Source: Deltaproteobacteria bacterium (GTDB lineage Bacteria; Desulfobacterota; Syntrophia; Syntrophales; Smithellaceae). From it: 49,747 nt of DNA. Below the pieces are notes generated by a model. That model did no database searches, was not told where the DNA came from, and saw nothing but the letters and a program-made list of their open reading frames with translations. Of the stretch, positions 1 to 49,747 are shown piece after piece (position 1 is the stretch's first letter; every line of letters starts with the position of its first letter). The stretch spans positions 1 through 49,747 of the forward strand of contig JAKLDS010000013.1 of the NCBI GenBank assembly GCA_022703375.1. The letters run 5' to 3'. Both the position numbers and the translations under genes were made by a program.

Positions 1-25
1 CCGGTGAAAATCGCTTACCTTTCAT
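1..25 (-). CDS. N-terminus of probable IS3-type transposase OrfA (partial, runs off left edge)
   Basis: The minus-strand ATG at 25-23 is followed by codons for K-G-K-R-F-S-P and the first base of the next codon, then the window ends. A clear Shine-Dalgarno sequence (AGGGAGG, 34-40 read in reverse) lies about 8 nt upstream. OrfA proteins of IS3 elements, which carry a helix-turn-helix that binds the terminal repeats, commonly begin MK-x-KRF-S/T and continue into EQII. Only eight residues are visible, so the assignment depends on the inverted-repeat-like sequence at about 78-102 as much as on the protein. Confidence 0.4.
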
Positions 26-102
26 TCTTATATCCTCCCTTACTTTTTTATTATCAGGAAGGACTCAATTTTTAAATGGTCTAGTTTACGGGGGAAAGGT
101 CA
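1..102 (-). mobile_element. Outer end of a probable IS3-family insertion sequence, truncated by window edge
   Basis: Read on the minus strand, position 102 begins 5'-TGACCTTTCCCCCGTAAACT, which has the TG start, C-run and AT-rich continuation typical of IS3-family terminal inverted repeats. About 75 bases further in, a ribosome binding site (AGGGAGG-type, 34-40) precedes an ATG at 25-23 whose first codons read MKGKRFSP, a usual opening of IS3 OrfA transposases. The other end and the transposase body lie outside the window, so the family is inferred from one end and eight codons. The element stops about 87 bp before the first pilus gene. Confidence 0.5.
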
Positions 103-189
103 ATAATTATATTGCAATACTTGAAAAAGATTGATATTTTACTAAAAATATGCTTAAGAAAATGAAATATTATTTTGGGGAGAGTATTT

Positions 190-2049
190 TTGGCCGGTAC
201 AAGCAACGATATTAATTCCACAGAAAAACTTCTTGATGTAATTCGCCGGAAAAACAGTGGTTCATTTACAGAAGTTAAGCCGTTAAATGTCTTGCCGGAA
301 AGACCGGTTTTTCCCCGAAAAAGAAGACTGCCCTTTGCCGCTATTTTTTCCGAAAAAAAGCCATATACTATAGGCGTGGATATCGGTCGTAATGTCATTC
401 GTCTGGCACGCACCATCAAAACCTCCGGCGGCAATCCTATTCTGATTGATTATAAAATAACCGGTTTTGATGCAAGGATTGTCAAAGGGTCTCCTGAATT
501 TAAAGATATATTAAGAACGGCGATTAATTCGTTCTGCGGTTCGACTGACAATTGCAGTATCTGGGCGTTGATGAATGCTTCGGATGTCAATGTCAGCAAT
601 CGTAAAATTCCCCGCGTTGCCAAAAAACAGCTGGAAAACGCAATTTACTGGTCGGCAAAAAAAGATAATCCTTTTGACGAGAAAGATTATCTTTTCGATT
701 ATGAAATACAGGGTGAAGTAATTGATCTGGGTATACCGAAATACTCAGTAATGATTTATACTGCACCGAAAAGCGAAATACAGAAAGTTAAAAGCTTATT
801 TTCCGGTATTGACGTGGAACTGGCCGGAATAACAATAGCTCCGTTTGCCATTCAAAACATTTTCCGCACGCACTGGATGAGTTCCAACGAAAGCACCTTA
901 GCCAGCCTGTTTATCGGCGACGAATTTTCGCGGATAGATATCTATGACGGAGAAAATCTGGCGATGACGCGCGACATCAAAACAGGCCTATCCAGCATGA
1001 TGGAATCAATCATGGATAATCTCTTTGAATCAGATAAAAGAATGAAAATTACCACTGACGAAGCCCGGAAGATTCTGTTCAGTCTGAGCACCGATTCCGA
1101 AAAACTGTTGGAAACAGATGCAGGCTTCGGTTTGACGGAAAAAGAAATTTACAGCATGATAATGCCGGCGCTGGATCGTCTTACCAGACAAGTGGAAAGA
1201 ACTCTCGAACATTATTTTTCAGCCCTGGGTTTTAAAAGGGTAGAGAATATTTATATTTCTTCCGCAATGAATATCCCTGAGCCTTTTATCAGTTATATAA
1301 GTGAGCAATTGGGCGTCAAAAGCGAAATATTCGATCCTTTCAAACAACATATTTCCCATCATGCTGTCGAGTTGGCCGCTGTATCAGAGAGGATGTCGCT
1401 GGTTACTGTATTAGGCCTTTCTTTTTCCGATAACTACCGCACTCCTAATGCCGTATTTACTTACCGGCATAAAAGCAGGGAAGAAGGAATAAAAAAGATT
1501 AATAAAGGAATCTTTGCCGGTTTTGCAGCAATGATGATTGTCTGTATAATCTTTCTTGTTTATCAGACGATGGAAATTGAATACGTCAAACAGCAAAAGG
1601 CGAAGCTGAATATTGAACTGGCCGGATATAATCCTCTTGTTACGCCCGATATGGTATCAATGGTTGCTGATAAAGTAAAAGGTCAGCAGCAGATATCGCA
1701 GCAATATGTCGAGAGGTATATGAGTGTCGCTTTGATAGGAGAAATTGCCGCTTTGACGCCGGCCAATATCCGTCTGATAAACTTAAAAATGAATTTCGGC
1801 AAACTGGATGCTAAAGCAACAGCTATAACAGCGGCAGATAAGACCGGCAATGCCGATGCCGGAATTATTACACTGGAAGGAATTGTTACCGGAGAACGTA
1901 ATATGCTGGATTCATTTCTTACGCAGTACGTCATGAAACTCGGCAATTCGCCGGTTTTGCAGCAAGTGGCTATTCAAAAAAGCGGTATTATCAATATGAA
2001 AAAGAACGAAGCGCTGCAATTTACGATAAGCGCGAAAAAAGGTTCGTAA
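190..2049 (+). CDS. Type IV/MSHA pilus assembly protein, PilM-PilN fusion (GspL-like)
   Basis: Inner-membrane assembly component of a type IV pilus or MSHA-type machine. The N-terminal two thirds has the actin/FtsA-like PilM fold: the phosphate-1 loop reads YTIGVDIGRNVIRLA about 57-70 residues in, and a second nucleotide-binding part lies near residues 330-390. A single transmembrane helix follows at about 440-460 (GFAAMMIVCIIFLVYQT), then a periplasmic PilN-like coiled coil and ferredoxin-like domain. PilM and PilN are usually separate genes, so this is a fused, GspL/MshI-like layout of about 619 residues. A TTG at 175 is possible, but TTG at 190 is preferred because GGGGAG (177-182) sits 7 nt before it. 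The stop codon overlaps the next start (TAATG). It is the first gene of the cassette, 87 bp from an IS end. Confidence 0.8.
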   Translation: MAGTSNDINSTEKLLDVIRRKNSGSFTEVKPLNVLPERPVFPRKRRLPFAAIFSEKKPYTIGVDIGRNVIRLARTIKTSGGNPILIDYKITGFDARIVKGSPEFKDILRTAINSFCGSTDNCSIWALMNASDVNVSNRKIPRVAKKQLENAIYWSAKKDNPFDEKDYLFDYEIQGEVIDLGIPKYSVMIYTAPKSEIQKVKSLFSGIDVELAGITIAPFAIQNIFRTHWMSSNESTLASLFIGDEFSRIDIYDGENLAMTRDIKTGLSSMMESIMDNLFESDKRMKITTDEARKILFSLSTDSEKLLETDAGFGLTEKEIYSMIMPALDRLTRQVERTLEHYFSALGFKRVENIYISSAMNIPEPFISYISEQLGVKSEIFDPFKQHISHHAVELAAVSERMSLVTVLGLSFSDNYRTPNAVFTYRHKSREEGIKKINKGIFAGFAAMMIVCIIFLVYQTMEIEYVKQQKAKLNIELAGYNPLVTPDMVSMVADKVKGQQQISQQYVERYMSVALIGEIAALTPANIRLINLKMNFGKLDAKATAITAADKTGNADAGIITLEGIVTGERNMLDSFLTQYVMKLGNSPVLQQVAIQKSGIINMKKNEALQFTISAKKGS

Positions 2050-2585
2050 TGATGAATAATTTAAACTTTAATATACCGCAAAAAAGTATTGTCTATCTTT
2101 TCGTCTGTTCAGGTATCATTATTGTATTCGTTTTATTAATAGGTTCGCTCTATTACAAAAACGCAGAGAGGAGAAATGACATACAAAAAACGAAGCAGTT
2201 AATTGAACAGCAAAAAACACTGGCTCCCGTATATCAGAAGATTGTTGCCGCTTCGGAAAACAAGCTGATAAAGAAACTGCCTTATCCGAATAAAACAAAG
2301 CTGCCCAGGCAGGAAGCGGTAAAATTTATGGAAGACTTTATGAAGGCGGCGGCGAAATCTTCGGTGATGACGATTTCACTCGCTCCGGATATAGCTGCGC
2401 TGAGCAGCAGTTCTCGTTTTCTTTTACATAAAGCGGTTGTCAAAGGTCAGTTTGAGAACTTCCGCGAATTATTAATCAGCCTGGGCAGTATTACTTATAT
2501 TGAAAAAATTGAGGAAATAAATATCCGGCAATTTTCTGATTCCATGGAACTGAAAATGAAAATATGGATAGCGCTGGGCGGATGA
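2049..2585 (+). CDS. PilO-like inner-membrane pilus assembly protein
   Basis: A 178-residue bitopic protein with the expected PilO/MshJ/GspM layout. A short cytoplasmic N-terminus is followed by one transmembrane helix at about 14-36 (IVYLFVCSGIIIVFVLLIGS), a charged coiled coil at about 38-75, and a small periplasmic alpha/beta domain (about 85-178) ending in the strand pattern FRELLISLGS...KIEEINI. PilO partners with PilN in the alignment complex that links the inner-membrane platform to the secretin. The gene overlaps its upstream neighbour by one base, consistent with translational coupling. Sequence conservation in this family is weak, so the call rests on topology and gene order. Confidence 0.7.
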   Translation: MMNNLNFNIPQKSIVYLFVCSGIIIVFVLLIGSLYYKNAERRNDIQKTKQLIEQQKTLAPVYQKIVAASENKLIKKLPYPNKTKLPRQEAVKFMEDFMKAAAKSSVMTISLAPDIAALSSSSRFLLHKAVVKGQFENFRELLISLGSITYIEKIEEINIRQFSDSMELKMKIWIALGG

Positions 2586-2600
2586 CGGGAAATATTATCA

Positions 2601-3110
2601 ATGGCTAAATTTAGTAAAAGACAAATTATGATTCTGCTTGTGGCTGTGATTGCCGTTTTGTTTGGCGTCTATGAGATATTTTTCGGAGGACAATCCGGAA
2701 AATCCTCGTCCAAAGCACAAAGCAATCCGGTGGAAATTAACACACTGGTTAGTGGAATATCGGGAAATCTTTTGAAGAATACGCCGATAGGGATTGATGC
2801 ATATTTAATAGGGCGGGCGGAAGAAAAATGGGAAGCGGATCCTTTCTTGCAGCGGGCATTGTACGCGGAGCTTATGGCTAAAGAGAATGAAGGATCTGGT
2901 GCTGCTGAAGAAAAATCAGCGGTTAAAATTGTTTATTCCGGATATATAGATGCAGGAAAGACAAAAATGGCGATAATCAACGGTGTGGAATACAGGGCGG
3001 GAGAAAAACTGGAAATAGAAGGATATGTTTTAAAAAGGATAACACCTTCACGCATTCTGGTTTTAAATAAAAATACCGGCAGTGAAACGGAAATTCCGAT
3101 TCAGGAATAA
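2601..3110 (+). CDS. PilP/GspC-like periplasmic connector of the pilus machine
   Basis: 169 residues with a cytoplasmic Lys/Arg start, one transmembrane anchor at about 8-28 (IMILLVAVIAVLFGVYEIFF), and a low-complexity Ser/Gly/Lys linker. A small C-terminal beta domain at about 112-165 reads YSGYIDAGKTKMAIINGVEY and ends VLKRITPSRILV. That beta pattern (a variable strand, 'ING..Y..G', then 'I..I....V.L') is the homology-region fold shared by PilP, GspC and MshK, which contacts the secretin N-domains. PilP is normally a lipoprotein; here the anchor is a helix with no lipobox cysteine, which is closer to GspC/MshK. It lies between the PilO-like gene and the secretin, as expected for this subunit. 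Confidence 0.6.
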   Translation: MAKFSKRQIMILLVAVIAVLFGVYEIFFGGQSGKSSSKAQSNPVEINTLVSGISGNLLKNTPIGIDAYLIGRAEEKWEADPFLQRALYAELMAKENEGSGAAEEKSAVKIVYSGYIDAGKTKMAIINGVEYRAGEKLEIEGYVLKRITPSRILVLNKNTGSETEIPIQE

Positions 3111-3189
3111 CGGGAGGTAAAAACAGAGAAGGAATTAAGCATTCAGTTGGGGATTATAGTTTAAAATTATAAAGGGGGAGGTTGTTACC

Positions 3190-4809
3190 TTGAAAAGCCG
3201 GGCCAGCAGCAAATTTATTCTCAGGTTGATTTTAATAGTGTTTATTGCAGGATTTTATTCCGGTTGTGCCAAAGATTTGAATAGCACAAAGAAAGATCCG
3301 TTTTTTGAAAAATGGCACATCCTGGCGGAGACTGCTAAAGGTCGTTCTCCGAGTGCGGAACCTAAAAAAATCGATTTAAAAGCACTGACGGCAAAGTCGG
3401 CTCTTGCGCTTTCTAAACCTCCTGTCAGAGAGATGCCGACGAAAAAAATTAACTTAACGATGCGCCAGGCCGATTTGAAAGCGGTTTTAAGGGCAATGGC
3501 CAAAACAGTTGATTTAAATCTGCTGATGAAAAACGATATAAAGGGCGAAGTCAGCGTTGACTTCCGTGATGTGGCCTGGGACCAAGCCTTTACCGGATTG
3601 TTGCGAACATATGGTTTGTCTTATATCTGGGAAGGCAACATCATCAGAGTTATGACGATTGAAGATATTGATCGTGATCTCAAACAAAAAATCAGTATGC
3701 GTGATATCCAGTGGGTCGAACCCCTGCTGCAGCCGGTAGTGATTAATATTGATTATGCCGATCCGAAAAAAATAAGCGAAACACTGCAGGGTTTTCTGAC
3801 CAAAGATAAAGACGGAAAGCCGCGTGGTTCAGTTAAAGTTGATGAGCACAGCAATTCTCTGGTTATTTCGGCAATGCACGACGATCTGGCAAAAATGCTG
3901 CCTGTTATAGAAAAACTGGACAAGCCGACGCCGCAGATAAAAATTAAAGCCAATATTGTGGAAACGACAAAGTCAACGGCGCGGGATTTGGGAATAATGT
4001 GGGGTGGAATGTATAATACCAGTGTCGGTAGAGAAAATTTAATCATTACACCCGGTGGAACAAGGACAAGTTCAACAGCTGCAATTAATCCTACAGCAGG
4101 AGGGCCAGTGGGCATAGGAGGCACCGGTTTTGCGTCCAATCTTCAGGCTGCTAATTTAACAAGCGCCGCTTCCGGTTCGCTGGCGCTGCTTTTCGGCACT
4201 ATCGGGGGAAATATTCTGGAAGCGCAATTGCAGGCTCTGCAAAGCGATAATAAATTGAATATCCTTTCCAGCCCTTCGATAACGACTTTGGACAACCAAA
4301 AGGCTTTTACGGAAAACGGAACAAAAGTGCCTTTTTCTACCATTGATACGACTACGACACCTCCGACACGCACGGTTAAATTCGAGGATGTGGTTTTACG
4401 TCTGGAAATTACGCCGCATGTAATAGACGGTAAAAATTTAAAAATGACCATTGCGGTAAAAAAAGATGAAGTAGATATGACACGTGCCGTGGAAGGGAAT
4501 CCTTTTATTATAAAAAAACAGACGCAAACAGTGCTCATTGTGAAGGATGGTGAAACAATTGTTATTTCCGGGTTAACCAAGCAAACTATAGCGGATGGCG
4601 ATAAAGGCTGGCCCCTTTTAAAGGATGTTCCCGTCCTGGGGTGGTTGTTCAAAGCAGACAGCAAGAGCGATACCATGGAAGAAGTTCTTATTTTTATCAC
4701 ACCAAATATTCTGCAAGCCAGTAACAATCAGCAGAATGAATTTCCGGCAGCTGATAAAAAACTAAACGGGGCGGAAACCGGGAAAAATACAAAAGGCGAA
4801 AAAAATTAA
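3190..4809 (+). CDS. Outer-membrane secretin, MshL/PilQ-like lipoprotein
   Basis: Forms the outer-membrane pore for the pilus. The start is TTG at 3190, supported by GGGGGAGG (3174-3181) 8 nt upstream. The first 30 residues are a lipoprotein signal with lipobox FYSGC (Cys26), which fits MshL-type secretins. Domains in order: an STN (secretin/TonB short N-terminal) domain at about 84-157, a NolW-type domain at about 183-247 ('DYADPKKISETLQGF', 'VDEHSNSLVIS'), a Gly/Thr-rich insert at about 275-330, and the C-terminal secretin beta-barrel (about 350-515). The barrel region carries the family signature VPVLGWLFK followed by 'EVLIFITPNIL'. At 539 residues it is near MshL and shorter than PilQ with AMIN repeats. 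A 79-bp gap separates it from the upstream gene. The last 25 residues are hydrophilic and probably disordered. Confidence 0.9.
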   Translation: MKSRASSKFILRLILIVFIAGFYSGCAKDLNSTKKDPFFEKWHILAETAKGRSPSAEPKKIDLKALTAKSALALSKPPVREMPTKKINLTMRQADLKAVLRAMAKTVDLNLLMKNDIKGEVSVDFRDVAWDQAFTGLLRTYGLSYIWEGNIIRVMTIEDIDRDLKQKISMRDIQWVEPLLQPVVINIDYADPKKISETLQGFLTKDKDGKPRGSVKVDEHSNSLVISAMHDDLAKMLPVIEKLDKPTPQIKIKANIVETTKSTARDLGIMWGGMYNTSVGRENLIITPGGTRTSSTAAINPTAGGPVGIGGTGFASNLQAANLTSAASGSLALLFGTIGGNILEAQLQALQSDNKLNILSSPSITTLDNQKAFTENGTKVPFSTIDTTTTPPTRTVKFEDVVLRLEITPHVIDGKNLKMTIAVKKDEVDMTRAVEGNPFIIKKQTQTVLIVKDGETIVISGLTKQTIADGDKGWPLLKDVPVLGWLFKADSKSDTMEEVLIFITPNILQASNNQQNEFPAADKKLNGAETGKNTKGEKN

Positions 4810-4858
4810 TTGCGTATAATCAAACTAATTAACAGAAAAACTGTAAAATGGAATTAAA

Positions 4859-6571
4859 ATGGAATATTACAGTATCCTGAATTTCAAGAAAGAACCGTTT
4901 TCCAATTCTCCGGAACCGGAATTTTTCTTTGAAGCGCCAAAACATATAAGTTGCCTGCAAAAGCTGGAACTGGCGGTGCGTTTGCGCCGGGGTCTTAATG
5001 TAGTCGTCGGCGGTGTCGGTACGGGGAAAACTACTTTATGTCGAAAGCTTATCCAGCAATTATCTGTTTCTCCCAAAGATTCTCAGGAAATTGAAACTCA
5101 TCTTTTGCTCGATCCGTCATTTGACGGCAGCATTGGATTTTTGCAGGCAATAAGTTCGCTGATCGGCGTGAAAGAGCTGGATGGCCAGGAAAATGAATGG
5201 CAGCTCAAGGAAAAGATTAAGAACTGTCTTTTTAATAAAGGGGTGAACGAAAATAAAATAGTTGTTTTAATTATTGATGAAGGCCAGAAAATTCCGGATA
5301 ACTGCATTGAGATATTAAGAGAATTTCTCAATTATGAAACTAATAATTTTAAACTGCTCCAGATAATAATATTTGCCCAGTTGGAATTTAAAAAAGTACT
5401 GAAAAAGTATGCCAATTTATCCGATAGGATAAATTACCTTTATTACATGAGCAATCTCCAGTTTCAGCATATGCGGCATATGATAGAATACCGCATTAAT
5501 GTAGCGAGGGATTTTGCAAAAGGTCCCGATCTTTTTACTTTCTGGGCAATGGTGGCCATCTATTTAGCCACCAGAGGTTATCCGCGCAAAGTAATATCCC
5601 TGTGTCATCAGGTGCTTTTGATGATGATCATCCGGGGCAAAAACAAAGCTGATTTCTTTCTGGTTAGAAATTGCATAAACGATATGTACTATAAGTTGTT
5701 TCATATAATGAAATGGGCGGCATTAAGCGCCGCTTTGATTATTACTGCCGGAATATTCATTACGTATGACCAGAATACAACAATAAATTTTTACAAACAA
5801 TTATCACTGCCGCAGCTTATGTCCCGGACTAAAAATTTATTTACCGATCCAATGATTCGCGTACCGGCGGAAATGACATCGCCTGCTTCCGTCCAGGCAA
5901 TGACTGCGGAAAACCAGCAAAATCCGCCAGTCCGGATTGCCGATTCTCCCTCCGTCAATTCCGGGTCTCCTGCTTCACCGGCAGCGGATTACACTGCACC
6001 AAATATTCTAACTGAATCAGTAAAAACTTTAACTCCGGCACCGGCAAATATTCCCGAAAGTGTAATTCAGGAGATAAAGATGCCGGATTCCCTGGGAACT
6101 TTAAGCATGAAAAAGGGCCGAACTCTCTGGCATACTATAAATAATATCTATGGCGATGTTACTCCGGAAATAATTGAAAAAATAAATAAAGCTAATCCGC
6201 ATATTAATAATGTGAATACGATTAAAGCGGGACAAAAAATTAATTTGCCGCCGATTCCTGTTAACGGCAGTCCATTACCGGACGGCGGTTTCATAGTCGC
6301 TCTGGCCAGAGGGAATGATATAGAAATCATGTATGACTTATTTCATGAAAATACTTACAAAAAGACTTTGCCGCCTCTATTGTTTTTTCCTTTCTGGAAC
6401 AGCAGGGAAGGCCTGACATGCGCGGTTATTCTTGACAGGAAGTTTAGCAATATCCAGGATGCAAAAGAAGCAATTAAAATATTGCCGGCGGAAGTGACGG
6501 CAAAAGCGCAAATCATATCTCACTGGGACGATAAGTCTGTTTTTTTCAATCGCCAGTCATTGAAAAATTGA
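4859..6571 (+). CDS. AAA ATPase of the GspA/ExeA/MshM type with C-terminal LysM domain
   Basis: 570-residue inner-membrane ATPase thought to help secretin or machine assembly through the peptidoglycan. The N-terminal AAA domain begins with the family start YYSILNFKKEPFSNSPEPEF and has a Walker A motif GGVGTGKTT (about 51-59) and a Walker B motif VVLIIDEGQ (about 135-142). A single transmembrane helix lies at about 286-305, followed by a Pro/Ser/Ala-rich periplasmic linker (about 325-405) and a LysM-like peptidoglycan-binding domain at about 412-463 ('TLWHTINNIYGD...INKANPHINNV..IKAGQKINLPP'). A further C-terminal domain of about 100 residues, possibly SPOR-like in secondary structure, was not recognised with certainty. 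MSHA operons carry MshM without LysM; the LysM-bearing form is typical of GspA-like proteins. Placement between secretin and PilB supports the role. Confidence 0.8.
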   Translation: MEYYSILNFKKEPFSNSPEPEFFFEAPKHISCLQKLELAVRLRRGLNVVVGGVGTGKTTLCRKLIQQLSVSPKDSQEIETHLLLDPSFDGSIGFLQAISSLIGVKELDGQENEWQLKEKIKNCLFNKGVNENKIVVLIIDEGQKIPDNCIEILREFLNYETNNFKLLQIIIFAQLEFKKVLKKYANLSDRINYLYYMSNLQFQHMRHMIEYRINVARDFAKGPDLFTFWAMVAIYLATRGYPRKVISLCHQVLLMMIIRGKNKADFFLVRNCINDMYYKLFHIMKWAALSAALIITAGIFITYDQNTTINFYKQLSLPQLMSRTKNLFTDPMIRVPAEMTSPASVQAMTAENQQNPPVRIADSPSVNSGSPASPAADYTAPNILTESVKTLTPAPANIPESVIQEIKMPDSLGTLSMKKGRTLWHTINNIYGDVTPEIIEKINKANPHINNVNTIKAGQKINLPPIPVNGSPLPDGGFIVALARGNDIEIMYDLFHENTYKKTLPPLLFFPFWNSREGLTCAVILDRKFSNIQDAKEAIKILPAEVTAKAQIISHWDDKSVFFNRQSLKN

Positions 6572-6601
6572 GATAACTTGTTTCCCAACCAGAGGCAATA
6601 C

Positions 6602-8314
6602 ATGAAAGTAAAAAAGCGTTTGGGTGAAATGCTGCTGGAAAGCGGGCTTTTAAGTCAGGAAAAGCTAAATCAGGCATTGCTTGAACAGAAAAAGGCCGGT
6701 TTAAAACTGGGACAGTTTTTGACAAGGCAGGGTTTTGTCAATGAGCAGCAGATTATTGATTTATTAAGCCTTCAGTTGAAAATTCAGAAGTATCATCCGG
6801 ATAATTATCCGCTGAATATCAGTTTAATTCAGCAAATTCCGATTGATGTTGCCCAGAAATATCAGATTGCCCCGTTGAAGAAAAAGGGCCGGCTGCTGAC
6901 CATTGCCATGGTAGATCCTCTTGATATTAACGCCTTTGATTCTATTGAATTGCTGACTAATTCAGAGGTAGAGCCTGTTGTCTGTTCGGAGCGGGAAGTA
7001 AATCAGATAATCAACAGTCTCTATGGTATGCAATCGGGATTGGGCAATATCATGGAGTCAATGGAAATTGAATCACAGTCTGATGTACAGGCCGAGGAAA
7101 ACAAGGCTAAAGAAGAAGTCCAGGTCGCGTCCCTGCAGGACATGGCCGGAGAAGCACCGGTTATCCGGCTCGCCAATTCCATTTTTGCACAGGCGGTGCG
7201 TGATGGCGCCAGTGATATTCACATCAGTCCGCAGCAGAACACTGTCCAACTGCGTTTTCGTATTGACGGCAAGCTTATTGAAGTTCCCTCGCCCCCCAAA
7301 GCGTTGTTTCTGCCCATTATTGCCCGCATGAAAATACTGGCTAATATGGATATTACTATGTCGCGCATCCCTCAGGACGGCCGTTTTACCCTGAAAATGG
7401 ATAATAAGGAAATCAACGTCCGGGCTTCCGCTATTCCTACCATCTACGGTGAAAATCTTGTTTTGCGTCTGCTGGATATGAGCGGCGGTATATATTCGCT
7501 CGACAGACTAGGGATGATTAATGCGGATATGGAAAAGATAGGAGCGATGAGCCAGAAACCTTACGGCCTGATACTCAGCACCGGTCCGACGGGAAGCGGT
7601 AAAAGCACCAGTCTTTATGCCATTTTAAATTCAATCAATAAACCTGATATCAATATTATTACGCTGGAGGATCCGGTTGAGTATCGGATAAACAATATCC
7701 GCCAGGTCCAGTTAAACAGAAAAGCCGGAATGACTTTTGCCAGCGGCTTGCGTTCCATTCTCCGTCAGGACCCGGATGTTATTATGGTGGGTGAAATACG
7801 CGATGCGGAAACGGCGGCCATCGCCGTACAGGCAGCGCAGACCGGCCACAGGGTTTTAAGCACAGTGCATACCAACGATGCCGCGGGAGCCATTACACGC
7901 TTCATTGATATGGGAATAGAACCATTTCTGATTTCTTCAGTTTTGCTGATTTCTTTTGCCCAGCGCTTATTGCGCACAGTCTGTCCCTATTGCCGGGAAT
8001 CTTATCTGCCGCAGGAAAATGTTTTGGCCGCATTCGGTATCAGCAGGGAAGATGCTAAAAATGCCAATTTTCAAAGGGGCAGGGGGTGTTATCAGTGCAA
8101 AAATACGGGATACAAAGGCAGGACGGGGCTTTTTGAAGTTCTGGCTAATGATGACATGATTCAGGACATGATTATGCGGAGAAAAACCAGCCAGGAAATC
8201 ACCCGTGCGGCATTAGACGCAGGAAAATTGCGGACACTGCGCGATGATGCCGTGGGCAAGGCAATGCAGGGAATCACCACACTGGAAGAGGCGGCGTCTG
8301 CTGTTATGACCTGA
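6602..8314 (+). CDS. Type II secretion/type IV pilus extension ATPase, MshE/PilB family
   Basis: Hexameric cytoplasmic motor that powers pilus polymerisation. The N-terminus (about 1-140) holds an MshEN-type domain ('LGEMLLESGLLSQEKLNQAL', 'LGQFLTRQGFVNEQQI'), the class of domain that binds c-di-GMP in MshE; binding here is inference. The GspE ATPase core follows, with Walker A GPTGSGKST at about 328-336, an Asp box, Walker B IMVGEIRDAETA, and a His box GHRVLSTVHTNDAA. Two Cys pairs (CPYC, then CYQC about 36 residues later) form the zinc-binding motif of T2S/T4P extension ATPases and are absent from PilT. ATG at 6602 is preferred over TTG at 6578 because AGAGG (6591-6595) is well placed. The length of about 570 is normal. 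The gene starts 30 nt after its upstream neighbour ends. Confidence 0.92.
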   Translation: MKVKKRLGEMLLESGLLSQEKLNQALLEQKKAGLKLGQFLTRQGFVNEQQIIDLLSLQLKIQKYHPDNYPLNISLIQQIPIDVAQKYQIAPLKKKGRLLTIAMVDPLDINAFDSIELLTNSEVEPVVCSEREVNQIINSLYGMQSGLGNIMESMEIESQSDVQAEENKAKEEVQVASLQDMAGEAPVIRLANSIFAQAVRDGASDIHISPQQNTVQLRFRIDGKLIEVPSPPKALFLPIIARMKILANMDITMSRIPQDGRFTLKMDNKEINVRASAIPTIYGENLVLRLLDMSGGIYSLDRLGMINADMEKIGAMSQKPYGLILSTGPTGSGKSTSLYAILNSINKPDINIITLEDPVEYRINNIRQVQLNRKAGMTFASGLRSILRQDPDVIMVGEIRDAETAAIAVQAAQTGHRVLSTVHTNDAAGAITRFIDMGIEPFLISSVLLISFAQRLLRTVCPYCRESYLPQENVLAAFGISREDAKNANFQRGRGCYQCKNTGYKGRTGLFEVLANDDMIQDMIMRRKTSQEITRAALDAGKLRTLRDDAVGKAMQGITTLEEAASAVMT

Positions 8315-8327
8315 GGTATAAAAGAAT

Positions 8328-9548
8328 ATGTCCATATATGTTTATTCGGCCATCAATGAAAACGGCAATACCGTTTCCGGTACGCTGGAAGCGGAATCGG
8401 AAGAAATGGTTAATTCCATATTAGCTTCCCGCAATTTGATTCCATCCCGGATAGTTATCGAAAGTAAGGATAAAAGCAGCATTTTATCTTTGGCATCATT
8501 GAGCTTTGGTGGATCGGTAAAAACAGCTGATTTGATTCTTTTTACCAAACAGTTCCGTTCGATGCTGCAGGCCGGCGTTCCCATTATCCGGCTTTTGCTG
8601 GTGCTGGAAAACCAGACCCAGGACAAGACACTCAAAAGAGCTGTGATTGCCATCGGCCAAGATATTAAAGAAGGTTTATCGCTTTATGCGGCAATGAAAA
8701 AGCACCCGAAGATTTTTTCCCCTCTTTATCTCAGTATGATTAATGCGGGCGAAATCAGCGGTACAGTTCCCGAAATACTGGCGCGTCTTACTGACATTAT
8801 CGAACACGAGGCCAGAATCAAATCGGATATTAAGGCTGCTCTGCAATATCCGATTATTGTTGTGATAGCGCTGACCATTGCCTTTTTTGTGCTGCTGACC
8901 TTTGTCATCCCCAAATTTGTCGCCATCTTTGCCAAAGCAGGAATTGCTCTGCCTCTGCCTACCAGATTTGCCATGCTTCTCTATGAAGGACTGGCCAATT
9001 ACTGGCATATCCTTATTTTTGGAACTGTAGCTCTGATTATCGGTTTACGTTATTACTTCAAAACCGTCACCGGACGTTATACCCTCGACACTTTTCTGCT
9101 GAGCTTACCGCTCTTTGGCCCGTTGTTTCAGAAAGCGGCGATGTCTCGCTTTGCCAGTATATTTGCCATCATGCAGGCAAGCGGCGTGCCGGTAATGAAA
9201 ACAATGGAAGTTGTTTCCGATACAATCGGCAATTCCGCGATATCGCATGCTTTTGACCGCGTAAGAGACCAGATTCATGAAGGTAAGGGAATTTCCGGGC
9301 CGCTCGCCTCAGCAAAATATTTTACCCCGATGGTGGTGGATATGGTAGCCATCGGCGAAGAATCTGGTAATATTGAAGATATGATGCGGCAGGTATCCAT
9401 CCATTATGACGACGAAGTCCGTTATGCGGTAAAAGGTCTTTCCGATGCCATTGGTCCGATTTTAATCGTCGGTCTGGCGGCAGTTGTCGGTTTTTTTGCT
9501 TTGGCGATATTTTTGCCAATGTGGGATCTGACAAAAATGGTGAAATAA
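8328..9548 (+). CDS. Inner-membrane platform protein, PilC/GspF/MshG family
   Basis: 406-residue polytopic platform on which the pilus is built and which couples to the PilB-type ATPase. It has the two tandem T2SSF domains of this family (about 68-193 and 271-394), each with the helical pattern 'FTKQFRSMLQAGVPI...' and 'SRFASIFAIMQASGVPV'. Transmembrane segments lie at about 168-192 (IIVVIALTIAFFVLLTFVIP), 225-245, and 375-398. The family hallmark GEESGNIEDMM is near residue 343. It begins 13 bases after the ATPase gene ends, so the two are almost certainly co-transcribed. Length and domain order are canonical. Confidence 0.93.
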   Translation: MSIYVYSAINENGNTVSGTLEAESEEMVNSILASRNLIPSRIVIESKDKSSILSLASLSFGGSVKTADLILFTKQFRSMLQAGVPIIRLLLVLENQTQDKTLKRAVIAIGQDIKEGLSLYAAMKKHPKIFSPLYLSMINAGEISGTVPEILARLTDIIEHEARIKSDIKAALQYPIIVVIALTIAFFVLLTFVIPKFVAIFAKAGIALPLPTRFAMLLYEGLANYWHILIFGTVALIIGLRYYFKTVTGRYTLDTFLLSLPLFGPLFQKAAMSRFASIFAIMQASGVPVMKTMEVVSDTIGNSAISHAFDRVRDQIHEGKGISGPLASAKYFTPMVVDMVAIGEESGNIEDMMRQVSIHYDDEVRYAVKGLSDAIGPILIVGLAAVVGFFALAIFLPMWDLTKMVK

Positions 9549-9601
9549 CGGAAAATAGCCTCTGTAAAAAAAATGTAACCTGAGATCTGCAACCTGAAGA
9601 A

Positions 9602-10924
9602 ATGCCACGAGAAATAAGCAAAAAAAAGATTTTTATCAGCCTGTATATCATGATTCCTTTGATATTTGCCGGGTTGTCAATGCTGGCTGTCATTTTATCC
9701 TGTAAGATTGCGCATTATTATGAACAGGTAAATCAGTTATCTGCGGAAATTTTTTTTATCATGGTATTTATGGTAGGAGTGATAACTTTTATTATCAGCT
9801 TTATAATTTTGCGACTTATCTTGAAACCGGTCATGAAATTCGTCCGTAAAACACAGACAATGCCCCTTTTTAGCGATTCGAAATCCGAGAAATTATCAAT
9901 TACCGATGATATTGAACAGATTGCCGATGTTTTTCAAAAAGTCAGTAATTTATTAAGTCATGTGGAAGCAAGGGAATTATTTCCTAACATTATCGGTTCC
10001 AGCGCCATAATGAGAAATATTTTTTCCCAGATAATAAAGATTGCTCCAGCCGATTCCACCATACTGATTTCCGGCGAAAGTGGCACGGGCAAGGAAATAA
10101 TCGCCGAGGCGATATATGCTAACAGCCTGAGAAAAGGCAGGCCTTTCATCAAAATCAATTGCGTGGCGATACCCGAGGGATTACTGGAAAGCGAATTGTT
10201 TGGACATGAAAAGGGCTCATTTACCGGCGCCATCGCCCAAAAAAAAGGTAAATTTGAATTAGCGAACGGCGGCACTATTTTTCTCGATGAAATCGGGGAT
10301 ATGCCGCCCGCCACTCAGGCGAAATTACTGCGAGCGCTGCAGGAAAAAGAATTCGAGAGAGTTGGGGGCATTACACCTATCAAAGTTGATGTGCGTTTCA
10401 TTGTGGCGACCAATAAAAATTTGCCGGAAATGATTAAGGCGGGAACATTTCGTGAGGATCTCTATTTCCGTGTTAATGTTTTTTCCATTTACCTGCCGCC
10501 GCTGCGGGAAAGGGGTGAAGATATTTCCATGCTGGCCAATTATTTTTTAAATAAGTCAGCCAGGGAAGTCAAATTATCTTCCTCAACACTGCAAATTTTA
10601 ATCGGATATTCCTGGCCGGGAAATATCCGGGAATTAAAGAACGTCATAGAACAGGCAGGAGTTTTATGCGAAAATGGAGTTATTGAACCGCGCCATTTAC
10701 CGGATGCCATTTTAAAGCAGAGCCTGATGCCGGCGGTTAATGATTTAAATGAAAATATTACTCTTGATGAAAAGATAGCCCTGATGGAGAGGGAAATTAT
10801 AATAAACGCTTTAAAGAAAACAAATGGTGTGCAAGTTAAAGCAGCAGATATTTTAGGCATAAATCAAAGAAGCCTCTGGCACAGGATAAAAAAACTTGAT
10901 ATCGATGTAAGTTGCTTTAAATAA
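9602..10924 (+). CDS. Membrane-anchored sigma-54-dependent transcriptional activator
   Basis: 440 residues. Two transmembrane helices (about 11-32 and 49-71) with a very short periplasmic loop are followed by a HAMP-like linker (about 72-120). The sigma-54 AAA+ domain runs from about 130 to 355: Walker A GESGTGKE near 158, the sigma-54 contact loop as GSFTGA near 205 (Ser in place of the usual Ala), Walker B GGTIFLDEIGD near 228, and the sensor region with FREDLYFRVNVF. A Fis-type helix-turn-helix at about 400-437 binds DNA. There is no receiver domain and no partner kinase nearby, so it may sense the envelope state directly. It follows the platform gene by 53 bp and precedes a sigma-54-like promoter and two pilins, its probable targets. 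The membrane tether replaces the usual PilS/PilR pair. Confidence 0.9.
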   Translation: MPREISKKKIFISLYIMIPLIFAGLSMLAVILSCKIAHYYEQVNQLSAEIFFIMVFMVGVITFIISFIILRLILKPVMKFVRKTQTMPLFSDSKSEKLSITDDIEQIADVFQKVSNLLSHVEARELFPNIIGSSAIMRNIFSQIIKIAPADSTILISGESGTGKEIIAEAIYANSLRKGRPFIKINCVAIPEGLLESELFGHEKGSFTGAIAQKKGKFELANGGTIFLDEIGDMPPATQAKLLRALQEKEFERVGGITPIKVDVRFIVATNKNLPEMIKAGTFREDLYFRVNVFSIYLPPLRERGEDISMLANYFLNKSAREVKLSSSTLQILIGYSWPGNIRELKNVIEQAGVLCENGVIEPRHLPDAILKQSLMPAVNDLNENITLDEKIALMEREIIINALKKTNGVQVKAADILGINQRSLWHRIKKLDIDVSCFK

Positions 10925-10953
10925 GCTACAAAAAATGTAGACAAAGCTACAAA
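10923..10953 (+). promoter_or_regulatory. Candidate upstream activating sequence: direct repeats AAGCTACAAA
   Basis: AAGCTACAAA occurs at 10923-10932 and again at 10944-10953, exactly 21 bp apart (two helical turns). An inverted core TGTAG at 10936-10940 also makes CTACA-AAAAA-TGTAG dyad symmetry. The pair lies about 180 bp upstream of the sigma-54-like promoter, within the usual range for enhancer sites bound by sigma-54 activators. Binding by the adjacent activator is inference. The first repeat overlaps the stop codon of that gene. Confidence 0.4.
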
Positions 10954-11129
10954 GAAATGGTATTAAATAATTGTAAGACATTGAGGAGAAAATAGCTTGT
11001 TGTAATTGTAAGTTTTGTTTGATATTTAACTTTATTGAAGTACCTGATTTATTTGATATTATAAAAATTAATTGAATAAAAAAATAATGATTATAGATTG
11101 TTGCTTTAATATCACCAATTAAGCATTAA

Positions 11130-11145
11130 TGGCATATTAATTGTA
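11130..11145 (+). promoter_or_regulatory. Candidate sigma-54 (-24/-12) promoter of the pilin genes
   Basis: TGGCAT at 11130-11135 and TTGTA at 11141-11145 give GG-N10-GT, matching the -24/-12 arrangement TGGCAC-N5-TTGCA except for T in place of C after TGGCA and T in place of C in the -12 element. Transcription would start near 11155-11160, leaving a leader of about 65 nt with a strong AAGGAGG (about 11211-11218) before the first pilin. The adjacent sigma-54 activator gene supports the assignment. The rest of 10925-11223 is AT-rich, with no gene seen. Confidence 0.6.
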
Positions 11146-11223
11146 TAAGTATCTGGCAAGAAGTTTCTAAAAATATTTAGAAAATAAGTAAAATAATAGA
11201 AATAATTTAAAGGAGGAAGTTTT

Positions 11224-11610
11224 ATGATAAAGGTTATGAGAAATGAAAAGGGTTTCACATTGATTGAAATTATTGCTGTTTTGGTAATTTTAGGAATTCT
11301 GGCAGCAGCCGCTGTGCCAAAATATATCAGCTTGCAAGATGAAGCTAGAAATAGTGCTGCACAAGCGGCAATTGCAGAAGTGAAAGCGCGAGCGAATCAG
11401 TATTATGCTTTATTAACTCTGCGTAACGCTGGAGCGCCAACTTCAAATGCGTCTATTGTTGCCTCGGTTACAGCAACTCCAGATGTAGGTGCTGATTTTA
11501 ACGTTGCAGCAGCAGCTTCTGGAAGTGATATTGTAATTACTGTTAATTCGGTCAAGACTTATAGTTTGAGTACTCCGGTTGTAGGAACGTGGTACTTCCC
11601 TAAAGAATAA
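11224..11610 (+). CDS. Type IV pilin (MSHA/PulG-like major pilin candidate 1)
   Basis: 128-residue prepilin. A short positive leader ending ...RNEKG is followed by the cleavage site G|FTLIEIIAVLVILGILAAA, with Glu5 of the mature protein conserved. Mature length is about 118 residues. The helical spine continues to about residue 70 (EARNSAAQAAIAEVKARANQYYA), and the C-terminal half is Ala/Ser/Thr/Val-rich with few charged residues. There is no cysteine, so the usual C-terminal disulphide loop is absent. A strong AAGGAGG sits about 6 nt before the ATG. It is the first gene after the candidate sigma-54 promoter and is closely paralogous to the next gene, 18 bp downstream. Which of the two is the major subunit cannot be told from sequence. 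Confidence 0.93.
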   Translation: MIKVMRNEKGFTLIEIIAVLVILGILAAAAVPKYISLQDEARNSAAQAAIAEVKARANQYYALLTLRNAGAPTSNASIVASVTATPDVGADFNVAAAASGSDIVITVNSVKTYSLSTPVVGTWYFPKE

Positions 11611-11628
11611 GAAAAGGTGAGATAAATT

Positions 11629-12000
11629 ATGATAAAGAATGAAAAAGGCTTTACGTTGATTGAAATTATTGCTGTACTAGTTATCTTAGGAATTTTAGCC
11701 GCAGTGGCTGTTCCAAAGTATATTGATATGCAGAATGAAGCAAGAACAAGTGCTGCGCAGGGAGCACTTGCTGAAGTGAAAGCAAGAGCCAATCAGTATT
11801 ACGCCATACAGACTTTGCGCAATGGTTCAGCAGCTTTAGCTGCATCTGTTCTTGCCTCTGTAACTACAGCGCCTGATCTTGGCGGCGATTTTGGTGTTTC
11901 CGCGGCAGCTTCGGGAAGTGATATCGCAATTACCGTTAGCACTGTAAAAGGATCAGCTTTGACAACTGCAGTTGTCGGAACATGGGTTTTTCCTAAATAA
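11629..12000 (+). CDS. Type IV pilin (MSHA/PulG-like, candidate 2, tandem paralogue)
   Basis: 123-residue prepilin with leader MIKNEKG, cleavage before FTLIE, and the same hydrophobic helix, EVKARANQYYA spine and closing VVGTW-FPK as the upstream pilin. Differences concentrate in the middle of the globular part (about residues 60-85), as expected after a tandem duplication followed by divergence at an exposed surface. It also lacks cysteine. The RBS AAGGTGA is about 9 nt before the ATG. A strong intrinsic terminator 23 bp after the stop closes the transcript. Two near-identical pilins may give mixed fibres or allow variation; that is inference. Confidence 0.93.
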   Translation: MIKNEKGFTLIEIIAVLVILGILAAVAVPKYIDMQNEARTSAAQGALAEVKARANQYYAIQTLRNGSAALAASVLASVTTAPDLGGDFGVSAAASGSDIAITVSTVKGSALTTAVVGTWVFPK

Positions 12001-12022
12001 ATAAGTATCCTATAATACATTA

Positions 12023-12055
12023 AATAGCGTGATTCCGATATCACGCTATTTTTTT
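12023..12055 (+). terminator. Intrinsic terminator after the pilins
   Basis: AATAGCGTGAT (12023-12033) and ATCACGCTATT (12040-12050) form a perfect 11-bp stem around a 6-nt loop, followed by a run of seven T (12049-12055). It ends the pilin transcript and lies against the stop codon of the convergent minus-strand gene, whose end overlaps the T-run. On the minus strand no good U-run follows, so it is mainly a plus-strand terminator. Confidence 0.9.
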
Positions 12056-14126
12056 ATATAAATTCCTTTAGGCGTTTCTTTAAAATAGATGAGATATTTT
12101 CGATATCGGGAATATAGACAAGCAGCATCTTGTCGCTGGTTAAGCCCTTAATGTAATTAGAAATATTCGAAGAACCCTTCAGGTAGATGAGAAAGCAGAT
12201 TTCCTGATTAACCATTTCTGAATCATTAATTTTTGCATATAATTCAATCAATGCCAAATTAATAAAGGCGTTTCGTGGTGCTAGTAAGCGCGAAGAATTT
12301 AAATAAGAGATGGCACCGGTATAATTATTTTTCTGGCGGCAAATTTCAGCCATGATCTGTAATGATAATATGGAATCAGGATTATGAATTAAACATTTTT
12401 TTACAAAATATTTGGATTCATTCAGCTTCCCAATTTTTAATAAAATAAAACTGTATAATTCCATCAGCTCGAAACTGCTGGGATATTTTCTTAATTTATC
12501 TTCAATAATTTTCTTGGCTTCCAGAATTTTGTTTTGCCTCATTTTTATTTTAGCTATATGAACTGTATTCTGGATATATTCTGGTAGGACTTTCAATGAT
12601 TTTTGAAAGTAGTTCAAGGCAAGATCGTTTTTCATTTCTCTGAAATACAACAGACCAGAGTTGTAGTTTTGAATAGCCCAGGCTTGTTCGCTGCCGAAAT
12701 TATTTAAAGCCATGGCTTTTTCATATTCGGAAAGAGCTTTCTCATTCATGTTAGAATTAGCGTATATCCTACCCAGGTTGGAGTGTGGTCTGCTCAGTCG
12801 GGGGGATTTTTCAATGTTGTCAAACCACAAAAGAAAATCGCTGGAAACAGTTTTGTTGCGTAAGTATGTATTATCTCCTGCGGCAACTAATATTATGACT
12901 ATTACCAAAGCGACAATTATCTGAATCATTTTTTTATAAGAAAAATAATCGATAGCGTAAATTATAAATTCGGCAACAGGAATAAATAAAAGCATTGCTG
13001 GCAAATAATTGCGGTGTTCATAAATTAATTCTAATGAGAAAATAGAGCTTTCAATGAGATGATTAAGTAAGAAGAAAATGATGCAAAAAGAAATTAAAGG
13101 ACGCTTTCTGGCAATGTAAAAGGCAATAGTAATTGCTATAAGAATTAACAAAATAGCAGGTAGTGTAGCCCATGGTTGGAACAGGGAATGAGAAATATTT
13201 ATATCGTAGAGCAAAGTCAGGCGGGAATTTATCGGGTAAAATAAAAGAGATAGATAAAATATAATAACACGTGGTTCAGTTAAGAGCCTTTCAACCATTG
13301 TGAAATCGCGTATTTTATAATCATCTAAAATAGCAGAAAAATCAGTATAGATAAATCCGGCGGCAGCAATAACTAAAACGGGTAAAGCAGCAAATTTCAG
13401 ATATTTTTTGATATTTTCTTTGCTTAATCCGGCTATTAAAAACAAATCATAAATGAATATGCTTGCCGGCAGCATAACGGCGTTTTCTTTGGACAAAACA
13501 GCTGCCAGGCCGGATATCGTGCATAAAGTGAAAAAAATTATGGAACAGCGGTTGTTGGAGGCAGTTCTTGCTTTGAGATACAAGAACATGGACATTATGT
13601 AGAAAAGTCCGGCCATGGAAGCCATCCGCTGCACGATATAAGTAACGGATGTAACTTGAACGGGGTTGATTGCCCAGAAAAACGTTGACAGAAGGGCAAC
13701 AGGATAAGCAATTTTTGCGTATTTCTCTCGGATGAGCGGAAGTTTTAATGTCTGCAAAATAAAAAGAAATAAAAATACGGCTGCAAGATAATGAATGATA
13801 ACGTTAACAATATGGTAACCAAATACATTGGAACCATCGAAATAATAATTCCAGGAAAAACTCAGATAAGATAATGGACGCGATGGGCTTTTCTGCTCCA
13901 ATCCGTAGATACAATGATTTATTTTTTCCCAGGAATAATCTTTGATTTGTATATGGGGGTTATTGACTATGTTGGCGAAATCATCAAAGTGCCACTCGCC
14001 ATAAAAACTGTTGGAATAAATAATTAACAGGAAAATAAATAACGAAATAAATGCAAATAAATGCTGGGAATCTATCCGGAAATTGAATTTAATAGGTAAT
14101 GCAAAACCGTTTTCTTTAGAAATCAT
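12054..14126 (-). CDS. Multi-pass GT-C-like glycosyltransferase with C-terminal TPR repeats (TMTC/PMT-like)
   Basis: 690-residue membrane protein. The N-terminal part (about 25-415) has roughly ten hydrophobic helices. The first large periplasmic loop begins WHFDDFANIVNNPHI (acidic pair Asp48-Asp49), the catalytic-type loop of GT-C / O-mannosyltransferase-like proteins; RPLSYLSFSWNYY follows in the same loop. The C-terminal part (about 430-660) carries TPR repeats ('RPHSNLGRIYANSNMNEKALSEYEKAMAL' type). This TMTC-like architecture is known from protein O-glycosyltransferases, but many bacterial members are uncharacterised. The RBS GGAG is 7 nt before the ATG. It is the last gene of a nine-gene minus-strand glycan cluster and lies nearest the pilins, so pilin O-glycosylation is a reasonable inference. 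Confidence 0.7.
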   Translation of the reverse strand: MISKENGFALPIKFNFRIDSQHLFAFISLFIFLLIIYSNSFYGEWHFDDFANIVNNPHIQIKDYSWEKINHCIYGLEQKSPSRPLSYLSFSWNYYFDGSNVFGYHIVNVIIHYLAAVFLFLFILQTLKLPLIREKYAKIAYPVALLSTFFWAINPVQVTSVTYIVQRMASMAGLFYIMSMFLYLKARTASNNRCSIIFFTLCTISGLAAVLSKENAVMLPASIFIYDLFLIAGLSKENIKKYLKFAALPVLVIAAAGFIYTDFSAILDDYKIRDFTMVERLLTEPRVIIFYLSLLFYPINSRLTLLYDINISHSLFQPWATLPAILLILIAITIAFYIARKRPLISFCIIFFLLNHLIESSIFSLELIYEHRNYLPAMLLFIPVAEFIIYAIDYFSYKKMIQIIVALVIVIILVAAGDNTYLRNKTVSSDFLLWFDNIEKSPRLSRPHSNLGRIYANSNMNEKALSEYEKAMALNNFGSEQAWAIQNYNSGLLYFREMKNDLALNYFQKSLKVLPEYIQNTVHIAKIKMRQNKILEAKKIIEDKLRKYPSSFELMELYSFILLKIGKLNESKYFVKKCLIHNPDSILSLQIMAEICRQKNNYTGAISYLNSSRLLAPRNAFINLALIELYAKINDSEMVNQEICFLIYLKGSSNISNYIKGLTSDKMLLVYIPDIENISSILKKRLKEFI

Positions 14127-14149
14127 TTTATGCTCCAGTTTAATTCACT

Positions 14150-15097
14150 TTATTCAACATGTATTTTATAGTGCTTTCCGGTTGAATAACGATCAAATGT
14201 AAAAAATACAGCAGCAAGAAAAATTTCGGCAATCGTAATGATGATCCTTGTCAAAATTGTAGCAAAAATTACGACAGGCTTGGAGATCAATGCCGGGAGA
14301 ATAAGGAAAACAACGCCTTCGCGTACACCTATTCCAGCCGGAGCAAAGATAGCCACCACACCGATGAGTGATGCGAGATAATAAACGCTGGTTATTATCA
14401 AAAAATAATTCCAGCCGACGGAATAAAAACAATTAAAGGCGAAAAAAAGTCCGAGGCCGTAAGGCAAACAGACCAGCATATTAATTCCCACTAATTTAAG
14501 CAGGAAACCATAGGATGGCAAACTGGTCAAAGGTTCGCGTTTTATCAGCCGGAAAGCCATATCTGTTATTTTTTTAAGGATCGGCGGATATAAAATTATC
14601 AGGAAAATACATACCATGCCCAAGGAAACCCAACGGATGAATGGTGGTATCCATTCAGGGATGAAGGCTATCGATATAAGGACTAGAAGGCAGGATGCTG
14701 CCATCGTAGTGACAAATTCAACTCCGGTTGCTACAGCGATAGTTCTTTTAGGAACATCGGAGTGAATATCCATGCGAATAAGAAGTATTCCGATTTTGCC
14801 GGGTACATATTTGCCCAGTTGCGAAAGGCTCCAAGCATTAGCAGCCGCAAGGAAAGATAATTTAATGCCGAAGGAGCGGGCTAAATACAGCCAGATCATC
14901 AACTGAACTAAATAGGCGAGAACTGTAAAAATGAAGCTCAGAGAAAGATATGTCCAGTTCAAATGATAATCAAATCCACTAAGGTTGCCAGTAGCCTTAT
15001 AGATATATAATAATACACCAGATAAAACAGCGATAAAGAGTATCCGACTGTACCATCGTTTTCCGCGGGAAGTATTAAGGGCAGTATTGTTATTCAT
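14150..15097 (-). CDS. Flippase-like integral membrane protein (LPG_synthase_TM / UPF0104 family)
   Basis: About 315 residues with seven to eight hydrophobic helices and family motifs: 'WLYLARSFG' followed by 'NAWSLSQLGKYVPGKIG' (the conserved PGK-G after the third helix) and 'FAPAGIGVREGVVFLIL' near the C-terminus. These are signatures of the lysylphosphatidylglycerol-synthetase transmembrane region, found alone in many polysaccharide clusters and proposed to move lipid-linked substrates. Function within a glycan cluster is inferred, not demonstrated. The ORF can start at TTG 15103, but ATG at 15097 is preferred. It is followed 23 bp downstream by the GT-C/TPR gene and probably co-transcribed with it. 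Confidence 0.75.
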   Translation of the reverse strand: MNNNTALNTSRGKRWYSRILFIAVLSGVLLYIYKATGNLSGFDYHLNWTYLSLSFIFTVLAYLVQLMIWLYLARSFGIKLSFLAAANAWSLSQLGKYVPGKIGILLIRMDIHSDVPKRTIAVATGVEFVTTMAASCLLVLISIAFIPEWIPPFIRWVSLGMVCIFLIILYPPILKKITDMAFRLIKREPLTSLPSYGFLLKLVGINMLVCLPYGLGLFFAFNCFYSVGWNYFLIITSVYYLASLIGVVAIFAPAGIGVREGVVFLILPALISKPVVIFATILTRIIITIAEIFLAAVFFTFDRYSTGKHYKIHVE

Positions 15098-15130
15098 AGT
15101 CAAAGTATTTTGTCAGTGGATTCATGCAAA

Positions 15131-15961
15131 TCAGTTGTGCATTATATTTTTCTCTATCAAATAAAACGACCATAATGTTGGTAATTTTCTGTTTTTGAAT
15201 AAACCATCAAGAACAGCGAGACCGTGAAAAAAACCGCGTGCCCAATTATGTGGAAGAAACCTTGCTGCCATATATATCCAGAGAAAGAAAAAAGTTGTTG
15301 CCGGAATGCGTTTCTCCCGGATAACGGCACCACCGGCCTGATGAACGACTGCGGCAATTTCAGCGGCAGAAAAACATCTGCCCCCGGTATTCATATTGCT
15401 GTAGTTATGGAACAACCTGGCGAGCCCAAAACAGGTCTGAAATATTATTCCGGATTTGTCAGGTTCAATTAAAATTATTTTCCCGCTGGTATTTAAATGA
15501 GCAAATAAAAAGGAAAATACTTCTTTTAATTTATTTTCCGGCAGATACATTAACACGGTTACGACAATAATATAATCGAAGGTTCCTGCTTCTGGAGGAA
15601 TTGCTTCAGCACTGCCTACAAATGCTTCTCCACCTGTATTTTCCCGGTACAATTTTACATAATTGGGGCTGATATCAATTCCTGTTATTTGAGCCTGGGG
15701 AAACTTTTGAATAACCGGTAAGGATAATCTGCCATATCCGCAGCCGATATCAAGAATTCTAATTGTATCTTTATTTCCTTCGATGCATTCAAAAATAAAA
15801 TTTTGATGAATCGAGTCAAAATATTCATTGGCTGAATCCGGCATGCCCTTAAAAAGGACGCTTCTTAAGGTAGAACCGTAATCAATGCTTCTATTTTCCC
15901 AGGCAGCGGAGGTGTTTTCCACCGGGTAATCATTTGTTGCCCGGTTATGATTTGATGGCAC
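15131..15961 (-). CDS. Class I SAM-dependent methyltransferase
   Basis: 276 residues. Motif I reads ILDIGCGYGRLSLPV (about 70-84), motif II/post I ITGIDISPNYVKLY about 20 residues later, and a motif III-like strand FDYIIVVTVLMYLPENKL (about 130-148), all typical of small-molecule methyltransferases. The C-terminal third is less conserved and has an aromatic amphipathic stretch (FFFLWIYMAARFLP), possibly a membrane-associating helix. The start appears to be GTG at 15961 with GGAG about 10 nt upstream. In a glycan cluster, O- or N-methylation of a sugar or a lipid carrier intermediate is plausible. The substrate cannot be read from sequence. Confidence 0.8.
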   Translation of the reverse strand: MPSNHNRATNDYPVENTSAAWENRSIDYGSTLRSVLFKGMPDSANEYFDSIHQNFIFECIEGNKDTIRILDIGCGYGRLSLPVIQKFPQAQITGIDISPNYVKLYRENTGGEAFVGSAEAIPPEAGTFDYIIVVTVLMYLPENKLKEVFSFLFAHLNTSGKIILIEPDKSGIIFQTCFGLARLFHNYSNMNTGGRCFSAAEIAAVVHQAGGAVIREKRIPATTFFFLWIYMAARFLPHNWARGFFHGLAVLDGLFKNRKLPTLWSFYLIEKNIMHN

Positions 15962-15981
15962 GACTGATTTCTCCAGATAAT

Positions 15982-17127
15982 TTATATATTTTGAAAATAC
16001 GCAAGTAAAGTTTCAACAATGTAATCTATCTGCTCATCCTTAATGCCGGCATACATGGGCAATGTCAGTTCGTGTGCCGCGATGGATTCCGTTAAAGGCA
16101 GATATGGCGTTTTAAAATGTTGCCGATGAAACGTAAAATTATGGACGGGTGGATAATGAATACTGGTTTGAATGCCCAGTCCGCGCAGATAAGTCATCAA
16201 ATCCCGCCGGTCAATGGAATCGTGAAGCAGAACGGGGAAAAAATGATAATTAGCTTCCGTATGTCTGTCGGCAAAGGGTAATTTTATTTCAGATATTTTC
16301 TTTAATCCTCTTTTATAACGCAGGGCTGCCAACCGGCGGTATTTGTTACCAGCATCGAGCTTTCTTAACTGGACTCTGCCCAAGGCGGCGTGGATTTCAT
16401 CCAACCGATAATTATAACCGAGAGCGGTAATGTCATAGCTGAAGGCATGGCCGCGATGGCGGTCAACGGTGCCGCTGGTCATCCCGTGAGAACGGACACT
16501 TTTTATTTGTTCGGCATATTCGTCATTATTCGTGCAGATCATGCCTCCTTCGCCGGTCGAAATATTCTTGTTGGAAAAAAAGGAAAAACAGGAAATGTCA
16601 CCGATTGCGCCCAATTTCTTTTCCCGATAAGTGGAACCGGGTGCATGAGCAGCATCTTCAATCACGGCAATTTTATGAGACCGCGCTATTTTCATAATCT
16701 CATCCATTTGGCAGGCAAAGCCGCCGTAATGCATGATTGTGACGGCTTTTGTATCCTGGGTTATTTTTCGGGCGATATCTTCCGGCGATATTGTCCAGTC
16801 GTCTGGCGATGTAATATCGGCGAATACCGGAGTTCCGCCAGAGTAAATAATCGCATTGGCAGTAGCCGCAAAAGTAAGCGCGGGGCAAATGACTTCACTG
16901 CCTTGCTGCACGCCGGCGACGACATTGGCCAGATGCAGGGCGGTTGTGCCGCTGCTCACGGCGAGGGCATGTTTGACACCGCAATAGCCTGCAAATTCCT
17001 GCTCGAAAGCAGCTATTTCTTCGCCCATCGTCAGCCATTTGCCGCGCAAAACACGTAAGACGGCTTCTTCTTCGTCGGGGCCGTAATCGAGATCGAAAAG
17101 CGGAATTACCGGATTGGAAGCCTTCAT
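15982..17127 (-). CDS. DegT/DnrJ/EryC1/StrS-family PLP-dependent sugar aminotransferase
   Basis: 381 residues with the full fold-type I pattern of nucleotide-sugar aminotransferases. Features include 'VSSGTTALHLA' (cofactor phosphate binding, about 57-67), 'EDAAHAPGSTY' (Asp that holds the pyridine nitrogen), and the Schiff-base lysine in 'FFSNKNISTGEGGM' at about residue 187. The C-terminal 'YNYRLDEIHAALGRVQL' is also present. It transfers an amino group, usually from Glu, to a keto-sugar nucleotide. The LegB-like dehydratase and the oxidoreductase-acetyltransferase fusion in the same operon could both supply keto sugars; which one it serves (C4 or C3 amination) is undecided. Its ATG overlaps the stop codon of the nucleotidyltransferase (ATGA). 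Confidence 0.88.
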   Translation of the reverse strand: MKASNPVIPLFDLDYGPDEEEAVLRVLRGKWLTMGEEIAAFEQEFAGYCGVKHALAVSSGTTALHLANVVAGVQQGSEVICPALTFAATANAIIYSGGTPVFADITSPDDWTISPEDIARKITQDTKAVTIMHYGGFACQMDEIMKIARSHKIAVIEDAAHAPGSTYREKKLGAIGDISCFSFFSNKNISTGEGGMICTNNDEYAEQIKSVRSHGMTSGTVDRHRGHAFSYDITALGYNYRLDEIHAALGRVQLRKLDAGNKYRRLAALRYKRGLKKISEIKLPFADRHTEANYHFFPVLLHDSIDRRDLMTYLRGLGIQTSIHYPPVHNFTFHRQHFKTPYLPLTESIAAHELTLPMYAGIKDEQIDYIVETLLAYFQNI

Positions 17128-17822
17128 AAGCTATCCTTGATTTTATCGTAATCTTCTATGGCCTGTTCGTAATCATCAGGCCTGCCGATATCCATCCAGT
17201 AGCCTTCGTAAGGATGACAATAAATTTTCTTTTTCTCCAGCAGAAGTTTTTGCACCAGATCGGGAAAATCGAAACGTCCGTGTTTGGGAATATAGGAGAC
17301 GACCGACCGGGAAAGAATATAAATGCCCATGCTGACGTTGAAATCATAAGACGGCTTTTCGGCGAAATTTGTCAGTAGCAGATCATTGTTGTATTCCAGA
17401 GTTCCGTAATTTATATTCTGTGTGCGCTTGTGCGTGGCGATGGTCAAACCGGCCTTTTTTTTCTTATGCAGAAAAAAGAGCTTTTTATAATCGATATCCG
17501 TAAGAATATCTCCATTCATCATTAAAAACGTGTCTTCCAGATTTTCGATAAAGCAGATCGGCGCTGCCGTACCCAGAGGTTCTTTTTCAATATAATAATC
17601 TATTTTTATTCCCCATTTTTCACCACTGCCGAAAAAGGCCATGAAAAGATCATGCTGATGGCCTATCGCCATGGTTATCTTTTTAAACCCTGATTTCTTC
17701 AATTGCCGGACAACAACTTCCAATATCGGACAATCGCCGATGGGCATAAGCGGTTTCGGCAATACCGTAGTATATGGTTTTAAACGAGTGCCTTTTCCTC
17801 CAGCCAGTATAATTGCCTGCAT
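17124..17822 (-). CDS. Nucleotidyltransferase for sugar-1-phosphate (NDP-sugar pyrophosphorylase)
   Basis: About 232 residues forming only the Rossmann-like nucleotidyltransferase domain, without the beta-helix tail of GlmU. The signature AIILAGGKGTRLKPYTTVLP followed by KPLMPIGDCPILE opens the protein. 'EKEPLGTAAPI' and 'MNGDILTDIDY' (metal-binding Asp) follow, and 'GYWMDIGRPDDYEQA' closes it. It activates a sugar-1-phosphate with NTP. In legionaminic-type pathways a similar enzyme (PtmE-like) makes GDP-GlcN, and its neighbour here is a LegB-like dehydratase, so that substrate is a guess. GTG at 17831 is possible, but ATG at 17822 is preferred because AGGTG lies about 7 nt before it. It starts just after the dehydratase stop. 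Confidence 0.87.
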   Translation of the reverse strand: MQAIILAGGKGTRLKPYTTVLPKPLMPIGDCPILEVVVRQLKKSGFKKITMAIGHQHDLFMAFFGSGEKWGIKIDYYIEKEPLGTAAPICFIENLEDTFLMMNGDILTDIDYKKLFFLHKKKKAGLTIATHKRTQNINYGTLEYNNDLLLTNFAEKPSYDFNVSMGIYILSRSVVSYIPKHGRFDFPDLVQKLLLEKKKIYCHPYEGYWMDIGRPDDYEQAIEDYDKIKDSL

Positions 17823-17831
17823 GATTAACAC

Positions 17832-18812
17832 CTATTTTGTATAGTGATCGGGCTTGTAACAACTGATGTTCTGTTTGATCCAATTAATCGTCTGGAGAAG
17901 CCCCTCCTCCAGGGAATAATTGGGACGCCATTTGGTATTTTTCCTGATTTTTCCGTTGTCGCAAAAAAGACGTTTTACTTCACTCCGGGACGGACGCTTG
18001 CGTTCCGCAGATGATTGCAGCTTGATTTTGACATTGCACAAACGGGCAATTGTCATGGCCAGTTCTTTTACGGATATTTCCGCTCCATTGCCGATGTTGG
18101 TTACTTCTCCGGTAAGTTTCTTTGCTCCAGCAATCTTTATAAAACCATCCACGGTATCGCTGACAAAGGTCAAATCGCGTGTCGGAGTGAGATTGCCCAG
18201 GTTCAGATTGGTGTTGCCTGATAATACCTGGCTGATGATGGTTGGAATGATTGCACGCGACGATTGACGGGGACCGTATGTATTGAAAGGCCGCACAATT
18301 TTCACCGGCAGTTGAAAAGACAGCCAGTAGCTTAAAGACAGTTGATCGGCGGCAATCTTTGATGCGGAGTAGGGAGATTGGCCGACCAAGGGATGCTTTT
18401 CGGAAATGGGGACGAATTGAGCGCTTCCGTATGTTTCGCTGGTGGAAGTTACCACGACATTTTCCAGATTGGCCAGGCGGGCATTTTCCAGAATATTATA
18501 AGTGCCTTCGATATTTGTTTTGAGATAAGCTAAAGGTGAATCATAGGAATAGGGGATGCCGATCAGTGCGGCTAAATGAAATACTTCCTTACAGCCCTGC
18601 ATTGCTTTGCGGACTGAATCGTAATCGCGGATATCTCCGGAATGTATTTCGATTTTCTGAAGATAAGGAGAATTTTCGAGCCATCCCCAGTTACTACTGG
18701 AATTATAACGGACAAAAGCACGAACATCGTAACCTAGTTCGACAAGTTTTTCCGTTAGGTGGCTGCCGATAAAACCGCCGGCGCCGGTAACCAATACTTT
18801 ATGCGCAGTCAT
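17832..18812 (-). CDS. NAD-dependent sugar-nucleotide 4,6-dehydratase/epimerase, LegB-like SDR
   Basis: 326-residue extended short-chain dehydrogenase. The NAD-binding motif is VTGAGGFIGSHLTEKL. The catalytic region is TSTSETYGSAQFVPI (Thr/Ser and Glu) with YSASK (Tyr and Lys). 'RPFNTYGPRQSSRAIIPTII' and 'RDLTFVSDTVDGF' follow. The segment 'VRAFVRYNSSSNWGWL' after the first helix is typical of the LegB-type family (GDP-GlcNAc 4,6-dehydratase), which in many genomes clusters with an aminotransferase and a nucleotidyltransferase, as here. The product would be a 4-keto-6-deoxy sugar. No NeuB-like synthase is in the window, so a 4-amino-4,6-dideoxy sugar may be the end product, or later genes lie elsewhere. 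Confidence 0.82.
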   Translation of the reverse strand: MTAHKVLVTGAGGFIGSHLTEKLVELGYDVRAFVRYNSSSNWGWLENSPYLQKIEIHSGDIRDYDSVRKAMQGCKEVFHLAALIGIPYSYDSPLAYLKTNIEGTYNILENARLANLENVVVTSTSETYGSAQFVPISEKHPLVGQSPYSASKIAADQLSLSYWLSFQLPVKIVRPFNTYGPRQSSRAIIPTIISQVLSGNTNLNLGNLTPTRDLTFVSDTVDGFIKIAGAKKLTGEVTNIGNGAEISVKELAMTIARLCNVKIKLQSSAERKRPSRSEVKRLFCDNGKIRKNTKWRPNYSLEEGLLQTINWIKQNISCYKPDHYTK

Positions 18813-18813
18813 A

Positions 18814-19977
18814 TTAATTATTTAAGCTCCTTATCTTATCGTAAATTATTTCTGCTCCTGCTTCCACTGATAAGATTGCAGCGAGTTCTTCATAACGCTG
18901 CTTGTCGTAAAAAGCGCTCCGCAATCGGGAATCGCTCATTTTCATTAAAACATCGGCAAGTTCATCCTGATTTTCAGGTGGAACAACATAACCTAAATTA
19001 TATTTTTCGGCAAGAAAACCCATATCACCGACATTACTGACAACGAATGGTTTCCCTGCGGCAATTCCTTCGGACATAACCAACGGTATGCTCTCGCTTC
19101 TCGATGGTATGACAACGCAATCGCTCTTGCTTATCAACTCGGCGACGGCATCGTCTTCAAGGCGTCCCGTTAATATCACGTTTTGTTCCAGAGATAAACT
19201 TTTAACCAATTTTATCAGATTTTCTTTTTCTTCTCCTGCCCCCACCAAATAACAACAAAAAGAAATTCTTTTTTGAAGGAGGAGAGCACAAGCTTTAACA
19301 AGAATGTCCTGGCCTTTGACCTTGTGCAGCCTTCCGATACAGCAGAAGGTAAAACGATCATTATCCCGGATTTTTGGAAAAGTTTCCGTCTCAATGTTAT
19401 TTTCCAGCTTCCTTGACGTTGCGGCAAAAAAACATTCTTTGCCGGCTGCAAGAAGGGAAGTTTTCCGGCACAGATCGAAACCGTCGGCGAACAGCAAAGT
19501 GCTTTTCCGGACGATTCGTTTTATTACAGGACGAAGCAGGGGATTGCCCGCAGCAATATAAACATCCGAGCCCAATGCCCGGCAGGCATAAGGAATGCCG
19601 GTAAAGAAGGAAAGAAACCGGGCAATTAATCCCGCCGGAATCAACCATTCGGCAAAAATTATATCCGGCTGCCAGATACGGCAGATGCGCATTCCGGCTA
19701 GAGAGCCTTTTGCCAAATATTGCCCAACAAGAAAAATTCCGGAAGTTCGTTGCCGGATCAGTTCCACCAGCGGAATATCCCCGCCTTTCCAGCCGAAATA
19801 AGTAATGTCACAGCCCTTCCATAACGATTTGGATATGGTATACTTACTTTCGCAATTTTGGGTAAGAACGTGAACTTGGGCTCCCAAAACATTAAGGGCG
19901 CGGATAGTGTCCGGGATGAATACACCGGCGATACTGTCATGGCGCGGGAAGCTGCTGGTGATTAGCAGTATTTTCAT
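18814..19977 (-). CDS. Glycosyltransferase family 4-like (GT-B)
   Basis: 387-residue retaining-type glycosyltransferase with two Rossmann domains. The N-terminal acceptor domain opens MKILLITSSFPRHDSIAGVF. The C-terminal donor domain has 'FTFCCIGRLHKVKGQDILVKA' and the E-x7-E-type region 'SRSESIPLVMSEGIAAGKPF' typical of GT4. The frame extends upstream to 20037, but ATG at 19977 is preferred because it overlaps the preceding stop codon (ATGA) and gives the usual GT4 N-terminus. It is probably cytoplasmic and peripherally membrane-bound, adding one sugar to a lipid-linked glycan. Donor and acceptor are unknown. Confidence 0.87.
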   Translation of the reverse strand: MKILLITSSFPRHDSIAGVFIPDTIRALNVLGAQVHVLTQNCESKYTISKSLWKGCDITYFGWKGGDIPLVELIRQRTSGIFLVGQYLAKGSLAGMRICRIWQPDIIFAEWLIPAGLIARFLSFFTGIPYACRALGSDVYIAAGNPLLRPVIKRIVRKSTLLFADGFDLCRKTSLLAAGKECFFAATSRKLENNIETETFPKIRDNDRFTFCCIGRLHKVKGQDILVKACALLLQKRISFCCYLVGAGEEKENLIKLVKSLSLEQNVILTGRLEDDAVAELISKSDCVVIPSRSESIPLVMSEGIAAGKPFVVSNVGDMGFLAEKYNLGYVVPPENQDELADVLMKMSDSRLRSAFYDKQRYEELAAILSVEAGAEIIYDKIRSLNN

Positions 19978-21557
19978 TTTAGTAATTGCAGCCCTTTTTT
20001 GGACTTGAGAATATATATACTGCCGCATTTCGGGCATTGGTATTTGGCGTTTAGATTATTGCCGCAGTGGCACATCCAGCCTTTTTGCCGGGCCGGGTTG
20101 CCGAGCATCAGGGCAAAATCAGGAACATCTCCGGTAACGACAGCTCCGGCGGCAATAAAGGCGTAGCTGCCGATAGTATTGCCGCAGACGATTGTGCAAT
20201 TGGCGCCCAATGTTGCTCCCTTCTTGACCAGTGTAGGTTTAATTTCAGAAATCCTTTTAATCTCGGAACGGGGATTAATTACATTAGTGAAGACACAGGA
20301 CGGTCCGCAAAAAACATAATCTTCGAGAGTTACACCTTTGTAAACAGAAACATTGTTCTGGATTTTACAGCCATTGCCAACAGTGACATCCGGTCCGATA
20401 ACAACATTTTGGCCGATAGAACAATTCTCGCCGATTTTTGAGCCAGCTATTATGTGGGAGAAATGCCAGATTTTTGTTCCTGTTCCAATTTTCACATTAT
20501 TGTCTATCTGAGCTGTCGGATGGATAAAAAGGCTTTCTCTGCCGGCTTCCGTTGTTGTTTCTGAATGTTTTAGATTAATTCTTAAACCGTTATTATTCAT
20601 GGAAGACTCTGCGGCATTTAACACTCGAAGAACGCGCAGCCCTTCAGCTCCATCCGTCTTTGCCTGTTTTTGATTGGCGAGACAGCCAATAAAATGTTCA
20701 CATTCCAGCTTCAGCGGTTCTGCGTATGGGATGGAAACTTTTTCCGGAATACCGCGTGTCGGAACGGGTAAATTATTTTCCCATTTTACCTGATGAGGAT
20801 AAACAAGCAGTTTTTCCTCCCAGGGCAGGGTGTCGTCAAAGACCGCCATTTTTTTATCACCGACGACAACCAGCTTCTGCTCTTTAAAAGGATGTAGCCA
20901 GGAAACAAATATGTGAGCTTTCAGTCCGGAAGAAAATTCCAAATGAGTTGTTGTGACATCGGCAATTTTTTTATGCAGATAATTACCCCCTGTCGCAATC
21001 ACGTTTTCCGGTTCTTCACCGGCAAGAGCCAGAATCATGGAAATATCGTGAGGGGCGAATGACCATAAAATATTTTCTTCCCGGCGGATTTTCCCGAGAT
21101 TAAGGCGGCGGGAATAAATGTAATTTATCCGCCCCAAATCGCCGGCAGAGGCCAGTTCAATTAATCTAATAAAAGCCGGATGATATTGCAAAAGATGGCC
21201 AACCATTAAAATCAAATTTTGCTTTTGTGCAATCGCGATTAATTCTTCGGCATCTTTTTCCGACAAAGTCAGCGGCTTTTCAACTAATACATGTTTGCCG
21301 GACAAAAGAGCTTCGCGTGCCAGAACGAAATGAGTTTCCGCAGGCGTTGCCACAACAACAGCCTTGATGCCTTTATTGGCGATTAATTCCTTGAGAGAAG
21401 AATAAAAAACACAGTGGGGATAGGCTTTGCTTAACTCTTTAATAGTCCCAGGATTTTTTTCGCAAACGGCCTTTAAAACGCCCAATTCGGAAAAAATGCG
21501 GACGAGATTTTTACCCCAATATCCCGCCCCGACAACTGCTATTGATTTATTATTCAT
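19974..21557 (-). CDS. Fusion: Gfo/Idh/MocA oxidoreductase + hexapeptide N-acetyltransferase + C-terminal Cys motif
   Basis: 527 residues combining two enzymes that are usually separate. Residues about 1-325 are a Gfo/Idh/MocA dehydrogenase ('VVGAGYWGKNLVRIFSELG', 'VLVEKPLTLS', 'MVGHLLQYHP'), resembling WlbA/WbpB, which oxidises C3 of a UDP-sugar acid. Residues about 343-490 are a left-handed beta-helix acetyltransferase ('IHPTAQIDNNVKIGTGTKIW', 'IGQNVVIGPDVTVGNGCKI'), resembling WlbB/WbpD, which acetylates a 3-amino group. The last 25 residues hold CxC-x9-CxxC, a zinc-ribbon-like motif. In the known pathway an aminotransferase acts between these two steps, and one is in this operon. Which sugar is made is inference. 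It shares ATGA overlaps with both neighbours. Confidence 0.88.
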   Translation of the reverse strand: MNNKSIAVVGAGYWGKNLVRIFSELGVLKAVCEKNPGTIKELSKAYPHCVFYSSLKELIANKGIKAVVVATPAETHFVLAREALLSGKHVLVEKPLTLSEKDAEELIAIAQKQNLILMVGHLLQYHPAFIRLIELASAGDLGRINYIYSRRLNLGKIRREENILWSFAPHDISMILALAGEEPENVIATGGNYLHKKIADVTTTHLEFSSGLKAHIFVSWLHPFKEQKLVVVGDKKMAVFDDTLPWEEKLLVYPHQVKWENNLPVPTRGIPEKVSIPYAEPLKLECEHFIGCLANQKQAKTDGAEGLRVLRVLNAAESSMNNNGLRINLKHSETTTEAGRESLFIHPTAQIDNNVKIGTGTKIWHFSHIIAGSKIGENCSIGQNVVIGPDVTVGNGCKIQNNVSVYKGVTLEDYVFCGPSCVFTNVINPRSEIKRISEIKPTLVKKGATLGANCTIVCGNTIGSYAFIAAGAVVTGDVPDFALMLGNPARQKGWMCHCGNNLNAKYQCPKCGSIYILKSKKGLQLLK

Positions 21558-22654
21558 GATTTGTACAACCTTTCATTGTCCTGAATATCCATCCACATCG
21601 CAAATAAAAACGATTGGAAACTGCCGGTGAAGAGAATGAAAAAAGCAAGCATGGTAACAGGATTGACTTCGTGTCCATTCCAGGCCAGCGATATTATTTT
21701 AATTGCGTATGGAAGAGAAAGTACGCCCAGCACGATGGCGAAATGATAAAGAAGAAAAAGAGGGTGAAAGTCGCGGAATAAATATTTCACCCACAGCCTT
21801 TTAAAGAAAGATTTAAACAACAACCATGAAATAAGGGGGATGACAATGCCGACTTTCATCTTGGATTGCTCACCGATATTGTAAACTGGTTTGATTTTTA
21901 CTTCTTTCAGAGTGCAAAAAGCAATATTCAATTTCACCAGCATGTCATTGGGCATGCCGTATTTGTTATAAATGTCAGAGAGCCTGATAGAGCTTAATGC
22001 GGAAAGCGAAATGGCAGTATAGCCGGTTTGTGTGTCGGATACATGCCAGTAACCGGAGGCGATTTTCGTCAAAATTGATAAAATTGAATTGCCGATGAAA
22101 CGCGTTTTCGGCATGACAAGTTTTGCGGAACCGTGAATCAGACGGTTGCCCTTTACATAATCAATTTCTTCATTGATAACGGGCAGGCAGATTGATTCCA
22201 GCTCCGCCGGATCCATCTGACCATCGCCGGCCATGACGGCGGTGCAGTCAATATTATAATCGAGGCACCATTTATAACCGCGGGCGATGGCCGCTCCGAC
22301 GCCGCCGTTTTGCAGATGATTGATCAAAATAATCCGGTCGGTTTCCGGATTGGTATTGGCGATTTCCGAAGGGATGAACTTTCCCAACTCTGCCGCCCGG
22401 TTTTCCTGCAGGACTATATCGGCATGGTTGTATTTACTTTGGGCGACGGGGGTTGCATTCAGATTGGGAATGCTGATTGTTGGTTCTTGCCGTCTGGAAT
22501 ATTCGAGTACTGCCATCGCGGTGTTGTCTTCAGAACAATCGTTGACAACTATAATTCTGTCCACAAAAGAAGGCATTGTTTCCAAAACCTGAACAATCTG
22601 CTTTTCTTCGTTATAAGCCGGTATCACAACGGCGACTTTTTTGTTATTCAACAT
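21554..22654 (-). CDS. Family 2 glycosyltransferase with C-terminal membrane helices
   Basis: 366 residues. The GT-A domain begins VAVVIPAYNEEKQIVQVL and contains IIVVNDCSEDNTA. The nucleotide-binding acidic motif is AGDGQMDPAEL (about 143-153), with 'IDYVKGNRL' and 'DTQTGYTAIS' downstream. Two to three hydrophobic helices near the C-terminus (about 265-355) resemble polyprenyl-phosphate glycosyltransferases of the DPM1/ArnC type. An insertion after the first strand (about 50-100) is unusual for the family. It is the first gene of the minus-strand glycan operon, with AGGA about 6 nt before the ATG. It may make a polyprenyl-linked sugar donor for the GT-C protein at the other end of the cluster; that link is inference. 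Confidence 0.87.
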   Translation of the reverse strand: MLNNKKVAVVIPAYNEEKQIVQVLETMPSFVDRIIVVNDCSEDNTAMAVLEYSRRQEPTISIPNLNATPVAQSKYNHADIVLQENRAAELGKFIPSEIANTNPETDRIILINHLQNGGVGAAIARGYKWCLDYNIDCTAVMAGDGQMDPAELESICLPVINEEIDYVKGNRLIHGSAKLVMPKTRFIGNSILSILTKIASGYWHVSDTQTGYTAISLSALSSIRLSDIYNKYGMPNDMLVKLNIAFCTLKEVKIKPVYNIGEQSKMKVGIVIPLISWLLFKSFFKRLWVKYLFRDFHPLFLLYHFAIVLGVLSLPYAIKIISLAWNGHEVNPVTMLAFFILFTGSFQSFLFAMWMDIQDNERLYKS

Positions 22655-22833
22655 AGTAATCCTGAGAATATTCGTTTATTGTGTTAGGCACATTGTCGGA
22701 AATCAACTGAACTCTCATTAAATATTGAGGGGGATAATACCAAACAACATTAAATATTAATATATTTATTTTAGGTAAATAATTATCAGGAAACGGAAAT
22801 TCGGAGCAGTGATATTAAACGGACTTAAATATG
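22655..22833. promoter_or_regulatory. Leader/promoter region of the glycan operon, with 11-bp direct repeats
   Basis: This 179-bp AT-rich gap precedes the glycan operon on the minus strand and follows the stop of the hybrid kinase. It contains CATTAAATATT at 22716-22726 and again at 22748-22758, 32 bp apart (three helical turns), which could be regulator sites. No convincing -35/-10 pair was found on the minus strand. Confidence 0.25.
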
Positions 22834-24783
22834 CTATTGCCTGTCAAGAATGCAGCGCAACTGGCGGGAAATATCGTACAAGCTGAACGGTTTTTGGATA
22901 AATCCCGAACAGCCGCGCTCGATTATTTTGCTGGCATTGCCGTTTAAACTGTACCCGCTGGAAAGCAGGACTTTGACATCCGGATCGATTTTTTTCAATT
23001 CGTCAAAAACTTGGCTGCCGCTCATTTCCGGCATTACCATGTCCAGGATAACCAGATTGATTTTTCTCTTCTCTTGTTGTCTGTAAATATCCAGAGCTGA
23101 TAAACCACTGGGCGCGGTAATTACTTCATATCCGAGGGTATGAAGAATTTCTCTGCCTACATCCAATATTAAAGGTTCATCATCAACCAGCAGGATGGTC
23201 TCAGTCCCTTTGGGAATATCATGAAAAACGCCGTTTTTGCCATTAGCACTGTGCCTTGCGGAAAACGGCAGATAAATATTAAAAGTTGTTCCCTGCCCCT
23301 TTTCGGAATACACATTGATAAAGCCATTATGGTTTTTAATAATTCCATAGACGGAAGCAAGACCAAGCCCTGTTCCTCTGCCCATTTCCTTAGTGGTGAA
23401 GAAAGGCTCGAAAATTCTTTCAGTTGTTTTTTCATCCATGCCAATACCTGTGTCCGTTACTGAAATTTTTACATATTGGCCGTTTTTTATGTCGTAGGGT
23501 TTGGTTCGGCTTTCGTCAAGAATATAATTGGCTGTTTCCAGATAAAGATCACCGCCGCCGGGCATAGCTTGCCAGGCATTGACAAGCAGATTGAGCAACA
23601 CCTGTTCAATCTGCTTCTGGTCGGCGTCAACAGTCCAGAGATTATCGGCCAGTTTTCTGTGAATACGGATCTCCTTTTTTGTGCGTCCGATTGTTTCCGA
23701 TGTTTTATAAATCAGGGCATTAATATCCAGAGAGTTGACTTCATATTTGCCGCCGCGCGCAAAACCGAGAAGCTGTCTTGTTAAGTCAGCACCGTTCATT
23801 ACCAGCGTTTCGATGGTTTTCAGATGTTCGTAATTGGGATCTGATGGATCAATGCGCAGCAGAGCCAGAGAAGCGTGGCCTTGAATACCCATGAGCAGAT
23901 TATTGAAATCATGGGCAATACCGCCGGCCAGTGTGCCGATAGATTCCATTTTTTGCGTCTGAAAAAGCCGGGTTTCGGTTTTTCTCTGCCTGGTAATATC
24001 ATGCATGAGATTCAGGGTAGCTGGTTTACCTTCCCATTGAAGGGGGACAATGTTGCTTTCCACCCAGATTGTCTTGCCGCTCATATTTATTATGCGGAAA
24101 CTGTATGCATTATGAAATATTTCCCCGGAAACAGTGCTTTGCTGCCTGTTGATAAACATATCCCTGTCTTCTTCGATCACCATATCTTTCAGGGCGACAC
24201 GTTTTATTTCCTCCTGATTCAGCCCCAGCAGTTGCTCGGCTTTTCTGTTGGCGAAAGTAATAAATGCATCCCTGATGATAAGTATTGCTTCTGTAGAATT
24301 ATCAATCAACAGACGGTGCTTTTCTTCCGATTTTTTCAGCTCTTCTTCCATGCGACGCCGTTCAGTAATATCCTTGGAAACAATTGCCACAGCTGTAATT
24401 TGAGAATTTTCTCCTGATTCATGCACGGGGCTGTATGTTCTTAAAAAGTAGCCGTCTTTTTGTGAGCTCTGGTGCTCATCCTGAAGGGATTGGCCCGTGG
24501 CAATAACATCCTTGATTTTTCGGGCAAAATCATCGCTCTGTTCGGAATTATGAAATTCGCTGTAAAAATGATTGATAAGCTTTTCCCTGGGCAGCCTCAA
24601 ACGGTCTATATGGTTTTTATTCATGAAAATATAGCGGCATTGATTATCAACCAGATACAGGGAATCACTGGTTGAATCTACCAGTGAGCGGTATTGATTT
24701 TCGGTGCTGCAGAACTGGCGGATTTCCTGTTCCAATTCGTGGATTTTTTGTTCCAGCTCTTCGCAGTTTTGTTTAGATTTCAT
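22834..24783 (-). CDS. Hybrid sensor histidine kinase: PAS-PAS-HisKA-HATPase-REC, soluble
   Basis: 649 residues with no transmembrane segment. An N-terminal coiled coil (about 1-28) is followed by two PAS domains (about 30-140 and 150-265). The dimerisation/phosphoacceptor domain has its His in '[15 protein letters not shown]' near residue 293. The HATPase_c domain has N-box '[14 protein letters not shown]' and G-boxes 'DTGIGMD' and '[14 protein letters not shown]'. A C-terminal receiver (about 530-645) has phosphoacceptor Asp in '[12 protein letters not shown]' and the conserved Lys in 'IQKPF'. The HDFNN H-box places it in the HPK4 class. No output regulator lies nearby, so its target is unknown. 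It lies 21 bp downstream of the macrodomain gene and could be co-transcribed with it. Confidence 0.92.
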
Positions 24784-24804
24784 TGGTCCACCGGTTTCAA
24801 AAAA

Positions 24805-25335
24805 CTACAATAATTTTTTCAACTCATCAAAATAGACTTCGTAAGTTCTCCGGTCAAAAAGTATATGGCGTATAAGGTGAATGCCCGTGTTGGTTCTGGC
24901 AAAATCAATACAGGTTTTAAGCGCAATATGAGCGGCTTTATCTTTGGGATAGCCGTAAACTCCGGTGCTTATAGCCGGAAAAGAAATACTTTGCAAATGA
25001 TTTTGTAAGGCTAATTTTAAACTGTTGTGATAGGCGTTCTGCAGAAGTTCTGCCTCACCGTTTTTTCCGTCACGATAAACAGGCCCTACTGTATGAATAA
25101 CATATCCGGCCCGGAGCATTCCCCCTGTTGTGATTACCGCCTGACCTGTCGGGCAGCCGCCGATTTTACGGCATTGATCCATTATGGCGGGTCCGCCCGC
25201 ACTATGGATGGCGCCGTCAACTCCCGCTCCCCCTGCCAGATGTTCGTTGGCGGCATTGACTATGACAGCGGTGTCTTCCAGCGTTATATCGCCGCAATCC
25301 AGCATTATCAGAGTTTCATTAATTTTTACTTCCAT
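24805..25335 (-). CDS. Macrodomain protein (ADP-ribose / O-acetyl-ADP-ribose hydrolase-like)
   Basis: 176-residue stand-alone macrodomain. It shows the ADP-ribose-binding signature 'GDITLEDTAVIVNAANEHLAGGAGVDGAIHSAGGPA' in pieces: the Asp of GDIT, the catalytic-type Asn pair of NAAN, and the glycine-rich loop GGAGVDGAI. The distal loop 'AISTGVYGYPKDKAA' follows at about 122-136. Length and motif order match MacroD/YmdB-type hydrolases, which remove ADP-ribose from proteins or deacetylate O-acetyl-ADP-ribose. It is upstream of a hybrid kinase on the same strand; no ADP-ribosyltransferase or toxin partner was seen nearby. Confidence 0.92.
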   Translation of the reverse strand: MEVKINETLIMLDCGDITLEDTAVIVNAANEHLAGGAGVDGAIHSAGGPAIMDQCRKIGGCPTGQAVITTGGMLRAGYVIHTVGPVYRDGKNGEAELLQNAYHNSLKLALQNHLQSISFPAISTGVYGYPKDKAAHIALKTCIDFARTNTGIHLIRHILFDRRTYEVYFDELKKLL

Positions 25336-25653
25336 AAAATAAATCCGGCAAATTCACTTTATGTTTTGTAATTGTCCTGATGCCAAAAAAGCCGCTAATA
25401 ATATAGGAAATTATGTCGGCATTTGTCATTTTAATCTTTAGTGACAATGAAAATATTTCATGTCTTTTTTCAAATTACCAGTTATAAATTATTTTATGCA
25501 AATTCATGTTTCGCCATGCTGAGGATAAATTTATTTTATTATGCGCTGTAGCAAGGCAATTTCACTTGAAAATTAAATTGTTAAGTGATAGGAGTCGTTC
25601 GCGGAAATTAGCCGGGGAAAATATGTAATTTCAAAAAATAAACGGGATTGTCA
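25336..25653. other. Divergent intergenic region between macrodomain gene and pcm
   Basis: 318 bp, AT-rich, with no ORF that looks coding. It must hold promoters for both directions. A hairpin-like element at about 25443-25470 (GACA-TGAAA against TTTCA-TGTC with one bulged base, then six T) resembles a weak plus-strand terminator, although no plus-strand gene precedes it. A TTGAAA at 25566-25571 has no good -10 partner at 16-18 bp. I see nothing else I can assign. Confidence 0.3.
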
Positions 25654-26307
25654 ATGGATAGATATAAACGCCAAAAGGCGCGGATGGTGGAAACGCAGCT
25701 GGCGGCGCGGGGGATTAAAGATCCTCGCGTGCTTAAGGCAATGACGACAGTGCCGCGTCATCTTTTTGTTGATGAAGGTCTGATTGATCAAGCCTATAAC
25801 GACAATCCTCTGCCGATAGGCGAGCATCAGACTATTTCACAACCTTATATTGTGGCATTGATGACACAGGCGCTGGAGCTTAAAGGCCGGGAACGGATTC
25901 TGGAAATAGGGACAGGCTCCGGTTACCAGGCGGCAATTTTAGCAGGACTGGTTGACCGTGTTTTCTCAGTGGAGCGCATAGCGTCGCTGGCCACACGAGC
26001 GCGGAAGATTCTGGATCAGCTCAATTGTTATAATGTGGCAATCAGGGTAGGCGACGGTTCTTTCGGCTGGAAAGAAGAAGCTCCTTTTGATGGTATAGTT
26101 ACGACAGCGGCGGCGCCCGCTATTCCGCAGTATCTGCTTGAACAACTGGTTCCCGGTGGTAAATTAATCATTCCTGTCGGCGGCCGTGATATCCAGGATT
26201 TGATTAAGATTACTCGAAATTCTGCAGATATAAATGATATAAAAAAAGAAAGCCTGTGCGGTTGCCGTTTTGTCAGCCTGATTGGAAAGAGCGGATGGAG
26301 CGAATAA
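25654..26307 (+). CDS. pcm: Protein-L-isoaspartate O-methyltransferase
   Basis: 217-residue repair enzyme that uses SAM to methylate isoaspartyl residues formed in ageing proteins. Recognised by 'RVLKAMTTVPRHLFV', 'GEHQTISQPYIVALMTQAL' (the Thr/Ser-x-x-PY substrate motif of PCMT), SAM motif I 'ILEIGTGSGYQAAILA', and 'VTTAAAPAIPQYLLEQLVPGGKLIIPVG'. The frame allows TTG at 25648, but ATG at 25654 gives the usual N-terminus MDRYKRQKARMV. Its 3' end overlaps the following nlpD-like gene by 13 bases. The pcm-nlpD order is widespread in proteobacterial surE-pcm-nlpD-rpoS regions. Confidence 0.95.
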   Translation: MDRYKRQKARMVETQLAARGIKDPRVLKAMTTVPRHLFVDEGLIDQAYNDNPLPIGEHQTISQPYIVALMTQALELKGRERILEIGTGSGYQAAILAGLVDRVFSVERIASLATRARKILDQLNCYNVAIRVGDGSFGWKEEAPFDGIVTTAAAPAIPQYLLEQLVPGGKLIIPVGGRDIQDLIKITRNSADINDIKKESLCGCRFVSLIGKSGWSE

Positions 26308-27170
26308 AAAGAGTGGCGGTCTTCCGGGTCCGGGGAAAAAATGTTTTTCGCTTATTAATTATTTTCTTTGTTTTCGGTTATCTAATCGTCGCCTGCGGTC
26401 CGGAGCCGTATATCAAGAAAGAAAAACCGTCTTATCGGGGCGTTTATCATCTCGTAAAAAAGGGAGAAACTTTCTACAGCATCGCCAAAGCCTATAACAT
26501 AAACATGCAGGAGCTGGCGGAAATCAACAACATCATTAATCCTGATATTATCGAAGAAAATACGGTAATATTTATTCCGGAAGCCAATCAGGTGATAGAA
26601 GACGTCATGAAAGCCGCAGCAAAAGATGAAAGCGCTGCGGAAAAAGAAAAAATAGTCAGCGAAACGGACAAGTCTGCTACCGATAAAAAATCCGGGCGAC
26701 CACTAAAACAGGAAAAAGTAAAAGCGGAGAAAACAGTCAAATCAAAGGAAGAGACGGCCAGGCAATCATCTGAACGAAAAGAAATAATCCATTATGATAA
26801 AAAACGATTTATCTGGCCGGTGCGGGGCAGCGTAAAGACCCGTTTCGGCATTCAACCTAATAAAACTTATCACAACTGGATAAAAATTGTTTCCCGCAAA
26901 GGTGAGCCCGTTGAATCGGCTGCATCCGGCACCGTTATTTTTGCTTCGATTTTGAAAGACTTCGGTGAAACTGTCATCATTCGACATGAAAATAATTATG
27001 CCACTGTTTATACACATTTAAAGAAAATTAAAGTAAAAGTGGATCAGAATATTAAACGAGGCGAAACCATTGCCTTTGTTGGAGAGAAAGACGAAGCAGG
27101 TGACGCCTACATCAATTTTGAGGTGCGTCTGCGCGGTAAAGCCCGTAATCCCATTTTTTTTCTACCCTGA
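26295..27170 (+). CDS. nlpD: NlpD-like lipoprotein: LysM plus M23 peptidase (LytM) domain
   Basis: About 291 residues. A lipoprotein signal ends in the lipobox LIVAC (Cys at about 32). A LysM domain follows at about 50-95 ('YHLVKKGETFYSIAKAYNI', 'PDIIEENTVIFIPE'), then a Lys/Glu-rich linker (about 105-170). A LytM/M23 domain (about 175-290) reads 'FIWPVRGSVKTRFGIQPNKTYHNWIKI' in part, 'GTVIFASILKDFGETVIIRHENNYATVYTHL', and 'GEKDEAGDAYINFEVR'. The first zinc-ligand motif (H-x3-D) appears as HNWIK and the last H-x-H motif as NFEV, so the zinc ligands look lost. That fits NlpD-type activators of amidases rather than active endopeptidases. It is outer-membrane anchored and takes part in daughter-cell separation. 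ATG at 26295 lies inside pcm; the upstream frame start at 26256 is unlikely. Confidence 0.88.
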   Translation: MERIKRVAVFRVRGKNVFRLLIIFFVFGYLIVACGPEPYIKKEKPSYRGVYHLVKKGETFYSIAKAYNINMQELAEINNIINPDIIEENTVIFIPEANQVIEDVMKAAAKDESAAEKEKIVSETDKSATDKKSGRPLKQEKVKAEKTVKSKEETARQSSERKEIIHYDKKRFIWPVRGSVKTRFGIQPNKTYHNWIKIVSRKGEPVESAASGTVIFASILKDFGETVIIRHENNYATVYTHLKKIKVKVDQNIKRGETIAFVGEKDEAGDAYINFEVRLRGKARNPIFFLP

Positions 27171-27232
27171 CAGTATTGCCCCCGATAAATTAGTAACTAT
27201 ATTAATGCATAATATTTCCCTTAAAGGTGAAA

Positions 27233-28375
27233 ATGCAGAATAGTTTTGAACAAGGACCAATAAGGCCTCCCAGCGAGGCCAGCAGCCTCTTAATCCGTGT
27301 TACCCGTAACTGTCCCTGGAATAAGTGTGCGTTTTGCCATACCTACGGCGGCGAAAAATTCAGTTTGCGCAGCGTTGCTGAAGTTACGGCTGATATTCAA
27401 GCTATGAAGAATATAGCAGACAATCTTGTCGAAATTTCCCGGCAACAGGGGCAAGGCGGTATTGTTAACAGAATAGTACTGAAACATATGTTTGAAAAAG
27501 GCATGTTTAATGACGAATTTTATCAGTCCGTAGCATCCTGGCTTTACTTCGGCGGCGAAAATGTTTTTCTGCAGGATGCCGATTCCCTTATTCTTAAAAC
27601 GGAAAATATGCTGGAAATACTGGAATATTTGTTGAGAGTATTTCCCGGCATCAAACGCATCACAACTTATTGCCGTTCCCATACAGCAGCCAGGAAGAGC
27701 AGTAGGGAATTTCAACAACTGCGCGAGGCCGGACTGACACGCATTCATATCGGCATGGAAAGTGGTTGTGACGAAGTTCTTCAATTAATTCGTAAAGGCG
27801 TTACCGCTCAGGAACATATTAAAGCCGGGCTCAATATCAGGCAGGCGGGCATGGAACTCAGCGAATACGTCATACCCGGTTTGGGAGGAGTGGAATGGTC
27901 GGATAAGCACGCCTCAGAAACGGCTCTGGTTCTTAATGAGATTAATCCTGATTTTATTCGTTTGCGGACACTGCATGTTGTTCCGGGAACCAATTTAGCC
28001 GCAATAAGGGCGGCAGGCAATTTTCGGGAACAGTCTGATGAGGCGATTCTCCGGGAAATAAAATTATTTATTGAAAAACTCGATTTGCAGAAAACGAGAT
28101 TAGTCAGTGACCACATTTTAAACTTACTGGAAGAAATTGAAGGCCAATTTCCTGAGGAAAAAGAAAAAATGTTATCGGTGATTGATAAATATTTTGCCAT
28201 GTCCGCCCCAGAAAGGCTGATTTACCGTCTGGGGAGGCGCAGCGGTATATTGAGGAAAATGGCTGATCTGGATGATAGAGGAATTTATGCGCGTCTGAAG
28301 ACGGTCGCCGATGAATATCGTTCAACTGAGGAAATGGAAAGAAATATAGCGGAAATAATGAATAACTACATATAA
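27233..28375 (+). CDS. Radical SAM protein with CX4CX2C cluster motif
   Basis: About 380 residues. The iron-sulphur cluster motif is C-P-W-N-K-C-A-F-C (about residues 26-34), giving four residues between the first two cysteines in place of the usual three. The rest fits a radical SAM TIM barrel: 'NVFLQDADSLIL', 'RITTYCRSHTAARKS', 'LTRIHIGMESGCDEVLQLIRKGVTAQEHIKAG' in part, and 'MELSEYVIPGLGG', similar to Elp3/COG1032-type oxidoreductases. A C-terminal all-helical part (about 270-380) is of unknown role. The SD sequence AAAGG (27223-27227) supports ATG at 27233. No substrate can be named. It stands between nlpD and carD, and its reading frame ends 168 bp before carD. Confidence 0.82.
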   Translation: MQNSFEQGPIRPPSEASSLLIRVTRNCPWNKCAFCHTYGGEKFSLRSVAEVTADIQAMKNIADNLVEISRQQGQGGIVNRIVLKHMFEKGMFNDEFYQSVASWLYFGGENVFLQDADSLILKTENMLEILEYLLRVFPGIKRITTYCRSHTAARKSSREFQQLREAGLTRIHIGMESGCDEVLQLIRKGVTAQEHIKAGLNIRQAGMELSEYVIPGLGGVEWSDKHASETALVLNEINPDFIRLRTLHVVPGTNLAAIRAAGNFREQSDEAILREIKLFIEKLDLQKTRLVSDHILNLLEEIEGQFPEEKEKMLSVIDKYFAMSAPERLIYRLGRRSGILRKMADLDDRGIYARLKTVADEYRSTEEMERNIAEIMNNYI

Positions 28376-28381
28376 TATCAA

Positions 28382-28450
28382 GGACATATCACATTCGGTA
28401 ATCCGACAAGAAGAAAGTCCCTTTTTGGGGCAACCACCAGGTAAATCCCC
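28382..28450 (+). ncRNA. Candidate structured RNA leader upstream of carD (unassigned)
   Basis: A GC-rich island in an AT-rich gap can fold into two similar nested stem-loops. In the first, GGAC (28382-28385) pairs with GTCC (28417-28420) and encloses TCGG-TAAT-CCGA (28395-28406). In the second, GGGG (28427-28430) pairs with CCCC (28447-28450) and encloses ACC-ACCA-GGT (28433-28442). The stems are short and could occur by chance. No known riboswitch consensus was matched. It ends about 94 nt before the carD start. Confidence 0.2.
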
Positions 28451-28543
28451 GGCTGAACAGATTGTTTAAATGATTATGTTATTGACTAAAAAAGTAAAAA
28501 ATGCTAATGAATAACGTTCGTAAGAAAGGCAGGTAAATAGGAA

Positions 28544-29029
28544 ATGTTTAAAATTGGAGATTTGGCTGTATATCCCGCACAAGGCGTGGGAATTATTGAA
28601 GCCATTGAAAATAGGGAAGTAATGGGTAAAAAACAGCCCTTCTATATAATGAAAATCATGGGTAACGGCATGAAAATAATGATTCCGACGACCAGCGCGA
28701 AGGCAGTAGGTCTGCGCGAGGTTATAATGGAGAAAGAAATACCCAAAGTTTATGATATTTTGCGTAATCGTGATGTAACTATTGATAAGCAAACATGGAA
28801 TAAGCGCTACAGGGAGTATCTGGAAAAAATCAAAACAGGTTCAGTGTTTGAAATCGCCAGTGTATTGCGCGATTTATTTATTCTCAAAAGCGACAAGAAT
28901 CTGTCATTCGGGGAAAGAAAAATGATGGATACGGCTAAGAATTTGCTGGTGAAAGAAATTTCGGTAGCCACTAATTCCCAGGAAGACAAGATTGAGCAGG
29001 ATTTACAAACTATCTTCAGCATGCAATAA
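28544..29029 (+). CDS. CarD/CdnL family RNA polymerase-binding transcription factor
   Basis: 161 residues. The N-terminal RNA-polymerase-interaction domain has the family signature FKIGDLAVYPAQGVGIIEAI and 'MKIMIPTTSAKAVGLREVI' (about 1-65). A helical C-terminal domain (about 75-160) contains 'RDVTIDKQTWNKRYREYLEKI' in part and 'SFGERKMMDTAKNLLVKEIS'. CarD/CdnL stabilises open complexes at sigma-70-type promoters, especially rRNA promoters, by contacting the polymerase beta subunit and upstream DNA. Length matches the single-domain form. It is upstream of a PIN-TRAM gene and the ispDF-gltX pair, an order also common in Firmicutes. The SD sequence (AGG-rich, 28530-28541) is close to the ATG. 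Confidence 0.93.
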   Translation: MFKIGDLAVYPAQGVGIIEAIENREVMGKKQPFYIMKIMGNGMKIMIPTTSAKAVGLREVIMEKEIPKVYDILRNRDVTIDKQTWNKRYREYLEKIKTGSVFEIASVLRDLFILKSDKNLSFGERKMMDTAKNLLVKEISVATNSQEDKIEQDLQTIFSMQ

Positions 29030-29180
29030 TTGTTGATCCTGTTTTGATAATGTTCTTTGACAATTGAAAAATGCGGGAAGTGTCTTTTCTATCAAGGAAA
29101 CCGCTAATATTTCCTCCATTTTTAATATTTATTTATATTTCAAAAAAATTAATTATCTCGGCTGAAAGGAGGTGAAACGG

Positions 29181-30221
29181 TTGATTATGCGTATATTGTT
29201 AATATTAGGATGTTCCATAAGTGGCTACGCCATAGCATATTATTCTTCTTATTCGGCAACTGCAAATTCATATTTGATTAATTTTGAATCAATTGGTGGC
29301 TTAATTTTAGGATTGTTAGTTGCCTTACTTGTAATAAGACTCGAAAAAAACATCAGAAAACTATCCCTGAGGATTATCATTGGCGGCGTAGTCGGTATGA
29401 TAATCGGTCTATTGATTGCTTTCATTTTGGGTTTTGGGCTGAATCTGGTCAGTAAAATCAGTGAAAATCAGCAAATTGTACCCTGGCTTTATTTATTACT
29501 GACAGTCATTCTTGGATACTTCGGCCTTGTTCTCGGTTCAAAAAAAGTGGAAGAATTGAATTTGGCAGGCATTGGTTCGGCCAAATCAATTATTGACAAT
29601 CGAATTCTGGATACCAGTGTTATCATTGACGGTAGAATTGCCGATATTTGTGACAGCGGTTTTATGGAAGGTGAATTAATAGTTCCCCGTTTTGTTCTCA
29701 ACGAATTACAGCTCGTTGCCGATTCTTCCGATTCCATGAAACGTTCCCGTGGCAGACGAGGTCTGGATATTTTAAACCGCATGCAAAAGAGCTCGGCAAT
29801 TAATATCGAGATATCCGATCAGGATTTTCCTAAAATTAAAGGCGTTGATTCCAAGCTAGTGGCTCTTGCCAAAAAGATTAACGCGAAACTTTTGACCAAT
29901 GATTATAATCTGAACAAAGTGGCCGAACTGCAAGGTGTCAGGGTGTTGAATATTAATGAGTTGGCCAATGCAATGAAACCGGTTGTTCTACCGGGAGAAC
30001 AGATGATGGTTAAAATCATCCGTGAAGGAAAGGAACAGGGGCAGGGCGTCGGTTATCTGGATGACGGGACAATGATTATCGTGGACAGCGCGCAGAAAAT
30101 GATCAATATGAATGTGGAAGTAGTAGTTACCAGTGTGCTGCAAACGACAGCCGGCAGAATGATTTTTTCCGAATTAAAAGAAGCAGCGGAAAAGCAAAAA
30201 ATGTTGAACTCGAAAACATGA
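29181..30221 (+). CDS. PIN/TRAM-domain membrane protein, YacL-like
   Basis: About 346 residues. Four N-terminal transmembrane helices (about 5-22, 35-57, 67-95, 100-122) precede a cytoplasmic PIN domain (about 140-260). Acidic active-site-type residues are visible in '[16 protein letters not shown]', '[15 protein letters not shown]' and '[14 protein letters not shown]'. A C-terminal TRAM domain (about 280-335) reads '[20 protein letters not shown]', then '[12 protein letters not shown]'. This is the YacL architecture: a membrane-tethered putative RNase or RNA-binding protein. TTG at 29181 is preferred because AAAGGAGG (29165-29172) lies 8 nt upstream; GTG at 29172 falls inside that site. Function is unproven in most species. 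Confidence 0.9.
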
Positions 30222-30297
30222 TAATTTTTACGGATAATAAAAGCGATCATTGATTTTATTTTAATCAGAACGAAGCCGGAAAGATTGCCTCTGGCTG

Positions 30298-30335
30298 ATA
30301 AGCCCGGGAAAATAATTTTCCGGGCTTATTTTTTA
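30298..30335 (+). terminator. Intrinsic-terminator-like hairpin directly before ispDF
   Basis: ATAAGCCCGG (30298-30307) pairs perfectly with CCGGGCTTAT (30320-30329), extended by GAAAA/TTTT after a bulge, and is followed by six T (30329-30334). It ends the carD/PIN-TRAM transcript, yet lies only about 12 nt before the ispDF ATG. A promoter for ispDF between hairpin and gene is therefore impossible, so it could act as an attenuator or allow partial read-through. Confidence 0.85.
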
Positions 30336-30345
30336 TGAGAAAAAT

Positions 30346-31542
30346 ATGATGAAAACCATAGCGGTAATACCGGCCGGCGGCTCCGGAAAGCGTCTGCAAT
30401 CAGACAGGGCCAAGCAGTATCTGGAACTCGCCGGGATGCCTGTTTTGCTGCATGCACTGCGGGTATTTCAGCAGGCCGAGGCCGTTGATGAGATTGTGCT
30501 GGTTGTTCCGGAAAAGGATACTGCCTTTGTCCGTAATGAATTTATCCGTAAATATCAATTAACAAAAGTCTCCCGGATTACACCAGGCGGCAGCGAACGG
30601 CAGGATTCAGTCCGCAACGGCCTCAACGCTATTGGCGGTGACTGCGATATTGTAATAATCCATGATGGTGTCCGCCCGTTCGTTACTGAGAAAATGATTG
30701 ACGATGTGATTGCGGCAGCCCGCCGCGAGCAGGCGGCAGCCCTCGGAGTAATGGCTAAGGATACTGTAAAAGAAGCCGGGGATGATGATTTTGTAATACG
30801 AACAAAGCCGCGGCACAATATCTGGCAGGCGCAGACTCCCCAGGCCTTTGCCTTCGCGATTTTAAAAAAAGCTTATGATGTTGCCCTGCATGATAAATAT
30901 CTGGGCACCGACGATGCCGCTCTCGTCGAGCGTCTCGGCATTAAAGTAAAAATGGTAGCAGGCTCGTATAGTAATATTAAAATTACAACTCCGGAAGACT
31001 TGATAATGGCGGAAGCTTTGCTGAAAAATAAATCGGTTGATGACGTTTATCTGAAAAGCGGTCTGGGCTATGACAGTCATCGCTTTGCCGAAGACCGGAA
31101 ACTTATCCTGGGCGGGATGGAAATCCCTTTTGCCAGGGGATTGCTGGGGCATTCCGATGCGGACGCTCTTATTCATTCTGTCTGCGATGCTCTGCTGGGA
31201 GCTGCTGCTGCGGGTGATATCGGTCGGCACTTTCCGGACAGCGATCCTGCTTACAAGGACATGTCCAGTATGATTATCCTGGCCCGGGTTGCCGCAATAA
31301 TCGCAGCGAAAGGCTTTTCCATTAACAACATTGATGTTACTGTCATTATGGAAGAGCCGAAACTGGCGCCTTATGCCGGACAAATTATTTCCAATCTGGC
31401 CGGCGTTTTAAATATTCCGGCCGGGCGCATCAATATCAAAGCTAAAACCAACGAAGGTATGGGCTTTACGGGTCGTGGTGAAGGCGTAGCGGCATTTGCC
31501 ATTGCAACAATAACAAAGAGAGGGATTGGCAATGACGGATAA
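30346..31542 (+). CDS. ispDF: Bifunctional MEP-pathway enzyme IspD-IspF
   Basis: 398 residues fusing two steps of isoprenoid synthesis. The N-terminal half (about 1-225) is IspD, MEP cytidylyltransferase: 'TIAVIPAGGSGKRLQSDRAKQY', 'GGSERQDSVRNGL', 'VIIHDGVRPFV', 'KDTVKEAG' and 'QTPQAF' are all in place. The C-terminal half (about 238-395) is IspF, MECDP synthase: 'SGLGYDSHRFAEDR' (Asp and His zinc ligands), 'GLLGHSDADALIHSVCDALLGA' in part, 'GDIGRHFPDSD', and 'AKTNEGMGFTGRGEGVA'. IspE, the step between, is not encoded here. The fused form is known from several proteobacterial lineages. Its end overlaps gltX by 11 bases, so they are translationally coupled. The weak RBS and the hairpin 12 nt upstream are unusual. 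Confidence 0.96.
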   Translation: MMKTIAVIPAGGSGKRLQSDRAKQYLELAGMPVLLHALRVFQQAEAVDEIVLVVPEKDTAFVRNEFIRKYQLTKVSRITPGGSERQDSVRNGLNAIGGDCDIVIIHDGVRPFVTEKMIDDVIAAARREQAAALGVMAKDTVKEAGDDDFVIRTKPRHNIWQAQTPQAFAFAILKKAYDVALHDKYLGTDDAALVERLGIKVKMVAGSYSNIKITTPEDLIMAEALLKNKSVDDVYLKSGLGYDSHRFAEDRKLILGGMEIPFARGLLGHSDADALIHSVCDALLGAAAAGDIGRHFPDSDPAYKDMSSMIILARVAAIIAAKGFSINNIDVTVIMEEPKLAPYAGQIISNLAGVLNIPAGRINIKAKTNEGMGFTGRGEGVAAFAIATITKRGIGNDG

Positions 31543-32968
31543 GTTTCGGGTAAGGTTTGCTCCTTCTCCCACGGGTGAACTGCATGTGGGTAATGCTCGC
31601 ACGGCGTTGTTCAACTGGATGTTTGCCCGTCATCATAAGGGCACTTTTATTTTACGGATTGAAGATACCGATGAAACCCGCAGCGCTCTTGCCTATCAGG
31701 TAAACCTGCTCTCTGATTTGCAATGGCTGGGACTGGACTGGGACGAGGGTCCGCATAAGGGCGGAGCTTACGGTCCTTACAAGCAGAGTGAGAGGCTGGC
31801 AATATATGCCGAACATTTGAAAAAGCTGGAGAAGGCGAATCTTGTCTATCCCTGTTATTGCACGGAGGAAGAGCTGGAAGAGGAACGGCAGGCGCTGATT
31901 TTGAGCAAGCGAATGCCACGCTACCTGGGAAAATGCCGTGATTTGACCGCGAAACAGAGAAGAGAAAAAGAGGCGGCGGGAAGAAAACCGTCTTTCCGTT
32001 TTAAAGTGCCGGAGCTGATAATTGAGTTTACGGATTTAATTCGTGGCACCATGAAATTTGACAGTGCGGCAATCGGTGATTTCATAATTGTCCGCTCCAA
32101 TGGCATGCCCGCTTACAATTTCGCCGTAGTTATTGACGATTTTCTCATGGATATTACTCACGTCATCCGCGGCGAAGATCATTTATCAAACACCGCCTTA
32201 CAAATAATGCTGTATCAGGCTTTCGGCTTTATGCCGCCGGTATTCGCGCATCATTCACTGATTCTCGGCCGGGATCGGGCAAAACTCAGCAAGCGCCATG
32301 GTTCAGTCTCCGTCGGTGAATTCCGCAGTCAGGGGATTCTGCCGGCTGCTTTGATGAATTATCTGGGGCTGCTGGGCAGTTCTTTCACCGAGGCGCGTGA
32401 AATATTAAACCGTGAAGAAATGATTGCGGATTTTTCTCTGGAGCGGGCGTCGAAAAGCGGTGCTGTATTCTCTGAAGAAAAATTGCGCTGGCTTAATGCC
32501 GTTTATATAAGACAGAGCAGTGCGGATGATTTGCTGGAAATGCTTCACCCGTTTTTAAAAGAAGCCGGCATTGATACTTCGCTTCTGAATGTTGATAAAC
32601 TTAATCCAATAATTGACCTGGTAAAAAATGACATAACAACACTTGCGGAAATTGGCAGTAACATCAATATTTTTTTCGACGAAAAGTATTCCATGAGTTC
32701 CGAAGCGAAACATGTTCTGGAAAAAGAAGGTGCCCTTAATGTTGTCAAGACATTTGCCGCTTATTTACAAGAAACCAATGCCGCTGATTCGGATCTGTAT
32801 CCGGCCGGAATTAAATATGTGAAAGAAAAAACAGGAGCCGGGGGCAGGGACTTATTCATGCCCATCCGCGCTGCTCTCACAGGCAAGGTACACGGTCCGG
32901 AATTAGATAAAATATTTGCTTTGATAGGGAAAGACGCCACATTAAAAAGAATTAAAGCCATTCTTTAG
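31532..32968 (+). CDS. gltX: Glutamyl-tRNA synthetase
   Basis: 478 residues, class I aminoacyl-tRNA synthetase charging tRNA-Glu. The HIGH-type motif appears as PSPTGELHVGNARTALFN (about 10-27). The KMSKS-type motif is DRAKLSKRHGSVSV (about 246-259). Between them are the connective segments 'RIEDTDETRS' and 'VIRGEDHLSNTALQI'. The C-terminal anticodon-binding helical domain is complete. ATG at 31532 is preferred over TTG at 31526 because AGAGAGGG (31517-31524) lies about 7 nt before it. Only one gltX copy is in the window; whether it is discriminating or also charges tRNA-Gln depends on gatCAB, which is not seen here. Confidence 0.96.
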   Translation: MTDKFRVRFAPSPTGELHVGNARTALFNWMFARHHKGTFILRIEDTDETRSALAYQVNLLSDLQWLGLDWDEGPHKGGAYGPYKQSERLAIYAEHLKKLEKANLVYPCYCTEEELEEERQALILSKRMPRYLGKCRDLTAKQRREKEAAGRKPSFRFKVPELIIEFTDLIRGTMKFDSAAIGDFIIVRSNGMPAYNFAVVIDDFLMDITHVIRGEDHLSNTALQIMLYQAFGFMPPVFAHHSLILGRDRAKLSKRHGSVSVGEFRSQGILPAALMNYLGLLGSSFTEAREILNREEMIADFSLERASKSGAVFSEEKLRWLNAVYIRQSSADDLLEMLHPFLKEAGIDTSLLNVDKLNPIIDLVKNDITTLAEIGSNINIFFDEKYSMSSEAKHVLEKEGALNVVKTFAAYLQETNAADSDLYPAGIKYVKEKTGAGGRDLFMPIRAALTGKVHGPELDKIFALIGKDATLKRIKAIL

Positions 32969-33026
32969 AAATATTCCATAACAAATTGTTAATAAAGATT
33001 AAATAATAAATGTACCAAAGGTTAAT

Positions 33027-33977
33027 ATGCCGTTTTGTGATATATCTGGTTTAAAAATTCATTATGAAGAGGCAGGAAATGGAGAGAAAGTACTATTGCT
33101 TATTCATGGTAATTTTGCTTCTTGGCGCTGGTGGCGAAACATCATGGATATTTTGCCTGTAGGATACCATGCCTATGCGCCTGATTTACGGGGATGCGGA
33201 CAAAGCGGCCATACGGAAGATGGACACAACATTGAACAACTGGCTCTGGATGTTTATGAATTTGTCCAGTCATTAAATTTGCAGGCGCTGCACCTTATCG
33301 GACATTCCCTCGGAGGAGCGGTCGCTATGCAACTGGCACTTGATTATCCGGAGCTGGTAAAGGACTTGCTGCTCGTTGGTTCGGTGCCTGCGGATGGAAT
33401 GCCGGCCGTCCGTAAAAACTCGGAACATTCATCATGGATACTGGAAATTATTGGGCTGTTCAATCCCCAAAAAATTATCTCTAAAATGTCATCAGGCACA
33501 CTGGAATCAACCTATCAGACATTGCAGAATCTTCCGGGAACCAGACATTTATTGCGGCGAGCTCTGGCAATGATGACACCCTCCTGGGAGCATGACAACA
33601 ATCCCTTTTTTGAAGAACTGATCAACGATGCGGGACGGATGTCGCCTAAGGCAATGGCCGGGCATCTGACATCGCTGGAAACATGGAATATTTTATCCAG
33701 ACTGAAAGAATTGTCCATTCCCGTAATGATACTCTTAGGCGGCAGGGACATTCTTGTTTCGCGTGAACAAATGGAAAATACAATCAAGGAATTAAAATAC
33801 GGGATTCTTGTAGTCTGGGATGATGTGGGACATTCGCCGCAAATCGAGCAACCAGTCAGATTCGTAAAACTGATGATGGATTTTATCGGGAAAAATGAGG
33901 AGGAAAAACCTCCGGTTGGTCTGGTTGTCAATTTATGGCAGAAACTGAGGAAAATGCTGAAAATTATTTTGCAATAA
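33027..33977 (+). CDS. Alpha/beta hydrolase (cytoplasmic)
   Basis: 316 residues with the full alpha/beta hydrolase core. The oxyanion region is LLIHGNFASWRWWRNIMDIL (about 27-46), the nucleophile elbow GHSLGGA (Ser near 94), the acid site 'LLGGRDILV' near 235, and the catalytic His in 'WDDVGHSPQIEQP' near 265. There is no signal peptide. The last 30 residues carry a hydrophobic tail ('VGLVVNLWQKLRKMLKIIL') that may associate with the membrane. The substrate cannot be named. A second, exported member of the same superfamily lies at 41167. AAGG sits 5 nt before the ATG. Confidence 0.85.
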   Translation: MPFCDISGLKIHYEEAGNGEKVLLLIHGNFASWRWWRNIMDILPVGYHAYAPDLRGCGQSGHTEDGHNIEQLALDVYEFVQSLNLQALHLIGHSLGGAVAMQLALDYPELVKDLLLVGSVPADGMPAVRKNSEHSSWILEIIGLFNPQKIISKMSSGTLESTYQTLQNLPGTRHLLRRALAMMTPSWEHDNNPFFEELINDAGRMSPKAMAGHLTSLETWNILSRLKELSIPVMILLGGRDILVSREQMENTIKELKYGILVVWDDVGHSPQIEQPVRFVKLMMDFIGKNEEEKPPVGLVVNLWQKLRKMLKIILQ

Positions 33978-34016
33978 TCAACTTTGTATATGTTTTAATT
34001 TTTCATAGTTTTTATC

Positions 34017-34045
34017 TTGACCTGAGTAATCAGGTAAGCTAATAT
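34017..34045 (+). promoter_or_regulatory. Sigma-70-type promoter of pgk with palindromic spacer
   Basis: TTGACC (34017-34022) and TAATAT (34040-34045) are separated by exactly 17 bp. The spacer region carries the dyad ACCTGA-GTAA-TCAGGT (34020-34035), which overlaps the -35 element and could be a repressor site. Transcription would start near 34052, about 85 nt before the pgk ATG. Promoter strength and operator function are inferred from sequence alone. Confidence 0.6.
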
Positions 34046-34135
34046 TTCGCCCGATCAAGAATGATAATTTAGATAAGCATTAGATATTATTGGACAATAA
34101 TCAAAATGCTTATTAAAAACCGTTTAGGAGGATTG

Positions 34136-35329
34136 ATGAAATTCATTGACCAGATTAATCTCAAGGGCAAAAGAGTTATGTTCCGTTTTGACTTTAATGT
34201 TCCTATGGACAGTAATCAAAACATTACCGATGATACAAGAATACGCGCCACTTTGCCTTCTCTGAACTATGCTCTGGACGAAGGCGCCAAAGTAATCATC
34301 ATTTCTCATCTGGGACGTCCCAAAGGCAAGAAGGTAGCGGAACTGAGCCTGGCTCCGGTGGCCAAGAGATTGTCCCGTCTGCTGGAAAAACAGGTATTAA
34401 TGGCCGGGGATTGTTGCGGGCCGGAAGTGGAAAATATGTTACAGCAGTTAAAGCCGGGCTGTGTAATGATGCTGGAAAATCTTCGTTTCTATAAGGAAGA
34501 AGAAAAAAATGATGCTGAATTTTCGCGCAAACTGGCAAGCTTAACGGATGTTTATATTGATGACGCTTTCGGCAATGCGCACCGCGCTCATGCTTCGAAT
34601 GTCGGAATTACAAATTACGTGAAGGAATGCGGCGCCGGTTATCTTATGAAAAAAGAGCTTAATTATTTTCATAAACAACTGGAGAAACCAACTCGCCCCT
34701 TTGTTGCCATAATCGGCGGATCCAAAGTGTCCGACAAATTGACGACGCTGGTTAATTTAATAAAAAAAGTTGACAAATTGATTATCGGCGGCGGCATGGC
34801 ATTTACCTTTCTCAAAGCTCAGGGATTCGAAGTGGGAAAATCACTGGCGGAAGATCATCTGATAGATCAGGCAAAAGATATAATCAATCAGTCCCGGATA
34901 TTAGGGGTGAAATTATATCTGCCGATTGATTGTGTCATTGCGCAGAACAAAGTCGCCGATGCAGTGACGAAAATTGTTCCGATTCAGGAAATATATCCCG
35001 AGTGGATGGGATTGGATATCGGACCTGCCACAATTACTCTTTTTCGGGAAGTCATTGCCAATGCCAAGACAATTGTCTGGAACGGTCCGATGGGTGTGTT
35101 CGAAATTGACGCTTTCAGCCGCGGCACATCAGCGATGGTTCATGCCGTTGCGAGTTCGCATGCCCTGACTATCGTGGGCGGCGGAGATACGGATGTGGCT
35201 GTGCAGAAAACAGGCGAAAGCGACAATATAACATATATCTCCACGGGAGGTGGCGCTTCCCTGGAGCTGCTGGAAGGAAAAGTTCTGCCAGCTGTTGCCG
35301 CGTTGGAAAAATGCGCCGGAGATAATTAA
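34136..35329 (+). CDS. pgk: Phosphoglycerate kinase
   Basis: 397 residues, the ATP-forming step of lower glycolysis (1,3-bisphosphoglycerate plus ADP). The N-terminal substrate site has '[12 protein letters not shown]' and '[11 protein letters not shown]'. '[12 protein letters not shown]' and '[12 protein letters not shown]' follow, then '[14 protein letters not shown]'. The C-terminal nucleotide domain has 'WNGPMGVFE' and the closing '[16 protein letters not shown]'. Length is canonical. The frame opens at 34106, but ATG at 34136 is preferred because AGGAGG (34126-34131) directly precedes it and the protein then begins at the usual place. A terminator follows 27 bp after the stop, so it is likely monocistronic. 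No gap or tpi gene is adjacent. Confidence 0.97.
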
Positions 35330-35356
35330 GCGAGCGGTAAAATATTATTTTAACAG

Positions 35357-35388
35357 AGGGGAAGCAAAAACTTCCCCTTTATTTTTTT
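35357..35388 (+). terminator. Intrinsic terminator between pgk and truA
   Basis: AGGGGAAG (35357-35364) and CTTCCCCT (35371-35378) form an 8-bp stem with loop CAAAAA, followed by TTTATTTTTTT (35378-35388). It ends pgk transcription. The likely truA ATG is only 24 nt after the U-run, so truA either depends on read-through or has a promoter upstream of the hairpin. Confidence 0.88.
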
Positions 35389-35412
35389 CAGTTGCCGATG
35401 GTATTAAATGCT

Positions 35413-36150
35413 ATGCGTAATTTTAAAATAATTATGGAATATGACGGCGCTGCTTACTGCGGCTGGCAGCGACAGGATAATGGGATTTCTATTCAGGAAG
35501 TTCTGGAAAAAATTATCGGAATGCTCACCGGTGAGAAAATAGTTGTCAGCGGATCAGGCAGAACAGACGCCGGTGTGCACGCTCTCAATCAGGTTGCTAA
35601 TTTCAGAAGTAAGACGAGATTGCCTGCAGATGTATTATACCGCGGCATTAATGGATTGTTACCCGACGATATTGTCGTCAAAGAGCTGGTCGAAGTGGCG
35701 CCGGAATTTCATGCCCGGCATGACGCAGTGGGTAAAATTTATCTTTACAGGATTTATAACAGTAAAACACGGAAGGCTTTGGGACGAAAATGTTTCTGGC
35801 ACATCAAGTATCCTCTAAATATGGATAAGATGAAAAAAGCGGCGCAATATTTATTGGGCAGGCATGATTTTTCCTGCTTTTGCGGTACTGGTAGCCGTGT
35901 TAAGGATAAGGTGAGGACAATAACGAAAATTACCCTTTCCCGGGACAAAGAAGGAATGCTGGAAATTATTGTGGCGGCGGAGGGTTTTTTACGTTACATG
36001 GTTCGCAATATTGTCGGCACGCTGGTAGAAGTCGGCCGGGGGAAATATGAACCGGAAGAAATTTTGAAAATCATTGCTTCGTGCGACCGTAAATGCGCTG
36101 GTGAAACCGCACCGGCGCATGGTCTTTTTTTACTGGAGGTCAAATATTAA
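35413..36150 (+). CDS. truA: tRNA pseudouridine(38-40) synthase
   Basis: 245 residues. TruA isomerises uridines 38-40 in the anticodon stem. Signatures: 'IMEYDGAAYCGWQRQ' at the start, the catalytic Asp in 'SGSGRTDAGVHALNQVANF' (near residue 52), 'DIVVKELVEVAPEFHARHDAVGK' in part, and the closing 'RYMVRNIVGTLVEVGRGKY'. The frame allows TTG 35392 and ATG 35398, but ATG at 35413 gives the usual MRNFKI N-terminus. No clear Shine-Dalgarno is seen before any of them. The next gene starts 1 nt after its stop, suggesting co-transcription with the RmlD-like reductase. Confidence 0.95.
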   Translation: MRNFKIIMEYDGAAYCGWQRQDNGISIQEVLEKIIGMLTGEKIVVSGSGRTDAGVHALNQVANFRSKTRLPADVLYRGINGLLPDDIVVKELVEVAPEFHARHDAVGKIYLYRIYNSKTRKALGRKCFWHIKYPLNMDKMKKAAQYLLGRHDFSCFCGTGSRVKDKVRTITKITLSRDKEGMLEIIVAAEGFLRYMVRNIVGTLVEVGRGKYEPEEILKIIASCDRKCAGETAPAHGLFLLEVKY

Positions 36151-36151
36151 A

Positions 36152-37009
36152 ATGAAGATACTATTGCTGGGACATAACGGCATGCTGGGCAGTGATCTTT
36201 TGCAAGAACTAGGCGAAAAGCATGATGTAGTCCCGATGGATGTAAATGAGATTGATATTACCAGCGCACAGGAGTGCAAAAAAGCCATTGCCGAAAATGT
36301 GCCGGAAATTGTGATTAACGCCACCGGTTACACCAATGTTGACGCCTGTGAATCATCGCGGGAAGAATGCTTTGCCGTCAACAGCGAAGCTTTGAAAAAT
36401 CTGGCCATGGTTTGTGGTGATTACTCAATAAAAATAATTCATTTCAGCACGGATTATGTTTTTGACGGGATGGCGATTGCTCCGTATAAAGAAGATGATA
36501 ATTGTAATCCCCTGAATGTTTACGGCGCTTCCAAACTGGCAGGAGAGCGCTACTTACAAGAATTAGCGAAAAATTATCTTCTCATTCGCACGGCCTGGCT
36601 TTATGGCGCAAAGGGGAAAAACTTCGTCAGAACAATTCTGGAAAAGTCCAAAACAGTCAAAAGGCTGGAAGTGGTGGATGATCAGGTCGGTTCTCCGACA
36701 TATACAATAGACCTGGCCGCCGCTGTGTCATTGCTGATCGACTGCAATGCGACGGGAATATTTCATATAACAAACAGGGGATTTTGCTCGTGGTACCAGT
36801 TTGCCGTCAGAATACTGCAGGAAGCCGGAATTGCCGATGTGGAAGTTGCCGCCATTAAATCCGACAAGCTGCCCAGACCGGCCAGAAGACCAGCCTACAG
36901 CGTGATGAGCAGCAAAAAGTTCACTGATCTGACAGGAAAGATTCTAAAGCCCTGGCAACTGGCGCTGCAGGATTATTTGAAAAGAACAAATGTCGGGAAA
37001 ATCCGCTGA
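36152..37009 (+). CDS. rfbD: dTDP-4-dehydrorhamnose reductase-like protein (RmlD family)
   Basis: 285-residue SDR-fold reductase. The NADPH-binding motif is ILLLGHNGMLGSDLLQEL. 'NATGYTNVDACE' marks the RmlD family, and the catalytic pair lies in 'YGASKLAGERYL'. 'IRTAWLYGAKGKNFVRTIL' and 'DQVGSPTYTIDLA' are also diagnostic. It catalyses the last step of dTDP-L-rhamnose synthesis in other bacteria; rmlA, rmlB and rmlC are not next to it, so the rhamnose role is inferred from family. The frame reaches back into truA (36074), but GGAGGT (36135-36140) supports ATG at 36152. Its stop codon abuts, without a gap, the stop of the convergent sensor kinase. Confidence 0.88.
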   Translation: MKILLLGHNGMLGSDLLQELGEKHDVVPMDVNEIDITSAQECKKAIAENVPEIVINATGYTNVDACESSREECFAVNSEALKNLAMVCGDYSIKIIHFSTDYVFDGMAIAPYKEDDNCNPLNVYGASKLAGERYLQELAKNYLLIRTAWLYGAKGKNFVRTILEKSKTVKRLEVVDDQVGSPTYTIDLAAAVSLLIDCNATGIFHITNRGFCSWYQFAVRILQEAGIADVEVAAIKSDKLPRPARRPAYSVMSSKKFTDLTGKILKPWQLALQDYLKRTNVGKIR

Positions 37010-40000
37010 TTATTTTTTACTGCTAATCGTTTGCATTACGTAAACAAGATCCCGCTGGCGATACGGCTTAATTAAAGTGCCGGCGAAACCGTATTCAGTA
37101 GGGGAGGCGATTACCGGATCTTCCGAATAGCCGCTGGAAGCAATTACTTTAATGTTGTGGTCAATTTTAATTAATTCATAAACAGTTTCCTTACCACCTC
37201 GTCCTCCGGGAATAGTCAAATCAAGAATAGCGGCGATGAAAGACTGGTTTTTTTCTTTGGCCTTGCTGGCCAATTCAATGGCTTCATCTCCGTTGGTAGA
37301 AAGAGCAGTTTCATAGCCCATTACTTTCAACATTGAAGATAAAACGTCAAGGATGTATTCTTCATCATCCATAATAAGAATCTTCCCCGAACCGTGATGT
37401 GTCTGGGGCGAAGTTGTTTCCGTAGTAAATTTCTGGGCTGGAGAGGCCGGGAGAAAAATATGGAAAGTAGTACCGGAACCAAGTATTGATTCAACCTCGA
37501 TAAAACCATTATGTTTTTTTATTATAGAATAGCATGTTGCGAGCCCCAGTCCACTGCCCTGATGTTTTGTTGTGAAGAAAGGATCGAAAATTCGCGATAA
37601 ATGTTCCCGGGAAATGCCGGTGCCGAAGTCGCGGATGGAAATCCTCACGAAGTTCCTTTCCGGCATGGAATTTGTTGTTTCCGCTCTTGTAATATTGGCG
37701 ATGCTAACCTCGATTTTTTGTTCCAGAGGCATGGATTGTCGGGCATTGATAATAATATTATCAATTACCTGAGCAATCTGATTTTCATCGAAATCACAAA
37801 GCCAGATATTATCGGGAATATTTAATACTGGAAGAACCTTGGAGCCGCTCAGAACGAATTTTACGGTGTCACGAACAAATCTGTTAATAGACTGGGTCTT
37901 CAAAATCGGTGTTCCGCCTTTGGCGAAGGTCAACAATTGCTGAGTCAGGTTTTTTGCGCGGTCAAAAGCAGTCAGCGCCTTGGCCAGATTGACGGTGACA
38001 TGCTTCATATCGCCCTGCTCGGAATAGTCCCTCGCCATTTCAATATAACCGAACAATCCACCCAGCAGATTGTTGAAATCATGGGCGATGCCCCCTGCCA
38101 GAACACCGATGGATTCGAGCCTCTCGGCGTTCTGCAGTGCTTCTTCGGCTTTTTGCTTTTCGGAAATATCGCGAAACACAAGAACAAGGCCGATGATTTC
38201 TCCGAACTTATCACGAATAGGAGCGCCGCTGTCGGCAATAATGCGTTCCTGCCCATTGCGGCTTAGCAGAACAGTGTGACCGGCCAGCTCAACAATGCCT
38301 CCTGTCTGCATAACCTTTTTGAAAGGATTTTCACAACGTTTGCGCGACGATTCTTTAACTATGTGAAAAACATCAAGGAGTGGACGGCTGACAGCTTCTT
38401 CCAGTTTCCAGCCCGTGAGCTCTTCCGCAACTTTATTCATTAGCGTTATATTGCCTTCTGTATCAGTTGTAATGACACCATCTCCAATGCTGCGTAACGT
38501 TACCAGCAGGCGTTCTTTCTCGGAGGAGAGGGCGGCTTCCATTATTTTTCTTTCAGTTATATCTCTGGCAAATACAAGAGCTCCGTTATTACCTTGAAAA
38601 CGGAAAGGAACGGCAGAAACTTCCACATCAATGGGAGTATTATCTAAACGCAGATATTTCTGCTCCATCAGGGGAACAGACAACAGATTTTTATTAAGGC
38701 TTCTTATTCTTTGTCTGACTATACTGTGATAAGCGGGGTGAAAAAAGGAAAATACGGATTTACCTAAAATCTGATGGCAGGAATCAGCTCCTATTAAACT
38801 GCAGAAAGCGGCGTTGGCATAGGCAATCTTTTCGTTTACCTGGATATAAATAGCTTCGGGAGCGTTTTCCGCAAGCAGGCGGAATTGTTCTTCGCTTTCC
38901 TTAATAGCGTCTTCCACCTGTTTGCGGTCGGTTATGTCGCGGCTTACTCCCAGCATACCGATTATACTACCGTTGCTGTCATGCAAGGGGAGCTTTATTG
39001 TATTGAAAAAACGGATATTACCACCGATAACTCTTGGTTCCGATGGAATGCGCACTGTTCTGCCGCTCAATGCTCTGATATCATCCTGTTCAAAGCCACG
39101 AATCCCTTTTTCCTGATTGCCATAGACCATTTCAGGATCCCAGCCATTTTCAATATCAGTTTTGCCATGCAGCTCGGCGGGAGTTTTTCCCAACGCTTTG
39201 GCAAAAGCTTTATTGCAGAGTATCATCCTCAGCTGCAGATCCTTAACGAAAATATAATCAATGGAAGAATCAATGGTGCTGTAGAGAAGGTTGGAGCGGC
39301 TTTTCATTGCTTCTTCATCGTTTTTACGTCTGGTTATATCTTTGGTGAATACCGAGATGCCTTCTTTTGAAGGATATACACTGATTTCCAAAAAGTAGTC
39401 TCTGTCGTTTTGTCTGTATACGTCAACAAAAATCTGAGGTTGCCGGGTTGTGATAGCGGTCCGGTATATTTCTTCAACTTTAGTTCCCCGTGTATCCGGG
39501 AAAAGATCAAATAAAGATTTGCCTATTGCTTCTGCAGCGGTAATGCCCATAAGTTTTTCAGAAGCTTTATTCCAGTAAGTATATTTTAAATTCTTGTCGA
39601 GGGCAAAAAAGACATCAGCAATGCTGTCGGCAAGTTCCTTATAACGTAAGTCACTCCGGGTTATGGCATACGCCGAGTTACGCCGCTGCAGAATATAAAC
39701 AATCAGAAATATTATAACCAAGAAAAGAAAAAAAATGATAGCCAGGGCGGAAATAATTACCGGCTTATTGGCTGTAAAAAAAGAAACCGGTTTATTGATA
39801 ATTATGCTTTCTTTCGGCAGCGAAGAAAGGGGGATGCCAAACTTCAGAAGAACTTTATAATCAAACATGTATCGGGCATCGCTTTTTGTAAATACCGGAA
39901 TATTTGATGCCTTTTCTCCGGCAAGGACTCTCAGGGCGATGCGAGCCGCATGGGCGCCGTGTTCCCGGCCGCTTAAAAGCTTGCCGCCTACAATCCCATG

Positions 40001-40849
40001 TCCCAGGCGTTGTTCCTGCGCACCGTATACAGGTACGGGGCTATGCCGGGAGAAAAGTTCTGTGGTCTCAGTCAAAGCAAAAGAACGTCCAGTCCGGTCG
40101 CGCAGAAAACTGCGCTCAAAAACCAATGTGTCTTGAGGTAACTTTTTCAGCTCTCTTAGAACTTCTTCCAGGGATGAATTATTGAGATAACGGATTTTTA
40201 TCTTATCGGAAAAAAGCGGCATCAATTCGTCCATTTCGTATTTTGCGGATAAACCGGTGATGGTGTTGTCTGTGATAACTATTATTTCTCTTGTTTTCGG
40301 GTGAAGCTTAAGCATGACTTCGATGGTACCGGCCGGATCAAGGTTTTCTGCAACGCCGGTAACTTCAGAATGTCCTCGTAGCATATAAGGAGTAAAATTA
40401 TTAACGCCGCAAAAAACAATAGGCGCGCCCTGAAAAAGATTATTTTGGTTCTCCAGGGCAAATTCCAGCGCCGGTGTATCAATTGTCATTATAAGAGAAA
40501 ATTTATCAGGGGAATATTTATAACTGAAAATATTTTTAAGATGGGAGGAATATGCCTTATCAGGATATCGCTTACTGTCAAGATATTCAACATAGGGCAT
40601 CCAGTTGGCATCCTGCGATTGCAGCATAGTAAGGATGCCTGCCTGCTCATCATCTGACCACGAAAAGCCGTGATGATATGAGTTCAAAATCAAAATTTTA
40701 TATCGCGCATCATCAGAATAGAATTTATTTTGTGCCTGAACTGATGGAATTAAGCAGACTAAGAAAAACGTTGTTAACAAAATGCGTAAAAAAAAGGTGA
40801 CGGTCTGCCGGATAAGCTGAGGAATGATTATAGCCGAATTATGTGTCAT
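37010..40849 (-). CDS. Large membrane hybrid histidine kinase: ABC-substrate-binding-like sensor, 4 PAS, HisKA, HATPase, REC
   Basis: About 1279 residues. A signal/anchor (about 10-40, ending SVQAQ) is followed by a periplasmic sensor (about 52-335) resembling the ABC_sub_bind proteins ('YKILILNSYHHGFSWSDDEQ', 'APIVFCGVNNF', 'REIIVITDNTITG') and a transmembrane helix at about 365-390. Four PAS domains follow, then the phosphoacceptor His in '[17 protein letters not shown]', HATPase_c with 'DFGTGISREHL' and 'GSGLGLATCYSI', and a receiver with 'ILDLTIPGGRGG'. ATG at 40849 is preferred over 40867 because GGAG lies 6 nt before it. No response regulator is adjacent. It may sense a small ligand in the periplasm. 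Confidence 0.93.
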   Translation of the reverse strand: MTHNSAIIIPQLIRQTVTFFLRILLTTFFLVCLIPSVQAQNKFYSDDARYKILILNSYHHGFSWSDDEQAGILTMLQSQDANWMPYVEYLDSKRYPDKAYSSHLKNIFSYKYSPDKFSLIMTIDTPALEFALENQNNLFQGAPIVFCGVNNFTPYMLRGHSEVTGVAENLDPAGTIEVMLKLHPKTREIIVITDNTITGLSAKYEMDELMPLFSDKIKIRYLNNSSLEEVLRELKKLPQDTLVFERSFLRDRTGRSFALTETTELFSRHSPVPVYGAQEQRLGHGIVGGKLLSGREHGAHAARIALRVLAGEKASNIPVFTKSDARYMFDYKVLLKFGIPLSSLPKESIIINKPVSFFTANKPVIISALAIIFFLFLVIIFLIVYILQRRNSAYAITRSDLRYKELADSIADVFFALDKNLKYTYWNKASEKLMGITAAEAIGKSLFDLFPDTRGTKVEEIYRTAITTRQPQIFVDVYRQNDRDYFLEISVYPSKEGISVFTKDITRRKNDEEAMKSRSNLLYSTIDSSIDYIFVKDLQLRMILCNKAFAKALGKTPAELHGKTDIENGWDPEMVYGNQEKGIRGFEQDDIRALSGRTVRIPSEPRVIGGNIRFFNTIKLPLHDSNGSIIGMLGVSRDITDRKQVEDAIKESEEQFRLLAENAPEAIYIQVNEKIAYANAAFCSLIGADSCHQILGKSVFSFFHPAYHSIVRQRIRSLNKNLLSVPLMEQKYLRLDNTPIDVEVSAVPFRFQGNNGALVFARDITERKIMEAALSSEKERLLVTLRSIGDGVITTDTEGNITLMNKVAEELTGWKLEEAVSRPLLDVFHIVKESSRKRCENPFKKVMQTGGIVELAGHTVLLSRNGQERIIADSGAPIRDKFGEIIGLVLVFRDISEKQKAEEALQNAERLESIGVLAGGIAHDFNNLLGGLFGYIEMARDYSEQGDMKHVTVNLAKALTAFDRAKNLTQQLLTFAKGGTPILKTQSINRFVRDTVKFVLSGSKVLPVLNIPDNIWLCDFDENQIAQVIDNIIINARQSMPLEQKIEVSIANITRAETTNSMPERNFVRISIRDFGTGISREHLSRIFDPFFTTKHQGSGLGLATCYSIIKKHNGFIEVESILGSGTTFHIFLPASPAQKFTTETTSPQTHHGSGKILIMDDEEYILDVLSSMLKVMGYETALSTNGDEAIELASKAKEKNQSFIAAILDLTIPGGRGGKETVYELIKIDHNIKVIASSGYSEDPVIASPTEYGFAGTLIKPYRQRDLVYVMQTISSKK

Positions 40850-40936
40850 TTTAACTCCATAAGGCATAATGAGCTTTAATATATACTAAACCGCAGAAAA
40901 TAATAACTAAAAATTACGGATTTTCGGAGAATAATC

Positions 40937-41113
40937 TTGAAAAAATTGTTGCATGTAACAACGAATAGAGCCTTCATTGATCAAGCTAACATCTCAGACA
41001 TACTGTATATTCAACATGGAACAATATTTTTTATAGTGGTCGGCCTGATCATAGAAAACAGGCGCAAAGAGGAGAGTGGCCATTTGACAATATATGGTGA
41101 AATCATTGACTGA
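40937..41113 (+). CDS. Possible 58-residue small ORF
   Basis: A TTG at 40937 opens an uninterrupted frame to TGA at 41111-41113. CGGAGA (40925-40930) lies about 7 nt before it, a fair ribosome binding site. The predicted product starts MKKLLHVTTNRAFIDQ, has a short hydrophobic stretch IFFIVVGLII (about 30-39) and a charged tail ENRRKEESG. I recognise no family. It may be real, or a chance frame or degraded remnant in the 300-bp gap. The rest of the gap (40850-40936, 41114-41166) shows nothing assignable. Confidence 0.25.
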   Translation: MKKLLHVTTNRAFIDQANISDILYIQHGTIFFIVVGLIIENRRKEESGHLTIYGEIID

Positions 41114-41166
41114 TTATATAAAAAAGGCTATTAATATTTAATTATTTTAAAATCGGGAGATGAAAC

Positions 41167-42102
41167 ATGATAAAAAAATTATGTTGCCTTCTGGTTATTA
41201 TTTATCTGTCGCTTCTTGCCGTTGCCGCCCCTGCCTCTCTTGAACCACTCTCGCCGCAGGATGCCCAATACCTATATCCGGTCAAATATATTTCATTCAA
41301 CGGCTATAAAGTTGCCTATATTGATGAAGGTCAGGGCCAGCCGGTGATATTCGTTCACGGAGTTTCGGCAACTCTGGCAAGTTTCAATAATCTTTTTCCT
41401 GATATGATTAAGAGAAGTTACCGAATCATCGGAATTGATCTGCTTGGTTATGGCAAAAGCGATAAACCAGACATTAATTATTCAATAGATTTGCATTCTC
41501 AGACGCTGCTTGCTTTGGTTAAACAACTTCATTTGACAAATGTTGTCCTGGCCGGACATTCCATGGGGGGAGCTGTCAGCTTAAGCGCAACAATTAGAGA
41601 ACCGGAGTTGGTTAAATCATTGATACTTCTTACACCGGGCGGTCTGACATCGTATCCGGTACCGGTGAAGTTCTTATTTAAAATATTTTATGGCATAGCA
41701 TTTGGAAATCGTTTTTCGGATTTGGATAAAGCCAGGAAATATTACAGGGAATCAGTTTATTCCTGGAATCCGGCGATGGATGATTTTTTAAAAACCAGGG
41801 AAAGGATGATGATTCATCCGGAATGGTTGAAGGTGCAAAAAACAATCAGGGAGAGCGCCATCTCTGTGCTGGATATTGATAAGGAAATATTACCGAAAAT
41901 TAGCGGGATAAAAATTCCCGTGCTGGTCTTGCTGGCAGCCAATGATAAGCTGGTGTCAGCTAAAGAAGTAAAAAGAAATATCGAAAAAAGAACTAAAAAA
42001 TGGGAAATTGAAATATTTGAAAAATGCGGTCACCTGATTCAGTATGATCAGCAGGAAAAAACCATCCGCAGCATGATTGATTTTCTGAAAAATCATGACT
42101 AA
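41167..42102 (+). CDS. Exported alpha/beta hydrolase
   Basis: 311 residues with an N-terminal signal peptide (MIKKLCCLLVIIYLSLLAVA, likely cleavage after AAPA), so probably periplasmic. The core has 'VIFVHGVSATLASFNNL' (oxyanion), 'IGIDLLGYGKSDKP', nucleophile elbow 'AGHSMGGAVSLSA' (Ser near 131), acid site 'VLLAANDKLVSA' near 258, and catalytic His in 'FEKCGHLIQYDQ' near 286. The cap domain between the core strands contains 'KARKYYRESVYSWNP'. The substrate is unknown; haloperoxidase/lipase-like members are common. GGGAG precedes the ATG. It is convergent with the amidohydrolase gene 15 bp downstream. Confidence 0.87.
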   Translation: MIKKLCCLLVIIYLSLLAVAAPASLEPLSPQDAQYLYPVKYISFNGYKVAYIDEGQGQPVIFVHGVSATLASFNNLFPDMIKRSYRIIGIDLLGYGKSDKPDINYSIDLHSQTLLALVKQLHLTNVVLAGHSMGGAVSLSATIREPELVKSLILLTPGGLTSYPVPVKFLFKIFYGIAFGNRFSDLDKARKYYRESVYSWNPAMDDFLKTRERMMIHPEWLKVQKTIRESAISVLDIDKEILPKISGIKIPVLVLLAANDKLVSAKEVKRNIEKRTKKWEIEIFEKCGHLIQYDQQEKTIRSMIDFLKNHD

Positions 42103-42117
42103 AAGATAATCGGCCGG

Positions 42118-43671
42118 CTATTTACCTGATAAACAATTCAACAGCAGTTTGGCGATTCCCTGTCCGGTCCGGTATTCTTTTCCCCGCAGCAGGAGCTTTT
42201 CTACCTGCAGATCTTGTAACTGCTGTGGCTGCATAGACAGCGGATTTTTATTTAAAATAACCATGTCGGCGATTTTTCCCGCCTCCAGAGTTCCCCTTTG
42301 CCCGTCGTCGAAACTCATCCATGCGGCATTGGCCGTGAAAAGCTTGAGCGCATCGGCGATGGCAATGGATTGTCCGGAAATAATATTGTTGCAGGCGCAA
42401 AAAATCCCTTCAATGGGATCAGGCAGTGTGCAGGGAGCGTCAGAACCGCCGCTGACCATTATGCCCATTTCCAGCATTTTTTTCAGGGGATTGAGATGCT
42501 GAACTCTGCTTCCCAGAATATTTTCCAGATATTCCGGGGGCTCCAGATTCCAGCGGATAAATGCCGGTTGTGCGGCTATGCCTAAGCCCAGTTTTGCCGC
42601 TTTTTCCAAACCCTCTTCCGTGGGCAGGCAGGCATGAATTATAATATGGCGATGATCGGCGCGCGGGTAATCTTTCAATGCTTCGTCAAAGGCATTAATC
42701 GCCTGATTAAACGCAGCATCGCCGATGGCGTGCATTGCCACCTGCAAATGAGCTCGATTGGCCTTTTTGACAAAATTATTAACATCTTCCTGGTGATAAA
42801 AAAGAATTCCCCGATTGACGGGATTGCTCAAATATGGTTCTGTGAGAGCGGCATCCATTGAACCGAAACAGCCGTCCAGCGCTGTGGCAAAGCAGCCGCC
42901 GATACGCGGCAGTTTACGCTTTAAAACTTTTTCGACTTCCAGAGTTTGAAAGAACAGCCGCACTGCAAAGGGATTGGCTAAGCCCCGGGCGACAACACGC
43001 ATTAAATCCACATCCAGATCACGGGGGAAACCGACGCCTTCCGCAGTGTGAGTCATGCCGATTCCTTTGTCAGCCAGAAAATCAAAGCCCTGTAATGAAT
43101 TTCTCAGTAATTTAATAAGCGGTACTTTTTTTGTGATAAAATCGGTTGCGGCAAAAAATGCCTCTTGATAGAGCTGGCCGGTACCGGAATGAAAGCCGCG
43201 CAGAGAACGGATTTTTTCCGGTAGCATTTTCAACAGCGCAGCATTGTTTACCGAAGCATGACCATCATACTTGATAAGCATGACCGGCATCCGGGGAAAA
43301 GCGCGGTTGAGATCAATTTTCTCAATGAGTCTTTTTTCCCTCACATTATGAGCGGAAACACCAAATCCCAGCACATAGTCGGGTTTATTTTGTTCGATAT
43401 ACAGTTCGATTAATTCAATTATTTCGGCAAGAGAGCGGGCCTCGCGCAGATCAAGCGTGGAGGCGAAAAAAGCGTAAGAGGAATAATGCAGATGAGTGTC
43501 GGCAAAAGCCGGCAGCAGAGCCTTTTCACCCAGCGCTATTTTCGACAGATTCCTGTATTCTGCGGGAAGTTCGTTGCCGGAAAAACGGATTATTCCGTTA
43601 TCTTCTATCAAATAACGGTGAACGGAATTATCGCGATTGCAGGTAACGATATTTCCTTCATAAATATTCAT
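42118..43671 (-). CDS. Amidohydrolase family protein, YtcJ-like
   Basis: 517 residues. The metal-dependent hydrolase fold is seen from 'LPAFADTHLHYSSYAFFAST' (His-x-His motif, near 58-60) through 'MHAIGDAAFN' and 'HIIIHACLPT' to 'GIMVSGGSDAPCTLPDP' (the Asp of the SD motif near 413). The small beta domain bracketing the barrel is visible at the N-terminus ('NIYEGNIVTCNRDNSVHRYL') and C-terminus ('GKIADMVILNKNPL'). YtcJ-like enzymes act on amides or cyclic imides; the substrate cannot be told here. There is no signal peptide, so it is cytoplasmic. It starts 132 bp from the divergent lipoprotein gene at 43803. Confidence 0.88.
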   Translation of the reverse strand: MNIYEGNIVTCNRDNSVHRYLIEDNGIIRFSGNELPAEYRNLSKIALGEKALLPAFADTHLHYSSYAFFASTLDLREARSLAEIIELIELYIEQNKPDYVLGFGVSAHNVREKRLIEKIDLNRAFPRMPVMLIKYDGHASVNNAALLKMLPEKIRSLRGFHSGTGQLYQEAFFAATDFITKKVPLIKLLRNSLQGFDFLADKGIGMTHTAEGVGFPRDLDVDLMRVVARGLANPFAVRLFFQTLEVEKVLKRKLPRIGGCFATALDGCFGSMDAALTEPYLSNPVNRGILFYHQEDVNNFVKKANRAHLQVAMHAIGDAAFNQAINAFDEALKDYPRADHRHIIIHACLPTEEGLEKAAKLGLGIAAQPAFIRWNLEPPEYLENILGSRVQHLNPLKKMLEMGIMVSGGSDAPCTLPDPIEGIFCACNNIISGQSIAIADALKLFTANAAWMSFDDGQRGTLEAGKIADMVILNKNPLSMQPQQLQDLQVEKLLLRGKEYRTGQGIAKLLLNCLSGK

Positions 43672-43802
43672 TCTTTATAAATACATTAAATTCTTGCAAT
43701 TTTCAATATTTTCAAGATAAATATCGCTTAATAAATATTCAAAGGAAAGCTGTCTTTAGACTTTAATATTATGGAGTCAATTTGGTGAGGCTGACTAACA
43801 CA

Positions 43803-44510
43803 ATGAAAAATGTCAGGTCTTTTTTTATTTTACTGGCGCTGCTTTTGCTGCCCTCCTGTATTTTTTTCAAATCGGCCACCAAAGAATTCAACTTAACTGC
43901 CGGCGCGAGAAATATTCAATCGGGACAGGCGCTGCTTGTTGTTGAACAAAGTTCGCTATTCTTTACCAGAACAAAGGTCTATTCTCTGGAAAAAATCAAT
44001 GGTGAATGGCGGGAAGCGATTCCACCTGTAAACGCTACGATAGGAAGGAATGGTTTTGCGCCAAAGGGTGAAAAAAGGGAAGGGGACGGCCGGACACCAT
44101 CGGGCATCTATACGCTGGGAACGGCCTTCGGATACGAAGAAAAGGTGAGCACTAAAATGCCCTACCGGCAAGTTCTTCCGGATGATTTATGGGTTGATGA
44201 TATCAATGCTCCCGATTACAATCGCTGGGTCAAACAAAACAATACCACAGCAAAGTCTTTCGAAAAAATGAGAAGAGACGATATTCTCTATAAATACGGA
44301 ATTGTCATCGAATATAACACCAACCCTGTAATCAGTGGTTACGGCAGCGCGATATTTTTTCATGTCGGGGAGGGAAATAACATGAAAACATCAGGTTGCG
44401 TCGCTGTTTCCGAGGTGGATATAAAGAGAATACTGAGCTGGCTTGATCCGCAGCAAAAACCGTTGATAGTTATGGGGAAAGAAAATGAAATAATGAGGTC
44501 TTGGCAATGA
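43803..44510 (+). CDS. Lipoprotein with L,D-transpeptidase catalytic (YkuD/ErfK) fold
   Basis: About 235 residues. A short lipoprotein signal ends LLLPSC (Cys near residue 17). The YkuD-type catalytic region is FFHVGEGNNMKTSGCVAVS (about 184-202), with the His and Cys of the H-x(n)-S/T-x-G-C motif in place. Upstream 'REGDGRTPSGIYTLG' is the substrate-cleft motif of COG3786-type members. L,D-transpeptidases crosslink peptidoglycan or attach proteins to it; those of this subfamily are less well studied. Frames at TTG 43782 and GTG 43785 are possible, but ATG at 43803 gives the compact signal peptide. Its stop overlaps the next gene's start (ATGA), so it is in an operon with the dipeptidase. Confidence 0.83.
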   Translation: MKNVRSFFILLALLLLPSCIFFKSATKEFNLTAGARNIQSGQALLVVEQSSLFFTRTKVYSLEKINGEWREAIPPVNATIGRNGFAPKGEKREGDGRTPSGIYTLGTAFGYEEKVSTKMPYRQVLPDDLWVDDINAPDYNRWVKQNNTTAKSFEKMRRDDILYKYGIVIEYNTNPVISGYGSAIFFHVGEGNNMKTSGCVAVSEVDIKRILSWLDPQQKPLIVMGKENEIMRSWQ

Positions 44511-45271
44511 AAAGACTATTTCTGCTTATCGCCGCTTTATTAATTATGCATTTTATATCTTTCATTGGTCTCTGTGCGGAAATAAGCAAAAGACCGGATA
44601 GCTTTGTTGATATTCAGGAAGTGATTCCCGATGTAGAAATTGATATCCGCTATTATGGCGATCATAATTTTCTTGGCGCCCGGGTGGATGGTTATAATGC
44701 TCCTAAATGCTTTCTGACCAAAGAGGCGGCGACGGCGCTGGCCAACGTGCAGAAGGATTTAAACAAATTTTCGTTGAGCATAAAAATTTATGACTGTTAC
44801 CGGCCGCAACGCGCCGTCAATCATTTTGTCAAATGGGCCAGAGAAATTAACAATAAAAAAACAATGAAGGAATTTTATCCGACTGTGGATAAGAGAAATC
44901 TTTTCCGCGACGGCTATATTGACGCCAAATCCTCCCACAGCCGCGGCAGCACGGTTGATTTAACAATTGTTCCCCTGCCTGTCCCACTTCAGGCAAAATA
45001 CGTTGCAGGACAAAAACTATCTGCCTGCTATAAGCCTGCAGACAAACGCTTCCGTGACAACAGTGTGGATATGGGAACCGGTTTTGATTGTTTCCATGAG
45101 CTTTCCCACACGCATAATGCCGCCATCGGTTATCAGCAACGACTCAACAGGATGCTGCTCAAAACATTGATGGAAAAGCACGGTTTCCGCAATTATCATA
45201 AAGAATGGTGGCACTATACACTTAATGATGAACCATTTCCCGACACATATTTTGATTTCCCCGTTGAGTAA
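44507..45271 (+). CDS. ddpX: D-alanyl-D-alanine dipeptidase, VanX/DdpX family, exported
   Basis: 254 residues with an N-terminal signal peptide (hydrophobic to about 25, GLCA cleavage), so periplasmic. This zinc D,D-dipeptidase hydrolyses D-Ala-D-Ala. The zinc-binding residues appear as SSHSRGSTVDLTI (His and Asp near 144 and 151) and 'EWWHY' (Glu and His near 233-236), and the transition-state Arg in 'YDCYRPQRAV' near 100. VanX of vancomycin resistance is cytosolic; the exported form fits DdpX, which lets cells recycle or feed on D-Ala-D-Ala. No vanH/vanA ligase is present, so resistance is not implied. ATG at 44507 is supported by GAGG (44495-44498). Confidence 0.92.
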   Translation: MKRLFLLIAALLIMHFISFIGLCAEISKRPDSFVDIQEVIPDVEIDIRYYGDHNFLGARVDGYNAPKCFLTKEAATALANVQKDLNKFSLSIKIYDCYRPQRAVNHFVKWAREINNKKTMKEFYPTVDKRNLFRDGYIDAKSSHSRGSTVDLTIVPLPVPLQAKYVAGQKLSACYKPADKRFRDNSVDMGTGFDCFHELSHTHNAAIGYQQRLNRMLLKTLMEKHGFRNYHKEWWHYTLNDEPFPDTYFDFPVE

Positions 45272-45289
45272 CCACATTGGATAAATAAT

Positions 45290-46525
45290 ATGAAAATCAA
45301 TTTGCCGCCATTTATCCGGGCCTATGGTTTTTCCCTGCTATTGCTGATTTCGGTTATCAGCGGCGCGATTATCGGAATTTGCTGCGGAAAGGAAGCCGCC
45401 TCCCTTAAGCCTTTTGGCGATATCTTTCTTAATCTTCTTTTTACCGCGGTTGTTCCCCTTGTCTTTTTTTCCATTTCTTCCGTTGTGGCAACTATGGAAA
45501 ATATCCGGCGTCTGGGAAAAATATTGTCAGCCATGATGCTCGTATTTATCGTGACAGGAATTATCGCTTCGGCTGTTATGTTGACGGGGGTATTACTATA
45601 TCCTCCGGCAGACGGCATCAATATTGATCTGGCGGCAAAAGACAATATTGAACAATTGCAAGCCTCAGAACAAATCGTAAAAGCTTTTACGGTTGACGAT
45701 TTTTACCGCATTTTTTCCAAAAACAACATGCTGGCGCTGATTATTTTTTCGTTGCTGGTCGGCCTGGCGACTTCGGCTGCCGGCACAAAGGGCAAACCTT
45801 TTGCCGGTTTTCTGTCTGCAGGCAATGAAGTGATGACGAAACTGATATCCTTCATCATGCTTTATGCTCCCATTGGTCTTGGAGCATATTTTGCCTATCT
45901 GGTCGGGGTCTTTGGCCCGGAATTGCTGGGTTCGTACGCCAGAGCCATGACCATCTACTATCCAATCGCAATTTTATATTTCTTCATAGCATTTTCTTTT
46001 TATGCATATCTGGCGGGTCAAAGCAATGGCTTGCGCAAATTCTGGGCTAATATAACACCGGCTGCCTTGACAGCTCTGGCCACTGGCAGCAGTATGGCTA
46101 CCATCCCGACAAACCTTGCGGCAGCCGGCAAAACAGGCGTTCCCGAAGATATCCGGGATGTGATTATTCCCGTCGGAGCATCAATGCATATGGAAGGCTC
46201 CTGTCTGGCGGCAGTATTAAAAATCGCTTTCCTTTTCGGAATTTACCAGATGGATTTTTCCGAAGCGTCAACGATAACCACCGCTTTGGCAATTGCGCTC
46301 TTAACCGGAGTGGTAGTCAGCGGTATTCCCGGCGGCGGTATGATTGGCGAACTGCTGATTATTTCTTTCTATGGTTTTCCACTCGCAGCCTTTCCGATTA
46401 TTACGATGATCGGAACCCTGGTTGATCCGCCGGCGACAATGATTAACGCTGCAGGCGATAATGTCGCCAGCATGGTTGTCGCCAGAATGCTGGGCGGTAA
46501 GAATTGGATGGGGAAGTATGGCTAA
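45290..46525 (+). CDS. Dicarboxylate/amino acid:cation symporter (DAACS family, GltP/DctA-like)
   Basis: 411 residues with eight membrane helices and two re-entrant loops, the GltPh-type fold. Family motifs: the Ser-rich HP1 loop 'TALATGSSMATIPTNLAAA' (about 260-278), 'GASMHMEGSCLAAVLKI' in the seventh helix, HP2 'GVVVSGIPGGGMIGE' and the substrate/Na site 'GTLVDPPATMINAAGDNVASM' in part. These carriers take up glutamate, aspartate, C4-dicarboxylates or alanine/serine with Na+ or H+. It lies 18 bp after the dipeptidase gene and is probably co-transcribed, so amino-acid uptake after D-Ala-D-Ala cleavage is a tempting but unproven link. Confidence 0.92.
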   Translation: MKINLPPFIRAYGFSLLLLISVISGAIIGICCGKEAASLKPFGDIFLNLLFTAVVPLVFFSISSVVATMENIRRLGKILSAMMLVFIVTGIIASAVMLTGVLLYPPADGINIDLAAKDNIEQLQASEQIVKAFTVDDFYRIFSKNNMLALIIFSLLVGLATSAAGTKGKPFAGFLSAGNEVMTKLISFIMLYAPIGLGAYFAYLVGVFGPELLGSYARAMTIYYPIAILYFFIAFSFYAYLAGQSNGLRKFWANITPAALTALATGSSMATIPTNLAAAGKTGVPEDIRDVIIPVGASMHMEGSCLAAVLKIAFLFGIYQMDFSEASTITTALAIALLTGVVVSGIPGGGMIGELLIISFYGFPLAAFPIITMIGTLVDPPATMINAAGDNVASMVVARMLGGKNWMGKYG

Positions 46526-46650
46526 AATAAATTGCGAATGTGCGTTCCTCAGTGTAAAAATTAGTATCTTCCCATAGAGTATCAGGGAATAGAAGTGGCA
46601 GGCAGGCTTCTCATCGGTAACGCACCACGCATATTGTGGCGAAGATCATC

Positions 46651-46679
46651 TTGACACTCAAGACTATAGTTCCTATATT
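46651..46679 (+). promoter_or_regulatory. Near-consensus sigma-70 promoter of the N-ATPase operon
   Basis: TTGACA (46651-46656, perfect) and TATATT (46674-46679, five of six) are separated by 17 bp. Transcription would start near 46686, leaving a leader of about 45 nt with AAGAGGTGA (46716-46724) before the atpD GTG. The upstream part of the gap (46526-46650) shows only short imperfect repeats and no gene. Confidence 0.75.
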
Positions 46680-46724
46680 AAATTTATATCAAAACATATT
46701 CTTATCAAAAACGATAAGAGGTGA

Positions 46725-48489
<1,765 letters not shown>

Positions 48490-48529
48490 TCAGGGCGAGG
48501 TAAAATATTCTGATGCTTTGAAGGTGATA

Positions 48530-48547
48530 ACCCGGCGCATGCCGGGT
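48530..48547. other. GC-rich hairpin between atpC and atpQ
   Basis: ACCCGGC (48530-48536) and GCCGGGT (48541-48547) form a perfect 7-bp stem with the loop GCAT. No T-run follows, so it is not a standard terminator; it could protect or pause the transcript and separate the levels of beta/epsilon from the membrane subunits. A second CCGGG lies about 20 bases on. The gap to atpQ is 123 bp with no gene. Confidence 0.5.
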
Positions 48548-48612
48548 CTTGCGAGCCTTGCATCCGGGCATTTTAAAACGAAGCTGCAAAAAAGTGATGA
48601 TGAGGTTGGAAC

Positions 48613-48951
48613 ATGGTTGAGATAAAGCGCGCATCAAGTCAACGGCGCAGGCACCTTGCCGATCGATTTGCCGATAAAATGGCGAAAAAGGAATCACTGC
48701 GAATTAAGGGGCTTCGACATAAGGACGAAACGGTTTGGTTCGGTCTGGGAATGTTCGGGATTGTTGGCTGGGCAGTGGCAATTCCAACGCTCATCGGGAT
48801 TGCTCTGGGCTTGTGGATAGACCGTACCTGGCCCAGCCGTTATTCCTGGGTATTGATGTTTCTGATAATCGGCATAGTTATTGGCTGTATCAATGCCGCC
48901 TACTGGGTGAGAAAAGTCCGGAAGACGATCGTTGAAGACGATGATGAATGA
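48613..48951 (+). CDS. atpQ: N-ATPase AtpQ subunit (AtpI-like)
   Basis: 112 residues. A basic, hydrophilic N-terminus (about 1-42) is followed by two transmembrane helices: about 44-69 ('GLGMFGIVGWAVAIPTLIGI') and 76-97 ('YSWVLMFLIIGIVIGCINA'). The GLWIDRTWPS loop between them is typical of the AtpQ / F0F1-ATPase accessory family. It has been proposed to aid Na+/Mg2+ or c-ring handling, but its role is not settled. A hydrophobic/acidic tail (VEDDDE) ends the protein. The stop overlaps the start region of atpR. Confidence 0.88.
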   Translation: MVEIKRASSQRRRHLADRFADKMAKKESLRIKGLRHKDETVWFGLGMFGIVGWAVAIPTLIGIALGLWIDRTWPSRYSWVLMFLIIGIVIGCINAAYWVRKVRKTIVEDDDE

Positions 48952-49237
48952 ATTGAACATGATAACCACTATAATACTTTTTCTGGCTTTTATAGCAGGG
49001 CTGGTATTGGGTGCAATTTACTTTATTGCCCTCTGGCGAACAGTGAAGAAGCTTCCGGAAGCATCGCACCCCGTGCGTCTAATGTTGGGAAGCTTTGTTT
49101 TACGCATGACCGTAGCGCTGGCTGGATTTTACTTTGTCATGAGCGGACACTGGGAGCGGCTGGCCGTGGCGCTCATGGGTTTTCTTTTTATGAAAGTTAT
49201 TCTTACACGCCGTCTGGGGATGAATAAGTCAGATTAG
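48941..49237 (+). CDS. atpR: N-ATPase AtpR subunit
   Basis: About 98 residues with three transmembrane helices (about 5-28, 40-60, 65-85). The family has conserved Arg residues within or next to membrane helices; here they are in 'RLMLGSFVLRM' (near 44-54), which have been proposed to interact with the c-ring carboxylate. AtpR occurs only in N-ATPase operons, so it confirms the operon type. The frame allows TTG 48932; ATG 48941 or 48944 is more likely. It overlaps atpQ by about 11 bases. Confidence 0.9.
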   Translation: MMNELNMITTIILFLAFIAGLVLGAIYFIALWRTVKKLPEASHPVRLMLGSFVLRMTVALAGFYFVMSGHWERLAVALMGFLFMKVILTRRLGMNKSD

Positions 49238-49270
49238 AATTCCAACCGATCTTTATGGGCAGGAGAGGTT

Positions 49271-49747
49271 ATGGAAATCGTCGGCATAAATCAAATAAGC
49301 CCGGATCAAGTCATCCTCTGGAGTTGGAGTTTTATCACTGTAAACGTAACCATTGTCTATACATGGCTGGTTATGGCCATTCTGATAATTGTCTCTTTAT
49401 TGGTAACGCGTAATCTATCCCATGATATTAATGTTTCGCGCTGGCAGCATTTTCTGGAAGTAGTTATTTCCGGTATCCGTGGCGAAATCAGGGAAATGAG
49501 TAAAAAAGATGCAGACAAATATATCCCCCTGATCGGTACTCTCTTTTTATTTGTTTGCCTTTCGAATGTGCTTGTTATTATTCCAGGGTTTGTTGCACCG
49601 ACATCATCAATAACCACCACAGCCGCACTTGCCCTTTGTGTATTCATTGCCGTTCCTTTCTACGGTATATCAAGTAACGGTCTTTTTCATTATCTTAAGG
49701 AATATTTTCAACCGAATTTTATCTTTTTCCCGTTTCATGTGATTGGT
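49271..49747 (+). CDS. atpB: N-ATPase a subunit (partial, runs off right edge)
   Basis: The first 159 codons of atpB are visible and the frame is open at the last base. AGGAG (49261-49265) precedes the ATG by 5 nt. The N-terminal helix reads 'VNVTIVYTWLVMAILIIVSL', followed by 'WQHFLEVVISGIRGEIREM' and the second helix 'LIGTLFLFVCLSNVLVIIPG'. These match the a subunit, which forms the ion half-channels against the c-ring. The conserved Arg of the fourth or fifth helix and any Na+ ligands lie beyond the window. It starts 33 bp after atpR ends. Confidence 0.9.
   Translation, partial: MEIVGINQISPDQVILWSWSFITVNVTIVYTWLVMAILIIVSLLVTRNLSHDINVSRWQHFLEVVISGIRGEIREMSKKDADKYIPLIGTLFLFVCLSNVLVIIPGFVAPTSSITTTAALALCVFIAVPFYGISSNGLFHYLKEYFQPNFIFFPFHVIG

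Follow-up and report, generated by a model that had tools for sequence, protein, structure and literature searches.

Organisation of the Locus

The window, that is, the whole stretch of 49,747 nucleotides that was analysed, contains an intact open reading frame with an ATG start. It encodes a protein of 690 amino acids, termed the enzyme in the following. The surrounding features are:

12054–14126 (−): TPR-fused GT-C transferase gene, 690 amino acids (open reading frame, Pfam TPRs, structural matches)
12819–14126 (−): predicted GT-C membrane domain, residues 1–436, 11 helices in the model
12057–12818 (−): C-terminal TPR region, residues 437–690, predicted periplasmic (Pfam TPRs; matches to the TPRs of PilF, MamA and OGT)
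12022–12051 (both strands): bidirectional terminator-like hairpin in the gap between pilA2 and the enzyme gene
11629–12000 (+): type IV pilin pilA2, proposed acceptor (N_methyl, Pfam)
11224–11610 (+): type IV pilin pilA1, proposed acceptor (N_methyl, Pfam)
9602–10924 (+): sigma-54 activator adjoining the pilins, its position kept in many relatives

The enzyme gene and pilA2 are convergent, with 53 bp between the end of pilA2 and the stop codon of the enzyme gene. The adjacency to pilins noted in the initial annotation is thus borne out by two N_methyl pilin genes. Pilins adjacent to the enzyme were not enriched in Ser/Thr (0.208, n = 78) relative to other pilins of the same loci (0.211, n = 19), and no invariant Ser/Thr acceptor site was seen in the printed alignment rows of the adjacent pilins. 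The sigma-54 activator has two predicted N-terminal membrane helices and no receiver-domain match; it is possibly a membrane-tethered regulator of the pilins. The pil operon also encodes an AAA ATPase with a LysM-like segment (4859–6571, +), present in 89 of 155 genomes of the class. The host genome (2.57 Mb, 95% complete) has Smithella and other Syntrophaceae/Deltaproteobacteria as named near relatives. It encodes several TMTC-like paralogues of the enzyme and, elsewhere, a second pair of a pilin and a TMTC-like protein (L082).

Upstream of the enzyme, a run of sugar genes on the same strand extends to position 22654:

14150–15103 (−): PF03706 membrane protein (44.4 bits, cut-off 33.4), candidate lipid-linked-sugar flippase by inferred role
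15131–15961 (−): SAM methyltransferase
15982–17127 (−): DegT-type sugar aminotransferase, PseC-like, below the NCBIfam cut-off
17124–17831 (−): sugar-1-phosphate nucleotidyltransferase
17832–18812 (−): LegB-like 4,6-dehydratase (466.4 bits, cut-off 475)
18814–20037 (−): GT4 glycosyltransferase
19974–21557 (−): fusion of a sugar 3-dehydrogenase-like protein and a hexapeptide acyltransferase
21554–22654 (−): GT2 with C-terminal membrane segments (PF00535; three hydropathy segments), candidate lipid-linked-sugar synthase

None of the sugar-operon proteins passed an NCBIfam cut-off, and the GT2 matched no lipid-sugar synthase or other specific family. From these genes, we infer an amino-deoxy sugar as the operon product. 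Mannose as the sugar, implied by the initial annotation, is not supported: the neighbouring operon resembles a pathway for an amino/deoxy sugar. Further along the window, a macro-domain protein (24805–25335, −) directly adjoins a PAS hybrid histidine kinase.

Domain Structure and Conserved Residues

Pfam and NCBIfam recognised only the TPRs of the enzyme. TPR_2, TPR_1 and TPR_14 passed the Pfam cut-offs, with the best stretches in residues 448–629, which confirms the C-terminal TPR array. Residues 1–11 recall a prepilin N-terminus (conserved M[IL]xKENGFxLP; compare the prepilin leader KNEKGFTLIE). As Glu5 and a directly following hydrophobic helix are both missing, KENGFxLP was treated as a mere resemblance.

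The 50 matches listed by Foldseek for a full-length model were TPR or other helical-repeat proteins, with no GT-C protein among them. The membrane domain (residues 1–436) was therefore modelled alone by AlphaFold2 from 12 sequences (pTM 0.72, pLDDT 64.3). By our own count, the model has 11 long helices at a pLDDT of 64, compared with nine segments by hydropathy. The earlier estimate of about ten helices was fair; 11 are likelier. The model is moderately confident with poor loops, so the fold was relied on and the details were not. In a comparison with the PDB, rows 1–37 of the 50 listed (Z 15.2–9.8) consisted entirely of GT-C or GT-C-like proteins. The best were Stt3 (15.2), Pmt4 (14.7) and ArnT (14.3); AglB, PglB, Emb, ALG and PIG-U were also present. 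PIG-U we take to be a GT-C-like protein. After these rows, Z falls to 6.4 with a receptor in row 38. The Foldseek top five were Stt3, Pmt4 twice, ArnT and PIG-U (E 0.03–0.32). Structures of WaaL/PglL were absent among the 50 PDB matches listed, which says nothing on a real absence of likeness. Structure prediction, the check set beforehand, thus assigns a GT-C fold to the modelled membrane domain.

Conserved residues were compared with the TMTC motifs as defined in the list available from PMC7801869. Counts refer to 81 clade members, gaps excluded:

13980–13985 (−): Asp48–Asp49 of HFDD, first periplasmic loop, TMTC motif M1 (D48 77/77, D49 75/77)
13875–13880 (−): Arg83–Pro84, matching RP of motif M2 (R 78/78, P 68/78)
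13626–13628 (−): Arg167, motif M3 with its Asp lost (79/79)
13485–13490 (−): Lys213–Glu214, KE of motif M4 (K 79/79, E 71/79)
13203–13205 (−): Asp308 in loop EL4, candidate motif M5 without the Trp of DW (72/81)
13005–13019 (−): EHRNY 370–374, similar to motif M7 (H 78/81, R372 80/81, Y374 81/81)

DD of M1, RP of M2, KE of M4 and R/Y of M7 are all present in the expected loops. M3 and M5 are incomplete: Arg167 is followed by M-A, so that the Asp of RxD is lost, as is the Trp of DW. PF08409 (TMTC_DUF1736) was not one of the 15 families that were listed for the enzyme at E ≤ 5. It exceeded its cut-off in none of 40 genomes, and the enzyme gene was without a match. The acidic pair of HFDD (residues 46–49) in the first periplasmic loop, singled out by the initial annotation, is nearly invariant in the pilin-linked clade. 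The resemblance to TMTCs holds for the predicted topology and most motifs (D48/D49, R83, K213, R372, Y374); it does not extend to membership, with PF08409 unmatched. Because PF08409 does not match and M3 and M5 lack their Asp and Trp, respectively, the enzyme was not filed as a TMTC: it has a TMTC-like build and is not a TMTC. It probably works like one.

Linkage of Enzyme and Pilin Across Relatives

Relatives were collected by searches of the class, with hits in 67 of 155 genomes (E ≤ 1e-40), and of the phylum, with hits in 73 of 297 (E ≤ 1e-30). The tree comprised 134 rows after removal of identical copies, of fragments without a membrane domain or shorter than 400 amino acids, and of hits below 160 bits; the duplicate L192 was dropped later. 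A row was testable with at least 700 bp readable on both flanks, and adjacent meant a pilin within about 700 bp. L054, with the detected pilin at 708 bp and another pilin nearer, was scored as adjacent. The enzyme itself stands outside the linkage counts.

The orthologue clade spans Syntrophales and other Desulfobacterota. A pilin was adjacent in 46 of its 61 testable members, compared with none of 36 in the adjoining clade (Fisher p 8e-15, uncorrected for shared descent); the other 15 of the 61 had no pilin within the limit of about 700 bp. The main clade alone had 37 of 51 pilin-adjacent rows. A group of 13 rows contributed nine of ten, and its junction with the main clade has weak support (63). 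Among more distant paralogues (hits below 150 bits, including 40 fetched as controls), 2 of 46 were pilin-adjacent. Pilin linkage exceeds chance. The linked genes occur in several arrangements, convergent as well as co-directional. Parsimony on the tree required at least 12 changes between pilin and none and 22 changes of the finer arrangement, so the pilin link is not one frozen block. Short second copies of about 600 amino acids adjoin other pilins (L065, L071, L072, L123, L136). Tandem TPR-GT-C genes lie beside the orthologue in L045/L038 and L123.

The AAA gene of the pil cluster was present and the enzyme missing in 38 of 89 class genomes (E ≤ 1e-40), which makes the enzyme an accessory component. 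Pil loci were inspected in 19 of these 38 genomes, and so was a second pil locus from a genome whose enzyme gene lies at another place. The sequence extends beyond the pilin in 12 of these 20 loci. Seven of the 12 have another TPR-GT-C protein beside the pilin (L223, L224, L225, L229, L234, L239, L242; profile E 6e-45 to 5e-17). In L230 the neighbour is another kind of multi-helix protein, whose TPRs are weak, and four loci have neither. The link between enzyme and pilin is real and forms a conserved cassette, a transferase gene beside a pilin gene. A viral scan gave one match, a TMTC-like relative of 31% identity (L222:3001–4101); its contig is filed as viral.

Mosaic History of the Gene

Judged by its sequence relationships, the enzyme gene is a mosaic: up to about residue 476 it groups with one genus, and the TPRs beyond that point group with another.

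12699–12701 (−): residue 476, best-scoring ancestry switch (permutation p 0.0002)

For the GT-C half, the sister is L046 (100/99); the TPR half groups with nine rows, eight of them from another genus (96/94). Each half rejects the grouping of the other. The GT-C data reject the TPR-half grouping with a p-AU of 3e-6 (long-branch row L018 left out), and the TPR data reject the grouping with L046 with a p-AU of 1e-64; both tested groups were named after the identities had been seen. Identity to L046 per 30 residues is 60–97% up to residue 480 and 26–47% thereafter. Past residue 480, identity to L084/L085/L045 is 41–70%. The predicted protein-recognition half, the TPRs, appears to be exchangeable between relatives.

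The flanking genes have mixed affinities as well. Sugar genes 14150–20037 and the AAA gene are nearest to genus g4 (66–85%); the methyltransferase belongs here on its bit score, and a g2 copy has 67% identity. For the pilins, identity is 61% with g2, 64–70% with g5 and roughly 50% with g4. PilC (8328–9548, +) departs from its neighbours: its identity is highest with g5 (82%, L234), followed by g4 (73%) and g2 (63%). From these identities, the pil locus itself looks mosaic. In L054 of g4, the TPR half groups with L086/L087 of g5 (99/98), and so does the pilin, in a group that also holds a g3 pilin (100/98). In two genomes, the TPR type follows the pilin type and not the GT-C half.

A partial Mantel test of TPR against pilin distance given the GT-C half gave r = 0.57 (31 pairs, 0 of 2000 permutations); its counterpart, GT-C given TPR, gave 0.10 (p 0.14). 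The neighbouring sigma-54 gene also tracks the TPRs (0.74, 12 loci), so the signal is not specific to pilins and was not counted as coevolution. A transfer of pilin and TPRs as one block from a single donor did not fit cleanly and was rejected as well: L056 has the nearest pilin (70%) and a TPR half just 38% alike.

A tentative explanation, which we hold to be possible rather than likely, is that the enzyme acts as an adaptor between donor and acceptor. Together with roughly the first TPR, the GT-C half would remain tied to the sugar operon, and the other TPRs would match the pilin and be exchanged between lineages with the pilin type. In the convergent layout, the 3′ TPR end of the gene faces the pilins and the 5′ GT-C end the sugar genes, so the gene would be a junction, and a single crossover within it could bring an old glycan together with a new pilin. 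Two results count against the adaptor explanation: L056 as an exception, and the sigma-54 control, which showed the signal to be unspecific. If the explanation is true, the TPRs of TMTC-like enzymes are modules of acceptor specificity, which would be relevant to eukaryotic TMTCs too.

Predicted Function and Alternatives

We consider it reasonably likely that the enzyme is a GT-C glycosyltransferase that faces the periplasm, depends on a lipid-linked sugar and serves specifically the type IV pilins beside it. The operon enzymes (nucleotidyltransferase, LegB-like dehydratase, aminotransferase, dehydrogenase/acyltransferase and methyltransferase) would, according to their families, make an unusual sugar. 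A glycosyltransferase may load it onto a polyprenyl carrier and the PF03706 protein may flip the carrier-linked sugar. The GT-C domain, with Asp48/Asp49 and Lys213 and Arg372 as candidate phosphate-binding residues, would then transfer the sugar to a pilin hydroxyl, the periplasmic TPRs holding the pilin before assembly. The linkage makes the pilin the putative acceptor. In favour of this reading are the fold, the near-invariant catalytic residues, the pilin linkage in its various arrangements, the second copies beside other pilins, the other TPR-GT-C proteins that occupy the slot, the sugar operon kept by L045, L051 and L053, and the precedent of PglL. Against it are the lack of Ser/Thr enrichment in adjacent pilins, the 15 of 61 testable clade members with no pilin in range, the accessory distribution, the variation of sugar operons among loci, the unassigned GT2 and linkage counts that are uncorrected for shared descent.

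Rather unlikely, in our assessment, is a GT-C enzyme that acts on LPS, capsule or some other glycan of the envelope as a member of the sugar operon, the pilin neighbourhood being inherited synteny. The enzyme is in line with the sugar operon, the close relatives L045, L051 and L053 keep enzyme and the same operon without a pilin neighbour, and many paralogues within the same genomes have no pilin nearby. However, linkage to pilins is characteristic of a single clade, in which it takes several arrangements and occurs at several loci, and the slot beside the pilin is filled by differing TPR-GT-C proteins. In many relatives the pilin is kept while the adjacent sugar genes change.

Function as a pilus-assembly factor, with TPRs like those of PilF/PilW/Tgl or as a TfpY-type accessory protein and a membrane domain that is not mainly catalytic, seems improbable. 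The TPR part does align with PilF (2ho1, Z 18.8) and PilW (2vq2, Z 16.3), and TfpY is described in part of PMC11841053 as a pilin-accessory protein that does not glycosylate. These TPR matches are generic, though, the NCBIfam PilW model scored only 33 bits (cut-off 154) and the catalytic residues are near-invariant. A broad protein O-glycosyltransferase with the pilin as one substrate among many has a precedent in neisserial PglL, for which a section of PMC3643930 gives several substrates. We regard this as very improbable here, as several TMTC-like paralogues in the genome and the clade-specific pilin linkage suggest divided substrates. A transferase dedicated to the pilins remains the preferred reading.

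This reading offers a defined candidate acceptor for bacterial TMTC-like TPR-GT-C proteins, and the relatives supply a natural set of enzyme–pilin pairs. Target choice by TMTC-type TPRs becomes directly testable with small pilins and TPR swaps. Pilin glycosylation is predicted for syntrophic Desulfobacterota, whose surface fibres attract interest.

Comparison With Known Systems

Glycosyltransferases beside pilins are of a known kind, with PglL, TfpO and TfpW as examples in the sections available of PMC3643930 and PMC11841053. The former places 21 of 31 PglL homologues next to or near pilin genes and reports the loss of ComP glycosylation in an A. baylyi knockout; a reference title within the latter calls TfpW a GT-C enzyme. 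The expectation of a new type of pilin transferase was therefore too strong, and the novelty of the TPR-fused architecture stands. New here are this architecture, the way it is spread among Desulfobacterota and the modular history behind it. No report of pilin-linked TPR-GT-C enzymes was found among the open-licence papers listed, and the main text of PMC5174107, on pilins in Desulfuromonadales, contains neither ‘TPR’ nor ‘glycosyl’.

TfpW and TfpO of Pseudomonas aeruginosa also have the transferase gene beside the major pilin gene; the likeness is by description and not by sequence. In contrast to them, the enzyme is TPR-fused and often convergent with the pilin. O-oligosaccharyltransferases of the PglL/ComP type are likewise often encoded beside a pilin gene, but carry Wzy_C (PglL/WaaL), for which Pfam found no match in the enzyme; one Wzy_C protein is encoded elsewhere in the genome.

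The PMT family, ArnT and Stt3 share the GT-C fold with the enzyme at about 6–12% identity in structural alignments, and the TPR array sets the enzyme apart. PMT_2 did not match it at E ≤ 5; two of 12 A1 members match. TMTC1–4 have, in the part of PMC7801869 available, 11 membrane helices and TPRs on the non-cytosolic side. The enzyme has the same order of a GT-C domain followed by TPRs, 11 helices in the model and TPRs predicted in the periplasm. Shared residues are DD (loop 1), RP, R (loop 2), KE (loop 3), and R and Y (loop 5). The enzyme differs in the missing PF08409 match, Asp of RxD and Trp of DW, and in being bacterial, linked to pilins and adjoining an amino-sugar operon.

Three-component systems that transfer lipid-linked sugars (GtrA/GtrB/Gtr; GT136) are already known, as a portion of PMC11127046 describes. 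They similarly combine a glycosyltransferase, a flippase and a GT-C enzyme, here encoded in one operon with the GT2 and the flippase as candidates. Unlike in those systems, the acceptor would be a pilin and not O antigen.
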